Part shown: positions 1 to 64,000 of the stretch, in pieces
How the letters are laid out: each line of letters begins with the position of its first letter
How positions within the stretch are numbered: the stretch's first letter is position 1
Source of the DNA: Voacanga thouarsii
Lineage: Eukaryota > Streptophyta > Magnoliopsida > Gentianales > Apocynaceae
Direction: 5' to 3'
NCBI GenBank assembly: GCA_026120185.1
Contig: JANUWF010001614.1
Location: forward strand, 2,467,501 to 2,531,500
DNA: 64,000 nt
Program-made: the position numbers and the translations under genes
The notes under the pieces: generated by a model
Databases searched by the model: none
What the model was told of the DNA's origin: nothing
The model's input: the letters and a program-made list of their open reading frames with translations, nothing else

Positions 1-465
1 CATTTTTGAGTGATTGATTTTATTGTACATGTATGGTTGGAAAAGCTAAAACACCACTCTTGATTTTGACTGTTGTTTATTGCTTGCCAGTATTTCTCTT
101 ATGAAGCTTTTATACTTTGCATCCACGAACTGTTTTCCCTAGATACTCAAAGCACACACGGACTTACTGAGATTTTTATCTCATCACCCTTTTTACCATG
201 ATTTCAGGTCGATCCTGCTGTGGGGATGAGTAGCTAGTGTTGTCCGCCTTGGAAGAGATTTTATTATTTATTTTTATGTAATGCTTTGGGAGTTGAGAGT
301 GAATAATGTTATTTCTGGATTTGTTTTTAAATTCTTGGATTGTATAAGTTTTAAGTATTGTTTTATTCCATTATTGTGAATGTGTGACCTACTTATAAAG
401 ACCCCTTGTCCTTTGGACGGAGCGACATCCCCGGCCCTGTCGGGCCTAGGTAGTGGGGTGTTACA
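1..465 (+). mobile_element. 3' end of a Ty3/gypsy-type LTR (family G, copy G0)
   Basis: The window opens inside this LTR, which ends GGGGTGTTACA at 455-465. Its last 120 bases match, in reverse, the left end of the LTR starting at 56154 (same CATCCCCGGCCCTG block and AAGACCCCTTGTCC block). They also match the right end of the LTR at 37984-41281. The ends TGTAAYACCCC...GGGGTGTTACA with TG/CA borders are typical of Tekay/Del-like chromovirus LTRs; that assignment rests on family knowledge, not on a search. No primer-binding site follows position 465, so this is a solo LTR or a 3' LTR. The left part is outside the window. Confidence 0.75.
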
Positions 466-2664
466 TCTGGTCATTGGAAAATATTGTTTAACTACATGCT
501 TTCTCAATAATAGATTCATATCCAAGAATTATGGGAATTATTTAGTTTAAGTTGAGTTCTAAAACATAAAGGAACTCCCATTGAACAAAATAGTTATGCT
601 CAAATTTAACAAAAAAACACCTATCTAAGAAAGGCTTGGAAATTGAGGGACTCACGATATCCATAATTCAGTAAACCATTGAATAGAAATGCTCGTATTT
701 AAATATTTTAGAAAATCACTAGCTAAAATAGGGATTATAAATTAGAGGGATTCATCTTGATTAGCTATCATTCACTTATTCGCCTTCACTAGTTTATGGA
801 TTCCATAAGTCGGGTTCGCCTACAACAAGGACATATTTCATACTCTTTTTTTTAGCATGGAATATAATTCTTTACACATAATATAGACTTCTAAGGTGTG
901 GTAATGAGCGTAGTCACTTTAATTTCATATATGTGAAATCTCTTTAATAATATTTTAGGTAATGTGCATATAATGCGCATCAATTACCCCATAACTTATA
1001 TCATTCCTTTCTATGTATGCTCATGGGCTTGAAAGAGGTTTCATTCTTTAAGATTCAGAACCATTCCTTTGTCTAGATTATACCAAAACAATTAGCACTT
1101 CTTTATTCAACAAAACAGAAATTTAATCTTCTTCTTGGCCATTTCCCATTTTTACCTCAAAACTTTTGATTCCATTATCCAAATGAGGTCAAACTTATTG
1201 CAAAATATTCTTAAGACAATTATCTATGAATTCAAGGTCACAAAACCCCAACATCTTTAGCCGTTTGGGACTGGTGTTAGCAAAATAGCCAGCATTCTTA
1301 ATAATGATCATTTTCATATAATGGTAGCTATCATTTGTTTGTCCAAAACATCCTTAGCAATAAAAGTGCCAAGAAAACTACCCCAAAACTCCTTCCAATG
1401 TTCAACATACTCTCATGTTTAGCATTGAAATTCCATACCCAACACATCTACTTCCAAAGAAAGCAACAACTACTAACACAACTATTCTAGTTTTCATTTC
1501 CCATCAATTACATAGCCACTTTCTTTTCTTCCATACTTCTTCTTTACTCACCTTAACAAACTTTCAATATTTGGCTCACTTCAAACACATCAAATGAAGT
1601 ATAAAACATAATAATATGCTCCCTCATTGCAGCTGATTATCTATTTCCCTAAACAATTTCACAAACAATAATTCCACCAAAATGTTTTCTAATTCTTCCA
1701 TACCTCCATTTTTTGGTTTATTGTTTCCTTTTATAACTTGGCAATCTCTTGAAGGTAATGGTAGGTTTGGGAACATTTAGGAAGGTAATGGAAAATGTGA
1801 GAGCTTTATAGAAAATGTAAGAAGCTTTACATAATCATGCATTGTCAAAAGATACTTCTTAAAGTCAAAGCTTCTATATAAATATCCAAAATTCATTAAA
1901 TGGAGTGGGCCACCTCCAATTAATCTTTTGGTCCCCATGGTCATCCATATGAAAACTTTTTTTTGTCTTCCTTTTTAGTGGGCCCTACTTAATGGCTTTT
2001 CTTCTATTATCTTAGCAACCATCCATATATCTATATATCTATATTACATCTGTTAATTCTTCTATTAATTAAATACTTAGAGAGGGGTCTAACAACTTTG
2101 ATTAAGGGGAATTGATGAGATCTTATTTATACATGCTGTATTGAATTTACACGTTAATTTATGTCAAATATATGAAGAGCTGATGTTGGATCTATGATTG
2201 GAAATGCTTAGAAAATAGAATATTATTTCTAGAATTGTTGTTTACTTGAGGTTTTGGTTTCAGATGTGTATAATTTTGATCTTGAATCTATTGTAATCTA
2301 TTTCTATAGAAAAATACTATGTTTTAGGAGTATTTTGGAATTAGTTTTGTACAAATATCATATCTAGAAATTTTTCTATTAGTTTTTGAAATTGCTCTAT
2401 TTTCTGTCTTAGAAACTGTGTTTATGATGCAATTTTAATGAATTATTCAAACCATTTTCCATTTTCCATTTGATCTAAAATTTGAAGACATGAAATTTTA
2501 ATGTCCTATGTGTAAACAATAATCAAAATCATAAAATTTTGACCTATAGATTGTTCTCAGTAAATTTTTAGAAAATCAATGCCAAAACTATTTATCAGAG
2601 TTACTGTAGCAGTATATTAATTTTGAGCTTGTAAATGACTTATCCAAAAACATGATATTTGAGT

Positions 2665-2667
<3 letters not shown>
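466..2667. other. AT-rich DNA, nothing recognised
   Basis: I find no coding domain, LTR border or RNA gene here. Short open frames such as 1415-1597 have no recognisable motif, no codon bias and no neighbouring exon. The stretch could be host intergenic DNA or an old, unrecognisable transposon. Confidence 0.5.
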
Positions 2668-2707
<40 letters not shown>

Positions 2708-2715
2708 ACATATGT

Positions 2716-2763
<48 letters not shown>
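2668..2763. repeat. Compound microsatellite (CA)n-(TA)n
   Basis: About 19 CA units run from 2668 to 2705. After a short CGTACATATGTATACA bridge come about 16 uninterrupted TA units (2721-2752) and a decayed TA tail. This is a simple-sequence tract and is expected to be length-variable between individuals. Confidence 0.95.
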
Positions 2764-3199
2764 GTTTACATATTGGAGTTATGTTCTAGAAAGTTTGAGT
2801 AGATTGTGAGTTCATTTGACTAGTTAACTAATCATATCAAATTATGCTTTGTTTTACTCTATTAACAACTTTGCTAATTTGAAAATGATTTTTAAAACAT
2901 ATGAATTTGCTATAAATGTTTTATGATCTTAACAAGATTTGATTATATGATGATATGGGACTATCTTGTAATGCTTATTAGTGTATATAGGTGCTTCATT
3001 GATGACACTTATGTATTAGTCCTTGTGCACAGTTTAATTATGTAATGATTTCGTGTTACATGTGCTTGACACTTAAAGATTGATGTGTTGATTGATGATA
3101 GGGATGTTGTAAGATAGAATCGTGAGTTAGAACGATTAAGATCATTTAGGATATGATATGTGATCATCATAAGTGAGTGATTTATATATTCGAGTTTGA
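2764..3199. other. AT-rich spacer, nothing recognised
   Basis: No coding signal or repeat border is visible between the microsatellite and the C-family LTR fragment. The left edge of that fragment is itself fuzzy because it lies in TAATTAATTC-type sequence. Confidence 0.4.
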
Positions 3200-5666
3200 T
3201 GATAGGAAATTGATAATACTTAATAATTATAATTAATTGATTAATTCTAATTAAGAATAATTTATTAAGTCTATAATTAATAAATTAATATTTAGTATAT
3301 CCTTAATGGAATCTAGAAATGCATCATGACCACCCAAAAGTCCAAAAGTCAAGTGGCTTAATATAAATCTTTCAATAGTAAAATATTAGTGCAATCAACT
3401 CATTTCATCATATTATATCTTATTCGGTTTGGAGTATCGAATTAATATCAATTCTAGCTTGAATTTATTAGTACTTGTTCCAAAATCCATTACTCAACAT
3501 ATATATCATTTGGAACTATTTCTAATCCATAGTTACTTTGGCCAAAGACTTCTTAAGTAATAATTCCCTACAACTGACAGAGAGATATATACCCCTACTA
3601 TTAGGAGTGTCAAATCCTTTATTGATTATCTTAACTACTTTCATTTACTTTATGTTGTACCCAATATCCATCCTATAGGTGTGTTGGGGATATGCCCTAG
3701 AGTCAATTTGTACTTATACAATTGTCATTATGTTTTATATAATAATATGAGGCTTTCCTTTCCATGAATAGTGAGTTTTGTTTTGTTGGTCATCAAGTAC
3801 GTGACTTGATAGTAAAACCCTACAATGAATACAATGACTATTCTAAAGTCTGTCCTCGATCGATTATTATTATTGGAATAATAATAAATTAAGATTAGTA
3901 TGTTTGTGACTTGATGGCTATGTTTTATCGGCCATGGATATTTGTGATATCGAGTCAAGACATAAATAAATGTTAGAGAACATTGTATTGGACATGACCC
4001 ACTCGTGAGAGTACTTCATGGAATATGTCATAAGTACTTTCTAGCCATAATAATATTGAAAGTCCTTCGACCTAAATTCATCATAGTTTCTTACTTGATA
4101 AATTCTATATTTTGACATTGTCTAAAGTTGTCTTTAACCGAGATAATAAATTAGACTACTCGTTGGATATAAAATAAATCAAGGAGAGGAATATGATTGA
4201 TTGTGAAGGAATTTGTCCCTCTCGATTATGGGAGAGATATCCATGGGCCCCTTGATAAGTTAGACTGTTAAAAAAATGCATGGCCGTGCTCAAATATATC
4301 AATCTAAGATATTGATATCATTTGTTTGAACGATCTACTATGAAATCAAGAAATAATTGATTAAGCTTAATAAGGATGACATGCTCCGTGCCTTATGCTT
4401 AATCTGGATATCGTGTGACAAAAGGACTAAATATAAAATTATGGTTTGGTTCAAAGAGATCACCGATCTTCATTTAACCTGGATAGTTATAATGTTTTGC
4501 TAGAAACCGCTTATAACTTGTGGGCCATTTAAATACGATTTAGGCATCGCCGCAGTGTTAAATGAACCTATAGGGTCACACAATAAGCGAACTTGTTAGG
4601 TTATTTTTCTCGTGACTAGGTTCGATGAATCTGGATGATATCCAGATTATAAGAATCGACTCGGTAAAATAATTAGTTAAATTACCGAGATAATGGCGTA
4701 ATCTTATCATATCGGCTTTTAATTTAATTTGAATTTAAATTAGAATATGATAAGATATGATTAGGGTTGGACTCTAAGAGGTTCGAGGGTTTTTTAAGAA
4801 AACCCTAGCCGTCTTTCGAGAGTCCAATTTTTCGGTTGAGAACATTCGTGCCATTCTCTACCAGAGAAAAAAAAACCTCTCAAACCCTAGGCGCTAGCAC
4901 TCCCCGGGTATCGAGTGAGTTCGCGGTGTGTATCCGTAGAGGACGTTCGCATACTGCAACGTCTGGTGATTGTTCGGGTCGAACGTATAACAGCGCAACC
5001 AGAATCGAAGGATTTCGATTACAGCGACCAGAGGTAACTCTTAAATCTTCGTGGATCTTCTTAATCGTTTACTTGGGTCCTCGGGAGGGATTCGTAGATG
5101 TTTTCCGCGTTTAGGAGTCCACGAATCCCAACAAGGTGGTCCTTGATAAGACTCCAAAGATTAGAATCAAAGTACAATGCCTAGCAAACAAAGTACCCTG
5201 ATATCTCAAGTCTAAAGAAACTTGTACATTTGCTGTAATGAGATTTTATCACTGGCACTAAATAGTTATCCATATGATTATGTCATACCTAGGTCATCTA
5301 ATGAACTTGTTCATATAATGGATGTGAGAACCACTGCTTATCTTTGAGTATCACAATTCTTACGGATGTGAGAACCACTACTTGATCCAATCAAGAAGTT
5401 TAACATATGCTAGTCTTGGTACATTAATGATGTCCCATCTCATTAATATTATACTTAGGGATGGTTCAAACACAAGTAGTGCATAGTGTAGTTGGAATCT
5501 CGATCATGATATCTATCACACTATACATTATGCTGAGACTTTATCTATTAGTTTTATGTGGATACATATATGAAACAAAGAAACTAAAAGATAAAGAGTG
5601 CTTTTATTTGATAAATATGCAAAATATGTTGTTCAAATGGATTGATTCTAAGGCATAACTCTAACA
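3200..5666 (-). mobile_element. Family-C copia LTR fragment (copy C0), split by solo LTR E
   Basis: The parts at about 3200-3681 and 5134-5666 match, on the reverse strand, the first (U3) 1.05 kb of the LTRs at 18713 and 25853. Matching blocks include the CATCATGACCACCCAAAAG block, the CAAGTGGCTT block, and the terminal GGCATAACTCTAACA, which is the reverse of the TGTTAG start. The two parts are contiguous once LTR E and one copy of its AGGTG duplication are removed. The U5 end is missing; homology fades in the AATTAATTCTAATT-rich zone near 3200. The next sequence (5667 on) is not C internal sequence, so this is a solo or truncated LTR. Confidence 0.75.
3682..5133 (+). mobile_element. Solo LTR E (copia-type) with perfect 5-bp TSD
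   Basis: A 1,452-bp unit starts TGTTGGGGATATGCCC and ends ATCCCAACA, so its ends form the short inverted repeat TGTTGGG/CCCAACA. It is flanked by the direct repeat AGGTG at 3677-3681 and 5134-5138. No primer-binding site, polypurine tract or coding region is attached, so it is a solo LTR left by recombination between the two LTRs of a copia-type element. It lies inside C0. A frame at 4836-5114 is part of the LTR and not a gene. Confidence 0.9.
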
Positions 5667-5873
5667 CTAAGCCCAGATAAGAATCTAAGCTATTTCTTAC
5701 TATGATACTAAATTTGATATGAGCTTGAAGTTTTTCGTCTTGAGTTAGCTTTAGCAAGAACAGGAAAACAAGAAGAAATATGGTAGTAATACCAGAAAAA
5801 GAACATATGATAACACTTATAATCACAAGCAAAGAACACTTATAGATCTAGTTATTAAAACCCCTAACTTAGT
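5667..5873. other. Spacer before LTR G1, unclassified
   Basis: This DNA is continuous with 9803 onward once LTR G1 and one TTAGT are removed, so 5667-5873 plus 9803-11688 is one older unit. Nothing in it is recognised. Confidence 0.5.
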
Positions 5874-8204
5874 TGTAATACCCCGCATTTTATCTTTGAT
5901 TGGTTACTACTTGTAATAGGATAAGAATTTATATCAATAGCCAGAACAAAAGTTGATCGGTGTAATGAGACAAATATTTTGGTATGATAATATTTGGTCG
6001 GAACTTGGATATAATTATTGGATTTGTTCTACCCATACCCTAAATCTTTAGAAGGCTACTATTATTAATAAAATAAGAATTTGAGGGTATATTGAGAAGA
6101 GAAATTGATCACTGTGATGAAATGCACATTTTGGTGTGAATGATGCTATTTGGGTCACCGGGGGCATTTTTGTCATTTTGACCGTACCCGCGACTTTGAC
6201 CATAAATTTGACCAAATAAAAAGGGAATTGAAGAATTTAAATGTTACCAGTGGATACAGTAGAAGTTTTGGAGTTGAATGGTGATATAAAATATTTTTCC
6301 GTTTCGGATCCGATTTTTGTCATTTTTGAAGAAAATAAGAAATCACAGTTAAAAATGGTGCATGTGGCATTTGGTGAGTGGTAGCCCATGGACATGTGTC
6401 AATTTAAGAGAGGTTGCATGAAGAGTTCATGCAAGACACTTGGAATTAAAGGATTTCAAAAATAAATGAAGAATGGTGTAATTTTGTGATTAGAACACAT
6501 CACTCGTGGGTCCATTTGATTAAGGTCTTGAGCAATATAATTGGCTAATATTTGGACTAAGAGAAGATGAATGAATGGCTAGAAATTGGCCAAGAATTTT
6601 ATTGGCCTTTCAAGAAGAAATAAGGGAATTTTTGTGGAGGAAATAAAAGTGGTTAGTGTGTAAATTTTTCATTGGAACACACCTATACATTAGCCGCCAT
6701 ACAATTAATTGATTTAAAATTTTCATGGCCAAATTTTTTATGAGAATGGTGGTGGGAAGGCTATTATAACAGCCAGAAATTTGGCCAGCCTTGAAGAAGG
6801 AAAAACAAGAGAAAACAAGGAAAGTAAAGCTAAAGAAAAATAGGGACAAAAAGAAAAAGGAGAGAGAAAGAAAGAAGTGTGTGTGTTCTTGGAGCAAAAT
6901 CACTTCAAATTGTCTCAAACAGAAGGTAAAATCCTATGCTTCAAGAATTAAATTTGTAGATTTTATTATGGTGATAATTAAGATATCAATTTTAACATGA
7001 AAACATAATTTTCATGTCTTGATTTTGGATTAAAGCTAGGGTTTGTAAACTTTGTATGTGAACCTTGTATATACCTATGTGTTCTATGCATGTTGGCTGC
7101 CTAGAAGCCTTATGGATATTGTTTTGTGTAAGGAAGAACTGAATATTTATGGTAGTTTGAAGGATTGCTTTTGGTTGATGAGATGATAACCAAAGTATAA
7201 TAAAAATGGAAGTTACTTGGTTGGAACAATAAATTATACTAGCTTTTGTTTAGAAGAAGTCAATTTGTGGTGAATAAGTATGACTCTTGTGAGCCATTGG
7301 AATGTGGAAAACATAGAATTAAAGATGATTTGAAGGAAAATTGAGTGAATTAATGGTTCCAAGGTGTTAAAGGCTAAATGAAAGCATGAATAGTAGTTTT
7401 GAGGCAAAACTATTGGGGTTGTTTTTGCCCAGTAGTGTGTTAAAGGAACCAGAAATCTGAATAAGGCTATACAAAATTAAATTTAAGAGTCTTACGGTCA
7501 ATTTGGTATATCATAGAGACAAATCGGAGTTGGGGATTGAAAGTTATGTGCAAAACAAAATGATGTGTCAAACCAGTGAAATTTCAGAAAAGTAGTTCGA
7601 AAATGGATGAATTTAAGGATGATTAATTGTGTGATTTTGGATGAAATTAAGGGAAAATATGAAGTGAATCCTTTGTATATGAAGGTATAAAGGTTGTGGA
7701 AAAAGGAAAACGAAATAATTGATCAAACAACAAAAAAAAGTCGTGAACGAAAATTAAGCGTTTTTCTTAACCGTCGACCCCGTCGGCTAACGTCAGTTGA
7801 ACGTTGAGCACATCGGCTATTTTTCGACCAAACACAAATTGACCTAAAAATAATGTTTGGTGTAGGTTTAATAGTAAATAGCCAACGGAACGATGAAAAC
7901 AATAGAAACGGTGGTCGAACGGCCGTAAACGGAAAAGTTTAGTCAGGACACAAGGTGAGTCCCTTTGATTTGTAAAACCTTTTGAAAGCTAGTGTGCTTC
8001 ATTTTTTCATGAAATGCTATGTTTTATACCATTTTGGAAATCCCTGAATATATTTAAGGTTTATCTGAGCAAGAATTATTTTATGTCATTTTGGGCTCGA
8101 TTGAACGTCATAATTGGCTTGAAAACCTTATTGGATGATTAAAGCATAAATTTTGTGAATTTAGTCCTTTTGGATTAAATATTTAGGATTTTTGAGAAAT
8201 GGTA

Positions 8205-8605
8205 AATTTTGGAATCGGGTATTCATAAATTGACTGGAATGCCCTTATTGGAGTATTTCGTAGAAATGTGTTTGGAAACTTTGAATTTAATCCTCTTTTG
8301 GGATTAGAACTCTAGATTTCTTGAATTAAGTTCCTTTTAGAATCAGATATTTGGAAAATGATCCAAATATCCTTGTTGGAATGTTATATGAAAACCTTTG
8401 GAACTCGAGTATTCCGTAAATGACCGAAATATCTTTATTGGAACTCTTGTGAATAATTTTCAAATTGGGTAAGGTTAAAATAACCCGAATATTCTCTAAA
8501 AGTCTTTTGGAATCGGGCACGGATAAAATGACTCGAATGCCCTTAGAAAATGATTTTTGTGATCGAGTATGGGGAAAACGACCCGAATACTCTTGGAAAC
8601 ATGTT
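8205..8605. repeat. Degenerate hairpin repeat array inside LTR G1
   Basis: Six or more related segments, about 50-62 bp apart in the right part, follow the pattern GGAATCGGGTATTC - AAATGAC - GAATACCCTTATTGG. Each half-motif can pair with its partner. The clearest example is GATATTTGG (8346-8354) with CCAAATATC (8363-8371), nine perfect pairs around an 8-base loop. Others are GGGTATTC/GAATGCCC (8217-8244) and GAGTAT..GGG/CCCGAATACTC (8565-8592). Confidence 0.7.
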
Positions 8606-8888
8606 TTGATATGTGAACATAACTCTTTATCTTGTTTCAACATGATTTTGAAAAATAATCTCTTGTGATGAGATTGGCTTTTGGAAAAATGACCTTTTGA
8701 TCTCTGAAATTGTTTTATTGGTCTGATGTGCCATAGAATGAAGTAATTGGCTCTGCGAAGTCTATGTGAATGATGATTTGACTTGCGAGTCAGTGGGATC
8801 AAATTTTAAAAGATTATATTTTGCCCCAAAAATGGTTTTCTTGATATGAAAAATGGTTTCCTGATGTGCTCAAGTACTAGCCTTTTTC

Positions 8889-9195
8889 TTGAATACCTGA
8901 CGTAAGCACTAACTTGAATTCCTGGCATATGCACTAACTTGAATTCTTGGCATATGCACTAACTTGAATACCTTGTGTATGAACTAACTTGAATTCCCGG
9001 CATAAGCACTAACTTGAATACCTGGCGTATGCACGCACTAACGTGAATACCTGGTGTATGCACTAACTTGAATTCCTGGTGTAAGCACTAACTTGAATTC
9101 CTAGCGTATGTACTAACATGAATTCCTGGTGTAAGCACTAACTTGAATACCTGGCGTATGCACTAACTTGAATACCTGGCATAAGAACTAACTTG
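8889..9195. repeat. 25-bp minisatellite, about 12 copies, inside LTR G1
   Basis: The unit GCACTAACTTGAATTCCTGG + CGTAT repeats without spacers, for example starting at 8906 and 8931. Copies differ at a few positions (GAATTCC/GAATACC, GGCGTATG/GGTGTAAG). One copy near 9031 has a 4-base GCAC duplication. It lies about 600 bp from the LTR end. Confidence 0.93.
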
Positions 9196-9802
9196 ATTCT
9201 TGGTAGTACATTGTGGTGTTTTACTTATCCGGTGACGCACGTTTGAGTGCTATGGGCTGCGGTCTAAGCACAATGATACATGGAGCCGAAGGCAAAGGCT
9301 TAAGAGCTTTGCATACAGGCCGACCTTTAGTTGAAGGAATGCTTGTTATTTGAAAACTACGACAATGATTTGAAATCTGAAATGAAGTTTTCCAAAAATG
9401 ATTGAGTTTTGAATAAACTCTTTTTTTCCCCAGAGTTTTGGAATTGTTTCCAGTGAACAAATGAAATGTTTTCCCTACAAGGGTTTTTTGTACTTTGTCC
9501 CCTTACTAAAGCACTAGCACACACAGGACTCACTGTGTGATTTTCACTCACACGCTTGTTATTTTTCTTGAAAAATTCAGGATCAGAGGCGCAACAGAAA
9601 CGCGGTGGACTCTGAGAGGCTCATGCTACATTTTGGACCTGTTGTCTTCACGAGTGTATGTATTTTTTTTCTATGTTGAAAAAAAAAAATTCGCTGCCTT
9701 TCGAGTAAAGTTTGTTTTAAAGACCTATTGTCTGAGCAATCAGACGGGGCGATATCCCACAAAATTACAGCCCACTACATTATGGAAATATGGGGTGTTA
9801 CA

Positions 9803-11688
9803 TTAGTGAATTCATGTCTACTAAATCAACACCTAAATTCCCTAAAAATAACATGGAATCAAGAACAAGTAGGATGGGAATTATAACGACTCAAATAGCA
9901 TCAAACAAGAACCTTAAATGAACTAGCAAAAAGGATCCTGGTATGATTACAAAATTGAATTATCCATTAGATTTTAGAGACATTTACCCAAGGGTAGATT
10001 AAGCCCTTAGGTTGGTCTTGGATTGAGGAAGAATCACAGTTCAAGCCTTCAAGAAGGAACTCCTTTATTTCATCATATTTCATACATTATTCATTTTACA
10101 AGAGTTGGAAAAATACATATATATAGTATGGTGATCCTCGACACAAAAATAACCTATATTTCATGTTTTAGACTGAAAATAAATATGTTGGTTGCAAAAG
10201 CTCTACATAGTGCACGACCAAGTGCACGACTGTGCCTCGACCATACAGGATTTTATGCACATACATGCATTTTATGCACATGTTTTGGCTTGTTTAATTT
10301 CAACAGTACTTTAGTCTTACAAAATGTATGGCCACATGCATGTTCGTTCCTTTGGTTGTGAACACCTCCTAGAAAATTCTGCACTCAGAAGTTCTACATT
10401 ATACACGGCTGTGGAACTAACTGTGCACACTCTCTAAATGCTCTAGCTAGATTTCTCTATTTGTTTTGCACTTTTGCAGCCCCTCCAATCTTTTGTCTAG
10501 ATGACAAACTTGTAAAATCATCACTTGGCGGTCTCGTGGTCTTTCTGTTGTTGACCACATGTCTTTCTATTTCAAATAATTTTGCACATATGCTTGTAAG
10601 TCGTTCTGGAATAGTTTTGCACGTGCTTTTGTCATCAGATTGGGAATACTTATGTGTCCGTTTTCTCCCTCTTTTCGAGATTGCTCTTCTGTGTTGGATT
10701 GATCCCTATCATCTTTGAATATTTCTTTTGAAAAAAATGATATTTCCTCAATATCATTGAAAGAATTGAACTTCTTTTGGAGCCTAAAGATCTGGGGAGT
10801 ATTGTGTATTCTTTTCTTTCTTATCTTTTTAGTTCTATGGCTATGCTTTTTTTTATTTTATTTTTAGGCTATTGGAGATAATGTCCAATTTAATCTAGAG
10901 AAGAGGTTATTCAATACTTTTGCCAAGTGTTTTTATGTTTTTGGGGTATTTTAGGTTGATTTTTTTCATTTATGCTTTAAACTATGTCATATCACTTATT
11001 TAGTTGAGTCAATCCTTGTTTAACTTGTGTATTAGGTCGAATATGTTTAAGTCTTGAGAATTAGAGTTATTCTTATTCATGCTTGATTAAATAGTTTAAA
11101 CTTTGTTCTTTGAGACTAGATATGGTTGGCATGATGCAGTATAAGTAAGAAAGAATGGTTATTTCTTGTTCGATGGTAATATCTAAACTAATCCTTATCT
11201 TGGGCTTAAACAAGTAGTGTGAGAGGTAAAATCTGAGTGAAAAAGAAAAATAAAGTGAAAAAAAAGTGAAAAAAATAAGGAATCAAAGTGCTAAAAATAG
11301 GTTGTATGCTCTTGACAAAAAGAAAAATAAGATTGACAATAAAGAAAGAGAAAAGAAAAGAAAAAATAAAGAAAATTTTTGAAAAATTAAATGACATAAA
11401 AAAAAATGATTTGAGTAGAAAAACAAAAATAGATCGATACAGTGAGATAGAGTGTAAAGTGCACTCATTTGAGGCTATGAATCCCATTTGAGTGAGAAAT
11501 ATTAGAGTGCCCTAGTTTACTACTTAGGTTGTAGTAGTTTAGAGCCAATTAAAACTTGATGCTGCTAAGTAATCTTGGCTTATATGAATCATGTTAGCTT
11601 TATTCTTAACTTAAGAATTGAACAAATGCTATTTAATGAGTATGAACATTTGTAACTTTACTTTGATGGTCTTGAGTATGCTTACTAC
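9803..11688. other. Unclassified AT-rich DNA, probably old transposon
   Basis: No protein domain is recognised in any frame. Open frames at 10023-10361 and 10461-10718 have no recognisable motif. Two palindromic GTGCAC hexamers 12 bp apart (10210, 10222) recall the paired palindromes elsewhere in the window but lack the GC core. The style, with an A/G-rich stretch near a later LTR start, resembles transposon 3' non-coding DNA, but I cannot name a family. Confidence 0.4.
11232..11440 (+). repeat. A/G-rich low-complexity tract
   Basis: Runs of GAAAAAGAAAAATAAAG-type sequence make up this stretch. Open frames seen on both strands here (11206-11491) come from the skewed composition and are not genes. 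Confidence 0.8.
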
Positions 11689-13489
11689 TGTTGGGAAATA
11701 TGCCATCTTAGACTAGTTTTCTGATGTAAATATCGAATATTTTAATAAAAGAATTTATTTTCAAAAATCATTTGTGAATTTACATTTTATTTGTGCACAA
11801 TTACGTTTGGAAAAGACCTATTGTGTTTAAGTAAGTGGTCCATGTGAATGGAGGTCTTTCACAGTAAGGTATGGATCACGGGTTACTTAACACATAAACA
11901 TTTGTTCTTAACCGATTAATGAGAATGTAAATCTCGTTATGTTTAGGTTATTATGTTATGAATTTCAAATAGGGAATGTCTTACCTTTAGTCAGTGAGTA
12001 TTCCACTCACTTCATGACATAAGCGTATGTCGAATACGTAGAACAAGACCTGTAGTAGTGGTTTCTGAAAGTACTATATGGTAGAAACCTAGACAACTAC
12101 CACTACAGCGTGGACTAGTACTCTACGACTTGAGTATGAGTTGGTGGTCTGACAAAGTTAGAAGCATATACTTTGATGTGCTATAGTTGAGGTTCTATTG
12201 TAGGACCAATATACTTGCATGTTAGGTATTTGTGACTGGTTAGTTAAGACAGACTTGTAAAAGATAGTTTCTATACTATATCGCCCCTTGTGATTATCTG
12301 AATGATCTAAATATCTAGGGGCCTAGGAAACATGACTTGGATGTCTGCTTTAGGGTAGCTCCCTTAGAAAGCGGAAACAATCCAGGAAGTCGTGGATCAT
12401 TGGACTAGAAGCCTAAGGATGGTAGATGTCATTTAGAGAGGTGTTAGTACATTTCTTTTTCTCTAATGTACGGCGATATATAGAGGAGTATTTTAGTTAT
12501 TACACCTGTAGGTCGGAGACTTTGCTAACGTGGCATTGTCCTTGGGGTCAATATTTCCTTATGGTGATATTAGGAAATATTTAAAATGCAAAATACAGCT
12601 ATTTATATGGCAAGGGTATTTTGGTCATTTTAGTAGCCAAGGCAGTGTGTCTTTTGGTCTCCAGTATAGACCGAGAGTCTTAATTAAATACAGGATAAAG
12701 AATTGACCTTAAATTAAATGGAATTTATTTTTAAGTAGCCTGATTTAATTATTGGGTTAGACTAAAATAAAGGTCCATAGAGAGAACGAATTAATTAAAT
12801 TAGTTTGGTGGGTTAATTAATTATTCAGGATTTTGGCCCAGTTTGAATAATTAAAGATTAACCTGGGACTAAACTAATATAGGCTTATTTATTGGACTAG
12901 TTTATTTGGGTTGAAAAATTAATTATAAATTGGGCTAATTATTTGGTTCTAATTAGAATAATTAATTAAGTCCAAAAGGCTAAACTCAGAGTCGAATGGA
13001 CCAGTCCAGTTTAACCTAAGGTTTTATTTAGGTTAAACAGGAGGATTGGAAATAACGTTATTTTTTTGGCAGACTCTTCTCTGTGAAAAAAGAAGCACCC
13101 GTCTCTCTCTCATTCTTTCCAGAAAATATTCCTCAGTGCTGTTAGTTGTTCACCAAACGGAATTAGGCAGGCCATATACTGGAAGATCGAGAGTTTGGCG
13201 TTCACCTAAATGCAAAGATGGAGTAGGAGGCTTGCAGGAATCGCACCAGAGGTTTCCACCAGCACACCTACCTCGGTTCCACATATTCCGGTCCAGCCAA
13301 TTCTTAGAACGAGGAAAAGAGGTAAAAAATTTTAAACCTCAGAACCTGTACAGAGCGCAACCAGCACCGGATAGGGTTACCAGAGCTAGCGCTGGCTCTA
13401 TTTGGAGTTCCCCTGTTCTTCAGTTTTTTCAGTTTTTTTTGTTTTCGCTTCCGCTGCCTGCCTTGTGTTTTTCCCTTTCTATGCCTTCA
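11689..13489 (+). mobile_element. 5' LTR of copia element B
   Basis: The start TGTTGGGAAATATGCC resembles the starts of LTRs E and C. The right border is placed at CTTCA (13485-13489) because a primer-binding site begins three bases later. The result is about 1.8 kb. Only this 5' LTR is present; the rest of B is cut off at 16117, so no TSD can be checked. Near the end (about 13356-13406) is a GC-rich stretch, AACCAGCACCGG ... GCTAGCGCTGGCTC, which may be another decayed copy of the palindromic module described below. The open frame at 13046-13507 lies in the LTR and is probably not a gene. Confidence 0.75.
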
Positions 13490-13491
13490 AT

Positions 13492-13503
13492 TGGTATTAG
13501 AGC
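13492..13503 (+). promoter_or_regulatory. Primer-binding site of element B
   Basis: TGGTATTAGAGC differs by one base (C to T) from the usual plant TGGTATCAGAGC complement of the initiator-methionine tRNA 3' end. It lies directly after the LTR end. Confidence 0.8.
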
Positions 13504-13949
13504 TTGAAGGTTTTGTGAAAATATAGGGAGCATGCATCTAGTTGAATAAAATTGGACATATATGTGTGATTAAACTGTGATCCTTCACTGTTTTGATATG
13601 AATAGATTCTCTATTAAACCTCTCAGATTGAGGTATAGGAGATGTGTAATTTACTGTTTTTCTTAGCAAATCGTGTAAGCCCAATGTTAATGGGTATAGG
13701 CGATTATTGGTTTTGATTGATTTCATTGTATTGGGATTGAAATTGAAGAGCCAATGGCACCAGAAGTTTCATAGAAAAACAGAGAAAATTCGCAGAAAAA
13801 AAAAAACTGCAGAAGAATTCGTCTAGACTAGAACCGGCATTGGCTAGGCCACCCGAACCGGTGCCGGCTTAGGTCTGGACTCACGTCCGGATTTTAGGTC
13901 ACCCATGGGTCCTAGTTCTGTGCTGTGGGTGCAGTGGACCACAGTGTAG
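13504..13949 (+). other. Leader of element B with one GC-rich palindromic module
   Basis: This stretch has no coding match. At 13831-13870 are the paired cores ACCGGCATTGGC and AACCGGTGCCGGC, separated by TAGGCCACCCG; TTCTGTGCTGTG follows at about 13916. These match the module in C, F and M. A 15-bp direct repeat, GGGTGCAGTGGACCA, occurs at about 13927 and 13973. The N-terminal part of gag, expected in this interval, is absent. Confidence 0.6.
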
Positions 13950-14549
13950 ATGGGTGCTCGATCCAGTGTGGCGGGTGCAGTGGACCAAGGAGAAATTTTT
14001 TATGAGAAGGTCATAAAGCCACAATCTAAAGCTATGATTGCTACGACTTCATCTTTTAGAACTGGGCCTAAGCCTAGGAAGTTCAAGAAGAAGAAGGGGA
14101 ATGCTGTGGCCCAGCCCAAAGACAAACCCAAGGGTAAGTGCTTCAAATGTGGATTAAAGGGACATTGGAAAAAGGAGTGTCTAGATCTTCACGCCAAGAA
14201 GAACCCCCCAGGCAGTGTTTTCTATCTAGAGTCTATATCAATGGTTGGATCAACTTCCACTTGAATTATTGATTCAGGAGCCACTGATCATATCTGTAAC
14301 TCCTTGCAGGGGTTTAGAAAGTTTCGAAGACTCCAAAAGGGTGAACATGGACTACGTGTGGGAAATGGAGCACAAGTTTGGGCCCTTATAGTAGGAGAGC
14401 TAGATCTTGTTTTTTTTTATTGTAATAGAATAGTGGTTTTGAATGATGTTTTATATGTACCTGGATTTCAACAAAATTTGATTTCGATTGCGAAACTAAT
14501 AAATCAAGGATATTCTATGTCTTTCCATTCTGGTATTTCTATCAGTTGA
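13950..14549 (+). pseudogene. Element B gag zinc knuckle and protease region (broken)
   Basis: The frame 13950-14264 carries a lysine-rich stretch and a complete CCHC zinc knuckle (CFKCGLKGHWKKEC, about 14137-14180), the RNA-binding part of copia Gag. Most of the N-terminal Gag domain is missing. After a stop at 14262 the same frame reads IIDSGATDH (about 14265), the aspartic protease active site (D-S-G). It continues in 14304-14549 with VLNDVLYVPGFQQNLIS, the conserved protease C-terminal block of Ty1/copia elements. At least two nonsense changes interrupt it. In a live element this would be one polyprotein with the downstream integrase and RT. Confidence 0.85.
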
Positions 14550-14639
14550 GATAGAGAAATTTTATGTACTGGGCACATATATGGGAATTTATTTTTCTTA
14601 AACCCTATTAACAATCAATTAAATAACTCTCAATCTAAA

Positions 14640-15719
14640 CCTTTAACAAGAAAGAGAAAGACCAATCTAAATGACTCTTATCTTTGGCATCTAAGATTAG
14701 GTCATATCAACTCAACCAGAATTCAGAGGTTAATCCATGGTGGGCCTCTAGATTCATTGAGATTGAAAAATTGGCCTCAGTGTGAATCCTGCCTAATGGG
14801 AAAGATGACCAAGAGGTCTTTTACCCCTAAGGCAGATAGAGCCAAGGAGGTATTGAGTCTTGTTCACACTGATGTGTGTGGTCCCTTATCTATACCAGCT
14901 AGAGGGGGTTTTAAGTACTTCATCACTTTCACGGATGATTGTACGAAGTTTGATTTTATTTACTTGATGAGACATAAGTCTGACTCTTTTGACAAGTTTA
15001 AAGAGTTTAAGGCTGAAATGAAGCGTCGGACAGGTAAATTGATCAAGAGGTTACGATCGGATCGTGGTAGAGAGTACCTCCTGGGTGAATTCAAGGACTA
15101 CATGGTACATCATGGGATAGTATCCCAACTCTTTACGCCGAGGACACCCCAGCAGAACGGAGTAGCTAAGAGAAGGAAGAGGACATTGATGGAAATGGTC
15201 CGAAGTATGATGTCTCATGCTACTCTTCTAGTGTCTTTTTGGGGATATGCCTTAGAAATAGCGGCATAGATTCTGAACTTGGTGCCTCCCAAGTCAAAAC
15301 CTAGGACTCCCTATGAGATGTGGATTGGGCATAAGCCAAGTATGAATCATCTCAGGATACGGGGTTGTCCAGCTTATGTACTGGTTAAGGGAGACAAGTT
15401 GGAACCAAGATCAGAATTATGCTATTTTGTTGGGTATCCAAAAGGGACAAATGGTGGTTACTTTTATCATTCTAAGGAACATAAAGTACTAGTAAGTACC
15501 AATGCTAGATACTTAGAGGATGATCAGAGTACTTCCACGAAAGGTTCAACTAGGTTGGAACTTGAGAAGAGGTTATCTTCGGAATCAACATCTTCTGACC
15601 CAATTGTGGAACAAGAAGAGGCATAGCCTCAAGAGCCTATACAAATGGAGCTTCATCATAGTGGAAGAGTGTCTAGTGTACCAGAGAGATGGATTGGAGA
15701 AGCTTTCAAGCTAGTCTCT
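14640..15719 (+). pseudogene. Element B integrase (broken)
   Basis: The GAG-pre-integrase zinc region (LGHINSTRIQRL ... CESCLMGKM) is readable from about 14700. The core follows in 14757-15269: first Asp in LVHTDVCGPL, second Asp in RSDRGREYL. The third catalytic residue is lost. The conserved NGVAE motif reads NGVAK, with lysine at 15168-15170 in place of glutamate, so the enzyme should be dead. After an in-frame stop at 15267 the C-terminal part continues in 15279-15626 (PYEMWIGHKPSMNHLRIRGC). Function in the family: insertion of cDNA into chromosomal DNA. Confidence 0.88.
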
Positions 15720-16117
15720 GACCATTAGGAATAAGACCCCACTAGATTCGAGAAGGCTATTACTGATGCCGATGCAAATCTACGGCATAAAGCAATAAAA
15801 GTCGAGATTGAGTCTATGTACTTCAATCAGGTTTGGGATGTTGTGGCTTCACCTAAAGGGATAAAACCCATTGGGTGTAAGTAGGTATACAAGAGAAAGA
15901 GGGGAGTAGATGGGAAGGTGGAAACCTTCAAAGGTAAGCTTGTGGCGAAGGGGTATACTCAGAAAGAGGAAATCGACTATGAGGAAACCTTTTCCCTGGT
16001 AGCCATGCTTAAGTCCATCCGCATCCTCCTTGCCATCGCATGTCATTATAACTACGAGATATGGTAAATGAATGTCAAGACGACATTTTTAAATGGCTAT
16101 CTTAGTGAAGACATCTA
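15720..16117 (+). pseudogene. Element B reverse transcriptase, N-terminal part only
   Basis: Translated segments show the start of a Ty1/copia RT: QVWDVV, KGIKPIGCK, GKLVAKGYTQKEEIDYEETF and LKSIRILLAIA, followed by a decayed MNVKTTFLNG. Stops interrupt it (for example TAG at about 15881 and TAA at about 16066). The frame ends abruptly at about 16117, where reverse-strand D-family LTR sequence begins. The YVDD motif, RNase H and 3' LTR of B are absent from the window. Confidence 0.8.
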
Positions 16118-17065
16118 TATGTCCTCACATTTAAGGATTTTAAATATATTTCCATAAACTCAACCAACTCAATAGTGTCTTTCTACACCAATTACATAAA
16201 AAGGATCACTACACTTGGTTTTACCTAAACTTCTCAATCAACAACAAATCAAAGCTCACCCCAAATAGGTTTTACAGTACAACCTTGATGTACAAGAAGG
16301 ATTATGGAAATGAATTTAAAATAGCTCACACTGTTGAGCAATTGTACAAACAAATGAGCACCAACAACCTTTACCTTTGTAAAGCAATTTGATTTTACTT
16401 TGAAGCATTAATGAAAAGGGAGATTTTTGTATTCTAGAGATTAAGAGTGTTTCTTAGAAAGATAGGACAAAAATCTATTTTAAAATTGAGTTTTGAAAGC
16501 TTTTATAGAAGCAAAAAGTAAAGCTCCAATGACTAGAAACGGCTATTTTTAGGCTATTAGATTTTTCAGAGTTTTGGACTCAAGGATTGGACGAAGGTGC
16601 ACCCAAAAAGCGAGTCCAAAATGGCACTTTTCTAGACAGAAAATTTTGACATTGTTCACAGAGTTTTGGATGAATCTTTTGGTTACAGAGCCATCTAAAC
16701 AACTCAATCCAAAATTCTGAGGACTTAATACTTTGAAATCTTTTTGCTTGTGTGCTTCAAAATAGAACTAAATTGACTCATAAGGTAAAGAAAACACAGG
16801 AATTTATACAATATACCTTAACAAATGATTCATAGTCTAAAGTTCTTTCTTAAGTGCTTCATGATCTTGTGCGCTCTTAGGTTGAAGATGTACTTGATCA
16901 ATAACCACTTTGGATTTTATTTTCTTAAGAGTTGCTTAGCAACCTTATTAGCATGCCTTGAAAGAACTGGGTCAAACATGTACTATTACATGTAAGTCAC
17001 ACAAGTTAGTCCTCATCAATATCTATTATCAGTTAAAACATAGGAGAATGCCCTTAGGGCAAACA
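16118..17065 (-). mobile_element. 3' LTR of element D (truncated)
   Basis: Positions 16118 to about 16795 match 32457-33132 (for example the TGTCTTTCTACACCAATTAC block, ACAACAAATCAA and CTTTTGGATGCAG-like blocks). The right edge is CCCTTAGGGCAAACA, the reverse of a TGTTTGCCCTAAGGG start. A polypurine tract adjoins it on the reverse strand. The last 360 bp or so of the LTR (its U5 side) are missing at 16117, where element B is also cut. A deletion or recombination therefore joined the two. Confidence 0.8.
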
Positions 17066-17080
17066 ATCTCCTCCTTTTTG
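17066..17080 (-). promoter_or_regulatory. Polypurine tract of element D
   Basis: On the reverse strand this reads AAAAAGGAGGAGAT immediately before the LTR start TGTTTGCCC, where plus-strand DNA synthesis is primed in this family. Confidence 0.75.
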
Positions 17081-17397
17081 AGTGATGAAAAACTTGATGG
17101 GATTATGATATAATAACAATTATATGTATAGTACGGACAAGTTAGACCAAGAGAAATAAGAATATTTTTCATTGAAATCTAATCTCTTATTATAGGACTT
17201 AAAGAGTGCTTATGAGATTAAGATAGAAAATTTGAAGTATGTACTTATAAACATGGCTCAATAAGCATATGGCCTAACCAACCTCCATATCCTCCTTCCT
17301 TCTGTCACATGACTATTCCTTAAGAGAATAGTCACAATAAAAGAATGTGTAACTATGTACATAAGGAGGTATAGAATATAAATCCTAATATGAAGTG

Positions 17398-17413
17398 CCC
17401 CCCCCCCCCCCCC
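17398..17413. repeat. C16 homopolymer
   Basis: Sixteen consecutive C on the plus strand. Sequencing length may be unreliable here. Confidence 0.95.
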
Positions 17414-18338
17414 TCCTCTTAATATGTGCATATATGAACATAGAATATGAAGTCATAAAGTGCGATTTGAGAGTAAGATTGGATTTAAGATTTTGGACTT
17501 CCAAAATGTGCATTCAAACTAGCATAAGTGAGACTAAGGGACTTTTGGACTTAAGGCTTTGGATGTCCAAAGCATGTGTCCAAAATAGAGTAAAATTAGA
17601 CAGAAACTAGCCTTTTTAGAACCTATTTTTGGACAAGACTTTTTAGATCGAAGAAATGTGAGTCCAAAACTCCTTCTATGTATGTGCAAATAAAAAATTT
17701 TCAAAGATTTTGATCTACCCAAGTTTTCTCAAGACATTTTAGACTTCAAGGAAATTTTTCTAAACAATCAAAGCTATAGATATAAATGTCCTCATCATCT
17801 AAGATTTTTAATATAGAGCATATCACAATCATTTCCAAAACAGATTTTTCGGTTAACCAAAAATTAAATTGTTAAAAAGCATAATGGACTCATACATATT
17901 TCAATCTCCTTTGACTTCAACAACAATGATATCTCAAATATAGACTCCATTAAAATGTCCATATCTTTAAGCTATGATCATACACGGACATAGTCACATT
18001 CGATAACTGATTTTCATTATATACAACCAGTATATATTCAAAATTCACATTATCACACAATCACTCACAAGCTATATATTTTCACAATATATATCCACAG
18101 TCTATTCACAGCATCACATACCACTAAGTTTATATACCCACAATATATCCAGAATATTAGCATATATACCCATAATATAGCCAAAATATTAGCAAATATC
18201 CACAATATCTAGTCCACAATCTATATTTTTCTCTCCTTTTGTCATCAATCAACAAAAAAAAAAAAAAAACCACAAAAAAAAGAAGTAGAGAATAAGGAGA
18301 ATAAAAATAGCAAAGAAATTTGTCAAAATGCAGATAAT

Positions 18339-18340
<2 letters not shown>

Positions 18341-18372
<32 letters not shown>
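18341..18372. repeat. (AT)16 microsatellite
   Basis: An uninterrupted AT dinucleotide run within the non-coding 3' region of D. Confidence 0.95.
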
Positions 18373-18376
<4 letters not shown>

Positions 18377-18540
18377 GATAGAGAAAGAGATATGCAGAAT
18401 TGAAATTGTTCAAAGAGTGGTGGAGAAATTAAAAAAAAGAGTAATTGTTAGTAGAACATCAGTAAAAATGGTGTAAGCAGAGGATGTATTGGAAGCAGTC
18501 CGCAGAGCTGATCACTTAAGAAATATGGACAGTCTTTGGC

Positions 18541-18712
18541 TTGGACCCAACACCCTTTTTTGAATGTTGTCTAGCAATTTGGCTGAACTTTCTCTTTACC
18601 ACCACATGCTTCTACCTTTTTCCAGAGGTGATAGGGATTTCAGTAGGGGCAGGGGTGCAGATTCTTCCTGATATACGGATGTATACCTTTCTCGTTCAGT
18701 GGCTGTCATTAC
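18541..18712 (-). pseudogene. C-terminal end of the element D env-like frame
   Basis: Read on the reverse strand from 18712, this continues in register from the lysine/glutamate-rich frame that ends at 27574 once element C and one copy of its target duplication are removed. It stays open for about 35 codons. It is therefore the tail of the second ORF of D, separated from the rest by 8.9 kb of inserted DNA. The plus-strand frame 18541-18816 is a shadow. Confidence 0.6.
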
Positions 18713-20267
18713 TGTTAGTGTTGTGCCCTAGAGGCAATCGCTTGTACATTGTATATGACACATTTTATTTTAATAAAAGGCATTATTTATCTTACAGTTT
18801 CTTTTGTTTACTTTAAGTAATACAATTGTTTGATAAAGTCCATAGTACAACACTGTGTTAAGGTAATCATGATAGAGATCATGATATGAGATTCCTACTA
18901 CACTAGATGGTGTTAGTATTTAAATAATCCCTAGTCATAGTATTAATGAGACAGGACATCATTAATGCGTTAAGACTAGCATGTGTTAGACTTCTTGATT
19001 TGATCAGGCGGTAGTTCTCATAACCGTGAGTATTGAGATACTCAAAGTTAACACATGGATGCTTGTTAATGGAACAAGTAAATTGGATGACCTAGCTTTG
19101 AGATAATCATATGGATAACTATTTAGTGCCAGTGATATAATCTCAATATAGCAAATGTGAAAGTATCTTTAGACTTGAGATCTCCAAGGTACTTTGTTTG
19201 CTGAGCATTGTACTTTGATTACAATCTCCGGAGCTCGATCGAGGGCCGCCTATGGGATGGATACTGGGCACATTTTGAGGTAAACGAAGGTAGTTGAGAG
19301 GGTCAATAAAGGATTCACTATTCCTAATAGTAAGGGTGAATATCTCACGGCCACTTGTAGGAATTACTACTTGAAAGTCCTTAGCCAAGGCAATTGTGTA
19401 TTGAAAATAGTTCCAATTGATACATGTCTAGAATAGTAGGTTCCTGGTACAAGTACTATTGTATTCGGGCCAGAATTATTTCTGCAGGGAGTTGGCACTA
19501 ATTCCGTACTTGAAATCGAATGAGATATTCTATGGTGAAATGAGTTAATTGCACTGAAGTTTGTTATTGAAGGGTTCATGTCAAGCCACTTGACTTCGTA
19601 GACTCTTGGGTGGTCATGATGTGTTGCTAGATACCGCTCATGATATGGGAATATGGGTTTATTAATTGATGAATTAATAAACCAATCCTAATTAGAATTA
19701 ATAGGATTAATTCTAATTAATTATGGATTATTAATCTTAAAGATGTTTGGATTAATTCATGTTCGCTACCAATTGACTAGAAAACCTAATAGGTCACACA
19801 CAATAGAGGATTATATACTCAAGATGTTATTTGATAACATAATGGGGTTGATTGAAAGAAAGAGAAGTTGATGTGGACAATTTATAATTAGTTATAATTT
19901 GTGGTCCAAGTTATAATTGTGAGAACTTGATGTTTCCAATTACAATTAGGGAATTCTAATAGGATTAGAATTCTCAGTTTTAGGAGGGAAATTTCGTGTA
20001 ATATATAGTATATGTAACACACAAAAAACCCTAGCTGAAGAACACACAAAACAATAGCCACGAACATTCTCTCTTCTCTCTATCTCTCTCGAGTTGATCT
20101 TGATCAAAGAACCCTAGCCGCCATATTATTTCTGCTAGCACAAGAAAGTTTGGTGCTTGAGTATTTATCTGTGTGGATTACCTGTTAGAGATAATCACAC
20201 ATTGTGATTATAGTGGTTTAACTCTCGTGGAATTTGCACAAAAGGATTGCTGGATCGCGCCTCGACA
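18713..20267 (+). repeat. 5' LTR of element C (short U5)
   Basis: It starts TGTTAGTGTTGTGCCC and ends CCTCGACA, 1,555 bp. Compared with the 3' LTR it is collinear until GATCGYGCCTC and then jumps to ACA, missing about 160 bp. A TATATAGTATATG stretch near 20003 is a candidate TATA region. The polypyrimidine CTCTCTTCTCTC near 20070 and AAACCCTAGCC blocks are typical of plant transcript leaders. Confidence 0.9.
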
Positions 20268-20268
20268 G

Positions 20269-20280
20269 TGGTATTAGAGC
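20269..20280 (+). promoter_or_regulatory. Primer-binding site of element C
   Basis: TGGTATTAGAGC begins two bases after the LTR end. It has one mismatch to the initiator-methionine tRNA complement, the same C to T change seen in element B. Confidence 0.85.
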
Positions 20281-20693
20281 CGTGCTATGTGTGGTTTACG
20301 GATATTGTTTTGGTATGAAAAACTGTTTTCGTGTTTGTCTTTTTTTACTGTGAAAATTGTTGTCACTCGAGCCGAACTCTTTTTGATCATTATGGATTAG
20401 GTCCGTAGCATAATATGATTGTGTAAAAGTTACAGCGTATTTCGAAAAGATGCTTTCTTTGGTGCTGAAAATTTCTGCAGGAAAAACATTTTCTTGCAAC
20501 ATGGATGTTGCCCTCCGTTTCATCTTAATTTTCTATTTTGATTTTTTTTAAACTAACAAATTGGTTGTTGTTTAGAGCTTCAAAATAGAAAATACTACTG
20601 AGAATTGTTCTCACTGAAAATTTGCAGAAGAAGAAAGCACGAGAAATTGTTTTTGAATTTTTTTGAAAAATCGCTGCCATTATTTCAGAACAC

Positions 20694-20847
20694 AGGCGGC
20701 GCCGGCTCTGGCCTCCAAGCTGGTGCCGGTTCCATTCTGTTCGCAATGTTCAGAAATCGATTTTGGAAAGGAAATTTTTATTTAAAACCAGAACAGAGCC
20801 GGTGCTAGCTTCGGCTTCCAAACCGGTGTCGGTTCTGCTCTGTTTGC
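20694..20847 (+). repeat. Two GC-rich palindromic modules, 101 bp apart
   Basis: Module 1 is GGCGGCGCCGGCTCTGGC followed by CTCCAA and GCTGGTGCCGGTTCC, then ATTCTGTTCGC. Module 2 (from 20795) is GAGCCGGTGCTAGCTTCGGC, TTCCAA, ACCGGTGTCGGTTC, then TGCTCTGTTTGCGAC. The shared core CCGGCGCCGG is self-complementary. The same module occurs in elements B, F and M. Confidence 0.8.
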
Positions 20848-20941
20848 GACTTCTAGGTATTTAAAAAAAAAAAAAAATTCTGGAATAGAATTTTGAAAGG
20901 GAGAAATCTCATTTGATGAGAAACAGGACACAAAAGTATTT

Positions 20942-21072
20942 TCTCAAAATTAGTTTTGAGACAAACAATTTTGTTTTTCAAAATAATGATTTTGAAAATC
21001 TAAAATTAGTGTATCTTTCTAAAATGGTGATTTTAGAATTTGTTTTATCTTTCCAAAATAGTGATTTTGGAA
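20942..21072 (+). repeat. Four consecutive perfect hairpins in the C leader
   Basis: The inverted repeats are TCTCAAAA/TTTTGAGA (20942-20961), TTTTCAAAAT/ATTTTGAAAA (20975-20998), TTCTAAAAT/ATTTTAGAA (21017-21038) and TTCCAAAAT/ATTTTGGAA (21051-21072). All arms pair perfectly over 8-10 bp around 4-base loops, and where the arm sequence differs the partner changes to match. Confidence 0.85.
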
Positions 21073-22087
21073 TGATAAAAGTATATGTTTATTTTGTTTA
21101 AGTATAGTCAATGGCATGGTGGATGGTTATGGACTAAAACTAATTATATTTGTTCATGCATTTTACAGTTTTGATTTTTATGAAATAGGGCCGCGTGTCT
21201 TGCCTTCTCTAGAATTCTTGTGTAATTCTCTTCACATCTAACTCCCTTCGAATGTAACTCGAGGTTTTCTCTCTTTAGGAAATTATGTAATTAGTTTATA
21301 TAGGTTAGATAGAAGTAGAATTATTCTATTCTAGAGATGGCGACCAAAAAAATGCGAGAAGATAAGACCTTCTACTTAAATCAAGCATGAACACATAGGG
21401 TTATCTATGTTAATTTCTTTGATGCCTCAAAGAAATTAATTTAGGAAAAATCCATAACCATACCACGTAATCGCTTTATTACCATGATTATCAATTATAT
21501 GATTTATTGATTTTTATGCATATCATTCAACAAGATCACTAAAAGGAACAAATCCGTCAATTAATATTAAACCTAATTCCTTCCATTAATATAGTAAGAA
21601 CGAGAGTCCTTTTTCAAGACCAGGTTGTTGGGCAAACCTAAGCCTACTTGACATTGGGCATGTTTAAGCTATGGAATTAAATTCCTAATTAATGGGTTGG
21701 GTTTAACTAAATTCTTTATCTCGGTTGGGCAAACTCAAGCATAAAGAAATTTAGAGAAAAAGTTAGGGTAGCCCAAAAGGCTTTTAGATTAAAAGTTGTT
21801 AATCACCCAATGATCTAGTAGTTACATACGATGTAATTGGTATTGGATATCTACCAATGAACTCAAGGGTGGCTTATTGGGCAAACCCAAGGTTATTCTT
21901 GAGGAATTTGGATATCGGTCCACTAGAAAAGCTTCCAACGGGCTTTCTTGAATCAGTAGTAGGGGCTATTAGTTTGAGTAAAATAGTAGAGTAAAAATGC
22001 TCTTAATTAAAGTCCTAATTATTTGCATATCATGTACATATACAAGTAGCTAATGCTCTCTATCTTTCCATCTAGGTCACTTGCATC

Positions 22088-22930
22088 ATGTCAACAAACC
22101 TAAACTTACGTAGCATCTTGGAAACCAACAAGTTAACTGAATCAAACTATCTCGACTGGTATAGAAATTTGAGAATCGTTCTCAAATCGGAAAAGTTGCT
22201 TTACGTGCTAGATACTCCTATTCTACCACCACTAGCCCAAGATGCTCATGCTGATGAGCATGCTGTTCACAAGAGGCACAAGGAGGATAGTGATACAACA
22301 TCATGTATTATGTTGGTATCCATGACTCCTGAGTTGCAAAAACAACACGAGCATATGGATGTTCAATCGATCATTTTATATCTTCGAGAGCTGTTTGATG
22401 CCCAAGTCATAACTAAGAGATATGAGATCTCGAAGCAACTGTTTTATTGCAAAATGGCAGAGGGTTCTTTTGTGACTACTCATGGGTTGAAGATGCTGGG
22501 CTTAATAGAGAAGTTTGGATCTCTCGGGTTTGCAATGGATAATGACTTAAGTGTTTACTTAATTCTACAGTTTTTGCCTAATAGTTTCTCACAATTTGTG
22601 ATTAACTATTAGATGAACAAGATTGAGTCCACCATTTTTGAGTTGATCAATCTTCTCAAAACTGTGGAGTCCTCTATGAAGAAGGATTCCAATATAGTTT
22701 TAATGGTAGAATCTTCCTCTTCTAAGAAGAAAGTTCAAAAGAAGAAGAAGAAAGCTCCCATGAAGCCCAAAGGTGGTGTGAACAAGAAGGACGCAGCTAC
22801 CAAGGGCCTATGCCATCATTGTGGGAAGATGGACCACTAGAGACGCAACTGCAAAGCCTACTTGGAGACCATTAAGGATAAGAAGTAGAATGAGAAGCTT
22901 ACAAGGACTTCTTCTTCTTCTCCAGGCATG
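22088..22930 (+). pseudogene. Element C gag (two or more stops)
   Basis: The start MSTNLNLRSILETNKL and YLDWYRNLRIVL are the typical N-terminus of copia Gag (capsid, UBN2-type domain). The frame runs to a TAG at 22610-22612, continues as MNKIESTIFELINLLKTVE and a lysine-rich stretch, and reaches the zinc knuckle CHHCGKMDH. There a TAG (22838-22840) replaces the usual Trp codon before RRNC. Both TAGs also occur at the same places in the C' copy near 60 kb, so they predate the spread of these copies. Gag would package the RNA in cytoplasmic particles. Confidence 0.88.
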
Positions 22931-23592
22931 TTTATGATTGAGATAAATACTGCCTTTAGAAATGAGATATGGGTATTAGATACCGGATGTGGATCACATT
23001 TGTGCAATAACTTGTAGGGGCTAAAGAGTAGTAGAAGGCTAGAGAAAGGCGATGTGGACCTATGTACTGCAAATGGGGCAAAGGTTGCTGCACTTGCTGT
23101 GGGGACATACGAGCTGAACCTGCCTTCGGGATTAATTCTAGAACTGCAAAACTATTATTATGTACCAGTTTAATGAAAAACATTATCTCAGTTGCATGTT
23201 TAGACTTATGTGGATTTCATTTAATATTTAAGAATAAATGTTGTTCTTTTTATTTGAATGATATTCACTATGGTTCAACAATTTTGGTTAATGGTTTATA
23301 TGTTCTAGACTTGGATAATCTAGTTCTCAATATAAACAATAAGAAACCTAAATTGGATAACTCTAACACCTCTTACTTATGGTATTGTTGTTTGGGCCAT
23401 GTAAACGAAAATTGTGTTTCTAAGTTACACAAGCTTTATGACTTAGGGTCATTTGATTATGAATCATATGGCATATACGAATCTTGTTTACTAGGCAAAA
23501 TGACTAAAACTCCTTTTCCAGAAAAAGGAGAACGGGCCAAGGAGTTATTAGAACTCATACATTCTGATGTTTGTGGCCTAATGTCAATATAA
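22931..23592 (+). pseudogene. Element C protease and integrase zinc domain
   Basis: The protease active site reads WVLDTGCGSHLC (about 22972), with the D-T-G triad kept. A stop (TAG at about 23015) and frame changes follow. The GAG-pre-integrase part in 23062-23592 has LGHVNENCVSKLHKL and CLLGKMTKTPF, the HHCC zinc finger with its second cysteine pair spaced normally. It then has LIHSDVCG with the first catalytic Asp. A TAA at 23590 ends it just before VRGGY. Confidence 0.85.
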
Positions 23593-24297
23593 GTAAGAGG
23601 AGGTTACAATTATTTCATAACCTTTATTGATGACTTCTCACGATACGAGTATTTGTATTTAATGAAATACAAATATGAGGCCTTTGAAAGGTTCAAAGAC
23701 TTCAATAATGAAATAGAAAAACAACTTGGCAAAAGTATAAAGACTCTAAGATCTAATCGAGGAGGTGAATACTTGAGCCAAGAGTTTCTGAGTTATCTTA
23801 GAGATAATGGGATATTATCTCAATGGACTCCACCACATACACCTCAGTATAATGGTGTATCTGAGAAAAGGAATCGAACCCTTCCGGATATGGTACGGAC
23901 CATGATGGCTTCTGCAGACCTACCAAAATCGTTTTGGGGGTATGCACTAGAAACTTCTGTTTATATACTAAATAGAGTTCCGACAAAATCGATTGATATT
24001 ACCCCATTTGAGATGTTCTTTGGTAAGAGACCAAAGTTATCTCACTTGCGAGTATGGGGTTGTCCTACCTTTGTTAAAAGGCCACAGTCAGACAAACTTG
24101 ATAGTAAGTATGACAAGTGTTTGTTTGTAGGATCTCCGAAAGAATCTTTCGGATATTTCTTCTATTTACCCTCCAAAAACAAATTGTTTGTTTCGAAGCA
24201 TGCCGTCTTCTTAGAGAAGAAGCACATGCTCAAAGGGGACAGTGGGAGTAAGATTGAACTTAGTGAAGTTCATGAAGATCAAACAAACGAGGATTAA
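23593..24297 (+). pseudogene. Element C integrase core and C-terminus
   Basis: The sequence continues as YFITFIDDFSRY and IEKQLGKSIKTLRS. The second catalytic residue is changed: RSDRGGEY reads RSNRGGEY (Asn at 23755-23757). The Glu in NGVSEKRNRT is kept. The C-terminal part shows FWGYALETSVYILNRVP, PFEMFFGKRPKLSHLRVWGC and CLFVGSPKESFGYFFY, as expected for Ty1/copia integrases. A TAA at 24295 closes the frame. With the D to N change the enzyme is expected to be inactive. Confidence 0.9.
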
Positions 24298-25824
24298 CCG
24301 TCTAACCCCACATCTATTGAGAGAATAGATGAACCTTCTAATACACAAGAACCTCGTAGATCTAGTAGGATACGTATGGCACCTGAGAGATATGGATTTC
24401 TCATCAGTGACCACAATGACATATTGCTCATAGATAAAGATGAGCCTACTACCTACAAGGATTTTTTGAATAGTTCAGAATCTGACAAATGGTTTGAGGC
24501 TATGAAGTCAAAGATGGATTCCATGTACGACAACCAAGTATGGACTTTGGTTGATCCATCCAAAGGAATTAAACCTATTGGGTGCAAATGGGTTTTCAAG
24601 AAGAAAATAGACATAGATGGTAACTTAGTTACTTATAAAGAACGACTAGTGGTGAAGGGTTATCGTCAACAACATGGTATTGACTATAATGAAACATTCT
24701 TACCAGTAGCCATGTTAAAATCCATCAGGATACTCTTAGCCATTATTGCTCATTATGATTATGAGATTTGGCAAATGGATGTGAAAATAGCTTTCCTAAA
24801 TGGAAATCTGACTGAGGAAGTGTATATGACACAACCCGAGGGTTTCACATCTAGTGATGGCACAAAGGTGTATAAGTTGCAAAGGTCTATTTATGGACTT
24901 AAGCAGGCTTCTAGGAGTTGGAACCTCTGTTTTGATGAAACAATCAAAGAGTTTGGTTTCATTCAAAATATGGATGAGCTTTGTGTATACAAGAAGGTTA
25001 GTGGGAGTGCAATTGTTTTCTTACTGCTTTATGTAAATGACATAATGCTAATAGGAAACGATATACCTGTCTTGCAAACGGTTAAAATTTGATTGTCCAA
25101 ACAATTCTCCATGAAAGACCTTAGAGAAGCAACCTATATTCTTGGAATAAGAATCTATAGAGATAGATCCAAAATGTTGCTTGGTCTTTCACAGTCTATA
25201 TATATCGATAAAGTACTAAAGTGGCTTAGCATAGATTAATCCAAAAAGGGATTCTTACACATGTCACATAATGTAAGCCTTTCAAAGTCGATGTCTCCCA
25301 AGACATAAGTTGAAAGGGATCACATGAGTAATATTCCATATGCCTCGACAGTTGGATCTATCATGTATGCTATGATATGTACTAGGCCTGATGTATCTTG
25401 TGTACTTAGTTTGACGAGTAGATACCAATCTAACCCTAGTGAAGGTCATTGGGCAGTTGTAAAAAGTATTCTTAAGTACTTACAAAGGACTAAAGATATG
25501 TTCTTAGTATATGGAGAAGGTGATTTGAAAATAAACGGGTGTACTGATGCCAGTTTTCAATCTAACAAAGATGATTTCAAATCACAATCCGGCTTCGTGT
25601 TAACGTTGTGTGAAGGGGCAATAAGTTGGAAAAGTTCCAAACAAGAAACTATTGCCATCTCTACGACAGAAGCTGAGTATGCCGCTTCTGAAGCAGCAAA
25701 GGAAATAAAGATAGAGAGAGTTCCCACGGATGAGAACATAGCTGACCCGCTGACCCGTTTACGAAAGCACTATCCCAAAAGAAACATAATTGTCATGTTC
25801 AGTCATTCGATATTAGATACATGA
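24298..25824 (+). pseudogene. Element C reverse transcriptase and RNase H (broken)
   Basis: RT motifs are in order in 24376-25092: PIGCKWVFKKK, ERLVVKGYRQ, QMDVKIAFLNGNL, SIYGLKQASRSW. The catalytic YVDD reads YVND (Asn at 25036-25038), so polymerisation should be lost. After a TGA at 25090 the thumb and RNase H regions continue in 25324-25824 (TVGSIMYAMICTRPDVS, WKSSKQETIAISTTEAEY). About 190 bp of RNase H is missing: EAAKE at about 25697 joins directly to IERVPTDENIADPL. The homologous copy at 52246-53223 keeps this piece. Stops also occur at about 25239 and 25306. Confidence 0.9.
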
Positions 25825-25837
25825 ATAATTGGCTCCA

Positions 25838-25852
25838 GTGCAAATGTGAGTT
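25838..25852 (+). promoter_or_regulatory. Decayed polypurine tract of element C
   Basis: CAAATGTGAGTTT precedes the 3' LTR. The C' copy has CAAGTGGGAGTTT in the same place on the reverse strand, a better purine tract. Confidence 0.6.
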
Positions 25853-27573
25853 TGTTAGTGTTGTGCCCTAGAGGCAATCACTTGTACAATGTATATGACA
25901 CATTTTATTTTAATAAAAGACATTATTTATCTTACAATTTTTTTTGGTTTACTTTAAGTAATACAACTATTCAATAAAGTCCCTAGTACAATACTGTGTT
26001 AAGAAAATCATGATAGAGATCATAATATGAGATTCTTACTACACTGGATGGTGTTAGTATTTAAATAGTCCCTAGTCATAGTATTAATGAGACAAGACAT
26101 CATTAATGCGTTAAGACTAGCATGTGTTAGACTTCCTGATTTGATCAAGTGGTGGTTCTCATAACCGTGAGTATTGAGATATTCAAAGTTAACACATAGA
26201 TGCTTGTTAATGGAACAAGTTCATTGGATGACATAGCTTTGAGATAATCACATGGATAACTATTTAGTGCCAGTGATATAATCTCAATATAGCAAACATG
26301 CAAGTATCCTTAGACTTGAAATCTTCAAAGTACTTTGTTTACTGAACATTGTACTTTGATTCTAATCTTCGAAGCTCGATCGAGGGCTGTCTATGGGATG
26401 GATATTGGGTACATTGTGAGGTGAACAAAAGTAGTTGAGAGGGTTAATAAAGGATTCACCACTCCTAATAGTAGGGGCAAATATCTCATGGCCACTTGTA
26501 GGAATTACTACTTGAAAGTCCTTGGCTAAGGCAGTTGTGTATTGAAAATAGTTTCAATTGATGCACGTCTAGAGTAGTGGGTTCCTGGTACAAGTACTAT
26601 TGTATTTGGGCCAGAATTATTTCTGGAGGGAGTTGGTACTAATTCCGTTCTCGAAACCAAATGAGATATTGTAAGGTGAAAGGAGTTACTTGCAGTGATG
26701 TTTGTTATTGAAGGGTTCGTGTCAAGCCACTTAACTTCCTGGACTCTTGGATAGTCATGATGTGTTGCTAGATACCGCTTATGATCTGAGAATATTGGTT
26801 TATTAATTGATGAATTAATAAACCAATTCTAATTAGAATTAATAGGATTAATTCTAATTAATTATGGATTATTAATCTCAAGGACGTTTGGATTAATTCA
26901 TGTTCGCTCCCAATTGACTGGGAAACCTAATAGGTCACACACAATAGAGGATTATATACTCAAGATGTTATTTGATAACATAGTGGGGTTGATTGAGAGA
27001 AAAAGAAGTTGTTGTAGACAAATTATAATTAGTTATAATTTGTGGTCCAAGTTGTAATTGTGAGAAGTTGATGTTTCCAAGTACAATTAGGGAATTCTAA
27101 TAGGATTAGAATTCTCAGTTTTGGGAGGAAAATTTCATGTAATATATAGTATATGTAACACACGAAAAACCCTAGCTGAAGAATACACAAAACAACAGCC
27201 ACGAACATTCTCTCTTCTCTCTATCTCTCTTGAGTTGATCTTGATCAAAGAACCCTAGCCGCCATATTGTTTCTGCTAGCACAGGAAAGTTTGGTGCTGG
27301 AGTATTTATCTGTGTGGATTACTATTAGAAATAATCACACACTGTGATTATAGTGGTTAGAGTCCAACTCTCGTGGAATTTGCATAAGAGGATTGCTGGA
27401 TCGTGCCTCAACTTGAAGAAAAAATTTTTGTTCTTCGGACGATCACCCAAAGGTAAAAGTTGTTACCATTATTATCATTATATCTTGTTTTCCACACATA
27501 GACGGGTCCTAGGAGGGTATCTCGTTTTATTTTTCGCTGCTCCGTATATGATATGTGCCTGAGATACCCAACA
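25853..27573 (+). repeat. 3' LTR of element C (full U5)
   Basis: It starts TGTTAGTGTTGTGCCC and ends GATACCCAACA, 1,721 bp, so its ends are TGTT/AACA. The last 160 bp or so (27411-27573) are missing from the 5' LTR but present in the reverse-strand LTR at 33133-33310. That comparison fixes the true right border. Confidence 0.88.
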
Positions 27574-28960
27574 ATTTCTTCTTCCTGCTTCTTCTTCATA
27601 GCATCTTCTTATTCTTCTTTAGTGGAGGTTTGTTTTTTAGTTACTTTTTCTTGGGGTGGTGCTAATGCAACAAGCATTGTTTCATCCTTTTTATCCTTCT
27701 TTTCCACTACAGTTAGCCTATTTCGAAGAATCTAAAATTTTGAACTAAAGCTGCCCACCTTAATAGCCAGCAAATTAATTGCTTCCAGAATGCTATGCTT
27801 GATGCTTGTGTCCTAAGTTTTCTGTTTACCATTGGTAGAGGATTCTACTTGAGTTTCTAACACAACTTTTTTCTTTGTTCTAGTAGATTGGGCAGTCTTG
27901 CCTTTGGCCTTTACTTTTAACAACTTTTCTTTTTCATCAGCAGTTGCATCTTAGAGAAGCTTCCACTCATTATCCATTCTCACATATCCCACCTTCTTGA
28001 ACGACTCAAAGCTATACATATTCATCTTGGAAGAAGTAAGGGTGACAGAACTTAGATCAACAATAAAGTGTTTGAATACTTTATTTAATAAGTTCCTATA
28101 AGGCAGGGCTTTGTTAGAGGTATTTCTTATTTGCATCATTAATTTGGCAGTAAGATACCCAAAACTTATTGGCCTATTTTCAAAGAACGCCAACATGATC
28201 ACCATTTGCATAATGTTGATAAAGGTTTTGTGACCAAAACTTAGAACCACCGTAGTTGAAACCATGTGGTGTAGAATCCTACCCGGTCCATTCAACCACT
28301 TCGTGTTCCTATCACTTGAGTTCTTAAAACTCTTCTTATCAGTAAATGTATGTACAAACTTCGCCAAATCAAATAGATCAGTTCCTTCTGGGAACTTGTT
28401 CAGTTCAAAATATTAAATCCTGTAATCTCTGTCATCACATCTTCTGTTCAATAGCTAATGATCAACCTCAGGGTTATTACCCCCAACCCTTGAAGTGTAC
28501 CACCGGACCATAAAACCCCCTCCAATTTCTTCTAATCAGCCTTTTCTCAGATTATCATAAAATTCCCATACAAGAGTAGAAAACAACTTTTCATCAATAG
28601 ATAATAGGGCTCCCCACCCAATAGACTCAAACATATTCATCACATTTGTAAAATTTAGAAAAAATGCTGGATTTGTGCCATAACCAACAATTATAGTTTG
28701 GTTTCTTGAAACCCATTCATTAAAATCAGATTCACTTTTAGAGTCTAAAAAGCGAGGTACCTAGGTCTCGAAACTTTTCTATTCTGGATATGATTTTGAA
28801 GAACTGGTCTGTGAAGCCCTGAATTCAAGAACGACTTTCTTTCTTTTTTCCTTTGTAGTTGATTTAGTCTTGGCAGCCGATTTCTGCTTCATTGATGGAG
28901 TGCTTTTTTAGGCTTTCTTTGGCTTAGGTTTGGTCGATTTTGGGAATTTTACCATTGTGA
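27574..28960 (-). pseudogene. Element D second ORF (env-like / plant transposon protein)
   Basis: On the reverse strand a frame runs from about 28952 (MVKFPKSTKPKPKK) through a basic N-terminus to a longer open stretch at 27951-28367. That stretch has KWLNGPGRILHHMVS and ENRPISFGYLTAKLMMQI, resembling the 'putative plant transposon protein' domain found in the extra ORF of SIRE and Athila elements. It then continues into a Lys/Glu-rich tail (MKKKQEEE near 27597). Several in-frame stops (for example at about 28905 and 28777) break it. Position after RT/RNase H is that of the SIRE env-like ORF. Its role is unproven, and no clear signal peptide or membrane span is visible. Confidence 0.6.
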
Positions 28961-29459
28961 TCAAAGGGTAAAGGCTTAGGCTTTCGGTTGTTCAGAGAGA
29001 AACTAGATAAATTTGAAAGAATGATAGAGTTGATTTCAGAATCCAATAGAGAAGAGAGAGAAAAGATTTTTTGATTTCCTAGGATGTTGTGAGGATAAGT
29101 ATAGTTAAATACATTGGAAAGAGGCTTTTCATTAGGGATTTCAAAAGCTATCTTGAAAATAGAGTTATTTATTTAAATTTTAAAGAAACTAGTCTGGAAG
29201 CACTTATTCTTGAAGGACATACGAAGCATCAGGTTGTTTTCATTTTGGATTCAGGCTTCATCCAAAATGTTCCTCCAAAAAAGAACTCCTTAATGTGAGA
29301 GTTTTGGGGGATGAGTTTTGGATTTACTCTTCGAAATGTTGCATCCAAAAGCTCCCTCTGAAATTATGTTTCTTTAGAGACCTACAAAAACAGATGATCA
29401 AATATTTTTAAACAAAATTTTAGACAAGCGGTTTTTGGGATGCCTAATTTTCTGCTCAG
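28961..29459 (-). other. Element D spacer between RNase H and the env-like frame
   Basis: This is non-coding DNA within D. A plus-strand frame at 29089-29298 has no match. Segments such as TTTTGGATTYA-CTCC resemble text in the D LTR and leader, but no border is seen. Confidence 0.45.
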
Positions 29460-30302
29460 AAAAAAGAATCTTTCTTCAGCCAAGGGTTTTGTAAATATAT
29501 CTGTAAGTTATTCATTTGTGTGGATATATTCTATACAAATATCACCTTTAATTAGATGATCTCTAATAAAATGATGCTTAACCTCAATATGCTTCTTGGT
29601 CTAAGAATATTGAATAGGATTTTTTACTAAATTGATTGCACTTGTATTGTCACATAGTATAGGTACATAATCAAAATTGAGACCAAAGTCAAGCAATATG
29701 TTTTTCATCCACAAAATTTGCACGCAACAGATTCCTACTACAATATATTCAGCCTCGATTGTGGATAATGATACACAAGCCTATTTCTTGCTATGCTATG
29801 ACACTAGAGAATGTTTAAGAAATTGATAGTGCCTACTAGTGCTTTTTCATTTAACTTTACACCCTGCATAATTTGTATCAGTGTAGCCTATAACATCAAA
29901 GTGTTAGTACGAGGATACCATAAACCATAATCATATGTTCTAACCAAGTATCTAAGGATGCGTTTCACGACACATAAGTGAGATTCCTTTGGGTAAGATT
30001 GAAATCTAGTACAAAGACACACTGAAAATATAATATTTGGTCGGCTAGCAGTAAGATATAACAAACTTCCAATCAAACCTTTATATTTTGATTCATCCAC
30101 TTTCTTACCCTTTTAATCCTTGTTAAGCTTTAGAGAAGTGCTTATAGGTGTACTGATTTCTTCATCTTCGTTCATGCCAAAACTTTAGAGCAGTTCCTTA
30201 CCGTACTTAGCTTGATTTAAAAAAATTTCCATCCTTAGTTTGTTTAATTTGTAATCTGAGGAAGAAGTTGAGTTCTCCCATCATGCTCATCTCGAATTCT
30301 TG
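29460..30302 (-). pseudogene. Element D RNase H and RT thumb region
   Basis: The frame 29888-30100 reads YKGLIGSLLYLTASRPNIIFSV and KRILRYLVRTYDYGLWYP, the standard connection between RT and RNase H in SIRE-like copia elements. Downstream RNase H text is recognisable but frameshifted. Stops occur around 29888 and 30115. Confidence 0.8.
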
Positions 30303-30940
30303 CTATATAGTCTTAGTAAATATCTTACACAAGGATTCATTAGTAGAACCAAAAATAATATCGTCAACATAAATTAGGACAATGAGAAGATCATTAGAAT
30401 TTTTTAACTTAATAAATAGTGTAGTATCAATCAAACCTCTTGAAAAACCTTTTAAGATCAAGAATCCACTAAGCCTTCCATACCGAGCTCGTGGGTCTTG
30501 TTTTAAACCATAAAGAGCCTTTGAGAATTTGAAATCGTGATTTGGAAAGTGCACATGAATAAAACCTGGAAGTTGTTCTACATATACCTCCTCTTCAATA
30601 AAACCATTCAAAAATGCACTTTTAACATCCATTTGATAAAACATGAAATTTTTGAAAGATGCAAAGGCAAGGAGCATTCTTATAGACTCTAATCTAGCAA
30701 CGGGAGCAAATGTCTCGTCATAATCAATGCTCTCTTCTTGATTGAATCCTTGGGCAACAAGTCTAGCTTTATTTCTAATCACCACTCCATTTTTATCAAG
30801 TTTATTTTTGAAAACTCACTTGGTAACAATAACCGGATGATCAAGTGATCTAGGGACGAGTTTCCAAACTGGATTTCTCTCAAATTGGTTATGCTCTTCT
30901 TGCATAGCTAATATCCAAAAATATCATGCAAGGCCATATT
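30303..30940 (-). pseudogene. Element D reverse transcriptase (motifs kept, frame broken)
   Basis: The 160-codon frame shows ARLVAQGFNQEESIDYDETFAPVARLES, QMDVKSAFLNGFIEEEVYV, KALYGLKQ and the intact catalytic LIYVDDIIFGS. The upstream part, before the ATG at 30783, continues in frame with stops (LVIVTK*VFKNKLD-type text from about 30850). This is the best-preserved RT motif of any copia copy in the window. Confidence 0.85.
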
Positions 30941-30981
30941 AATACAGTTAGGTTCAATACTAGAGAGTAAAGAAAAATTGC

Positions 30982-32080
30982 CTATAAAATACCGTCTAGT
31001 TTTGACTCCACAGCTAGGATCACCAATAATTTACTCTTTCGGATGACCAGTTTTGTACTTCCAATCTCTTGGTAGCCCTTCATCAGTGAGCTCTTCATTT
31101 TCTTGCTTGCTTTATTCTGTTGTTGCTCTTCCAATTCCTCTTCTTTAGCATGAATGTCTAGCAATGGTGCTTGGAGCTGTTCTTTACCTTTTTCTTTGGA
31201 AATCCCTACATTATCATCATCATTTCTTGATGTATAAATGTTAGATTCATCAAAGACAACATGGACGGATTCTTCCACACATAGAGTTCTCTTATTGTAT
31301 ACTCTATATGCCTTTTTATTGAAAGAATATCCAAGGCATATAGCCTCATCGGATTTGCTATCAAATTTTCCAAGATTGTCTCGGGTTTTAAGAACAAAAC
31401 ATTTGCAACTAAATACTTTAAAATAGGAAATTGTTGGAGTTTTGTCAAACATAAGCTCAAAGGGTGTTTTTCTTAAAAAGGATCTCAACATCACTCAGTT
31501 AACAAAATAACATGTGGTATTAATATCTTCAGCTCACAAGTATTTTGGAAGAGAGTTTTCACAAATCATGGATCTGGCTATTTTTTGCAAGGTTCTATTT
31601 TTCCTTTCAACAACACCATTTTGTTGAGGGTTTTAGCAGCTGAAAAGTTGTGATAAACTCCATTTTTATCACAGCAATGTGTAAACTCATTTTTGCAAAA
31701 TTCTCTACCATTATCACTTTTAATAGAAATCAATTTGCATCCAATAAAGTTTTGGACACGCTTGAATAGTTTGGAAAATTTAGAAAATTCCTCATCTTTT
31801 TGTCCAAGAAACAAAGTTCAAGTAAATCTTGAGAAATCATCTATTAGAATATAAGTATACCTTTTACCACAAAGGCTAATGGTCATTATCGGTCCAAACA
31901 AATTCATATGTATTAATTCAAGAGGTTTTGATGATAAAATCATTTTCTCAGGCTTAAAAGAGGTTTTGACATGTTTTCAAAATTGGCATGCATCAGAAAT
32001 TTTGTTTTTATCAAACTTCATTTTTGGCAGTCCCATAACAAGCTCTTTTGAAGGCTTTTTAGCCGAAGAAGAGTAGACCA
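30982..32080 (-). pseudogene. Element D integrase (broken, first catalytic Asp lost)
   Basis: The sequence starts only a few bases after the primer-binding site with LPKMKFDKNKISDAC. The first catalytic Asp is Asn (HMNLFGP, codon at 31902-31904). It continues RYTYILIDDFSR, then in 31578-31814 FSKLFKRVQNFIGCKLISIKSDNGREF with the second Asp kept. The third motif is scrambled (ending KGKIEPCKK). The C-terminal part in 30982-31494 has PFELMFDKTPTISYFKVF and CLGYSFNKKAYRVYN. Gag and protease, which should lie between the primer-binding site and integrase, are entirely absent. Confidence 0.82.
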
Positions 32081-32081
32081 A

Positions 32082-32096
32082 GTCTTAGATACCAAA
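32082..32096 (-). promoter_or_regulatory. Primer-binding site of element D
   Basis: On the reverse strand TTTGGTATCTAAGAC directly follows the LTR end TTTTTCA. It resembles the initiator-methionine tRNA complement with two or three mismatches. Confidence 0.7.
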
Positions 32097-33132
32097 TGAA
32101 AAACCTTAGAGGGGGTGAATAAAGTTTTTGAAAATTTTAAAATACTTTTCAAAAATTCTGTTTTTGAAGTTCTCCAATTATTTTTCAAATCGAGAAATTA
32201 GCTGAATATGCAGAAAGGAGTTTTTGAGTAGTTATAGGGAACCAACAACTATTTGAATGAAGTGTCTGAATGAGATGAGACAAGAGATGCACAATTAATA
32301 CAAGAATAAAGATGGGTTAGCGAGAATCATAAAGATTTCTTTTGAATGATTGAGAACATTTAAGCAAGTGAGTTCTCTACCTGACAAAATCAAATGCAAA
32401 GAGAATGAACATGAGATTTATAGTGGTTCAATCTACTAAGATCTACATCCTCTACCTTAAGCTCACACTTAAGGATTTTAAACAGATTTTCATAAATAGA
32501 TTTTAATAACTCAGCCAACTCAATGGTGTCTTTCTACACCAATTACATAAGAGGATTACCATACTTGGCTTTATGTAAACCTCTAAATTAACAACAAATC
32601 AAGGTTCACCCAAAATGAATTTTATACCACAACCTTGATGTACAAGAAGGATTATGAAAATGAATTTAAAATAGCTCACGCTATTGAGCAATTGTACAAA
32701 CAAATGAGCACTAACAACCTTTACCTTTGTGAAGCAATTTGATTTTACTTTGAAACACTAATGAAAATGGAGATTTTTGTATTCCAGAGAGTAAAAGCGT
32801 TTCTTAGAAAGATAGGACAAAAACTGCTTTAAAATTGAGTTTTGAAAGCTTTTATAGAAGTAAAAAGTAAAGCTCCAACGGCTAGTTTCACGTTGTCAGA
32901 TTTTTCAAAGTTTTGGACTCAAGGATCGGATGAAGGTGCATCCAAAATGTGAGTCCAAAATGGTATTTTTCTAGGTAGAAACATTTTAACACTGTTCACA
33001 GAGTTTTGGATAAAGCTTTTGGATGCAGACTCATCCAAACTACTTAATCTAAAATTATGAGAACTTAATACTTTGAAATCTTTTTCCTTATGTGCTTCAA
33101 AATAGAATTAAATTGACTTATAAGGTAAAGAA
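32097..33132 (-). mobile_element. 5' LTR of element D (truncated at its U3 start)
   Basis: The left edge TGAAAAACCTTAGAGGGGG is the reverse of a TCA LTR end next to the primer-binding site. Homology to 16118-16795 runs up to 33132 (GGTAAAGAA) and stops where the C-family LTR begins. About 280 bp of U3, seen at 16796-17065, is missing. Together the two D LTRs imply a full LTR of about 1.3 kb. Confidence 0.8.
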
Positions 33133-33735
33133 TATTAGGTATCTCATGCATATCATATATGGCACAGCGAAAAAAATAAGAACAAGATACCATCCCAGGA
33201 TTCACATACGTGTGGAAAACAAGATATAAAGAGAACAAAGGCAATGGTTTTACCTTTCTTTAAGTGCCTGAAAAACAAAAATTTCCTTCTTTTTTCTGAC
33301 GATTGTGGTGCGATCTAGCAATCCCCTTGATCAAACACCACGAGAGTTGAATGTCCAACTACTACAATCACAGTATGTGATTATCTCTAACAGAAATTCA
33401 CACAGAGGATCACACTCAAGCACCAAAATTTTTTGTGCTAGCAGAAAACAAAGTGGCGGCTAGGGTTTCCAAAGAACAACGAGAGAAAGAAAGAAGAGAA
33501 GGGTTTTAGAAGATGTTGTTTTCTGTGAATGGCCTAATCAAATTAGGTTTCGTGCATATCCCCATATATGTCATGAAAATTCATTGAAAAATTGAAAATT
33601 CTAAAACAATTAGAATTCCTTAATTGTAATTGGAAATATCAAGTTCTCACAATTATAATTTGGCCAATAAATTATAACTAATTATAATTTGGCCACAACT
33701 TATTCTCTTTCTCGCAATTCACCACACTATGTTAT
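33133..33735 (-). mobile_element. 3' LTR of C-family element C', U5 part
   Basis: The reverse complement matches 26960-27573 of element C, including the U5 tail (TATCTTGTTTTCCACAC, ATATGATATGYRTGAGATACC) absent from the C 5' LTR. The outer edge reads TATTAGG where TGTTGGG is expected. Element F interrupts it at GTTAT (33731-33735). The rest of this LTR resumes at 51115. Confidence 0.88.
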
Positions 33736-34682
33736 TGATGTGTCCGGACTTGGGTATAAAAATCATACAATAACTAAGCACATTTCCAATCAAGTTTAAA
33801 TTAAAATGTTCAACCCAAATCACACATATGAGTAAGCGTACTCATCATTAACCGAGCATAGGGTTCAAATGAGTGTCGATCCTCAAGAAACAAGTAGACA
33901 TTACATAACTTTCTTTCATTGTTTAAACGACTCGATAAAGTAAAAAAGAAACAAAATAAAACAAAGGAAAATAAAAATAAAAATATATACATGTCAAAGA
34001 TGGAGAAGTATGTAACACAAACCATTGTTTAGACAAACATGATCTCAAAGGACCTAACCATTATCATAACTAATTCTTCTCTTGGCACCATGAAGGATAA
34101 AGGTAAATTAGCATCACTTCGTCTATCTCAACTATTTACTATCTTCTAGATAAATTAGCATCACTTGGTCTGTCTCAACTAATTCATCCAAAAGATGCAT
34201 TAAAAACAATTCTTGATTAAATTTCCTTGGTCTGGCAAATTTAAAGCATGAAATTAATCAATGAATCATTGTCTGGCAAACATCAATTAACCTTTAATTA
34301 CTTAATCCTCAGCAATTAACTTCTTTGGTCTAGCAAGTTAACAACCAATAATTATGAAATCAATCAATTGCAACTACTATCAACCTCTTTGGTCTAGCAA
34401 GTTAATGAAAAGAAACAACTAATTAATCTCGTAATACGCCTAAGTAATTAAATACCAAGAAGAACAATCAATTAATTAAAAGATCAAACTACTCTGAGAA
34501 TCATGATTATCTAAAACAATGTCAAATTACTATGAAACAATTAACATATCATTGTTCAAGAAAAAGAAAACAAAGTAAAAGAATGCATTCATAGACAAGC
34601 TTCCTTCTTTTTCCTTTGAAGACCATCTTGTACAATCCTTCTTGAATCAATGAATTCCCCCTTTTCCCCTTATGTTTTTCAT

Positions 34683-34691
34683 CTATTTATA
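34683..34691 (-). promoter_or_regulatory. TATA box of F LTR
   Basis: CTATTTATA on the plus strand is TATAAATAG on the coding strand. It is conserved in the other LTR at 50559-50567. Confidence 0.6.
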
Positions 34692-34815
34692 GGCTTAGGA
34701 AGTGCCTAAACTGGTAGGTACAGTGTTCTTAGCCGAGTAGAAGTTGGAAGATACTAAAACTCTGTAGATTACCAAAAACCACATAGAAAATCAAAGCACC
34801 GCCTTAACTTCAGGG

Positions 34816-35085
34816 CATAGCCGGCACCGCTTTGGCTCTTGGAGCCGGTGTCGCCTTGGCTCTCGGAGTCGGTTGTGTTCTACTTCTCTCATTGTTTGCT
34901 GATTTTCTCTAAATTTCACATAATGAAGACCAAAATGCAGCCGGCGCCGCTTTGACTCTTGGAGCTGGCGCCGGTTCCACTATGTTTCTTTCTGTTTTGC
35001 TAATTTTTCCATCGTTTCAAAGTTCGTGTAAATAGTACATGGCTGGCGCTGGTTCTAAGGCCCTAGTCGGCGCTGCCTCTCCTCT
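34816..35085. repeat. Three GC-rich palindromic modules in F 3' LTR
   Basis: The modules start near 34816, 34938 and 35041. Example: CAGCCGGCGCCGC, TTTGACTCTTGGA, GCTGGCGCCGGTTCC, then ACTATGTTTC. The third is followed by CTCTGTTTTGTGACG, close to CTCTGTTTGCGAC of element C. They lie in U3, about 125 bp upstream of the TATA box. Confidence 0.8.
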
Positions 35086-35256
35086 GTTTTGTGACGTTTT
35101 TGTTTCATTTTACCCTAAAAATCTGAAATAATGAACAAAATACCTTTCCAAGGGTAAAATCTCAAATATGAAGGAATATAACTAGTTATTGAACCAAATG
35201 TATCACAAAAGAACCTCAAATAACTAGGAAAAATATAACTAATTTAGCCCCTATCA

Positions 35257-35275
35257 TATTTCCCCACACTTAGCT
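35257..35275 (-). promoter_or_regulatory. Polypurine tract of element F
   Basis: On the reverse strand AAGTGTGGGGAAATA runs directly into the LTR start TGATAGGGG. Upstream is TGAGGACAAGCAAAGAGC, a sequence known next to polypurine tracts of Tat/Athila-type elements. Confidence 0.8.
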
Positions 35276-37597
35276 CTTTGCTTGTCCTCAAGCAAAGTAT
35301 CAAGAACAAGTAGGAAAAGACAAGGTTTCTTTAATCACTTAATCAATTTCAAAATAATATCTTCAACGCTTTCTTCATTCAAGAACATAGAACACATGCT
35401 ACTATATTTTTCACAACCAATGCAAGACTTATGTTAGTGATAAATGACTTAGTAGAACCATCTCAATACTTCATAATATCCTCAAACCATTGGAAAGAAT
35501 TTAGTTCAAAAAAAGAATATGCATTCCATAGGCTTACTTTTCTTACACTCTCTCCACTAATTCGAAGCATATCATGATTCTACAAAGATCAAGTAGGACT
35601 TTTAAGCATGTAATGTAAGGGTAAAGGCTTGTAATGTAGCTTATCAAACCAAGGATATAGGAGATTCAAAAATCAAAGAAAAACTGAGAGTTAGCAAGAA
35701 AAGGATAAACAAAATGAATCAATAATTTCCAACTCTTCTTGCTCTCCTATTCCAAAAATCAATCAAACTATAATCTTATTTAGCAATTCTTATGCACTTC
35801 AAGTAAATCCTGCACTTTTTTCTCTTTTTTCTCAACTCTTCTTTATTTCTTTCACAAGATCACTCGAATTTTCCAGCAATGGTGTCAAGTATTTTAATAT
35901 GAACTTAACTTTTACAACTCAATCACCATTCTTTTTGTGATCTTTTCTTTCTTCTTCTTTCTTTTAATAAAATTTTTTTCTCTTTTTTTTTCAACAAAAA
36001 TTATTTTTCTTCTTCTTGCATTGTTGCTATTTTTTTCACAGTTTCTTTCTTTCAATTTGTCTTTTCTTTCTAGCAGCTTTTTGTTTTCTTCTTCTTTTTC
36101 TCCTCTCCTTTTCTATTCTCTTTCTTCTCTCTCTTTTTCGACTTTTTTCTTTCATTCTTACTACTACTTTTCTTGTCCCAACTCAGCTCATTATTGATTC
36201 ATGACTGAAAGTAACAAGTCATGATCTTTATCCCAACATTTTTTCTCAACATTCTCATACATATACTTTCACCCATCAAGAGCATAAAGATTTGGAAAAT
36301 TATTCAAACTCTCAGCACAAGCAATGGACAAACTATTGTGACGGGTTTTAATGAAAGAAATTAACAATTTAGGCTCAAATCGGCACTAAGAACGTTATGA
36401 AAATAGGTAGGCTTGAAAAGCTCAAACTATCCAAAAAAGGCCTATTACCGTCATCCCTAAGTTAAATCATGATTGTCTTTCTTATTTCGCCTCGAGAGTC
36501 AAGTAAGTTCTAGAATGCTCCATGAATTTTAGTAGAAAAACAGGTTTAAGAATAATGCAAAGCATTAGATCAAGAACTACTTCGTCCAAGTGCGTGCAAA
36601 AAGTCATGCATAAGCCATAAATGATCTAGAACATATGCTCTATAATCTATCATAAAGACATGCATTAAAAATATATATTGAAAGCTCAATGAAAATAAAT
36701 TTTTTTTTTGAAAAATCTGCTCAAAAGGTTCATATAAGAATGTCAAGATAAATAAAGCATAGAAGAATTCCCATTCTAACCACTCTCCCACACTTAAACT
36801 GGACATTGTCCTCAATGGCCAAACAAATAGAGCAAGGAGCTATTGCCAAGGGACCAAAAATAAAAGGGGAAAAGAGAAGAAAGAAAATACTCCCATACTT
36901 GGTGCTCAAAATAGAATTATTTCTCAATTTCAAAATATTTCAAAGTAGCTCAATGCTAAGAAAACACCAAGATAATTGATAAAAACTTAGACAAAGTATA
37001 TCACCTAACCACTCCCCCACACTTAAATTGGACCATGTCCTCATTCGCAAAAAGTAAACACAAGAAAGAATCTCCAAAGGGACTAAAAATAATAAGGGGT
37101 TAGAAAGTTTAAGTAATACTTTCCAAGTGCAAAAATGCTCCAATAGATATCCAAACTTGAGGTAAAGAGAATGGCTTGTCCAAGAGGACTTTATGCCTAT
37201 AAAACAAAACACAAATAAAAGCACAAGGAAAATAATAATACAATAAAAATAGACCTAAATAAAAGAAAACAGGCTAAAGAAAAAGACTAAAATTTAAAAA
37301 ATTAAAACTAAAACAAAAACTCTCTACACCCATCATGCTTCCTCATCAAACATTTTGAAAAGAAATTAAAGCTCAAAGTAGAAGAGAGGCATAATGCATG
37401 TAGAATGAAGAATGGAGGATTTTGAAAAATGGAAGGTTCATGAAAATAATTTTGTTTTTTCAATAAAGCAAAACACATAAACCTCTTTCTCTAACATTTC
37501 TTTAGATATACAAATATTGTTGTCAACATATAAGTGCACCTGGTTTCTAAAGAATGCATTAAGCTTGAAATCACCGATTGACCCTTCAAAAGAATTT
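35276..37597 (-). other. 3' non-coding region of element F, with pyrimidine tract and duplicated tract motifs
   Basis: There is no coding domain. The plus strand is strongly pyrimidine-rich at 35937-36170; the long hydrophobic frames there are composition artefacts. Two further copies of the polypurine-adjacent motif (plus strand CTCYCCCACACTTAAAYTGG + ACATTGTCCTCA) occur at 36779-36815 and 37009-37045, 230 bp apart, in a partly duplicated segment. Confidence 0.6.
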
Positions 37598-37983
37598 TTA
37601 CAATTTAAAATATCCCTTTAAACTTAGTGTTTGAATTCTTAAAGATGGGATTGGGAAATCCTTACTTTTCAACGCTTCTACAAATACAAAGTTATCTCCC
37701 TGAGATTGGGGAGAAGGGTAGAATTTGTCAACATCCTCAAAAGGTTTCTTAGAATAAATGATAAATCCAACTTCTTGAGGTATGTTGAACTCCATACATC
37801 ATCATTAGGACCATTGTTCTCCAAGAAGTGCGAAGAGCCTAAGAAATCATGTGACAAAGAAATATTAGAATTATGAGCACATAGAGTAGAATAGAATACC
37901 TCTCTTGTCACATCATGCAATTGTTCCTCATAGCCGCTCTTTTTGTTCCATGGTCGATTGTACGGGCTAGCATGGACTTATGA
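37598..37983 (-). pseudogene. Element F, unrecognised coding remnant
   Basis: Two overlapping reverse frames (37598-37795 and 37678-37920) together cover about 320 bp. Motifs include SLSHDFLGSSHFLENNG and YPSPQSQGDNFVFVE. I do not recognise the protein. It lies upstream of the non-coding 3' region, where Athila-type elements carry the end of pol or an extra ORF, so a frameshifted remnant is plausible. Confidence 0.35.
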
Positions 37984-40900
37984 TGTAATACCCCACCCAA
38001 AACCACCTTTAACCTACGGGGAAAAAGTCATGCATTGCATAGCATCTCGCATTTCATGTGATATCTTCAAATTATTTTTGCATGGGTGCATATGACTTTC
38101 AAGGTGGGGCTTGCATAAAATTATTTAAAAGTGTTGTTGCATTATTTGAGAGTTGCTTTAAGTGAAGTTTAGTAGAGGAGATGGATGGATGAGAATTAGG
38201 GTGGAAAGAATTTCCTAGAGAAATATTATCATCGGAGTTGATTTGGAATAGCGGTTAGATTTGGTGATTTTCCTTGGTGACCCAAGTTCGAATCTTACCT
38301 CTTGCGAATCTTAGTTTTCCTTTTTAATTCTTTTCTCTAGATTTCTTCATGCTTTGGCCGAAAAGCCCTAGCCATCCTAGTGAATTTCAGCGCCATCATC
38401 TAAGAAGATAAGTCTCCATATTTATCTCCTAAATTCAAGGATTTTTTATGAGGATAAAGTTTAATTTTATTTCCAGCTTTTATTCTTTGATTTTCGAAAA
38501 TCCTAGCTAGAATAATTAGATTCCAGCTTGGTTTTAATGTATCAGTTTTTGTAATTGATAGTTGGAACTAAAGTGCTATTTTTTTTTAGTTAGATACCTT
38601 GTTGATTGTGAACATAGAACCCTAGCTAAAAATCTGGAAAATTTTCCAGCTTAGTGCTGCCACTTTGAAGGTGTTTTAGCTCAAAACAAACTCTTCCAAT
38701 ACTAGGAAAATCTTATCCTAAATCCTTTAGCAAATCAGATTTTATTTCAATCCTAAATCAACTAGGTTTTACTCTCTCTTCTTCCTGTAGAATTTTGGCA
38801 GCCTTGTGCATGCACAAGCTGCACGAAATTCTTGCACTCCTAAGTGCAATCAAACTCTTCAAACCCTAGCTCAAATCACGTAGAATATCCCTCACCAAAT
38901 CAGATTATTGTAGCGACACAAAATTAGATTTTATCCACAAAAAATTCCAGAATTTCAGCCAGCTTTGTACAAGAATTTCGGCCAGCTTTGCTTAATGCAA
39001 TGCACGAAAATTCTGCACTCCAAAATATACCAAAACTCCTTATTGATTAAGCCAAACCACAACACCTGAAACTCTTATTTTTCCCTCTGATTTGTGGGCA
39101 GAATAGAAGCCGAAAAAAGTCTAGAAATTATGCCTTTTGCTCACAGATTTCGTGCAGAATTTCTAGTTACCAAAGCTGTGCAAACTCTCCCTTGATTAGC
39201 CAAAAAGACTTGAACACACACAGCCCTTTTCTTGAGCAATATTTCGGCCAGCATAGGAGAACAATTCTAGATTATTTTCCCCTCCTAAACCTTCCCAATT
39301 TCAGCAGCAAAAAGGGGTACAACAAGCTGCAATTCTCGCCCTTGCTGTCCAAGAAACCTAAAGCCATTAGGAGTCCTTCTTATCACCACCATCTAATCCT
39401 AAATCAAACTTCTCTAACCCTAAATCACAGTAGCCGACCACTCCCTCCTACCTACACAAAAATTCCAGCATGAACTCTTCCACAATTTTCAAAAATCCCA
39501 AGAACAATTCCTAGCAAAAAAAACCAATCACACCCTAAGGTAAGCAAAAATCATCTCAACCTCTTGAATCATTTCTTTCGTCAATTCTTCTTTTTTCCTT
39601 CCCTTGAATCACGCCACCTAAAGGTTGATTTCATCCTCTTTAGCTACCTTCGGATAAAAGGAAGAAAAGAAGGTAGCTTTTCTCTTCTTCTCAAACGAAG
39701 TCAGGACGATTACCATAGGAGTATCAAGATCTTGATAACCCGGTTGTTTCAAGGCAAGGGAATTCTTACCCTTGATGTCGAAGTTAAGGTCTAATAAGAT
39801 TGATGAGGTCTATGGAAGTAGGATAGCATGATATATGTGCTTAGTGGGGATAGATGAATATTTTGAGTCGAGTACTTAATTAAGCATATTCGATGGATAG
39901 TAATGCCATGTTTTATTGTGATAATGACGGATGTGATTTGTGATGGTCAAATCAAGACCTTTTTGATATATTAATCATGTCTTTAATGGATGTAGGGTCA
40001 TAGTGCATGAACTTTGAGAAGTAGATAATTTATTTGGAGGTAGATAATGCATTGTGAATTGTTATGGGAATAAATCAGTTTAATGCATGTTTGAATCGAT
40101 TGAGGCCCTGATCATGATAATATGTGATTCTAGATCAGGAGGGTATTTGAAGGAAGTAAGCTGTGATTTTATCTTGTTTATCTGAGGCATATCAAGTAAG
40201 TCCATGCATAAACTCTTTTGTTAAATGTTGTGATGGCACAAGTCTATGTAGTAAAGCTTTGTGAAGCTATTGTTAAATTATGTTTGCTTGGGTTGTAAAC
40301 ATGGATATTTACTCTTTTACCGGTTTTGTCAAACTAACGATTTTATCAAGAACACTATTCTTTCTACTAAATTTTTAGAAAACTCTTCTAAAGAAAACCA
40401 CATTTTACAAAGCCATGATATATAAATATTTTGAATCAAGAATTGACGGATATGTTCGTTGAGTACTTAATAAGGGTAGGCTAACAATACTAATCTTGGA
40501 GGGCTTGAGTAAGTCTTCTGGCAGGAGGCCACCTCCAGAAGATAAGCTCGGCTTGAAAAGGCGACAGTGTTGGTTAGTCAGCCGGTCCGAGCTAGAATTT
40601 GTACCTAGTAAGGTATTATTTATTTTCTTGGCATAGACACTCAGATGGTTTTGTTGGGTGTAGAGAAGGAGGAGTATCTCACCCGGTGGGCCGTACACTC
40701 ACCTTGATCAGAACGCCCAACGTGTGGTAATCTAGTCTAGGCAAGGTGCACAAAGTGTGGTGCCTTGTCCTTATAGAGCCCAACTTGTGGTGACATGACT
40801 ATTTATTCGAGTGGATGATTTATTTTGTATAAAGTGTGATAATGAGAAAAACCCACTCATTGCAAAGAGAAAATTATTTATGACTTGCTGAATATTTCTG

Positions 40901-41281
40901 CAAATATTTTTTACTATGCATACACAAACTGTTCAAAGTACCATGTGCACACATAGGACTTACTGAGATTTAATCTCATGCTGTAATATATCATGTTTTC
41001 AGGAGATAGATTATGCTGAGTGAGTGGGGCATGTGATAGTTGAAGCTTTTGTTATTTCTTTCCATTGTGTTCTAGGAGACAATTGTTGGTTTAAGTCAGA
41101 AATTTGTTTTGTTTAGTTTTGCTCGTGTTTGAGCCGATGTAATAGGAATTTTTCGTTATTTATCTAAGTTTGATTTCTTTGGTTGTCTTTACATTTTTAT
41201 ACCCCGTTTTAAAGACCTCTTGTCCTTCGGGATAGGGCGACATCCCCGCCCTTCTTGGGAACGTAGTAGTGGGGTGTTACA
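37984..41281 (+). mobile_element. Solo LTR G2 (Tekay/Del-like), nested in F
   Basis: It starts TGTAATACCCCACCC and ends GTGGGGTGTTACA, 3,298 bp. The flanks are TATGA (37979-37983) and CATGA (41282-41286), a TSD with one mismatch. It has no primer-binding site or coding sequence. The right third shares with other family members the GAGTACTTAATAAGGGTAGG / GGAGGCCACCTCC block (40455-40560), the GGACTTACTGAGATTTAATC block (40955) and the CTTGTCCTTCGGGA block (41219). The frames inside it (39192-39473, 39564-39794, 40405-40698) are not genes. Confidence 0.87.
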
Positions 41282-41525
41282 CATGAGTCTTGATAAGACT
41301 CCACTTCATCATAGAGGACAAGGACCGATGACTAGAGCGAGGACCAAGAAGCTTCAAGATGATTTTCAATTGATCATCAAACAATGCTTGAGGATGAAGG
41401 AGGATTGGAGGGTTGAGGAAGCAAGCCAAGAGTTCGTGTTGATGGCCATCCGTGAAGTACCCCAACAAGAACTTAAGCCATCAGCAAAAGGGGATGGAAT
41501 TTAACAAGGGAGGCTTCCAAAGAAA

Positions 41526-41640
41526 AACCGACGCTGGCTCCATGCAGCCAAACCGGCACTGGCTCCATTCTGTCCAAAACCAACACTCAAGCAAATGAGA
41601 ACCGACCGAAGACAGAACTAAACCAGCGTCGACTTTCCCT
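41526..41640 (+). repeat. GC-rich palindromic modules in M 5' LTR
   Basis: CCGACGCTGGCTCC, ATGCAGCCAA, ACCGGCACTGGCTCC, ATTCTGTCC; then about 92 bp on, AACCAGCGTCGAC. These are decayed relatives (C to T and G to A changes) of the better copies in the 3' LTR. They lie about 134 bp upstream of the TATA box. Confidence 0.75.
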
Positions 41641-41773
41641 TGGGTTATCGCCGATTGCTCCGCGTTTTATTGCTGTTCTTCGCCTTTCTTCACCTTTAAG
41701 TGTTTGTAAAGACTTATTTTGACCCTAAAACTGTAATTAAACCTCAGGGATTACTTAGTTAGGGTTAGGATAG

Positions 41774-41782
41774 TATAAATAG
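41774..41782 (+). promoter_or_regulatory. TATA box of M 5' LTR
   Basis: TATAAATAG, a consensus plant TATA box, is conserved in the 3' LTR at 48552-48560. Transcription would start about 30 bp downstream and define R. Confidence 0.65.
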
Positions 41783-42275
41783 CACATTTATTGGTTTGAC
41801 AAGACAAGACATTTCATTTTATTTCAAATTGAGAGAGAATCTTGAGAGGCCCTAGCCTCCTTGTTCATCTTGTTCAAGACCAAGCTTAAGGGTTAGTCCT
41901 CCTTTTGTAAGAGTCTCTAAATCTTTTGGATAATCCAATGTTGTTTTCTTTGAATAGGTCTTAGTTGCTTTGTTCTTCTAGGGTTCGTTTGAAATTCAAT
42001 ATTTGGTTGCCTATTTTCTCTATTCTATTTGTTCTTGCTTGCCTTTGTTGCTTCAAGGATATTAGGGTGAGAATATAATAGAACTTTCTACTCATCTTGA
42101 GGGTCTTTGGGGCTTTATTCTTCAAGGGTTTGAAAGAGTGTAGTTAGTTAGGTGACTTTCTCCTTTGTCACAAGAAGAAATCTTTATTTTGGGTTCCACT
42201 TACTTGACTGAACACACAGCCACCAAAAAACCCACAACACCAAGAAAAGCCACACAAGAGTCGTATCAAAGAGTT

Positions 42276-42287
42276 TGGTATCAGAAC
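42276..42287 (+). promoter_or_regulatory. Primer-binding site of element M
   Basis: TGGTATCAGAAC lies seven bases after the LTR end, with one mismatch to the initiator-methionine tRNA complement. Confidence 0.82.
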
Positions 42288-43181
42288 ATGGAAAAGCTTG
42301 ATTCCTATCAAAGCTTGAAAATAGGAAAAAGGAGCCCTACAAAGTGAAGAAAAGAGAAAAACAGAAAATCCCGTAACTCAGAAAATTGATCCAAAAAGGT
42401 CTTGAAGTTTTTGTTGTATCTTGATTTTTTGTTGGAAAATTGCTCATTGATGTTATTATAATCCTTGGGAACAAATTTGTCTTGTGATTGTGTTGAGATT
42501 TGGCTTGAATATGGGTGAAAATTCTGGTTGCTCTTGAGTGATGAGGTTACAGCCAAGGTGTTTGATAAATGTTCCATGAGAGTGTTTTTGGCTATAGTTG
42601 GGAACTTTGACTCTTGATTTTTATTCCTTGGGATTTTGTGGCTTAGTATATCATTAAATTATTGAATTCCATGTCCATTGAACTCAAATTTTCTATTGCA
42701 CCTTTGTAATCATCTTGTTCTTCATCATCCTAGTTCTAGTTGTTCTTGTTTTCTTTGTTCTTCATAATTCTTGTTTATTTCTTGATTAGAAGTGTTCTTT
42801 TGCATCTAGTTCTTGCTCTTGGGTTGATTGAGTCCATTTTTCTTGAAATTCTTGGTTTAAAACTTGATTGCTTGGAGGTGCCCAACAAGTGTTTGTTGAA
42901 ATTTCCCTAAGACCCATTATTTGGAAATTCCTTTTGATTTGTGTGATTCACTTAGCTGGATTAAATCTTCAGCTATTGGAGAGAATTAGGATTGAACAAG
43001 AAGGCTTAAGTGTTAAGAAAAAGGCAAAAGGGAGAGCCTATTATCAAAAGAGCCTAAGAGAGTAAACACGAGGGTAGAGTGATCAACCTTGAGAGCCAAC
43101 ATGCAAGGAAGTGCAGTGAGGATCAATTTTTCTTTTTAATCTCTTGTTTTGAAGGTATAGACAAGTAAATACTCTACTACC
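42288..43181 (+). other. Leader of element M
   Basis: This is 0.9 kb without coding similarity between the primer-binding site and the gag ATG. It is rich in TTCTTGTT-type pyrimidine segments. Confidence 0.6.
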
Positions 43182-44487
43182 ATGGCCCATGAACAAGAGA
43201 TCTCTAGGCCTAATGCAAGTGGACCTAGTAGACCGCAAGAAGAACCCATTGATGCTAGGGGATTGCGTGAGGACTTGTAAGCCATGATGAGGACTATGCA
43301 AAGCGAATTTCAAAATCTGACAAGGGAGTTGATAAACCATCTTGGCTAATCTTCTACCGTTGCACAAAAGAGGGGCCAAGAATGATTTGAAGCACCTAGC
43401 CCTAGAATGAGGGATGGTGATGCCCACACTCCTCCCTTACATGCCTAACAAGGGGAAGAATAGGACGAACATTCAATTGGGGGATTCCAACAAGCTTCTA
43501 TAAGAGGGAGAGTTCATGGAATGAGAGGAGGATGAGGTAGAGGACAAAGAAGGAATGGGGGGAATAATCTAAGGGGGCTAGAAAGAAAATTTGAAGGAGT
43601 CGATGAGTGGTATGAAGGAGAACATGTTGAGGCCTTTGGGGAACAACCTAGAGGATGGGGTAATAGAGGAGGAAGGAGAGAACGAAATGATGTGGAAAGG
43701 GAGTTGAGCCATATTAAATTGAAAGTGCCCATATTCTATGGCAAGAGTGACCCCGAAGCGTACATTTAGTGGGAAAGCAAGATGGGGATATTCCTAGAAA
43801 GCCATACTTATAGTGAGAGGTCAAAAGTAAGGTTGGCTATTTTGGGTTTCTCGGAGTATGCTTTGATATGGTAGGAGCAAGTTAGTGCTCAAGAGGCAAA
43901 TGGGAGTGGAAACCGTGGTGAGTTGGAATTTATTGAAAGATATGATGAGAGCAAGGTTTATACCCCACCATTACTATAATGATCTCTACCAAAGGCTCCA
44001 ATCACTCAAGCAAGGGAACAAAAGTGTGGAAGATTATCATAAGGAGATGGAAGTCATGTTGATGAGAGCTCAAATCCATGAAGATCCTAGAGTAACAAGA
44101 GCAAGGTTTTTGGAAGGATTAAATAGAGAGATTGCCAATTTAGTGGAGTTGCACCCCTATGATCGATTGGAGGATATGGTACATGCCGCCATAAAGATTG
44201 AAAGGAAAATAAAGAGAATGGCATTTACTAGATCAACACTTCCAAACCCCAACACAACTAGCAAGGTGCCAACTAAGAAGGATGAAGCCCCCGAGCCATT
44301 TCAAAGGGATTTCAACAAACCTAGGGAAGCTTGGAAACCTAGGGAAGAATAGAAGCTTAGGGAGGATTGGAAACCTAGGGAATGATAGAACAAGGATAAG
44401 GGGAAAGCCATGGAGAGGCCACAAAGGAATAGAGATATCAAATACTTTAAGTGCCTTGGATATGGACACACTTCCTATAAGTGTCCA
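43182..44487 (+). pseudogene. Element M gag (stops and one frameshift)
   Basis: The start is taken at MAHEQEISRPNASGPSRP (43182). The first part is Arg/Gly-rich and broken by several stops (for example at about 43278 and 43347). It runs to KLKVPIFYGKSDPEAYI, the standard start of the gypsy Gag capsid fold. A frameshift near 43880 moves it into 43885-44352 (YYNDLYQRLQSLKQGNKSVEDYHKEMEVMLMRA and RFLEGLNREIANLVEL, the retrotrans_gag domain). The zinc knuckle (about 44428-44487) reads YFKCLGYGHTSYKC, with its first Cys replaced by Tyr. Confidence 0.88.
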
Positions 44488-45495
44488 AGCAAGAGAGCAA
44501 TGTATACTAATCCCTATGGTGAGGTCTCTACCAACAAAGAGGAAGAGGGAGAAAGATACTAAGAAGACCAAGAGGGAAATGAAGATGAGGAGAGTGATGA
44601 AGGGGAAGTTGTTGGACAAGAATACTCTTTGGTGGGAGTCACTAGAAGGTCTTTGAGTTCACAAGCCATTGAGGATCAAGACCACCAACAAAGAGAGAAC
44701 ATTTTCTACACTAGGTGTCTAGTTAACAATACCCCTTGTAGTGTCATTGTAGATAGTGGGAGCTGCACTAACGTGATTAGTGCAGATTTGGTTGAATAAT
44801 TGGACATGAGTTGGATTAGACATCCCAAGCCCTACAAAATACAATGGTTGAATGATAGTGGGGAAATAAGAGTAAACAAGCAAGTATTGGTGTCTTTTGA
44901 AATGGAAAAGTATAAGGATGAAGTGCTTTGTGATGTAGTACCCATGCAAGCGGGTCACTTACTACTAAGAAGGCCTTGGCAATATAATAGGCATGTAAAA
45001 CATGATGGGAGGAAGAATACTTATTCCCTACTCAAAGAGGGAACTAAGTTCACCCTTACCCCCATGGCCCCTAGTGAGGTGAGTAAAGACCAAAAAATCA
45101 TGAAGGAAAAAGAGAAGAAGAAGGGAGCACAAGAAGTTAAGCAAAAGCAAGAAATTGAGAGGAGAGAAAAAGAGAGGCAAGAAAAAGAATTGAGAGAGAG
45201 AATGAACAAACAAATGCCATTGACAATTAAGGATAGGAGTGAGTAAGAACAAGGGAGGGGAGGTAAAAAGAGAGTAAATTTCTTTGCAAAAGAGAGTGAG
45301 GTCATAGAGGCTAGAGAAGTTAGGGAACCGGTTATTCTTCTTTTATGCAAAGGTTCTTATATTTCTACTAACGATTCCACATTGTCTTTGCCTCATGAAA
45401 TTGCAGCTATCCTTCAAGAGTTTGAAGATGTTTTCCCAAATGAAGTGCCTGGAGGACTACCACCATTGAGAGGAATTGAGCATTAAATCTACTTT
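44488..45495 (+). pseudogene. Element M protease and protease-RT linker
   Basis: The aspartic protease site is VIVDSGSCTNVIS (D-S-G at 44752-44760). After a stop at about 44797 the frame 44800-45246 carries the rest of the protease (QWLNDSGEIRVNKQVLVSF, DVVPMQAGHLLLRRPWQY). A highly charged Lys/Glu/Arg linker follows, then VFPNEVPGGLPPLRGIEH, the entry to RT. Stops at about 45244 and 45484 break it. Confidence 0.88.
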
Positions 45496-46015
45496 GTGCC
45501 CGGAGCCGTCATCCCCAACCAACCGGCATATAGAAGCAATCTGGAGGAATCCAAGGAATTGCAAAAGCAAGTGGAGGCATTGCCTGAGAAGGGACATGTG
45601 AGAGATAGCCTAAGCCCCTGTGCGGTTCCGATTCTCTTGGTGCCCAAAAAGGATGGGACATGGCGTATGTGTGTGAATTGTCGTGCTATCAACATCATAA
45701 TGGTAAAATACCACTATCCCATTCCTAGGCTAGATGACTTGCTTGATAAGCTATTTGGTGCATGCATTTCTCAAAAATTGATTTGAAATCCAGTTACCAC
45801 CAAATTAGAATAAAGGAAGGGGATGAATGGAAAACAGCTATTTAAACTAAGGGGGCTAGAATGAATGGCTTGTCATGCCCTTTGGGTTGTCCAATGCTCC
45901 AAGTAATTTTATGCAATTAATGCACCATGTTTTGAGGGAATTCATTGGGAAATTTGTTGTTGTGTATTTTGATGATATATTAATTTACAGCAAATCATAG
46001 TGGACCATTTAAATC
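45496..46015 (+). pseudogene. Element M reverse transcriptase
   Basis: The frame 45496-45786 has CAVPILLVPKKDGTWRMCVNCRAIN and [15 protein letters not shown], the fingers and palm of gypsy RT. A frameshift near 45780 separates the middle palm. The catalytic box is present in another frame as [12 protein letters not shown], with YFDD at 45965-45976. The active site is intact but the reading frame is not. Confidence 0.87.
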
Positions 46016-46790
46016 ATGTTCAAAGTGTGCTTATTGCCCTTCGAAGGGAGAGATTGTATGCTAATCTTGAGAAATGCTCATTTTATTTGGAAATGATTAC
46101 GTTCATTGGGTATATTGTGAGTGCCAAAGGGATTGAGGTTGATGAGGGAAAAGTGAAAGCTATTCAAGATTGGCCAACCCCTACCACCCTTACCCAAGTC
46201 CGTAGTTTCCATGGGCTAGTTAGCTTTTATAAGAGGTTTATCCAAAATTTTAGCACTCTAGCAGCCCCTCTAACCGAAGTGGTAAAGAAAAAGGTGGGAT
46301 TTAGGTGGGAGGAAGCCCAACAACAAGCCTTTCAAACCATCAAAGACAAATTGAGCCAAACTTCCATTCTTATTCTTCCCAATTTTGAGAAGGCTTTTGA
46401 GATAGAATGTGATGCAAGTGGGGTGGGAATAAGTGCGGTCTTGACCCAAGATAGAAAACCCATTACATACTTTAGTGAAAAATTGTCCGGGGCAGCCCTT
46501 AACTATTCTACCTATGACAAAAAGCTTTTTGCTTTGGTGAGGACCTTAGAGTATTGGCAACACTACCTTTGGCCAAGAGAGTTTGTCATTCATACCAATC
46601 ATGAGACTCTTAAACATCTTAAGAGCCAACAAAATTTGAACAAAAGGCATGCAAGGTGGATGGAGTTTATTGGGACATTTCCATATGTCATTTAATACAA
46701 GAAGGGTAAGGAAAATGTGGTAGCGGATGCACTATCTCGAAGGTATGCACTCCTCAACATTTTGGATACTAAACTTCTTGGTTTTGAATT
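46016..46790 (+). pseudogene. Element M RT connection and RNase H
   Basis: The frame from 46000 reads [29 protein letters not shown] and [15 protein letters not shown]. RNase H follows ([42 protein letters not shown]). The HTDHETLKHL motif reads [10 protein letters not shown], losing a conserved acidic residue. A TAA at 46693 precedes KKGKENVVADALSRR, the end of RNase H. Confidence 0.88.
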
Positions 46791-47679
46791 TGTGAAAGAT
46801 TTGTATGTTGATGATGAGGAGTTTAGGGATATTTTCTATACTTGTGAGAAAGGTGCATTTGCTAAATATTATAGGCATAATGGTTTCTTATTTGGGGAGG
46901 CAAGGCTTTGTGTGCCAAAGAGTTCCATTAGGGTGTTGCTAGTTTGGGAAGCCTATAGTGGGGGACTAATGGGGCATTTTGGTGTTGCCAAAACCTTAGG
47001 CATCCTTAAGGAACAATTTTTTTTTTTGCCAAAAATAAAAAGGATGTGGAGAGACATTGTTCTCAATGCATTACTTATAGGCGAGCTAAGTCTAAAGCTC
47101 TTCCACATGGTCTTTATACTCCCTTGCCCACACCTAAATGTGCTTTAGGTTGATATATCAATGGACTTCATTTTAGGATTGCCTAGGTCCAAGGGGGGCA
47201 AGGATTCTATATTTGTGATTGTTGACAGATTTTCTAAAATGGCTCCTTTTGTGGCTTGTTTCAAGACTAATGATGCGTCCTATATTGCAAATTTATTCTT
47301 TAAGGAAGTGGTGCGAATGCATGGGATTCCAAGGACTATTGTCTCGGATAGGGATACAAAATTCCTTAGCCACGTTTGGAGAGTTTTATGGAACAAACTT
47401 GGAACCAACCTTTTGTTTTCCACAGCTTGTCATCCCCAAACAGACGGACAAACCGAGGTGGTCAATCGCATACTCACCCAACTCTTGCGGGCTATAATCA
47501 AGAAGAACTTGAAGAATTGGGAGGAGTGCTTGCCTCACATTAAGTTTGCATACAATAGGGCTATTTACTCGTACCACTTCTTATTCTCCTTTTGAAATTG
47601 TATATGGTTTTAATCCTCTAACTCTTTTAGATTTGGTTCCTTTGCTTATAGGTGAACGGTTGAACCTTGATGGAGCTAA

Positions 47680-47755
47680 GAAGGTAGAAATGGTGAAGGC
47701 ACTCCATGGAGTTAAGAAGGTAGAAATAGCGAAGGCACTCCATGAGAAGGTGAAG
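47680..47755 (+). repeat. Short tandem duplication in M integrase C-terminus
   Basis: A block of about 36 bp, GTTAAGAAGGTAGAAATAGC + GAAGGCACTCCATG, follows a near-identical copy with GAGCTAAGAAGGTAGAAATG. It adds 12 codons in frame (KKVEMVKALHG / KKVEIAKALHE). Confidence 0.7.
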
Positions 47756-48054
47756 GAAACCATTGCAAAACGCAACGAAGAGATTGCCCATAAGCGCAAT
47801 CAAGGAAGGAAAAAGGTGTCTTTTGAGTTGGGCGATTGGGTATGGGTGCACCTTCGCAAGGAAAGATTCCTCACGTAACGCCGAAGAAAACTTGAACCAA
47901 GGGGGGATGGACCATTTCAAGTTCTTGCCAAAGTTGGAGATAATACTTACAAGATAGATCTACCGGGTGAGTATCATGTTAATGCCACCTTTAATGTTAG
48001 TGACCTTTCTTCTTTTGATGTACATGATGGCAATGATTCGAAGACGAATCCTTT

Positions 48055-48069
48055 TCAAGGAGAGGGAGA
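48055..48069 (+). promoter_or_regulatory. Polypurine tract of element M
   Basis: CAAGGAGAGGGAGA lies directly before the 3' LTR start TGATGAGACTCC. It is translated in the integrase frame, as expected if the ORF overlaps the LTR. Confidence 0.8.
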
Positions 48070-48303
48070 TGATGAGACTCCACTTCATCATAGAGGACAA
48101 GGACCGATGACTAGAGTGAGGACCAAGAAGCTTCAAGATATTTTCAATTGATCATCAAACAATGCTTGAGGATGAAGGAGGATTGGATGGTTGAGGAAGC
48201 AAGCCAAGAGTTCGTGTTGATGGCCATCCACGAAGGACCCCAACAAGAACTTAAGCCGTCAGCAAAAGGGGATGAAATTTGACAAGGGAGGCTTCCAGAA
48301 GAC

Positions 48304-48420
48304 AACCGATGCCAGCTCCATGCAGCCAAACCGGTGCCGGCTCCATTCTGTCCAAAACCAACACTTAAGCAAACGAGAACCGGCCGAAAATAGAACCAAA
48401 CTAGCGCCGGCTTTCCCCTG
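48304..48420 (+). repeat. GC-rich palindromic modules in M 3' LTR
   Basis: CCGATGCCAGCTCC, ATGCAGCCAA, ACCGGTGCCGGCTCC, ATTCTGTCC; second copy about 90 bp on, AACTAGCGCCGGC. TATA lies about 132 bp downstream. Confidence 0.8.
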
Positions 48421-48551
48421 GGTCACCGCCGATTGCTCTGCATTTTATTGCTTTTCTCTGCCTTTCTTCACTTTTAAGTGTTTGCAAAGACTTATTTTGA
48501 CCCTAAAACTATAATTAAACCTTAGAGATTACTTAGTTAGGGTTAGAATAG

Positions 48552-48560
48552 TATAAATAG
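48552..48560 (+). promoter_or_regulatory. TATA box of M 3' LTR
   Basis: TATAAATAG, at the same position as in the 5' LTR. Confidence 0.6.
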
Positions 48561-49047
48561 CACCTTTATTGATTTGACAAGACAACACACTTCACTTTAT
48601 TTCAAATTGAGAAAGAATCTTAAGAGGCCCTAGCCTCCTTGTTCATCTTGTTCAAGACCAAGTTTAAGGGTTAGTCCTCCTTTTGTAAGAGTCTCTAAAT
48701 CTTTTGGATAATCCAATGTTGTTTTCTTTGAATGGGTCTTAGTTGCTTTGTTCTTCTAGGGTTCATTTGAAATTCAATACTTGGGTGCCTATTTTCTCTA
48801 TTCTATTTATTCTTGCTTGCCTTTGTTGCTTCAAGGATATTAGGGTGAGAATATAGTAGAACTTTCTACTTATCTTGAGGGTCTTTGGGGTTTTGTTCTT
48901 CAAGGGTTTGAAAGAGTGTAGTTAGTTAGGTGACTTCCTCCTTTGTCATAAGAAGAAATCTCTGTTTTGGGTTCTGTTTGCTTGACTGAACACACAACCA
49001 CCAAAAACACCCACAACACCAAGAAAAGCCACACAAGAGTCGTATCA

Positions 49048-49593
49048 CGTCTCCTCAACAATCTTAACTAATTGTTTCCTTTGATCACACAGACATTGGG
49101 AAGCTTATTCAGACCACTGAACAGATGAATTTGTATTGGCAACCAAAGAATTCACTAATGCTTCTAATGACGTCTCACTACAAACATCAATGTTAGCTTG
49201 TAATTTTGCCAATCGATCATCAATGCTGTTTTTTTTTTTTTTGAGAAATGAAATAAAAACGATGAACATGCAGCAATGATGAATAATGTAACTTAATTCA
49301 TGAAGTAATAAATAGAAATAAACCGAAATCTCTATATCGCGTTTAGGCCATTGGATCATGTACCAAGGCTAACACCTAGCAAAGACAAGACGAAAGTTAG
49401 ATAACAGAATTCAAAATTACAAGATTACAAAGTTAGTTAATAGAACATAGTCAAAGTTAGTAGATTAGGTTACAAGGGTATACACAAATACACAAGATAC
49501 AAAAGATAGCACATTTTTGCGAAAAGAACAATTATACATATTTACATATTTACATGGTTAAATCAATAAAATCCAAGTTTTCATGCTATTGTT
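49048..49593 (-). other. 5' internal region of element F
   Basis: This is the remaining 0.55 kb between the F primer-binding site and the M insertion. The reverse frame 49105-49359 contains SIDDRLAKLQANIDVC and TSLEALVNSLVANTN, a helical-looking stretch I cannot assign; it could be a Gag remnant. A T15 run is at about 49231. Confidence 0.45.
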
Positions 49594-49612
49594 CTCTGGC
49601 AACGGTGCCAAA
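49594..49612 (-). promoter_or_regulatory. Primer-binding site of element F
   Basis: On the reverse strand the LTR end ACATCA is followed by AGTTTTTGGCACCGTTGCC. This is the TGGCGCCGTTGCC-type site (with C to A/G to A decay) used by Athila/Tat elements, usually attributed to an aspartate tRNA. Confidence 0.8.
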
Positions 49613-50558
49613 AACTTGATGTGTTCTGACTTGGGTATAAAAATCCTACAAAAACTAAGCACATTCCCAATCAAATTTAAATTAAAACGTTCAACTCAAA
49701 TCACACATATGAGCATGCGTACTTATCATTAACCGACCATAGGGCTCAAACGAGTGTTGATCCTTAAGGAACAAGTACGCATTACTTACATTTCTTTCAT
49801 TGTTTAACCGACTCGATAAAGTGAAAAAGAAACAAAATAAAACAAAAGAAAATAAAAACAAAAACATATACATGTCAAAGATGGAGAAGTATGTAACTCA
49901 AACTATTGTTTAGACAAACAAGAACTCAAAGGACCTAACCATTATCATAACTAATTCTTCTCTTGGCACCATGAAGGATAAAGGTAAATTAGCATCACTT
50001 GGTCTGTCTTAACTAATTCATCCAAAAGATGCATTAAACACAATCATTAATTAAATTTCCTTGGTCTGGCAAATTTAAAGCATGAAATTAATCAATGAAT
50101 CCTTGGTCTGACAAACATCAGTTAACCTTTAATTACTCAATCCTTAGCAATTAACCTCTTTGGTTTAGCAAGTTAATAGCCAATAAATATGAAATCAATC
50201 AATTGCAACTACCGTCAACCTCTTTTGTCTAGCAAATTAATGAAAAGAAATAACCAATTAATCTCGTAATACGCCTAAGTAATTAAATACCAAGAAGAAC
50301 AATCAATTAATCAAAAGATCAAATAACTCTAAGAATCATAATTATATAAAACAATGTCAAATTACAATGAAACAATTAACATATCATTGTTCAAGAAAAA
50401 GAAAACAAAGTAAAAGAATGCATTCATAGACAAGCTTCCTTCTTCTTTCTTTGAAGACCTTCTTGTACAATCCTTCTTGAATTGAAGAATTCCTCCTTAG
50501 ATTGAGTGATTTTCTATGATGATCAATGAATTTCCCCTTTTCCCCTTGTGTTTTTCAT

Positions 50559-50567
50559 CTATTTATA
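50559..50567 (-). promoter_or_regulatory. TATA box of F 5' LTR
   Basis: CTATTTATA on the plus strand (TATAAATAG on the coding strand), 128 bp downstream of the nearest GC-rich module in transcription order. Confidence 0.6.
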
Positions 50568-50694
50568 GGCTTAGGAAGTGCCTAAACTGGTAGGTATAGT
50601 GTTCTTGGCCGAGTAGAAGTTGGAAGATACTAAAACTCCGTAGATTACCAAAAACCACATAGAAAAATCAATGCACTGCCTTAACTTCAGGGCA

Positions 50695-50945
50695 TAGCCG
50701 GCGCCGCCTTGACTCTCAGAGCCGGCGCCGGTTGTGTTCTGCTTCTCTCCTTATTCGCCGATTTTCTTCGAATTTCACATAATGAAGACCAGAATGCAGC
50801 CGACGCCACCTTAACTCTTGGAGCCCACGATGGTTCCACTCTGTTTCAGTTTGTTTTGCCAATTTTTCTATTGCTTCGAAGTTCGTGTAAACAGTGCATG
50901 GCCGGCGCCCGTTCTAAGGCCCTAGGCAGCGCCGCCTCTCCTCTG
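50695..50945. repeat. Three GC-rich palindromic modules in F 5' LTR
   Basis: The modules start near 50695, 50794 and 50897 (99 and 103 bp apart). The first is AGCCGGCGCCGCC, TTGACTCTCAGA, GCCGGCGCCGGTTG; here one core is a perfect, undecayed CCGGCGCCGG. The third is followed by CTCTGTTTTGCGACG. Confidence 0.85.
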
Positions 50946-51114
50946 TTTTGCGACGTTTTTGTTTTATTTTACCCTAAAAATCTAAAATAATGAACAAAAT
51001 ACCTTTTCAAAGGTATAATCTCGAATATGAAGGAATATAACTAGTTATTGAACAAAATGTATCACGAAAGAACCTCAAATAACTAAGACAATATGACTAA
51101 TTTAGCCCCTATCA

Positions 51115-52245
51115 GTTATCAAACAACATCTTGAGTTTATAATCCTCTATTGTGTGTGACCTATTAGGTTTCCCAGTCAATTGGTAGCGAATATGAATTA
51201 ATTCAAACGCTTTCGAGATTAATAATCCATAATTAATTAGAATTAATCATATCAATTCTAATCAAGATAGGTTTATTAATTCATCAATTAATAAACCCAT
51301 ATTCTCAGATCATGAGCGGTATCTAGCAGCACATCATGACTACCTAAGAGTCTAGGAAGTCAAGCGACTTGACATGAACCCTTCAATAACAAACTAGAGT
51401 GCAATTAACTTCTTTCACCATACAATGTCTCATTCAGTTTGGAGTACGGAATTAGTGCCAACTCCCTCCAGAATATATTAATTCTGGCCCGAAAATAATA
51501 GTACTTGCACCAGGAACCTACTACTCTAGATGTGTATCAATTGGAACTGTTTCCAATACACAATATCCTTGGCCAAGGATTTCTCGAGTAATAATTCCTA
51601 CAAGTGGCCGTGAGATATTCGCCCTTACTATTAGGAGTGGTGAATTCTTTATTGACTCTCTCAACTGCTTTCGTTTGCTTCACAATGTACCCATATCCAT
51701 CCCATATGTGGCCCTCGATCTGGCTCCAGAGATTAGAATGAAAGCACAATACTCAGCAAACAAAGTACTTTGGAGATCTCATGTCTAAGGATACTTGATC
51801 GTTTACTATATTAAGATTGTATCACTGATACTAAATAGTTATCCATGTGATTATCTCATAGCTAGGTCATCTAATGTACTTGTTCCATTAACAAGCATCC
51901 ACGTGTTAACTTGGAGTATCTCAATACTCAAGGATATGAGAAACACCGCCTGATCAAATCAGGAAGTCTAACACATGCTAGTCTTAACACATTAATGTTG
52001 TCCTATCTCATTAATACTTCTACTAGGGACTATTTAAGTACTAACACTACACAGTATAATAGGAATTTCATATCATAATCTCTATCATGATTTCCTTAAC
52101 ACAGTGTTGTGTTAATGACTTTATCTAATAGTTATATTACACAAAAGTAAACATAAGAAACTGGAAGAAAAATAATGCCTTTTATTAAAATAAGATGTGT
52201 CATATACAATGTTCAAGTGATTGCCTCTAGGGCATAACACTAACA
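51115..52245 (-). mobile_element. 3' LTR of C', U3 part (continuation of 33133-33735)
   Basis: It begins with the second GTTAT and continues CAAACAACATCTTGAG, matching element C at its GATGTTATTTGATAAC site. It ends GGCATAACACTAACA (reverse of the TGTTAG start) at 52245. Together with 33133-33735 this gives a full-length LTR of about 1.73 kb. Confidence 0.9.
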
Positions 52246-53223
52246 AACTCCCACTTGCACTAGAGCCAACCAAGCATGTATCTAATACCGAATGACTCAA
52301 CATGTTTATCATGACTCAACATGCTTATCGTGTTTCTTTTGGAATAGTGCTTTTTTAAGTGGGTTAGCTATGTTCTCATCATTGGGAACTCTCTATATTT
52401 TTACATCATTCCTATTTATGATCTCCCGAATCAAATGATAGCGTCACAATACGTGTTTGGATCGTTGGTGAGACCATGGCTCCTTTGCAAGTGCAATGGC
52501 CTTGTTGTTGTCCCAATATAGAGATATTGGACCAACACTAGGAACCACACCCTGTTCCATCACAAACTTCTGGATCCAACGGCCTCCTTAGCCACTTCAG
52601 AAGTGGTTATGTACTCAGCTTCTGTCGTAGAGTTGGCAATAGTCTCTTGTTTGAAACTTTTCCAACTTATTGCCCTTCTGCACAACGTAAACATGTAGCC
52701 TGATTATGATTTGAAATCATCTTTATCAGATTAAAAACTGACATTTGTATACTCGTTTATTTTCAAATCTCCTTCTCCATATATTAAGAACAAGTCCTTA
52801 GTCCTTTGTAAGTACATAAGGATGTTCTTCACAGCCGCCCAATAACCCTTACCAGGGTCAGATTGGTATTTGCACATCAAACTGAGATTACAAGATACAT
52901 CGGACCTTGTACATATCATAGCGTACATGATAGATCCAACTACCGAAGCATATGGAATCTTACTCATGTGATCCTTTTCAATTTGTGCCTTGGGAGACAT
53001 CGACTTCAAACGGCTTACGCCATGTGACATAGGTATGAATCACCTTTTGGATTGATCTATGATAAACCTCTTTTGCACTTTATCTATGTATGTAGATTGT
53101 GGAAGACCTAGCAACCATTTGGATCTATCTCTACAAATCCTTATTCTAAGAATATAAGTTGTTTTGCCATGGTCTTTCATGGAGAATAGTTTGGACAACC
53201 AAACTTTAACCATTTGCAAGACA
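52246..53223 (-). pseudogene. C' RNase H and RT 3' part, copy 1
   Basis: It starts with a polypurine tract (reverse strand AAGTGGGAGTTT) and reads in reverse into RNase H and RT. Frames at 52731-53030 (SKIPYASVVGSIMYAMICTR, YLQRTKDLFLIYGEGDLK) and 53040-53255 (FSMKDHGKTTYILRIRICRDRSK) show the RT thumb and RNase H. It keeps the roughly 190-bp RNase H piece (about 52399-52590) that is deleted in element C and in copy 2. At about 53224 it joins abruptly to the middle of another C LTR. Confidence 0.85.
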
Positions 53224-54288
53224 GGTAAAGTGAGATTAGAATTAGAATTAATCATAATAATCTATAATTAATTAGAATTAATCATATCAATCCTGATTAT
53301 TCTAATCAGGATTGGTTTATTAATAATCAATTAATAAACCTATATTTCCAAATCATGAGCGGTATCTCACAACACATCATGAATACCCAAGAGTCTAGGA
53401 AGTCAAGTGGCTTGACATGAATCTTTCAATAACAAACTACAGTGTAATAAGCTTCTTTCACCAAATAATATCTCATTCGGTTTGGAGTACCGAATTAGTG
53501 CCAACTCCCTCAAAAATGTATTAATTTTAGTTTGAAAATAATAGTACTTGTACCAGGAATCCACTACTCTAGATGTGTATCAATTAGAACTGTTTTCAAT
53601 ACATTATCGCCTTGGCCAAGGACTTCTCGAGTAGTAATTCTTACAAGTGGTCGTAAATATTCGCCCCACCTATTAGGAGTAGTGAATTCTTTATTGACCC
53701 TCTCAACTACTTTCGTTTATCTCACAATATATCCAATATCCATCCCATAGGTTGCTCTTGATCTAGCTCCGAAGATTGGAATCAAAGTATAATGCTCAAC
53801 AAACAAAGTATCTTGGATATCTCAAGTTTAAGAATACTTGCACGTTCGTTATATTGATATTATATCACTGGCATTAAATAGTTATCCATGTGATTATCTC
53901 ATAGCTAGGTCATTCAATGTACTTGTTCCATTAACAAGCATCCATATGTTAACTTGGAGTATCTCAATACTCACGGATATAAGAACTACTGCCTGATCAA
54001 ATTTAGAAGTTTAACACATGCTAGTCTTAACGCATTAATGATGTCCTGTTTCATTAATACTATAACTAGGGACTATTCAAGTACTAACACTATACATTAT
54101 AGTCAAAATCTCATATCATGATCTCTATCATGATTTCCTTTACACAGAGTTGTACTAGGGACTTTATCTAACAGTTATATTACTTAAAAGTAAACAAAAG
54201 AATTTGTAAGATAAATAATGCCTTTTATTAATAGAAAATTTGTCATATACAACGTATAAGAGATTGCCTCTAGGGCATAACACTCACA
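53224..54288 (-). mobile_element. C-family LTR, U3 part only (copy C4)
   Basis: The right edge is the LTR start (GGCATAACACTCACA). The left edge is the junction GGTAAAGTGAGATTAGAATT, where about 1.05 kb of LTR is fused to RT sequence. The rest of U3/R/U5 is missing. The same fusion occurs at about 55061. Confidence 0.85.
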
Positions 54289-55060
54289 TACTCCCACTTG
54301 CACTAGAACTAATCATTCATGTATCTAATACTGAATGACTCAACATGCCTATCATGTTTCTTTTGGAATAGTGCTTTTGTAAGTGGGTCAGCTATGTTCT
54401 CATCCGTGGGAACTCTCTCTATCTTTAGCTGCTTCAGAAGCAGCTATGTACTCAGCTTCTGTCGTAGAGTCGGCAATAGTCTCTTGTTTGGAACTCTTCC
54501 AACTTATTGCCCCCTTGCATAATGTAAACACGTAGCCAGATTGTGATTTCAAATCATCTTTGTCAGATTGAAAACTAGCATCAAGATACCCTTTTCTTTT
54601 CAAATCACCTTCTCCATATATTAAGAACATATCCTCAGTCCTTCGTAAGTACTTAAGGATGTTCTTTACAACCGCCCACTGACCCTCACTAGCGTTAGAT
54701 TGGTATCTGCTCGTGAAACTAAGAGCACAAGATACATCAGGCCTTATACATATCATAGCACATATGATAGATCTAATTGCCAAAGTATATGGAATCTTAC
54801 TCATGTGATCCCTTTTAACTTGTGTCTTAAGAGATATCGACTTCAAAAGGCTTACACCATGTGACATGGGTATGAATCCCCTTTTGGATTGATTCATGAT
54901 AAACCTCTTTAGCACTTTATCTATGTATGTAGACTGTTAAAGACCTAGCAACCTTTTGGATCTATCTCTATAGATCATTATTCCAAGAATATAAGTTGCT
55001 TCACCAAAGTCTTTCATGGAGAATTATTTGGACAACCAAACTTTAACCATTTGCAAGACA
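54289..55060 (-). pseudogene. C' RNase H and RT 3' part, copy 2
   Basis: The frame 54400-54915 reads SKIPYTLAIRSIICAMICIRPDVSC, YLRRTEDMFLIYGEGDLK and WKSSKQETIADSTTEAEYIAASEAAK, then shifts to DRESSHG. The roughly 190-bp RNase H segment is missing at about 54425-54436, as in element C but with a 7-base difference at the join that shifts the frame. It ends at the same LTR fusion point as copy 1. Confidence 0.85.
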
Positions 55061-56088
55061 GGTAGAGTGAGATTAGAATTAGAATTAATCATATCAATTC
55101 TAATAAGGATTGGTATATTAATTCATTAATTAATAAACCCATATTTTTAGATCAAAAGTGGCATCTAGCAACACATCATAAACATCTAAGAGTCTAGGGA
55201 GTCAAGTGGCATGACATGAACCCTTCAATAATTAACTACAGTGCAATTAACTCCTTTCATTATACAATATCTCATTCGATTTGAAGTACGAAATTAGTGC
55301 CAACTCCCTCCAAAATATATTAATTTTGGTCCGAATATAATAGTACTTGTACCAAGAACCCACTACTCTAGATGTGTATCAATTGGAACTATTTGGAATA
55401 CATTATCGCCTTGGCTAATGACTTCTCAAGTAGTAATTCCTACAAGTGGTCGTGAGATATTCGCCCCACCTATTAGGAGTGGTGAATCCTTTATTGACCA
55501 TCTCAACTATTTTCGTTTACCTCACAATGTATCCAATATCCATCCTATAGGCAGCTCTTGATCTGGCTCCAGAGATTGGAATCAAAGCACAATGCTCAAC
55601 AAACAAAGTATCTTGGAGATCTCAAATCTAAGGATACTTGCACGTTTGTTATATTGATATTATATCACTGGCACTAAATACTTATCCATGTGATTATCTC
55701 ATAGCTAGGTCATTCAATGTACTTGTTCCATTAACAAGTATCCACGTGTTAACTTAGAGTATTTCAATACTCACGGATATGAGAACCACTGTCTGATCAA
55801 ATCTGGAAGTCTAACACATGCTAGTCTTAATGCATTAATGATATCTTATCTCATTAATACTACAACTAGGGAATATTCAAGTACCAACACTATACAGTGT
55901 AGTAGGAATCTCATATCATGATCTCTATCACGATTTCCTTAACACAGTGTTGTATTAGGGACTTTATCTAATAGTTATATTACATAAAAGTAAACAAAAG
56001 AAACTATAAGATAAATAATGCCTTTTATTAATAGAATATATATCATATACAACATATAAGTGATTGCCTCTGGGGCATAACACTCACA
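55061..56088 (-). mobile_element. C-family LTR, U3 part only (copy C5)
   Basis: From the junction GGTAGAGTGAGATTAGAATT to the LTR start (GGCATAACACTCACA at 56088). It is a near repeat of 53224-54288, offset by 1,837 bp. Confidence 0.85.
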
Positions 56089-56153
56089 AACCCCCCACTT
56101 TCACTAGAGCCAATCATTCATGTATCTAATACCGAATGACTCAACATGCCTAT
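56089..56153 (-). other. C' internal 3' end next to LTR C5
   Basis: These 65 bp match the polypurine tract and terminal coding DNA of C (ACTAGAGCCAATCATTCATG, CCGAATGACTCAACATGCCTAT). They are cut by the G-family LTR. Confidence 0.75.
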
Positions 56154-58985
56154 TGTAACACCCCACTACCTAAGCCCAACAGGGCTGAGGATGTAGCCCC
56201 ATCCAAAGGATAAGGGGTCTTTATAACTAGGTCATACAATTGAAATAATAGAATGAAAACAATAGTTTAAACTTAAAACTTATACAATCCAAGAATCCAA
56301 AACACAAATCCAAAATAAAATTATTCACTCTCAACTCCCAAAGCCTTACACAAGATAAATATCAGAAAATCTTCCAAGGCAAACAACAACTAGCTACTCA
56401 TCCCCACAGCGGGATTGACCTGAAATCATGGTAAAAAGGGTGATAAGATAAAAATCTCAGTAAGTCCGTGTGTGCTTTGAGTGTCCAGTGAAAACAGTTC
56501 GTAAATGCAAGGTGTAAAATCTTCATAAGAAAAATACTGACAAGTAATAAACAATAGTCAAAATCAAGCGTGGTGTTTTGGCTTTTCCAACCATACATGA
56601 TCAATAAAATCAACCACTCAAAAGGTGGTCATGGGTTACCACACATTGGGCCCCATAACCATACAACGGTCAGAATGCCACACTTTATGCAGACTGACAA
56701 AAAGTAGGTTATCGGCCTACCGGGCAAGATACTCCTCCATCTCTATACCCAAACAAAACCAGTTGTCTATTCCGGCAACACATAGTCCACTTGACTGAAA
56801 ACTGCTAGCTCAAACCGGCACGACCTACTAGACTAACATCTTATCCGGGAAGGACTCACACCTCAGAGGTGGCCACCTACTAAGGGACTTACCCTAACCC
56901 TTCAAAGACTAATTCTAGCAGTCCACCGTTATTGAGTACTCAATGTAATATATATCCCACTTGGGAAAATGAATAAAGCATAGTTCCACTTGAAAATAGC
57001 AATTAAGGATTTCCAAAGTTTGGGGCAAAACTGGTTTTAGAAAGAGTTTTACAGTTTAAGTAAATCTGCTTATTGATTTTCAAATAATTTATTTGACTGA
57101 AATGAGAAAAGAAATAATCCTCAATTGCCTTTACAGAAATGAGTGACCACGCACTCCACAATTGGCTTGCCATAGAACCATTTTGCATCAATCAGGTTTT
57201 ATGCAGGAGCTTACTTGATCCTTAGCTTGAGATAAAATAAAGGTCTTCAACAGCTGACCTAACCCCACCCGGGGTAAATATAAGCCATAATTAAACTCAA
57301 GCCAAAATTCACTTTCACAAATAATTCTAGCTCAACTTACTGCAACCATGATCCTAGTGTCCCAAGCTTTAAGGCCAGATAATAAATAAAAGGGTTTATA
57401 AGCTAAGTCTAGTTTGATATCAAAATAATTAGGGTTTTAGGAAATAGGTACTAATAAGTTGAAGGTTTAAACCTTCCTAAAAATAAATTAGAGTTTATTT
57501 GATGAAGGGTCCTAGGTGGTATTATGTAAAATAATAATCTATTAATAATTATTTGTTAGAAAATAATTGGCAACTAAAATTAGTTGTAAGAAAATTTTAA
57601 TGGGTTTTGATTGAAAGATAATAAATAAATTTTAATAGTATTTATGAATATAAGACTTACAAAATTAATATTTTACTTATTATGATTATTTATATATAAG
57701 GCTTTATTTGATATTATTATTTTATATAATATCTATATATTTTATTTCTTTAATGAAAGCTATCATCCTTATTTTATATATAATAGTCCAAATCTACCTT
57801 CCCTAGGGTTTTCGAAATTTACTAGAAGAAATTATAGCATTAATCAATTTATTGATGAAATAAAATTAGCTTAGGGACAACTAGGTCATGATCATATTTC
57901 TATTGCTAACCACAATCATGAATATACACTCCACTCCAATTCATCAAATCATCCAAATAATGAATGAAAGCAAAGATCTAAATTTACCAAGACATGATCC
58001 AAACTCTACTATCATAAACATAATCGTGGCTTTAACAAAAATACATGAACATAAACCCTATTCATCAAAGGTGATATAATCTTTAACATGCTTGATCACA
58101 TCTACCACTCACGACATGGAGAGCATGCAACAAAACCCTAAAAACGCCATACAATCAACCAAGAAAATCAACTCATGCATCAATCCCATCTCCATCATAT
58201 ACACACATTTATTCATGCTCAAATGTCAACTCCTTCACAACAACACATGCTTAAATCCTAATCATAATCCATCTCCTTCCAATGTCATCCTAGAGACATG
58301 AATCTAGAATTTAAAGAGAGGATTGAAGAGGCTTACTTGATTGATGACTACCTTGGAGTAGTTTGGAATAGATCCTAACTCTTATGGACTTGATCCGTCG
58401 AAGAGGGATGAAGAAAATATGGCTATGGTTGAAGTCACCATTCGGCCAAGAGAGAGAGAGAGCATTCAGCCATGAGAGAGAGAAAAGAGGAAAAGAGAGT
58501 CCATTAGTATGTTTATATATACATATATTCATTAGAAGTTGAAGATGAGAGAATGTGGGGTGATTGATCATGCTTACCTTGAAGGTGTTCTTGAGCCTTC
58601 ACAAAAATACTAGTTTTTCGATCCAAAAGAGAGAGTTAGATTTTGGTATTTGATGTTAAAAATTGTATATGTGGTTTCAAGGGGTTGAGTAGGTATGATC
58701 TGGAGTTTTTGGAGGAGATTGGAGAAGTTTGGAGTGAGGATGTTTAGTAGGTGTTCTTGGTGTTCTTGGTTTTGAGAGAATGGAGAGAGTTTTGGTTTAA
58801 GATGGCCAAAATTTTGAGGGATTAGGGTGGCCGAATTGATTTGGAGGGTTTAGGAAGTTGAATTTTCTGATTTGAGAGGAAAAGGAAAGCTAGTTGTTTG
58901 AAATCCTAAAAGAATATTTTAGGGAATCAATCTTGGAAACAAAATATGGTAAGAAGATCTTTAATAGAGGACGGCTTTTGGAAGT
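56154..58985 (-). mobile_element. G-family LTR (G3), right end deleted
   Basis: The left edge TGTAACACCCCACTACC is the reverse of the family 3' end and matches the first 120 bp of G0 in reverse. The conserved GGTGGCCACC block (about 56868) and the block around GAGTACTCAATG (56934) are present. No GGGGTATTACA right border is seen before C' integrase sequence begins near 58990, and no TSD can be found. A deletion probably removed the LTR start together with the RT/RNase H of C'. A plain AT-rich stretch at 57490-57860 and GA-rich tracts at about 58450-58500 lie inside. Confidence 0.75.
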
Positions 58986-59900
58986 CTTTAGTGCATACCC
59001 TCAAAATGATTTTAGTGGGTCTACAGAAGCCATCATGGTCTGTACTATGTCTAGAAGGGTTCGATTCCTTCTCTCAGATACACCGTTATGTTGAGGTGTA
59101 TGTGGTAGAGTCCATTAAGATAATATTCCATTATCTCTAAAATAACTCAAAAACTCTTGACTCAAGTATTCTCCTCCTCGATCAGATCTTACAGTCTTAA
59201 TACTTTTGTCAAGTTGTTTCTCTATTTCATTCTTGAGAAATCATCAATAAAGGTTATGAAATAGTCATAACCTCTTCTTGCTTGTATTGACATTAGGCCA
59301 CATACATCCAAATATATGAGTTCTAATAACTTCTTGGCCTGTTCTCCATTTCCTAAAAAAGGGGTTTTAGCCATTTTATCTAGTAAACAAGACTCGCATG
59401 TGCCATATGATTCATAATTAAATGACCTTAAGTCACCAAGCTTGTGTAACTTAGAAACACGATTTTCGTTTATATGGCCCGAACGACAATGCCATAAGTA
59501 AGAGGTGTTAGAGTAATCTATTTTAGGTTTCTTGTTATTTATATTAAGAATTGGATATCTAAGTCTAGAACATATAAACCATTAACTAGAGTTGCTGAAC
59601 CATAATGAATATCATTCAATGACATAGAACGACATTTATTCTTAAATATCAAATTAAATCTATTTAAGTCTAAACACGCAACTGAGATAATATTTTTCAT
59701 TAAAACTGGTACATAATAACAGTTTTGTAATTTTAGAACTAATCAAAAAGGCAAGTTCAGCTCGTATGTCCCTACAGCAAGTACAGCAACATTTGCCCCA
59801 TTTGCAGTACGTAGGTCCACGTTACCTTTCTCTAGCCTTCTACTGCTCTTTAGTCCCTCCAAGTTATTGCAAAATGAGATCCATATCCGGTATCTGATAC
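58986..59900 (-). pseudogene. C' integrase and protease region
   Basis: Reverse-strand text matches element C 22960-23950: CATCATGGTCYGTACTATG (integrase NRT..DMVRTMM region), the integrase zinc finger near 59390, and the protease C-terminal block near 59700. It is heavily interrupted by stops and indels and lacks everything after the integrase core. Plus-strand frames here (58894-59094, 58946-59140) are shadows. Confidence 0.82.
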
Positions 59901-60627
59901 CTATATCTCATTTCTAAAGGCAGTATTTATATCTCAATCATAAATATACCCGGAGTAGAAGTAGAAGTGCTTGCAAGCTTCTCCTTCTACTTCTTGTCCT
60001 TAACAGTCTCCAAGTAAGCTTTGTAGTTGCGCCTCTAGTGGCCCATCTTGCCACAATGATAGCATGGGCCCTTGGTGGCAGCATCCTTCTTCCTCACACC
60101 ACCTTTGGGATTCATGGGAGCCTTCTTCTTCTTTTGAGCTTTGTTCTTAGAAGAAGAAGATTCTACCATTAAAACTGCATTGGAATCCTTCTTCATGGAG
60201 GACTCTACCGTTTTGAGAAGATTGATCAACTCAGGAATGGTGGACTCAATCTTGTTCATCTAATAGTTAATCAGAAATTGTGAGAAATTGTTAGGCAAAG
60301 ATTGCAGAATTAAGTCAATACTTAAGTCATGGTCTATCATGAACCTGAGTGATCCAAGCTTCTCTATCAAGCCCAGCATCTTCAGCCCATGAGTGGCCAC
60401 AGAAGAACCCTCTACCATTTTACAACGAAATAGTTACTTTGAGATCTCGTATCTCTCAGTTCTGGCTTGGGTGTCAAACAGCTCTCAAAGATGTAGTATA
60501 ATCGATTAAGCATCCATATGCTCGTACTGTTTTTGCGGCTCGGGAGTCATGAATACCAGCATAATATATGATGCTGTATCACTATCCTCCTTGTGCCTTT
60601 TGTGGACAGCATACTCATTAGCATGAG
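59901..60627 (-). pseudogene. C' gag, 3' two-thirds
   Basis: The frame 60035-60259 reads MNKIESTIPELINLLKTVE, a Lys-rich stretch and the zinc knuckle CYHCGKMGH, ending in TAG (60035-60037) where Trp is expected. A second TAG (60260-60262) lies just before that Met. Both are at the same codons as in element C. Upstream the capsid region continues to 60627, where LTR H interrupts it at the CATGCTNATNAGCATGAG site. Confidence 0.85.
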
Positions 60628-63600
60628 TGTAACACCCCACCTACTTATGTAACCTAACATGGGTCGGGGATGCTGCCCGTCATTTGGACTAAAAGTCTTT
60701 ATAACGAAAGAGTAAAAGAAGTTCAACTTTGAAAGAAAGTCTAAGGGAAAATTAATTTTTTTTAAAAAAAAAACTTCAATACTTATACAAAAGTTCCCAC
60801 ATAAAATTAATGTTCGAAGCAAATACCAACGAATGGACAAAGAAATTCCATAACAAAAACTTCAAGCTGCTGATATTCCAACCTGATCAAGACTTGAGGC
60901 ACCCTGAAAACATGAGTTCAAAATAGTATGAGATTGGTTATCTCAGTAAGCCCCGTGTGTGAGTTTGGCTAAGAAAATAAAGCACATTTCATGATGCATG
61001 CACTATTAGTATATCAAAAGCTTTATTATGCCTTCTTTACAAATTTAATTCTCACTTCTTGAAAGGTAGTAGTGAGAAGTAATGAAGCAAAATACTCTTA
61101 GAATATTTTGGTTGGAAAGATATGAATAATTAAAAGATATTAAGCTTTGAATAAAATTTCAAGGACACTTTAGAATAGCGCCACGAAAATAGTTCATTGA
61201 TTAAAAGTAACCAAGTTAATATGACTAGGCACAGAAGTGGCTCTCACACTAGGTGAAGCACATGACCCCCGTCAGGTGGTGAAAGGGCACAGAGGTGGCT
61301 CTCACTTCTGTGAAGCACTTGACCCCCAATACCTGATAGGTGTACATCCTACCGAGTGAGATTTTCCTCCCTCTCTCACGCAATCCAATCCGATTGTCCC
61401 ACTTCTGGCTGTTAGTTCTACTAGAATCCCATCGCTAGCTAAGGACGGCTCAACCTTCTATACTGACACCCTGATCGAAAAGAGTCAATCTCTCGGAGGT
61501 GGCTACCTGCTGAGAGATATCCCCAGACCAACCAAAGGCTAGTATAAAGGTCTAGCCCCTATTGAGTACCCAACGTTATTCAATCTTCACAATTCATAAG
61601 GCTCCAAAGCGGATCCTACAAAATTTGTTCAACACAATTCCAAATAACATTTTCCAACTCGCAGAAAGATTTTAGAAGGTATGGTTTTAAGTTAATATTT
61701 TATTCCAAGTGTTCATAGTGAAGGAGCCACATGCTCAAATAAGTCATGCTATAATTTTCAATACAAATCAAAATGTTTGATGCTTGGCTCCTAAGTCATG
61801 CTTGACATATTTTAAAAATTTCTAAAACCAAGAAGTTTCTAAAATTAGAAGTTTTCCAAATGTAGAAAGTTTCCAAAATAAGAAGTTTCTAAATATGAAA
61901 GTTGTCAAAAATTAGTTATCGTGCCATTATTTCGTGTTTGCAGGAGACACTCACCAACCCTTCTTCCAAATCAAGATAATAAAATAAAATCGATTTCATG
62001 AATGTAAGGAAACTTACCTTATCCTTAAGCTTAGGGTATGAAAACTTGTAAGTTGATCCTTACCCTTGATAATCTTCCAAATCTAGCAAAGAGTTCATAT
62101 AAATAAATCATAGCACTTCCTAGATCATCCTAAAAAAATTCAAGTCCATATTACACACCAAGCATATATCATGCCTATACTATCCTTTGCTTGCCAAATA
62201 ATGCCAATGAGCAGCAAGCATGAACGCTACATATACTCAGCACTTAAGACTTTCCATCAATCCATTAGAAAGCATAAAATCCACCCTTTAACATTTCTCA
62301 TGAAATTACATTAAACTTAGCAATTTAGCACAACACCCCTTAGCTGCCTTCAATTTCCAACAACTATAGTCTAAACTCCTAAGGGTAAAAACTCTATATG
62401 GACCACTCCAATTGACATCAAATTTTGCTGGTACATAGCTTAACATGTTATGAATAAAATACACTAAGCACATTCAGAAAAATCAGGCTCATACAAATCG
62501 CAGAAAATTCTAGACCCAAACTGCTCAAATCTGACTCAATTTTGGCCATGCTAAAAAGAAAATTAATAACTTCCAACCTTGACCCCATTTTAACCCCATA
62601 TTTTCTAGATTTCTTAAGCACACAAAAACCTACATTTTCAACCTTTTTACCCAGACAAACCATGCTCAAAACAGATTGCAAAATAGTGAATAGTAAGTTC
62701 AGAAAATCCCCTGTTCATAGTTTTTTTTCCTCTTTGAAAAATTTCTGCATTAGACCTGAGTAACTTCTAGAGCAATACTCCACATGAAAAAGATGTTTAT
62801 GTATTAAAACAAGTTTCAAAAAGTTTCTTCAAAAATCCAATCTTGTCCTGCATTTTCTTGAGGCCAATTGACAGCTACCAAATAAACAGCAAAACTTCAG
62901 CTTCCAACATGCATTTGGTTCACTTGAAAAAAAAAATGATTAGAAGAGACAAATAGGAGCATATATTGTGAACCTATTCACAGCCTCCATATACATTCGG
63001 TTCATGGAAAGAAACAAGTAGAATAGAACAAATAGAAATGACAAATAGAAGTAAGCATCCAGTTCATGAAAAGAAACAAGTAAAAGAGAACAAATTGCAG
63101 CAAGCATTCTCTAGTTAAAATTTGTGCACAAAGGGACAAGTAAAAGAAATCGGTAGGCCTTGCAATTTCCATTTCAATTTCAGGCACAAGGAGACAAATA
63201 GAAGCAGCCAGCATGCCTTGCAATTTCCATTTAAAATTCGTGCACAAGGAGATAATTAAAGCAGCCAGCATGCCGGCCAAATCCATTCAAAACACATATA
63301 CATGCTACCCTTTTCCAAAAGAAAATAAAAGAAGGATCAAGCTTGCAACCTCTTGAAATCCTTTTAGGAGAAGAGAAGAGAAACCTAGGATGATAGCTGC
63401 TGTGAGTATCAGCCAGAATAATGAACCGAAGAGAGTTTGCTGTGAAGTTGGTTAAAGAAATATGTGTGTGGGTGTCGGCTGTTTTGCTCACTACGGCAGC
63501 GTTTTGATGTTCAAGTTGAATAGGAAATCATGCACCAATGGAGAGGAAATTGTGCACCATTAGAGAGAAGAAGCAGTGCACGATAATGACTGAAGTTCTT

Positions 63601-64000
63601 GAGAGTTTCAAGAGTTCCTAGGAGTGAAGGTAACCTGAGATTTTCTTTAGGCAAAGAAAGGAAAATCGTGAAGCTAGGGGTAGTTGAGGATGCATCGGTT
63701 GATAGGAGGAAAAGATGAGGTTTGTTTAATTTCAAACACACTTCTAATCAAACCATAATCCTATAGGTTCTAACAACTTTTAACCAGTTCCGAGAAGTAC
63801 AAGGGCAAAGCAGAAAATAAAAAATCTTTGCACATGAACTCGTGCAAAGCTGTTGGCCAAATAGGAAGTCTTGTGATCAAAATTGCTGAACTAAGTTTGT
63901 TAGGTATAATATTTGGGAATTAAAAGTGGTAGGTAGCTAGAGTTTTTTAGGAGGAAATAAGGTCTTCAAAGGCACATGCAAATGCTGAAATTTTAACTTT
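60628..64000 (-). mobile_element. G-family LTR (H), inserted in C' gag, runs off the window
   Basis: It starts TGTAACACCCCACC (reverse of the family 3' end) directly after ATGAG, which should be the TSD. The conserved blocks are present: GGAGGTGGCTACCTGCTGAG (about 61495) and CCTATTGAGTACCCAACG (about 61557). It has no coding domain over 3.37 kb; frames such as 63002-63286 and 63231-63491 are composition effects. Its other end is beyond 64000, so solo versus complete element cannot be decided. Confidence 0.78.
63000..63280. repeat. Imperfect tandem repeats of about 58-60 bp in LTR H
   Basis: CCTTGCAATTTCCATTT occurs at about 63157 and 63217. GCAGCCAGCATGCC occurs at about 63203 and 63261. 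Repeated GTGCACAAGGAGA / GAAACAAGTA segments extend the pattern leftward with lower identity. Confidence 0.65.

What the first reader, a model, noticed from the sequence alone, without database searches (positions are those of the whole stretch)
20694..20847. A GC-rich palindromic module shared by four unrelated retrotransposon families (C copy)
Seen: two units 101 bp apart in the leader of copia element C, each with two CCGGCGCCGG-like cores about 12 bp apart, followed by YTCTGTTYGCGAC. The same architecture and flanking words appear in the U3 of gypsy elements F and M and in the leader of copia B. These elements differ in all other non-coding sequence, so common descent of the whole elements is not the explanation. 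CCGGCGCCGG is its own reverse complement. Inference: a mobile or recurrently captured cis module, such as an enhancer, an RNA dimerisation or packaging signal, or a methylation or replication signal. I know of no described module of this kind, but could not search.
Basis: partly seen in the sequence, partly recalled or inferred. Interest (0 to 1): 0.8.

Follow-up and report, generated by a model that had tools for sequence, protein, structure and literature searches.

The report
Shared palindromic module across plant retrotransposons
In an unnamed dogbane-family plant, four retrotransposon families that are otherwise unalike in their non-coding DNA carry the same short GC-rich palindromic DNA unit, which recurs across the genome and looks like a control element passed between families or favoured in all of them.

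Summary
The unit is about 58 bp: two near-palindromic CCGGCGCCGG cores starting 24-25 bp apart, a partly conserved spacer, and CAGAAC/CATTCTG-type flanks. Fourteen copies lie in four elements: copia B and C, gypsy M, and gypsy-like F (minus strand). Profiles trained without a family recover its units (14 of 14 beat 400 shuffles); spacer and flanks are shared as well as cores. Cross-family identity is 0.59 inside and 0.29 outside the unit. In the 1.35-Gb host genome a core pattern has 2588 matches against 14 for its reversed control; 67 of 82 listed core pairs have spacers of 14-15. Of 64 sampled loci, 62 fall in recurrent families. Positions differ: U3 upstream of TATA in M and F, leader in C and B. 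Units are mostly inherited within a family. I favour a DNA-level cis-regulatory array acquired by several families, working like the palindromic boxes of Sirevirus LTRs but shared between copia and gypsy. A sense-RNA hairpin is disfavoured: no compensatory change, and the sense strand folds less stably. Function is untested; exchange and convergence are not separated.

The parts
20684..20741 (+). unit C1 in the leader of copia element C (cores 20696-20705 and 20720-20729)
20787..20844 (+). unit C2 in the leader of copia element C (cores 20799-20808 and 20823-20832)
18713..20266 (+). 5' LTR of C (3' LTR 25853-27412, 91.7% identical); TATA-like at 20002; PBS-like TGGTATTAGAGC at 20269
22076..25092 (+). 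gag/pol ORF pieces of C (Retrotran_gag_2, gag_pre-integrs, SH3_retrovirus, rve, RVT_2): Ty1/copia
13349..13407 (-). unit B1, just upstream of the PBS of copia element B; matches the profile in inverse orientation
13822..13879 (+). unit B2 in the leader of copia element B (PBS-like at 13492)
41516..41574 (+). unit M5a in U3 of the 5' LTR of gypsy element M, start 246 bp upstream of TATA (41774)
41587..41644 (+). unit M5b, more decayed, U3 of the 5' LTR of M, start 175 bp upstream of TATA
48294..48352 (+). unit M3a, same place in the 3' LTR of M
48365..48422 (+). unit M3b, more decayed, same place in the 3' LTR of M
41291..49047 (+). element M (LTRs 41291-42268 and 48070-49047, 92.9%), gag, protease, RNase H and integrase pieces (Retrotrans_gag, RVP_2, RT_RNaseH, rve, SH3_Tf2-1): gypsy; lies inside F
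50686..50947 (-). three units (50698, 50800, 50902; period 102) in U3 of the right-hand (5', minus strand) LTR of F, 160-417 bp from the LTR start; TATA-like at LTR position 548
34809..35088 (-). three units (34821, 34941, 35043) at the matching place in the left-hand (3') LTR of F
33735..51114 (-). element F (LTRs 33735-35256 and 49616-51114, 85%), PBS-like GTTTTTGGCACCGTTGCC and PPT-like AAGTGTGGGG on the minus strand; no retrotransposon domain in the four interior minus-strand ORFs searched and no tblastn match to M or C protein pieces

Best explanation
The unit is a DNA-level cis-regulatory module: a dyad-symmetric, CpG-rich composite site present in two or three tandem copies, probably bound by host DNA-binding protein(s) and raising or shaping transcription of the element. 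It entered several LTR-retrotransposon lineages of this plant separately, most likely by recombination or template switching between elements, and was then inherited within each lineage and multiplied in tandem. Shown: one composite sequence in copia and gypsy elements, sharp borders, nearly fixed core spacing, genome-wide abundance in recurrent families, presence in both LTRs of M and of F. Inferred: protein binding, transcriptional effect, and exchange rather than convergence.
For: Held-out family scores beat shuffles, 14 of 14 units; non-core columns shared (12 units); identity 0.59 inside, 0.29 outside the unit. Of 59 alignments under 150 bp joining different clusters of 49 anchored loci, 39 were 40-59 bp long. 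Core-plus pattern 1314+1274 matches against 8+6 reversed; core pairs at gap 31-61, 237+248 against 1+0; spacer 14-15 in 67 of 82 distinct listed intervals of the gap 0-30 search. 64 sampled loci plus 5 window anchors make 8 clusters at 200 or 300 bp and 10 at 400 bp. Both LTRs of M and of F carry the units at matching places, so the units predate those insertions. Of 15 M-family genome loci 11 have a TATA within reach, and in 10 of these the nearest scanned unit starts 163-176 bp upstream of it; in window F it is 164. CpG observed/expected is 0.94-1.13 in C, F, M and B2 modules against 0.42 in the window. Tandem unit distances of 72-75 and 93-102 bp make up all 25 distances under 200 bp.
Against: No binding, expression or methylation data. 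In C no TATA was found downstream of the unit, and in B only one, 1142 bp away, so the position is not uniformly promoter-proximal. In one search four M loci (L031, L037, L050, L064) and F rows L016, L031 and L053 gave no downstream TATA, M L068 gave 246, F L048 194 and L067 247; in window M the nearest unit that the scan kept is at 246. F-related loci (X) also carry units in the leader. The nearest relative of a unit is usually in its own family (87 of 94 units), so recent exchange between families is not shown. Convergence on a composite site is not excluded. Module C/G sites are not protected after insertion: transition rate 0.167 in, 0.154 out in F; 0.250 in, 0.115 out in M. The reversed-pattern control was itself high (349+352 against 855+854) and is unexplained.
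Confidence: 0.45

Rival explanations
1. Convergence: each family evolved the composite site on its own under selection for the same host DNA-binding protein(s), without exchange of sequence.
For: Heat-response sites arose repeatedly in Brassicaceae COPIA families (PMC5059998, passages). Units cluster by family, and linkers between units are near chance for most pairs.
Against: Flanks and spacer are shared as well as cores, the 24-25 bp spacing recurs across families, and the unit stops sharply at both ends: a lot to converge on at once.
Confidence: 0.25
2. RNA hairpin: the unit folds in the genomic RNA and serves dimerisation, packaging or translation control.
For: Some units fold very stably: F3a -39.0 kcal/mol, z -6.1, equal to the lowest of 1599 68-nt windows; B2 z -5.4 (window + strand, so F3a there is the antisense of F). 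C units and B2 lie between PBS and gag. A copia element, BARE2, is said to keep dimerisation and packaging signals (PMC3735527, passages).
Against: Compensated core pairs are 3 of 96 deviating pairs in 35 units not chosen by the search pattern, below the permutation mean of 6.3 (the scan kept only doublets with at most 4 core mismatches, 7 of the 14 window units). The sense strand folds less stably than the antisense, -26.9 against -30.5 kcal/mol over 75 units, p 3e-6. M's units fold no better than shuffles in sense. Flank complementarity within a unit is no better than across families, 8.43 against 8.38. U3 position in M and F.
Confidence: 0.12
3. The units are a by-product of or target for silencing: palindromic, cytosine-dense DNA that attracts small RNAs and methylation, with no benefit to the element.
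For: Palindrome clusters in maize Sirevirus LTRs draw small RNAs (PMC10760457, passages, citing Bousios 2016, which was not seen). Core substitutions in units outside the search anchor are mostly C>T and G>A.
Against: A mere liability should be lost, yet it is kept in at least four families with CpG observed/expected near 1. No small-RNA or methylation data here.
Confidence: 0.12
4. The unit is itself a miniature mobile element that inserts into retrotransposons.
For: Its dyad symmetry resembles a small foldback element.
Against: 62 of 64 sampled loci cluster in recurrent families, and where alignments had to cover the unit 23 of 24 did, so units moved with their elements; only L056 and L066 stand alone at 200 bp, and the doublet scan kept no unit in L066. 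Target-site duplications around units were not looked for.
Confidence: 0.04

Closest known systems
Sirevirus repeated motifs (RM boxes) of plant Ty1/copia LTRs (PMC2829016)
   Same: Palindromic GC-rich boxes with a CGG-CCG core, in repeats, CpG-rich, in the upper LTR upstream of TATA (as in M and F here).
   Different: There one short box per element, 8-32 copies, described as a Sirevirus-specific feature; here a two-core composite with 24-25 bp spacing and conserved flanks, 2-3 copies, shared by copia and gypsy, and in the leader of copia elements.
Maize palindrome CACCGGACNNNGTCCGGTG in Copia and Helitron sequences (PMC10760457, passages)
   Same: The same palindrome found in different transposon superfamilies and linked to small RNAs.
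   Different: Different sequence and a single palindrome; the passages seen do not describe a fixed two-core unit.
Heat-response elements of Brassicaceae COPIA LTRs such as ONSEN (PMC5059998, passages)
   Same: Cis sites in LTRs that recur in several element families.
   Different: Described as mostly species-specific and independently evolved; no shared flanks or spacer described in the passages seen.
Shared non-coding regulatory sequences of grass pararetroviruses (PMC5491270, abstract)
   Same: Different elements of one host share non-coding control sequence, homogenised by recombination.
   Different: Partner pararetrovirus species sharing intergenic sequence, not a 58-bp unit across copia and gypsy.

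Membership tests
Sirevirus RM boxes | palindromic with a CGG-CCG core | tested here: met
   core CCGGCGCCGG
Sirevirus RM boxes | cluster in the upper half of the LTR, upstream of TATA | tested here: inconclusive
   met in F (160-417 of 1499, TATA 548) and M (238-343 of 978, TATA 484); not met in C, whose units lie outside the LTR
Sirevirus RM boxes | at least eight copies per element, mostly over 85% identical | tested here: not met
   2 units in C, 2 per LTR in M, 3 per LTR in F, 2 in B; C1 against C2 74.6%
Sirevirus RM boxes | element is a Ty1/copia Sirevirus | tested here: not met
   M is gypsy by Pfam; lineage of B and C within copia not tested
Sirevirus RM boxes | boxes lie in CpG islands | tested here: inconclusive
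   CpG observed/expected 0.94-1.13 in C, F, M and B2 modules (B1 0.63) against 0.42 in the window; no island caller was run
Retroviral-type dimerisation/packaging signal | lies in the transcribed leader before gag | tested here: inconclusive
   met in C and B2, not in the U3 units of F and M
Retroviral-type dimerisation/packaging signal | RNA pairing kept by compensatory change | tested here: not met
Miniature transposable element | inserted copies with target-site duplications | not tested
   no empty sites or duplications were sought around units

The most novel reading that the evidence does not exclude
LTR retrotransposons of the two great plant superfamilies, copia and gypsy, in one host genome have passed a single non-coding control cassette among themselves, so that unrelated elements answer to the same host signal: horizontal sharing of a regulatory cassette between otherwise unrelated elements.
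Probability: 0.35. Interest if true: 0.82.

Novelty: new variant of a known kind. Interest (0 to 1): 0.62.

Why it matters
Retrotransposon control regions are usually treated as family-specific and fast-changing. A sharply bounded composite unit common to copia and gypsy elements would let one ask whether such elements trade regulatory parts or converge on one host factor, and would give a handle on which host signal wakes several families at once. The many copies also offer a data set for dating the event in Apocynaceae.

Tried and rejected
RNA families: no Rfam match in the window at gathering score; one sub-threshold match at E 0.68 near C, taken as chance. Viral contigs: two unit patterns and two single-protein searches gave no relatives, nor did the reverse-transcriptase alignment. 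Eight copia relatives in prokaryote assemblies, probably plant contamination for several, carry no unit at E up to 1. Outer-flank complementarity as evidence for hairpin conservation was rejected because pairing across families is just as good, although both exceed shuffled flanks. The first compensation test was set aside as biased by the search pattern and redone on the 35 units outside the search anchor. Linkers between C and F: 4 pairs, 21, 23, 80 and 209 of 1000 shuffles as good, with the matches at the unit edges; F against M downstream 0 of 1000, the strongest of 19 pairs and not explained. Pfam on F's interior: four ORFs, no retrotransposon domain. Literature: in ten searches no listed title or abstract start described a module shared by copia and gypsy; the listings are capped (20 of the 38 papers holding the core string were listed), and one further paper on plant LTRs held none of five terms sought in its text (PMC11656987).

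Full report
What is there. The window is plant DNA. The named plant proteins among the 120 best hits of the C reverse-transcriptase search are Ty1/copia-type or hypothetical proteins from several dicots. The host genome is 1,345,666,469 bases in 1848 contigs, and a plastid-type matK piece found in it is 97% identical to Tabernaemontana divaricata, so the host is an Apocynaceae plant near Tabernaemontana; I do not name the species. The window holds copia B and C, gypsy M, and F, called gypsy-like from its PBS- and PPT-like sequences (what these imply is recalled) and because an F-related locus, L080, has an aspartic-protease ORF next to its leader units, which by itself does not prove gypsy. 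F itself gave no retrotransposon domain in four ORFs.

The unit. Two cores resembling CCGGCGCCGG start 24 bp apart (25 in B1 and in M's first unit of each LTR). One search scored all 14 window units with profiles trained on the other three families, B1 turned round: bits 5.7 to 37.8, and none of 400 shuffles of any unit did as well. One search repeated this on 12 units with the cores removed: left 12, spacer 14 and right 12 were each shared in the family-weighted sum (0 of 2000 shuffles), though single pieces of single units were weaker. One search gave identity of 0.59 within the unit and 0.29 beyond, over 38 cross-family pairs of 11 units. No other place in the 64 kb reached E below 1 with the seven profiles; M5b and M3b are the weakest units.

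Genome-wide. Core plus NNNNGG: 1314 forward and 1274 reverse, reversed-pattern control 8 and 6. Core pairs at gap 0-30: 855 and 854, control 349 and 352; the high control is unexplained. At gap 31-61: 237 and 248, control 1 and 0. Cores are palindromic, so one place can count on both strands. Among 82 distinct intervals in the listing (three of them overlap), spacer lengths were 14 (29) and 15 (38); the other 15 were scattered. The listing is the first part of the genome only.

Inheritance. Of 94 units, 87 had their nearest neighbour in the same family, with cross-family mean score 17.5 against 25.5 within. Among the exceptions is the window F unit at 34941, nearest to an M-family unit (L065). 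Another, L031 of the M cluster nearest to F-family L067, may simply lie in an F-like piece, since L031 also carries F-like sequence. Both LTRs of M and of F carry their units at the same places, so the units were there before insertion.

Position. In M and F the units lie in U3 upstream of TATA. In one search, 11 of 15 M-family genome loci have a TATA within reach; the nearest unit is 163-176 bp upstream in 10 and 246 in L068, and a second unit is usually 237-272 bp upstream. In window M the scan kept only the unit at 246; the weaker M5b is at 175. F in the window gives 164, 283 and 368, and L052 164 and 367; L048 gives 194 and L067 247 and 348; L016, L031 and L053 gave none. In C and B2 the units are downstream of the PBS; B1 is just upstream of it.

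DNA or RNA. Some units fold strongly, but the palindromic cores make that likely anyway. Compensatory change is absent in 35 units outside the search anchor (3 of 96 deviating pairs; 1976 of 2000 permutations did at least as well). The sense strand is less stable than the antisense in 75 oriented units, significantly in C and M, not in B and F. These results argue against selection on a sense RNA hairpin. Orientation relative to the element is mostly one way in C (21 of 22), M (22 of 27, 2 reversed, 3 unclear) and F (9 of 11, 2 unclear) but mixed in B (5 sense, 8 antisense, 2 unclear); the profile was trained on window units, so this is partly inherited.

Composition and decay. CpG observed/expected is 0.94-1.13 in C, F, M and B2 modules, 0.63 in B1, 0.42 in the window. 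Between the two LTRs, module sites differ more often than the rest (F 29 of 188 against 92 of 1268; M 22 of 135 against 46 of 842), but per C/G site the F excess vanishes and M's remains. So units are not protected after insertion; their high CpG content suggests either recent arrival or upkeep in the copies that transpose. That is inference.

Judgement. The kind of thing is known from Sirevirus LTRs (PMC2829016, sections 9 and 19 read), but one composite unit in both superfamilies did not appear in the listings of the ten searches made. Mechanism is inferred: a DNA-bound cis module, captured by several lineages. Convergence remains a real rival.

Noticed in passing
window 33135-33735 and 51115-52245: F appears inserted in a C-like LTR, whose two parts flank it (matches meet near C position 19834-19838), with GTTAT-like flanks; M lies in turn inside F.
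   Followed up: partly
window 8840-9243: A tandem array with a 25-bp period.
   Followed up: no
The genome search: The reversed-pattern control for core pairs at gap 0-30 had 349+352 matches, far above the control at gap 31-61; source unknown.
   Followed up: no
units oriented: Sense strands of C and M units fold less stably than antisense; a strand-biased decay might explain it.
   Followed up: no
L001-L005: Plant-like copia sequence in assemblies labelled as bacteria, probably contamination.
   Followed up: no
L083: A plastid-type matK stretch in the assembly, followed by a run of N.
   Followed up: partly
L065 and window F unit 34941: An M-family unit and an F unit share much of their spacer, a possible exchange between gypsy lineages.
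   Followed up: partly
window 48414-48476 and 50630-50692: The stretches downstream of the last unit in M and in F aligned better than 1000 of 1000 shuffles, so the shared part of these two U3 regions may be longer than the unit.
   Followed up: no
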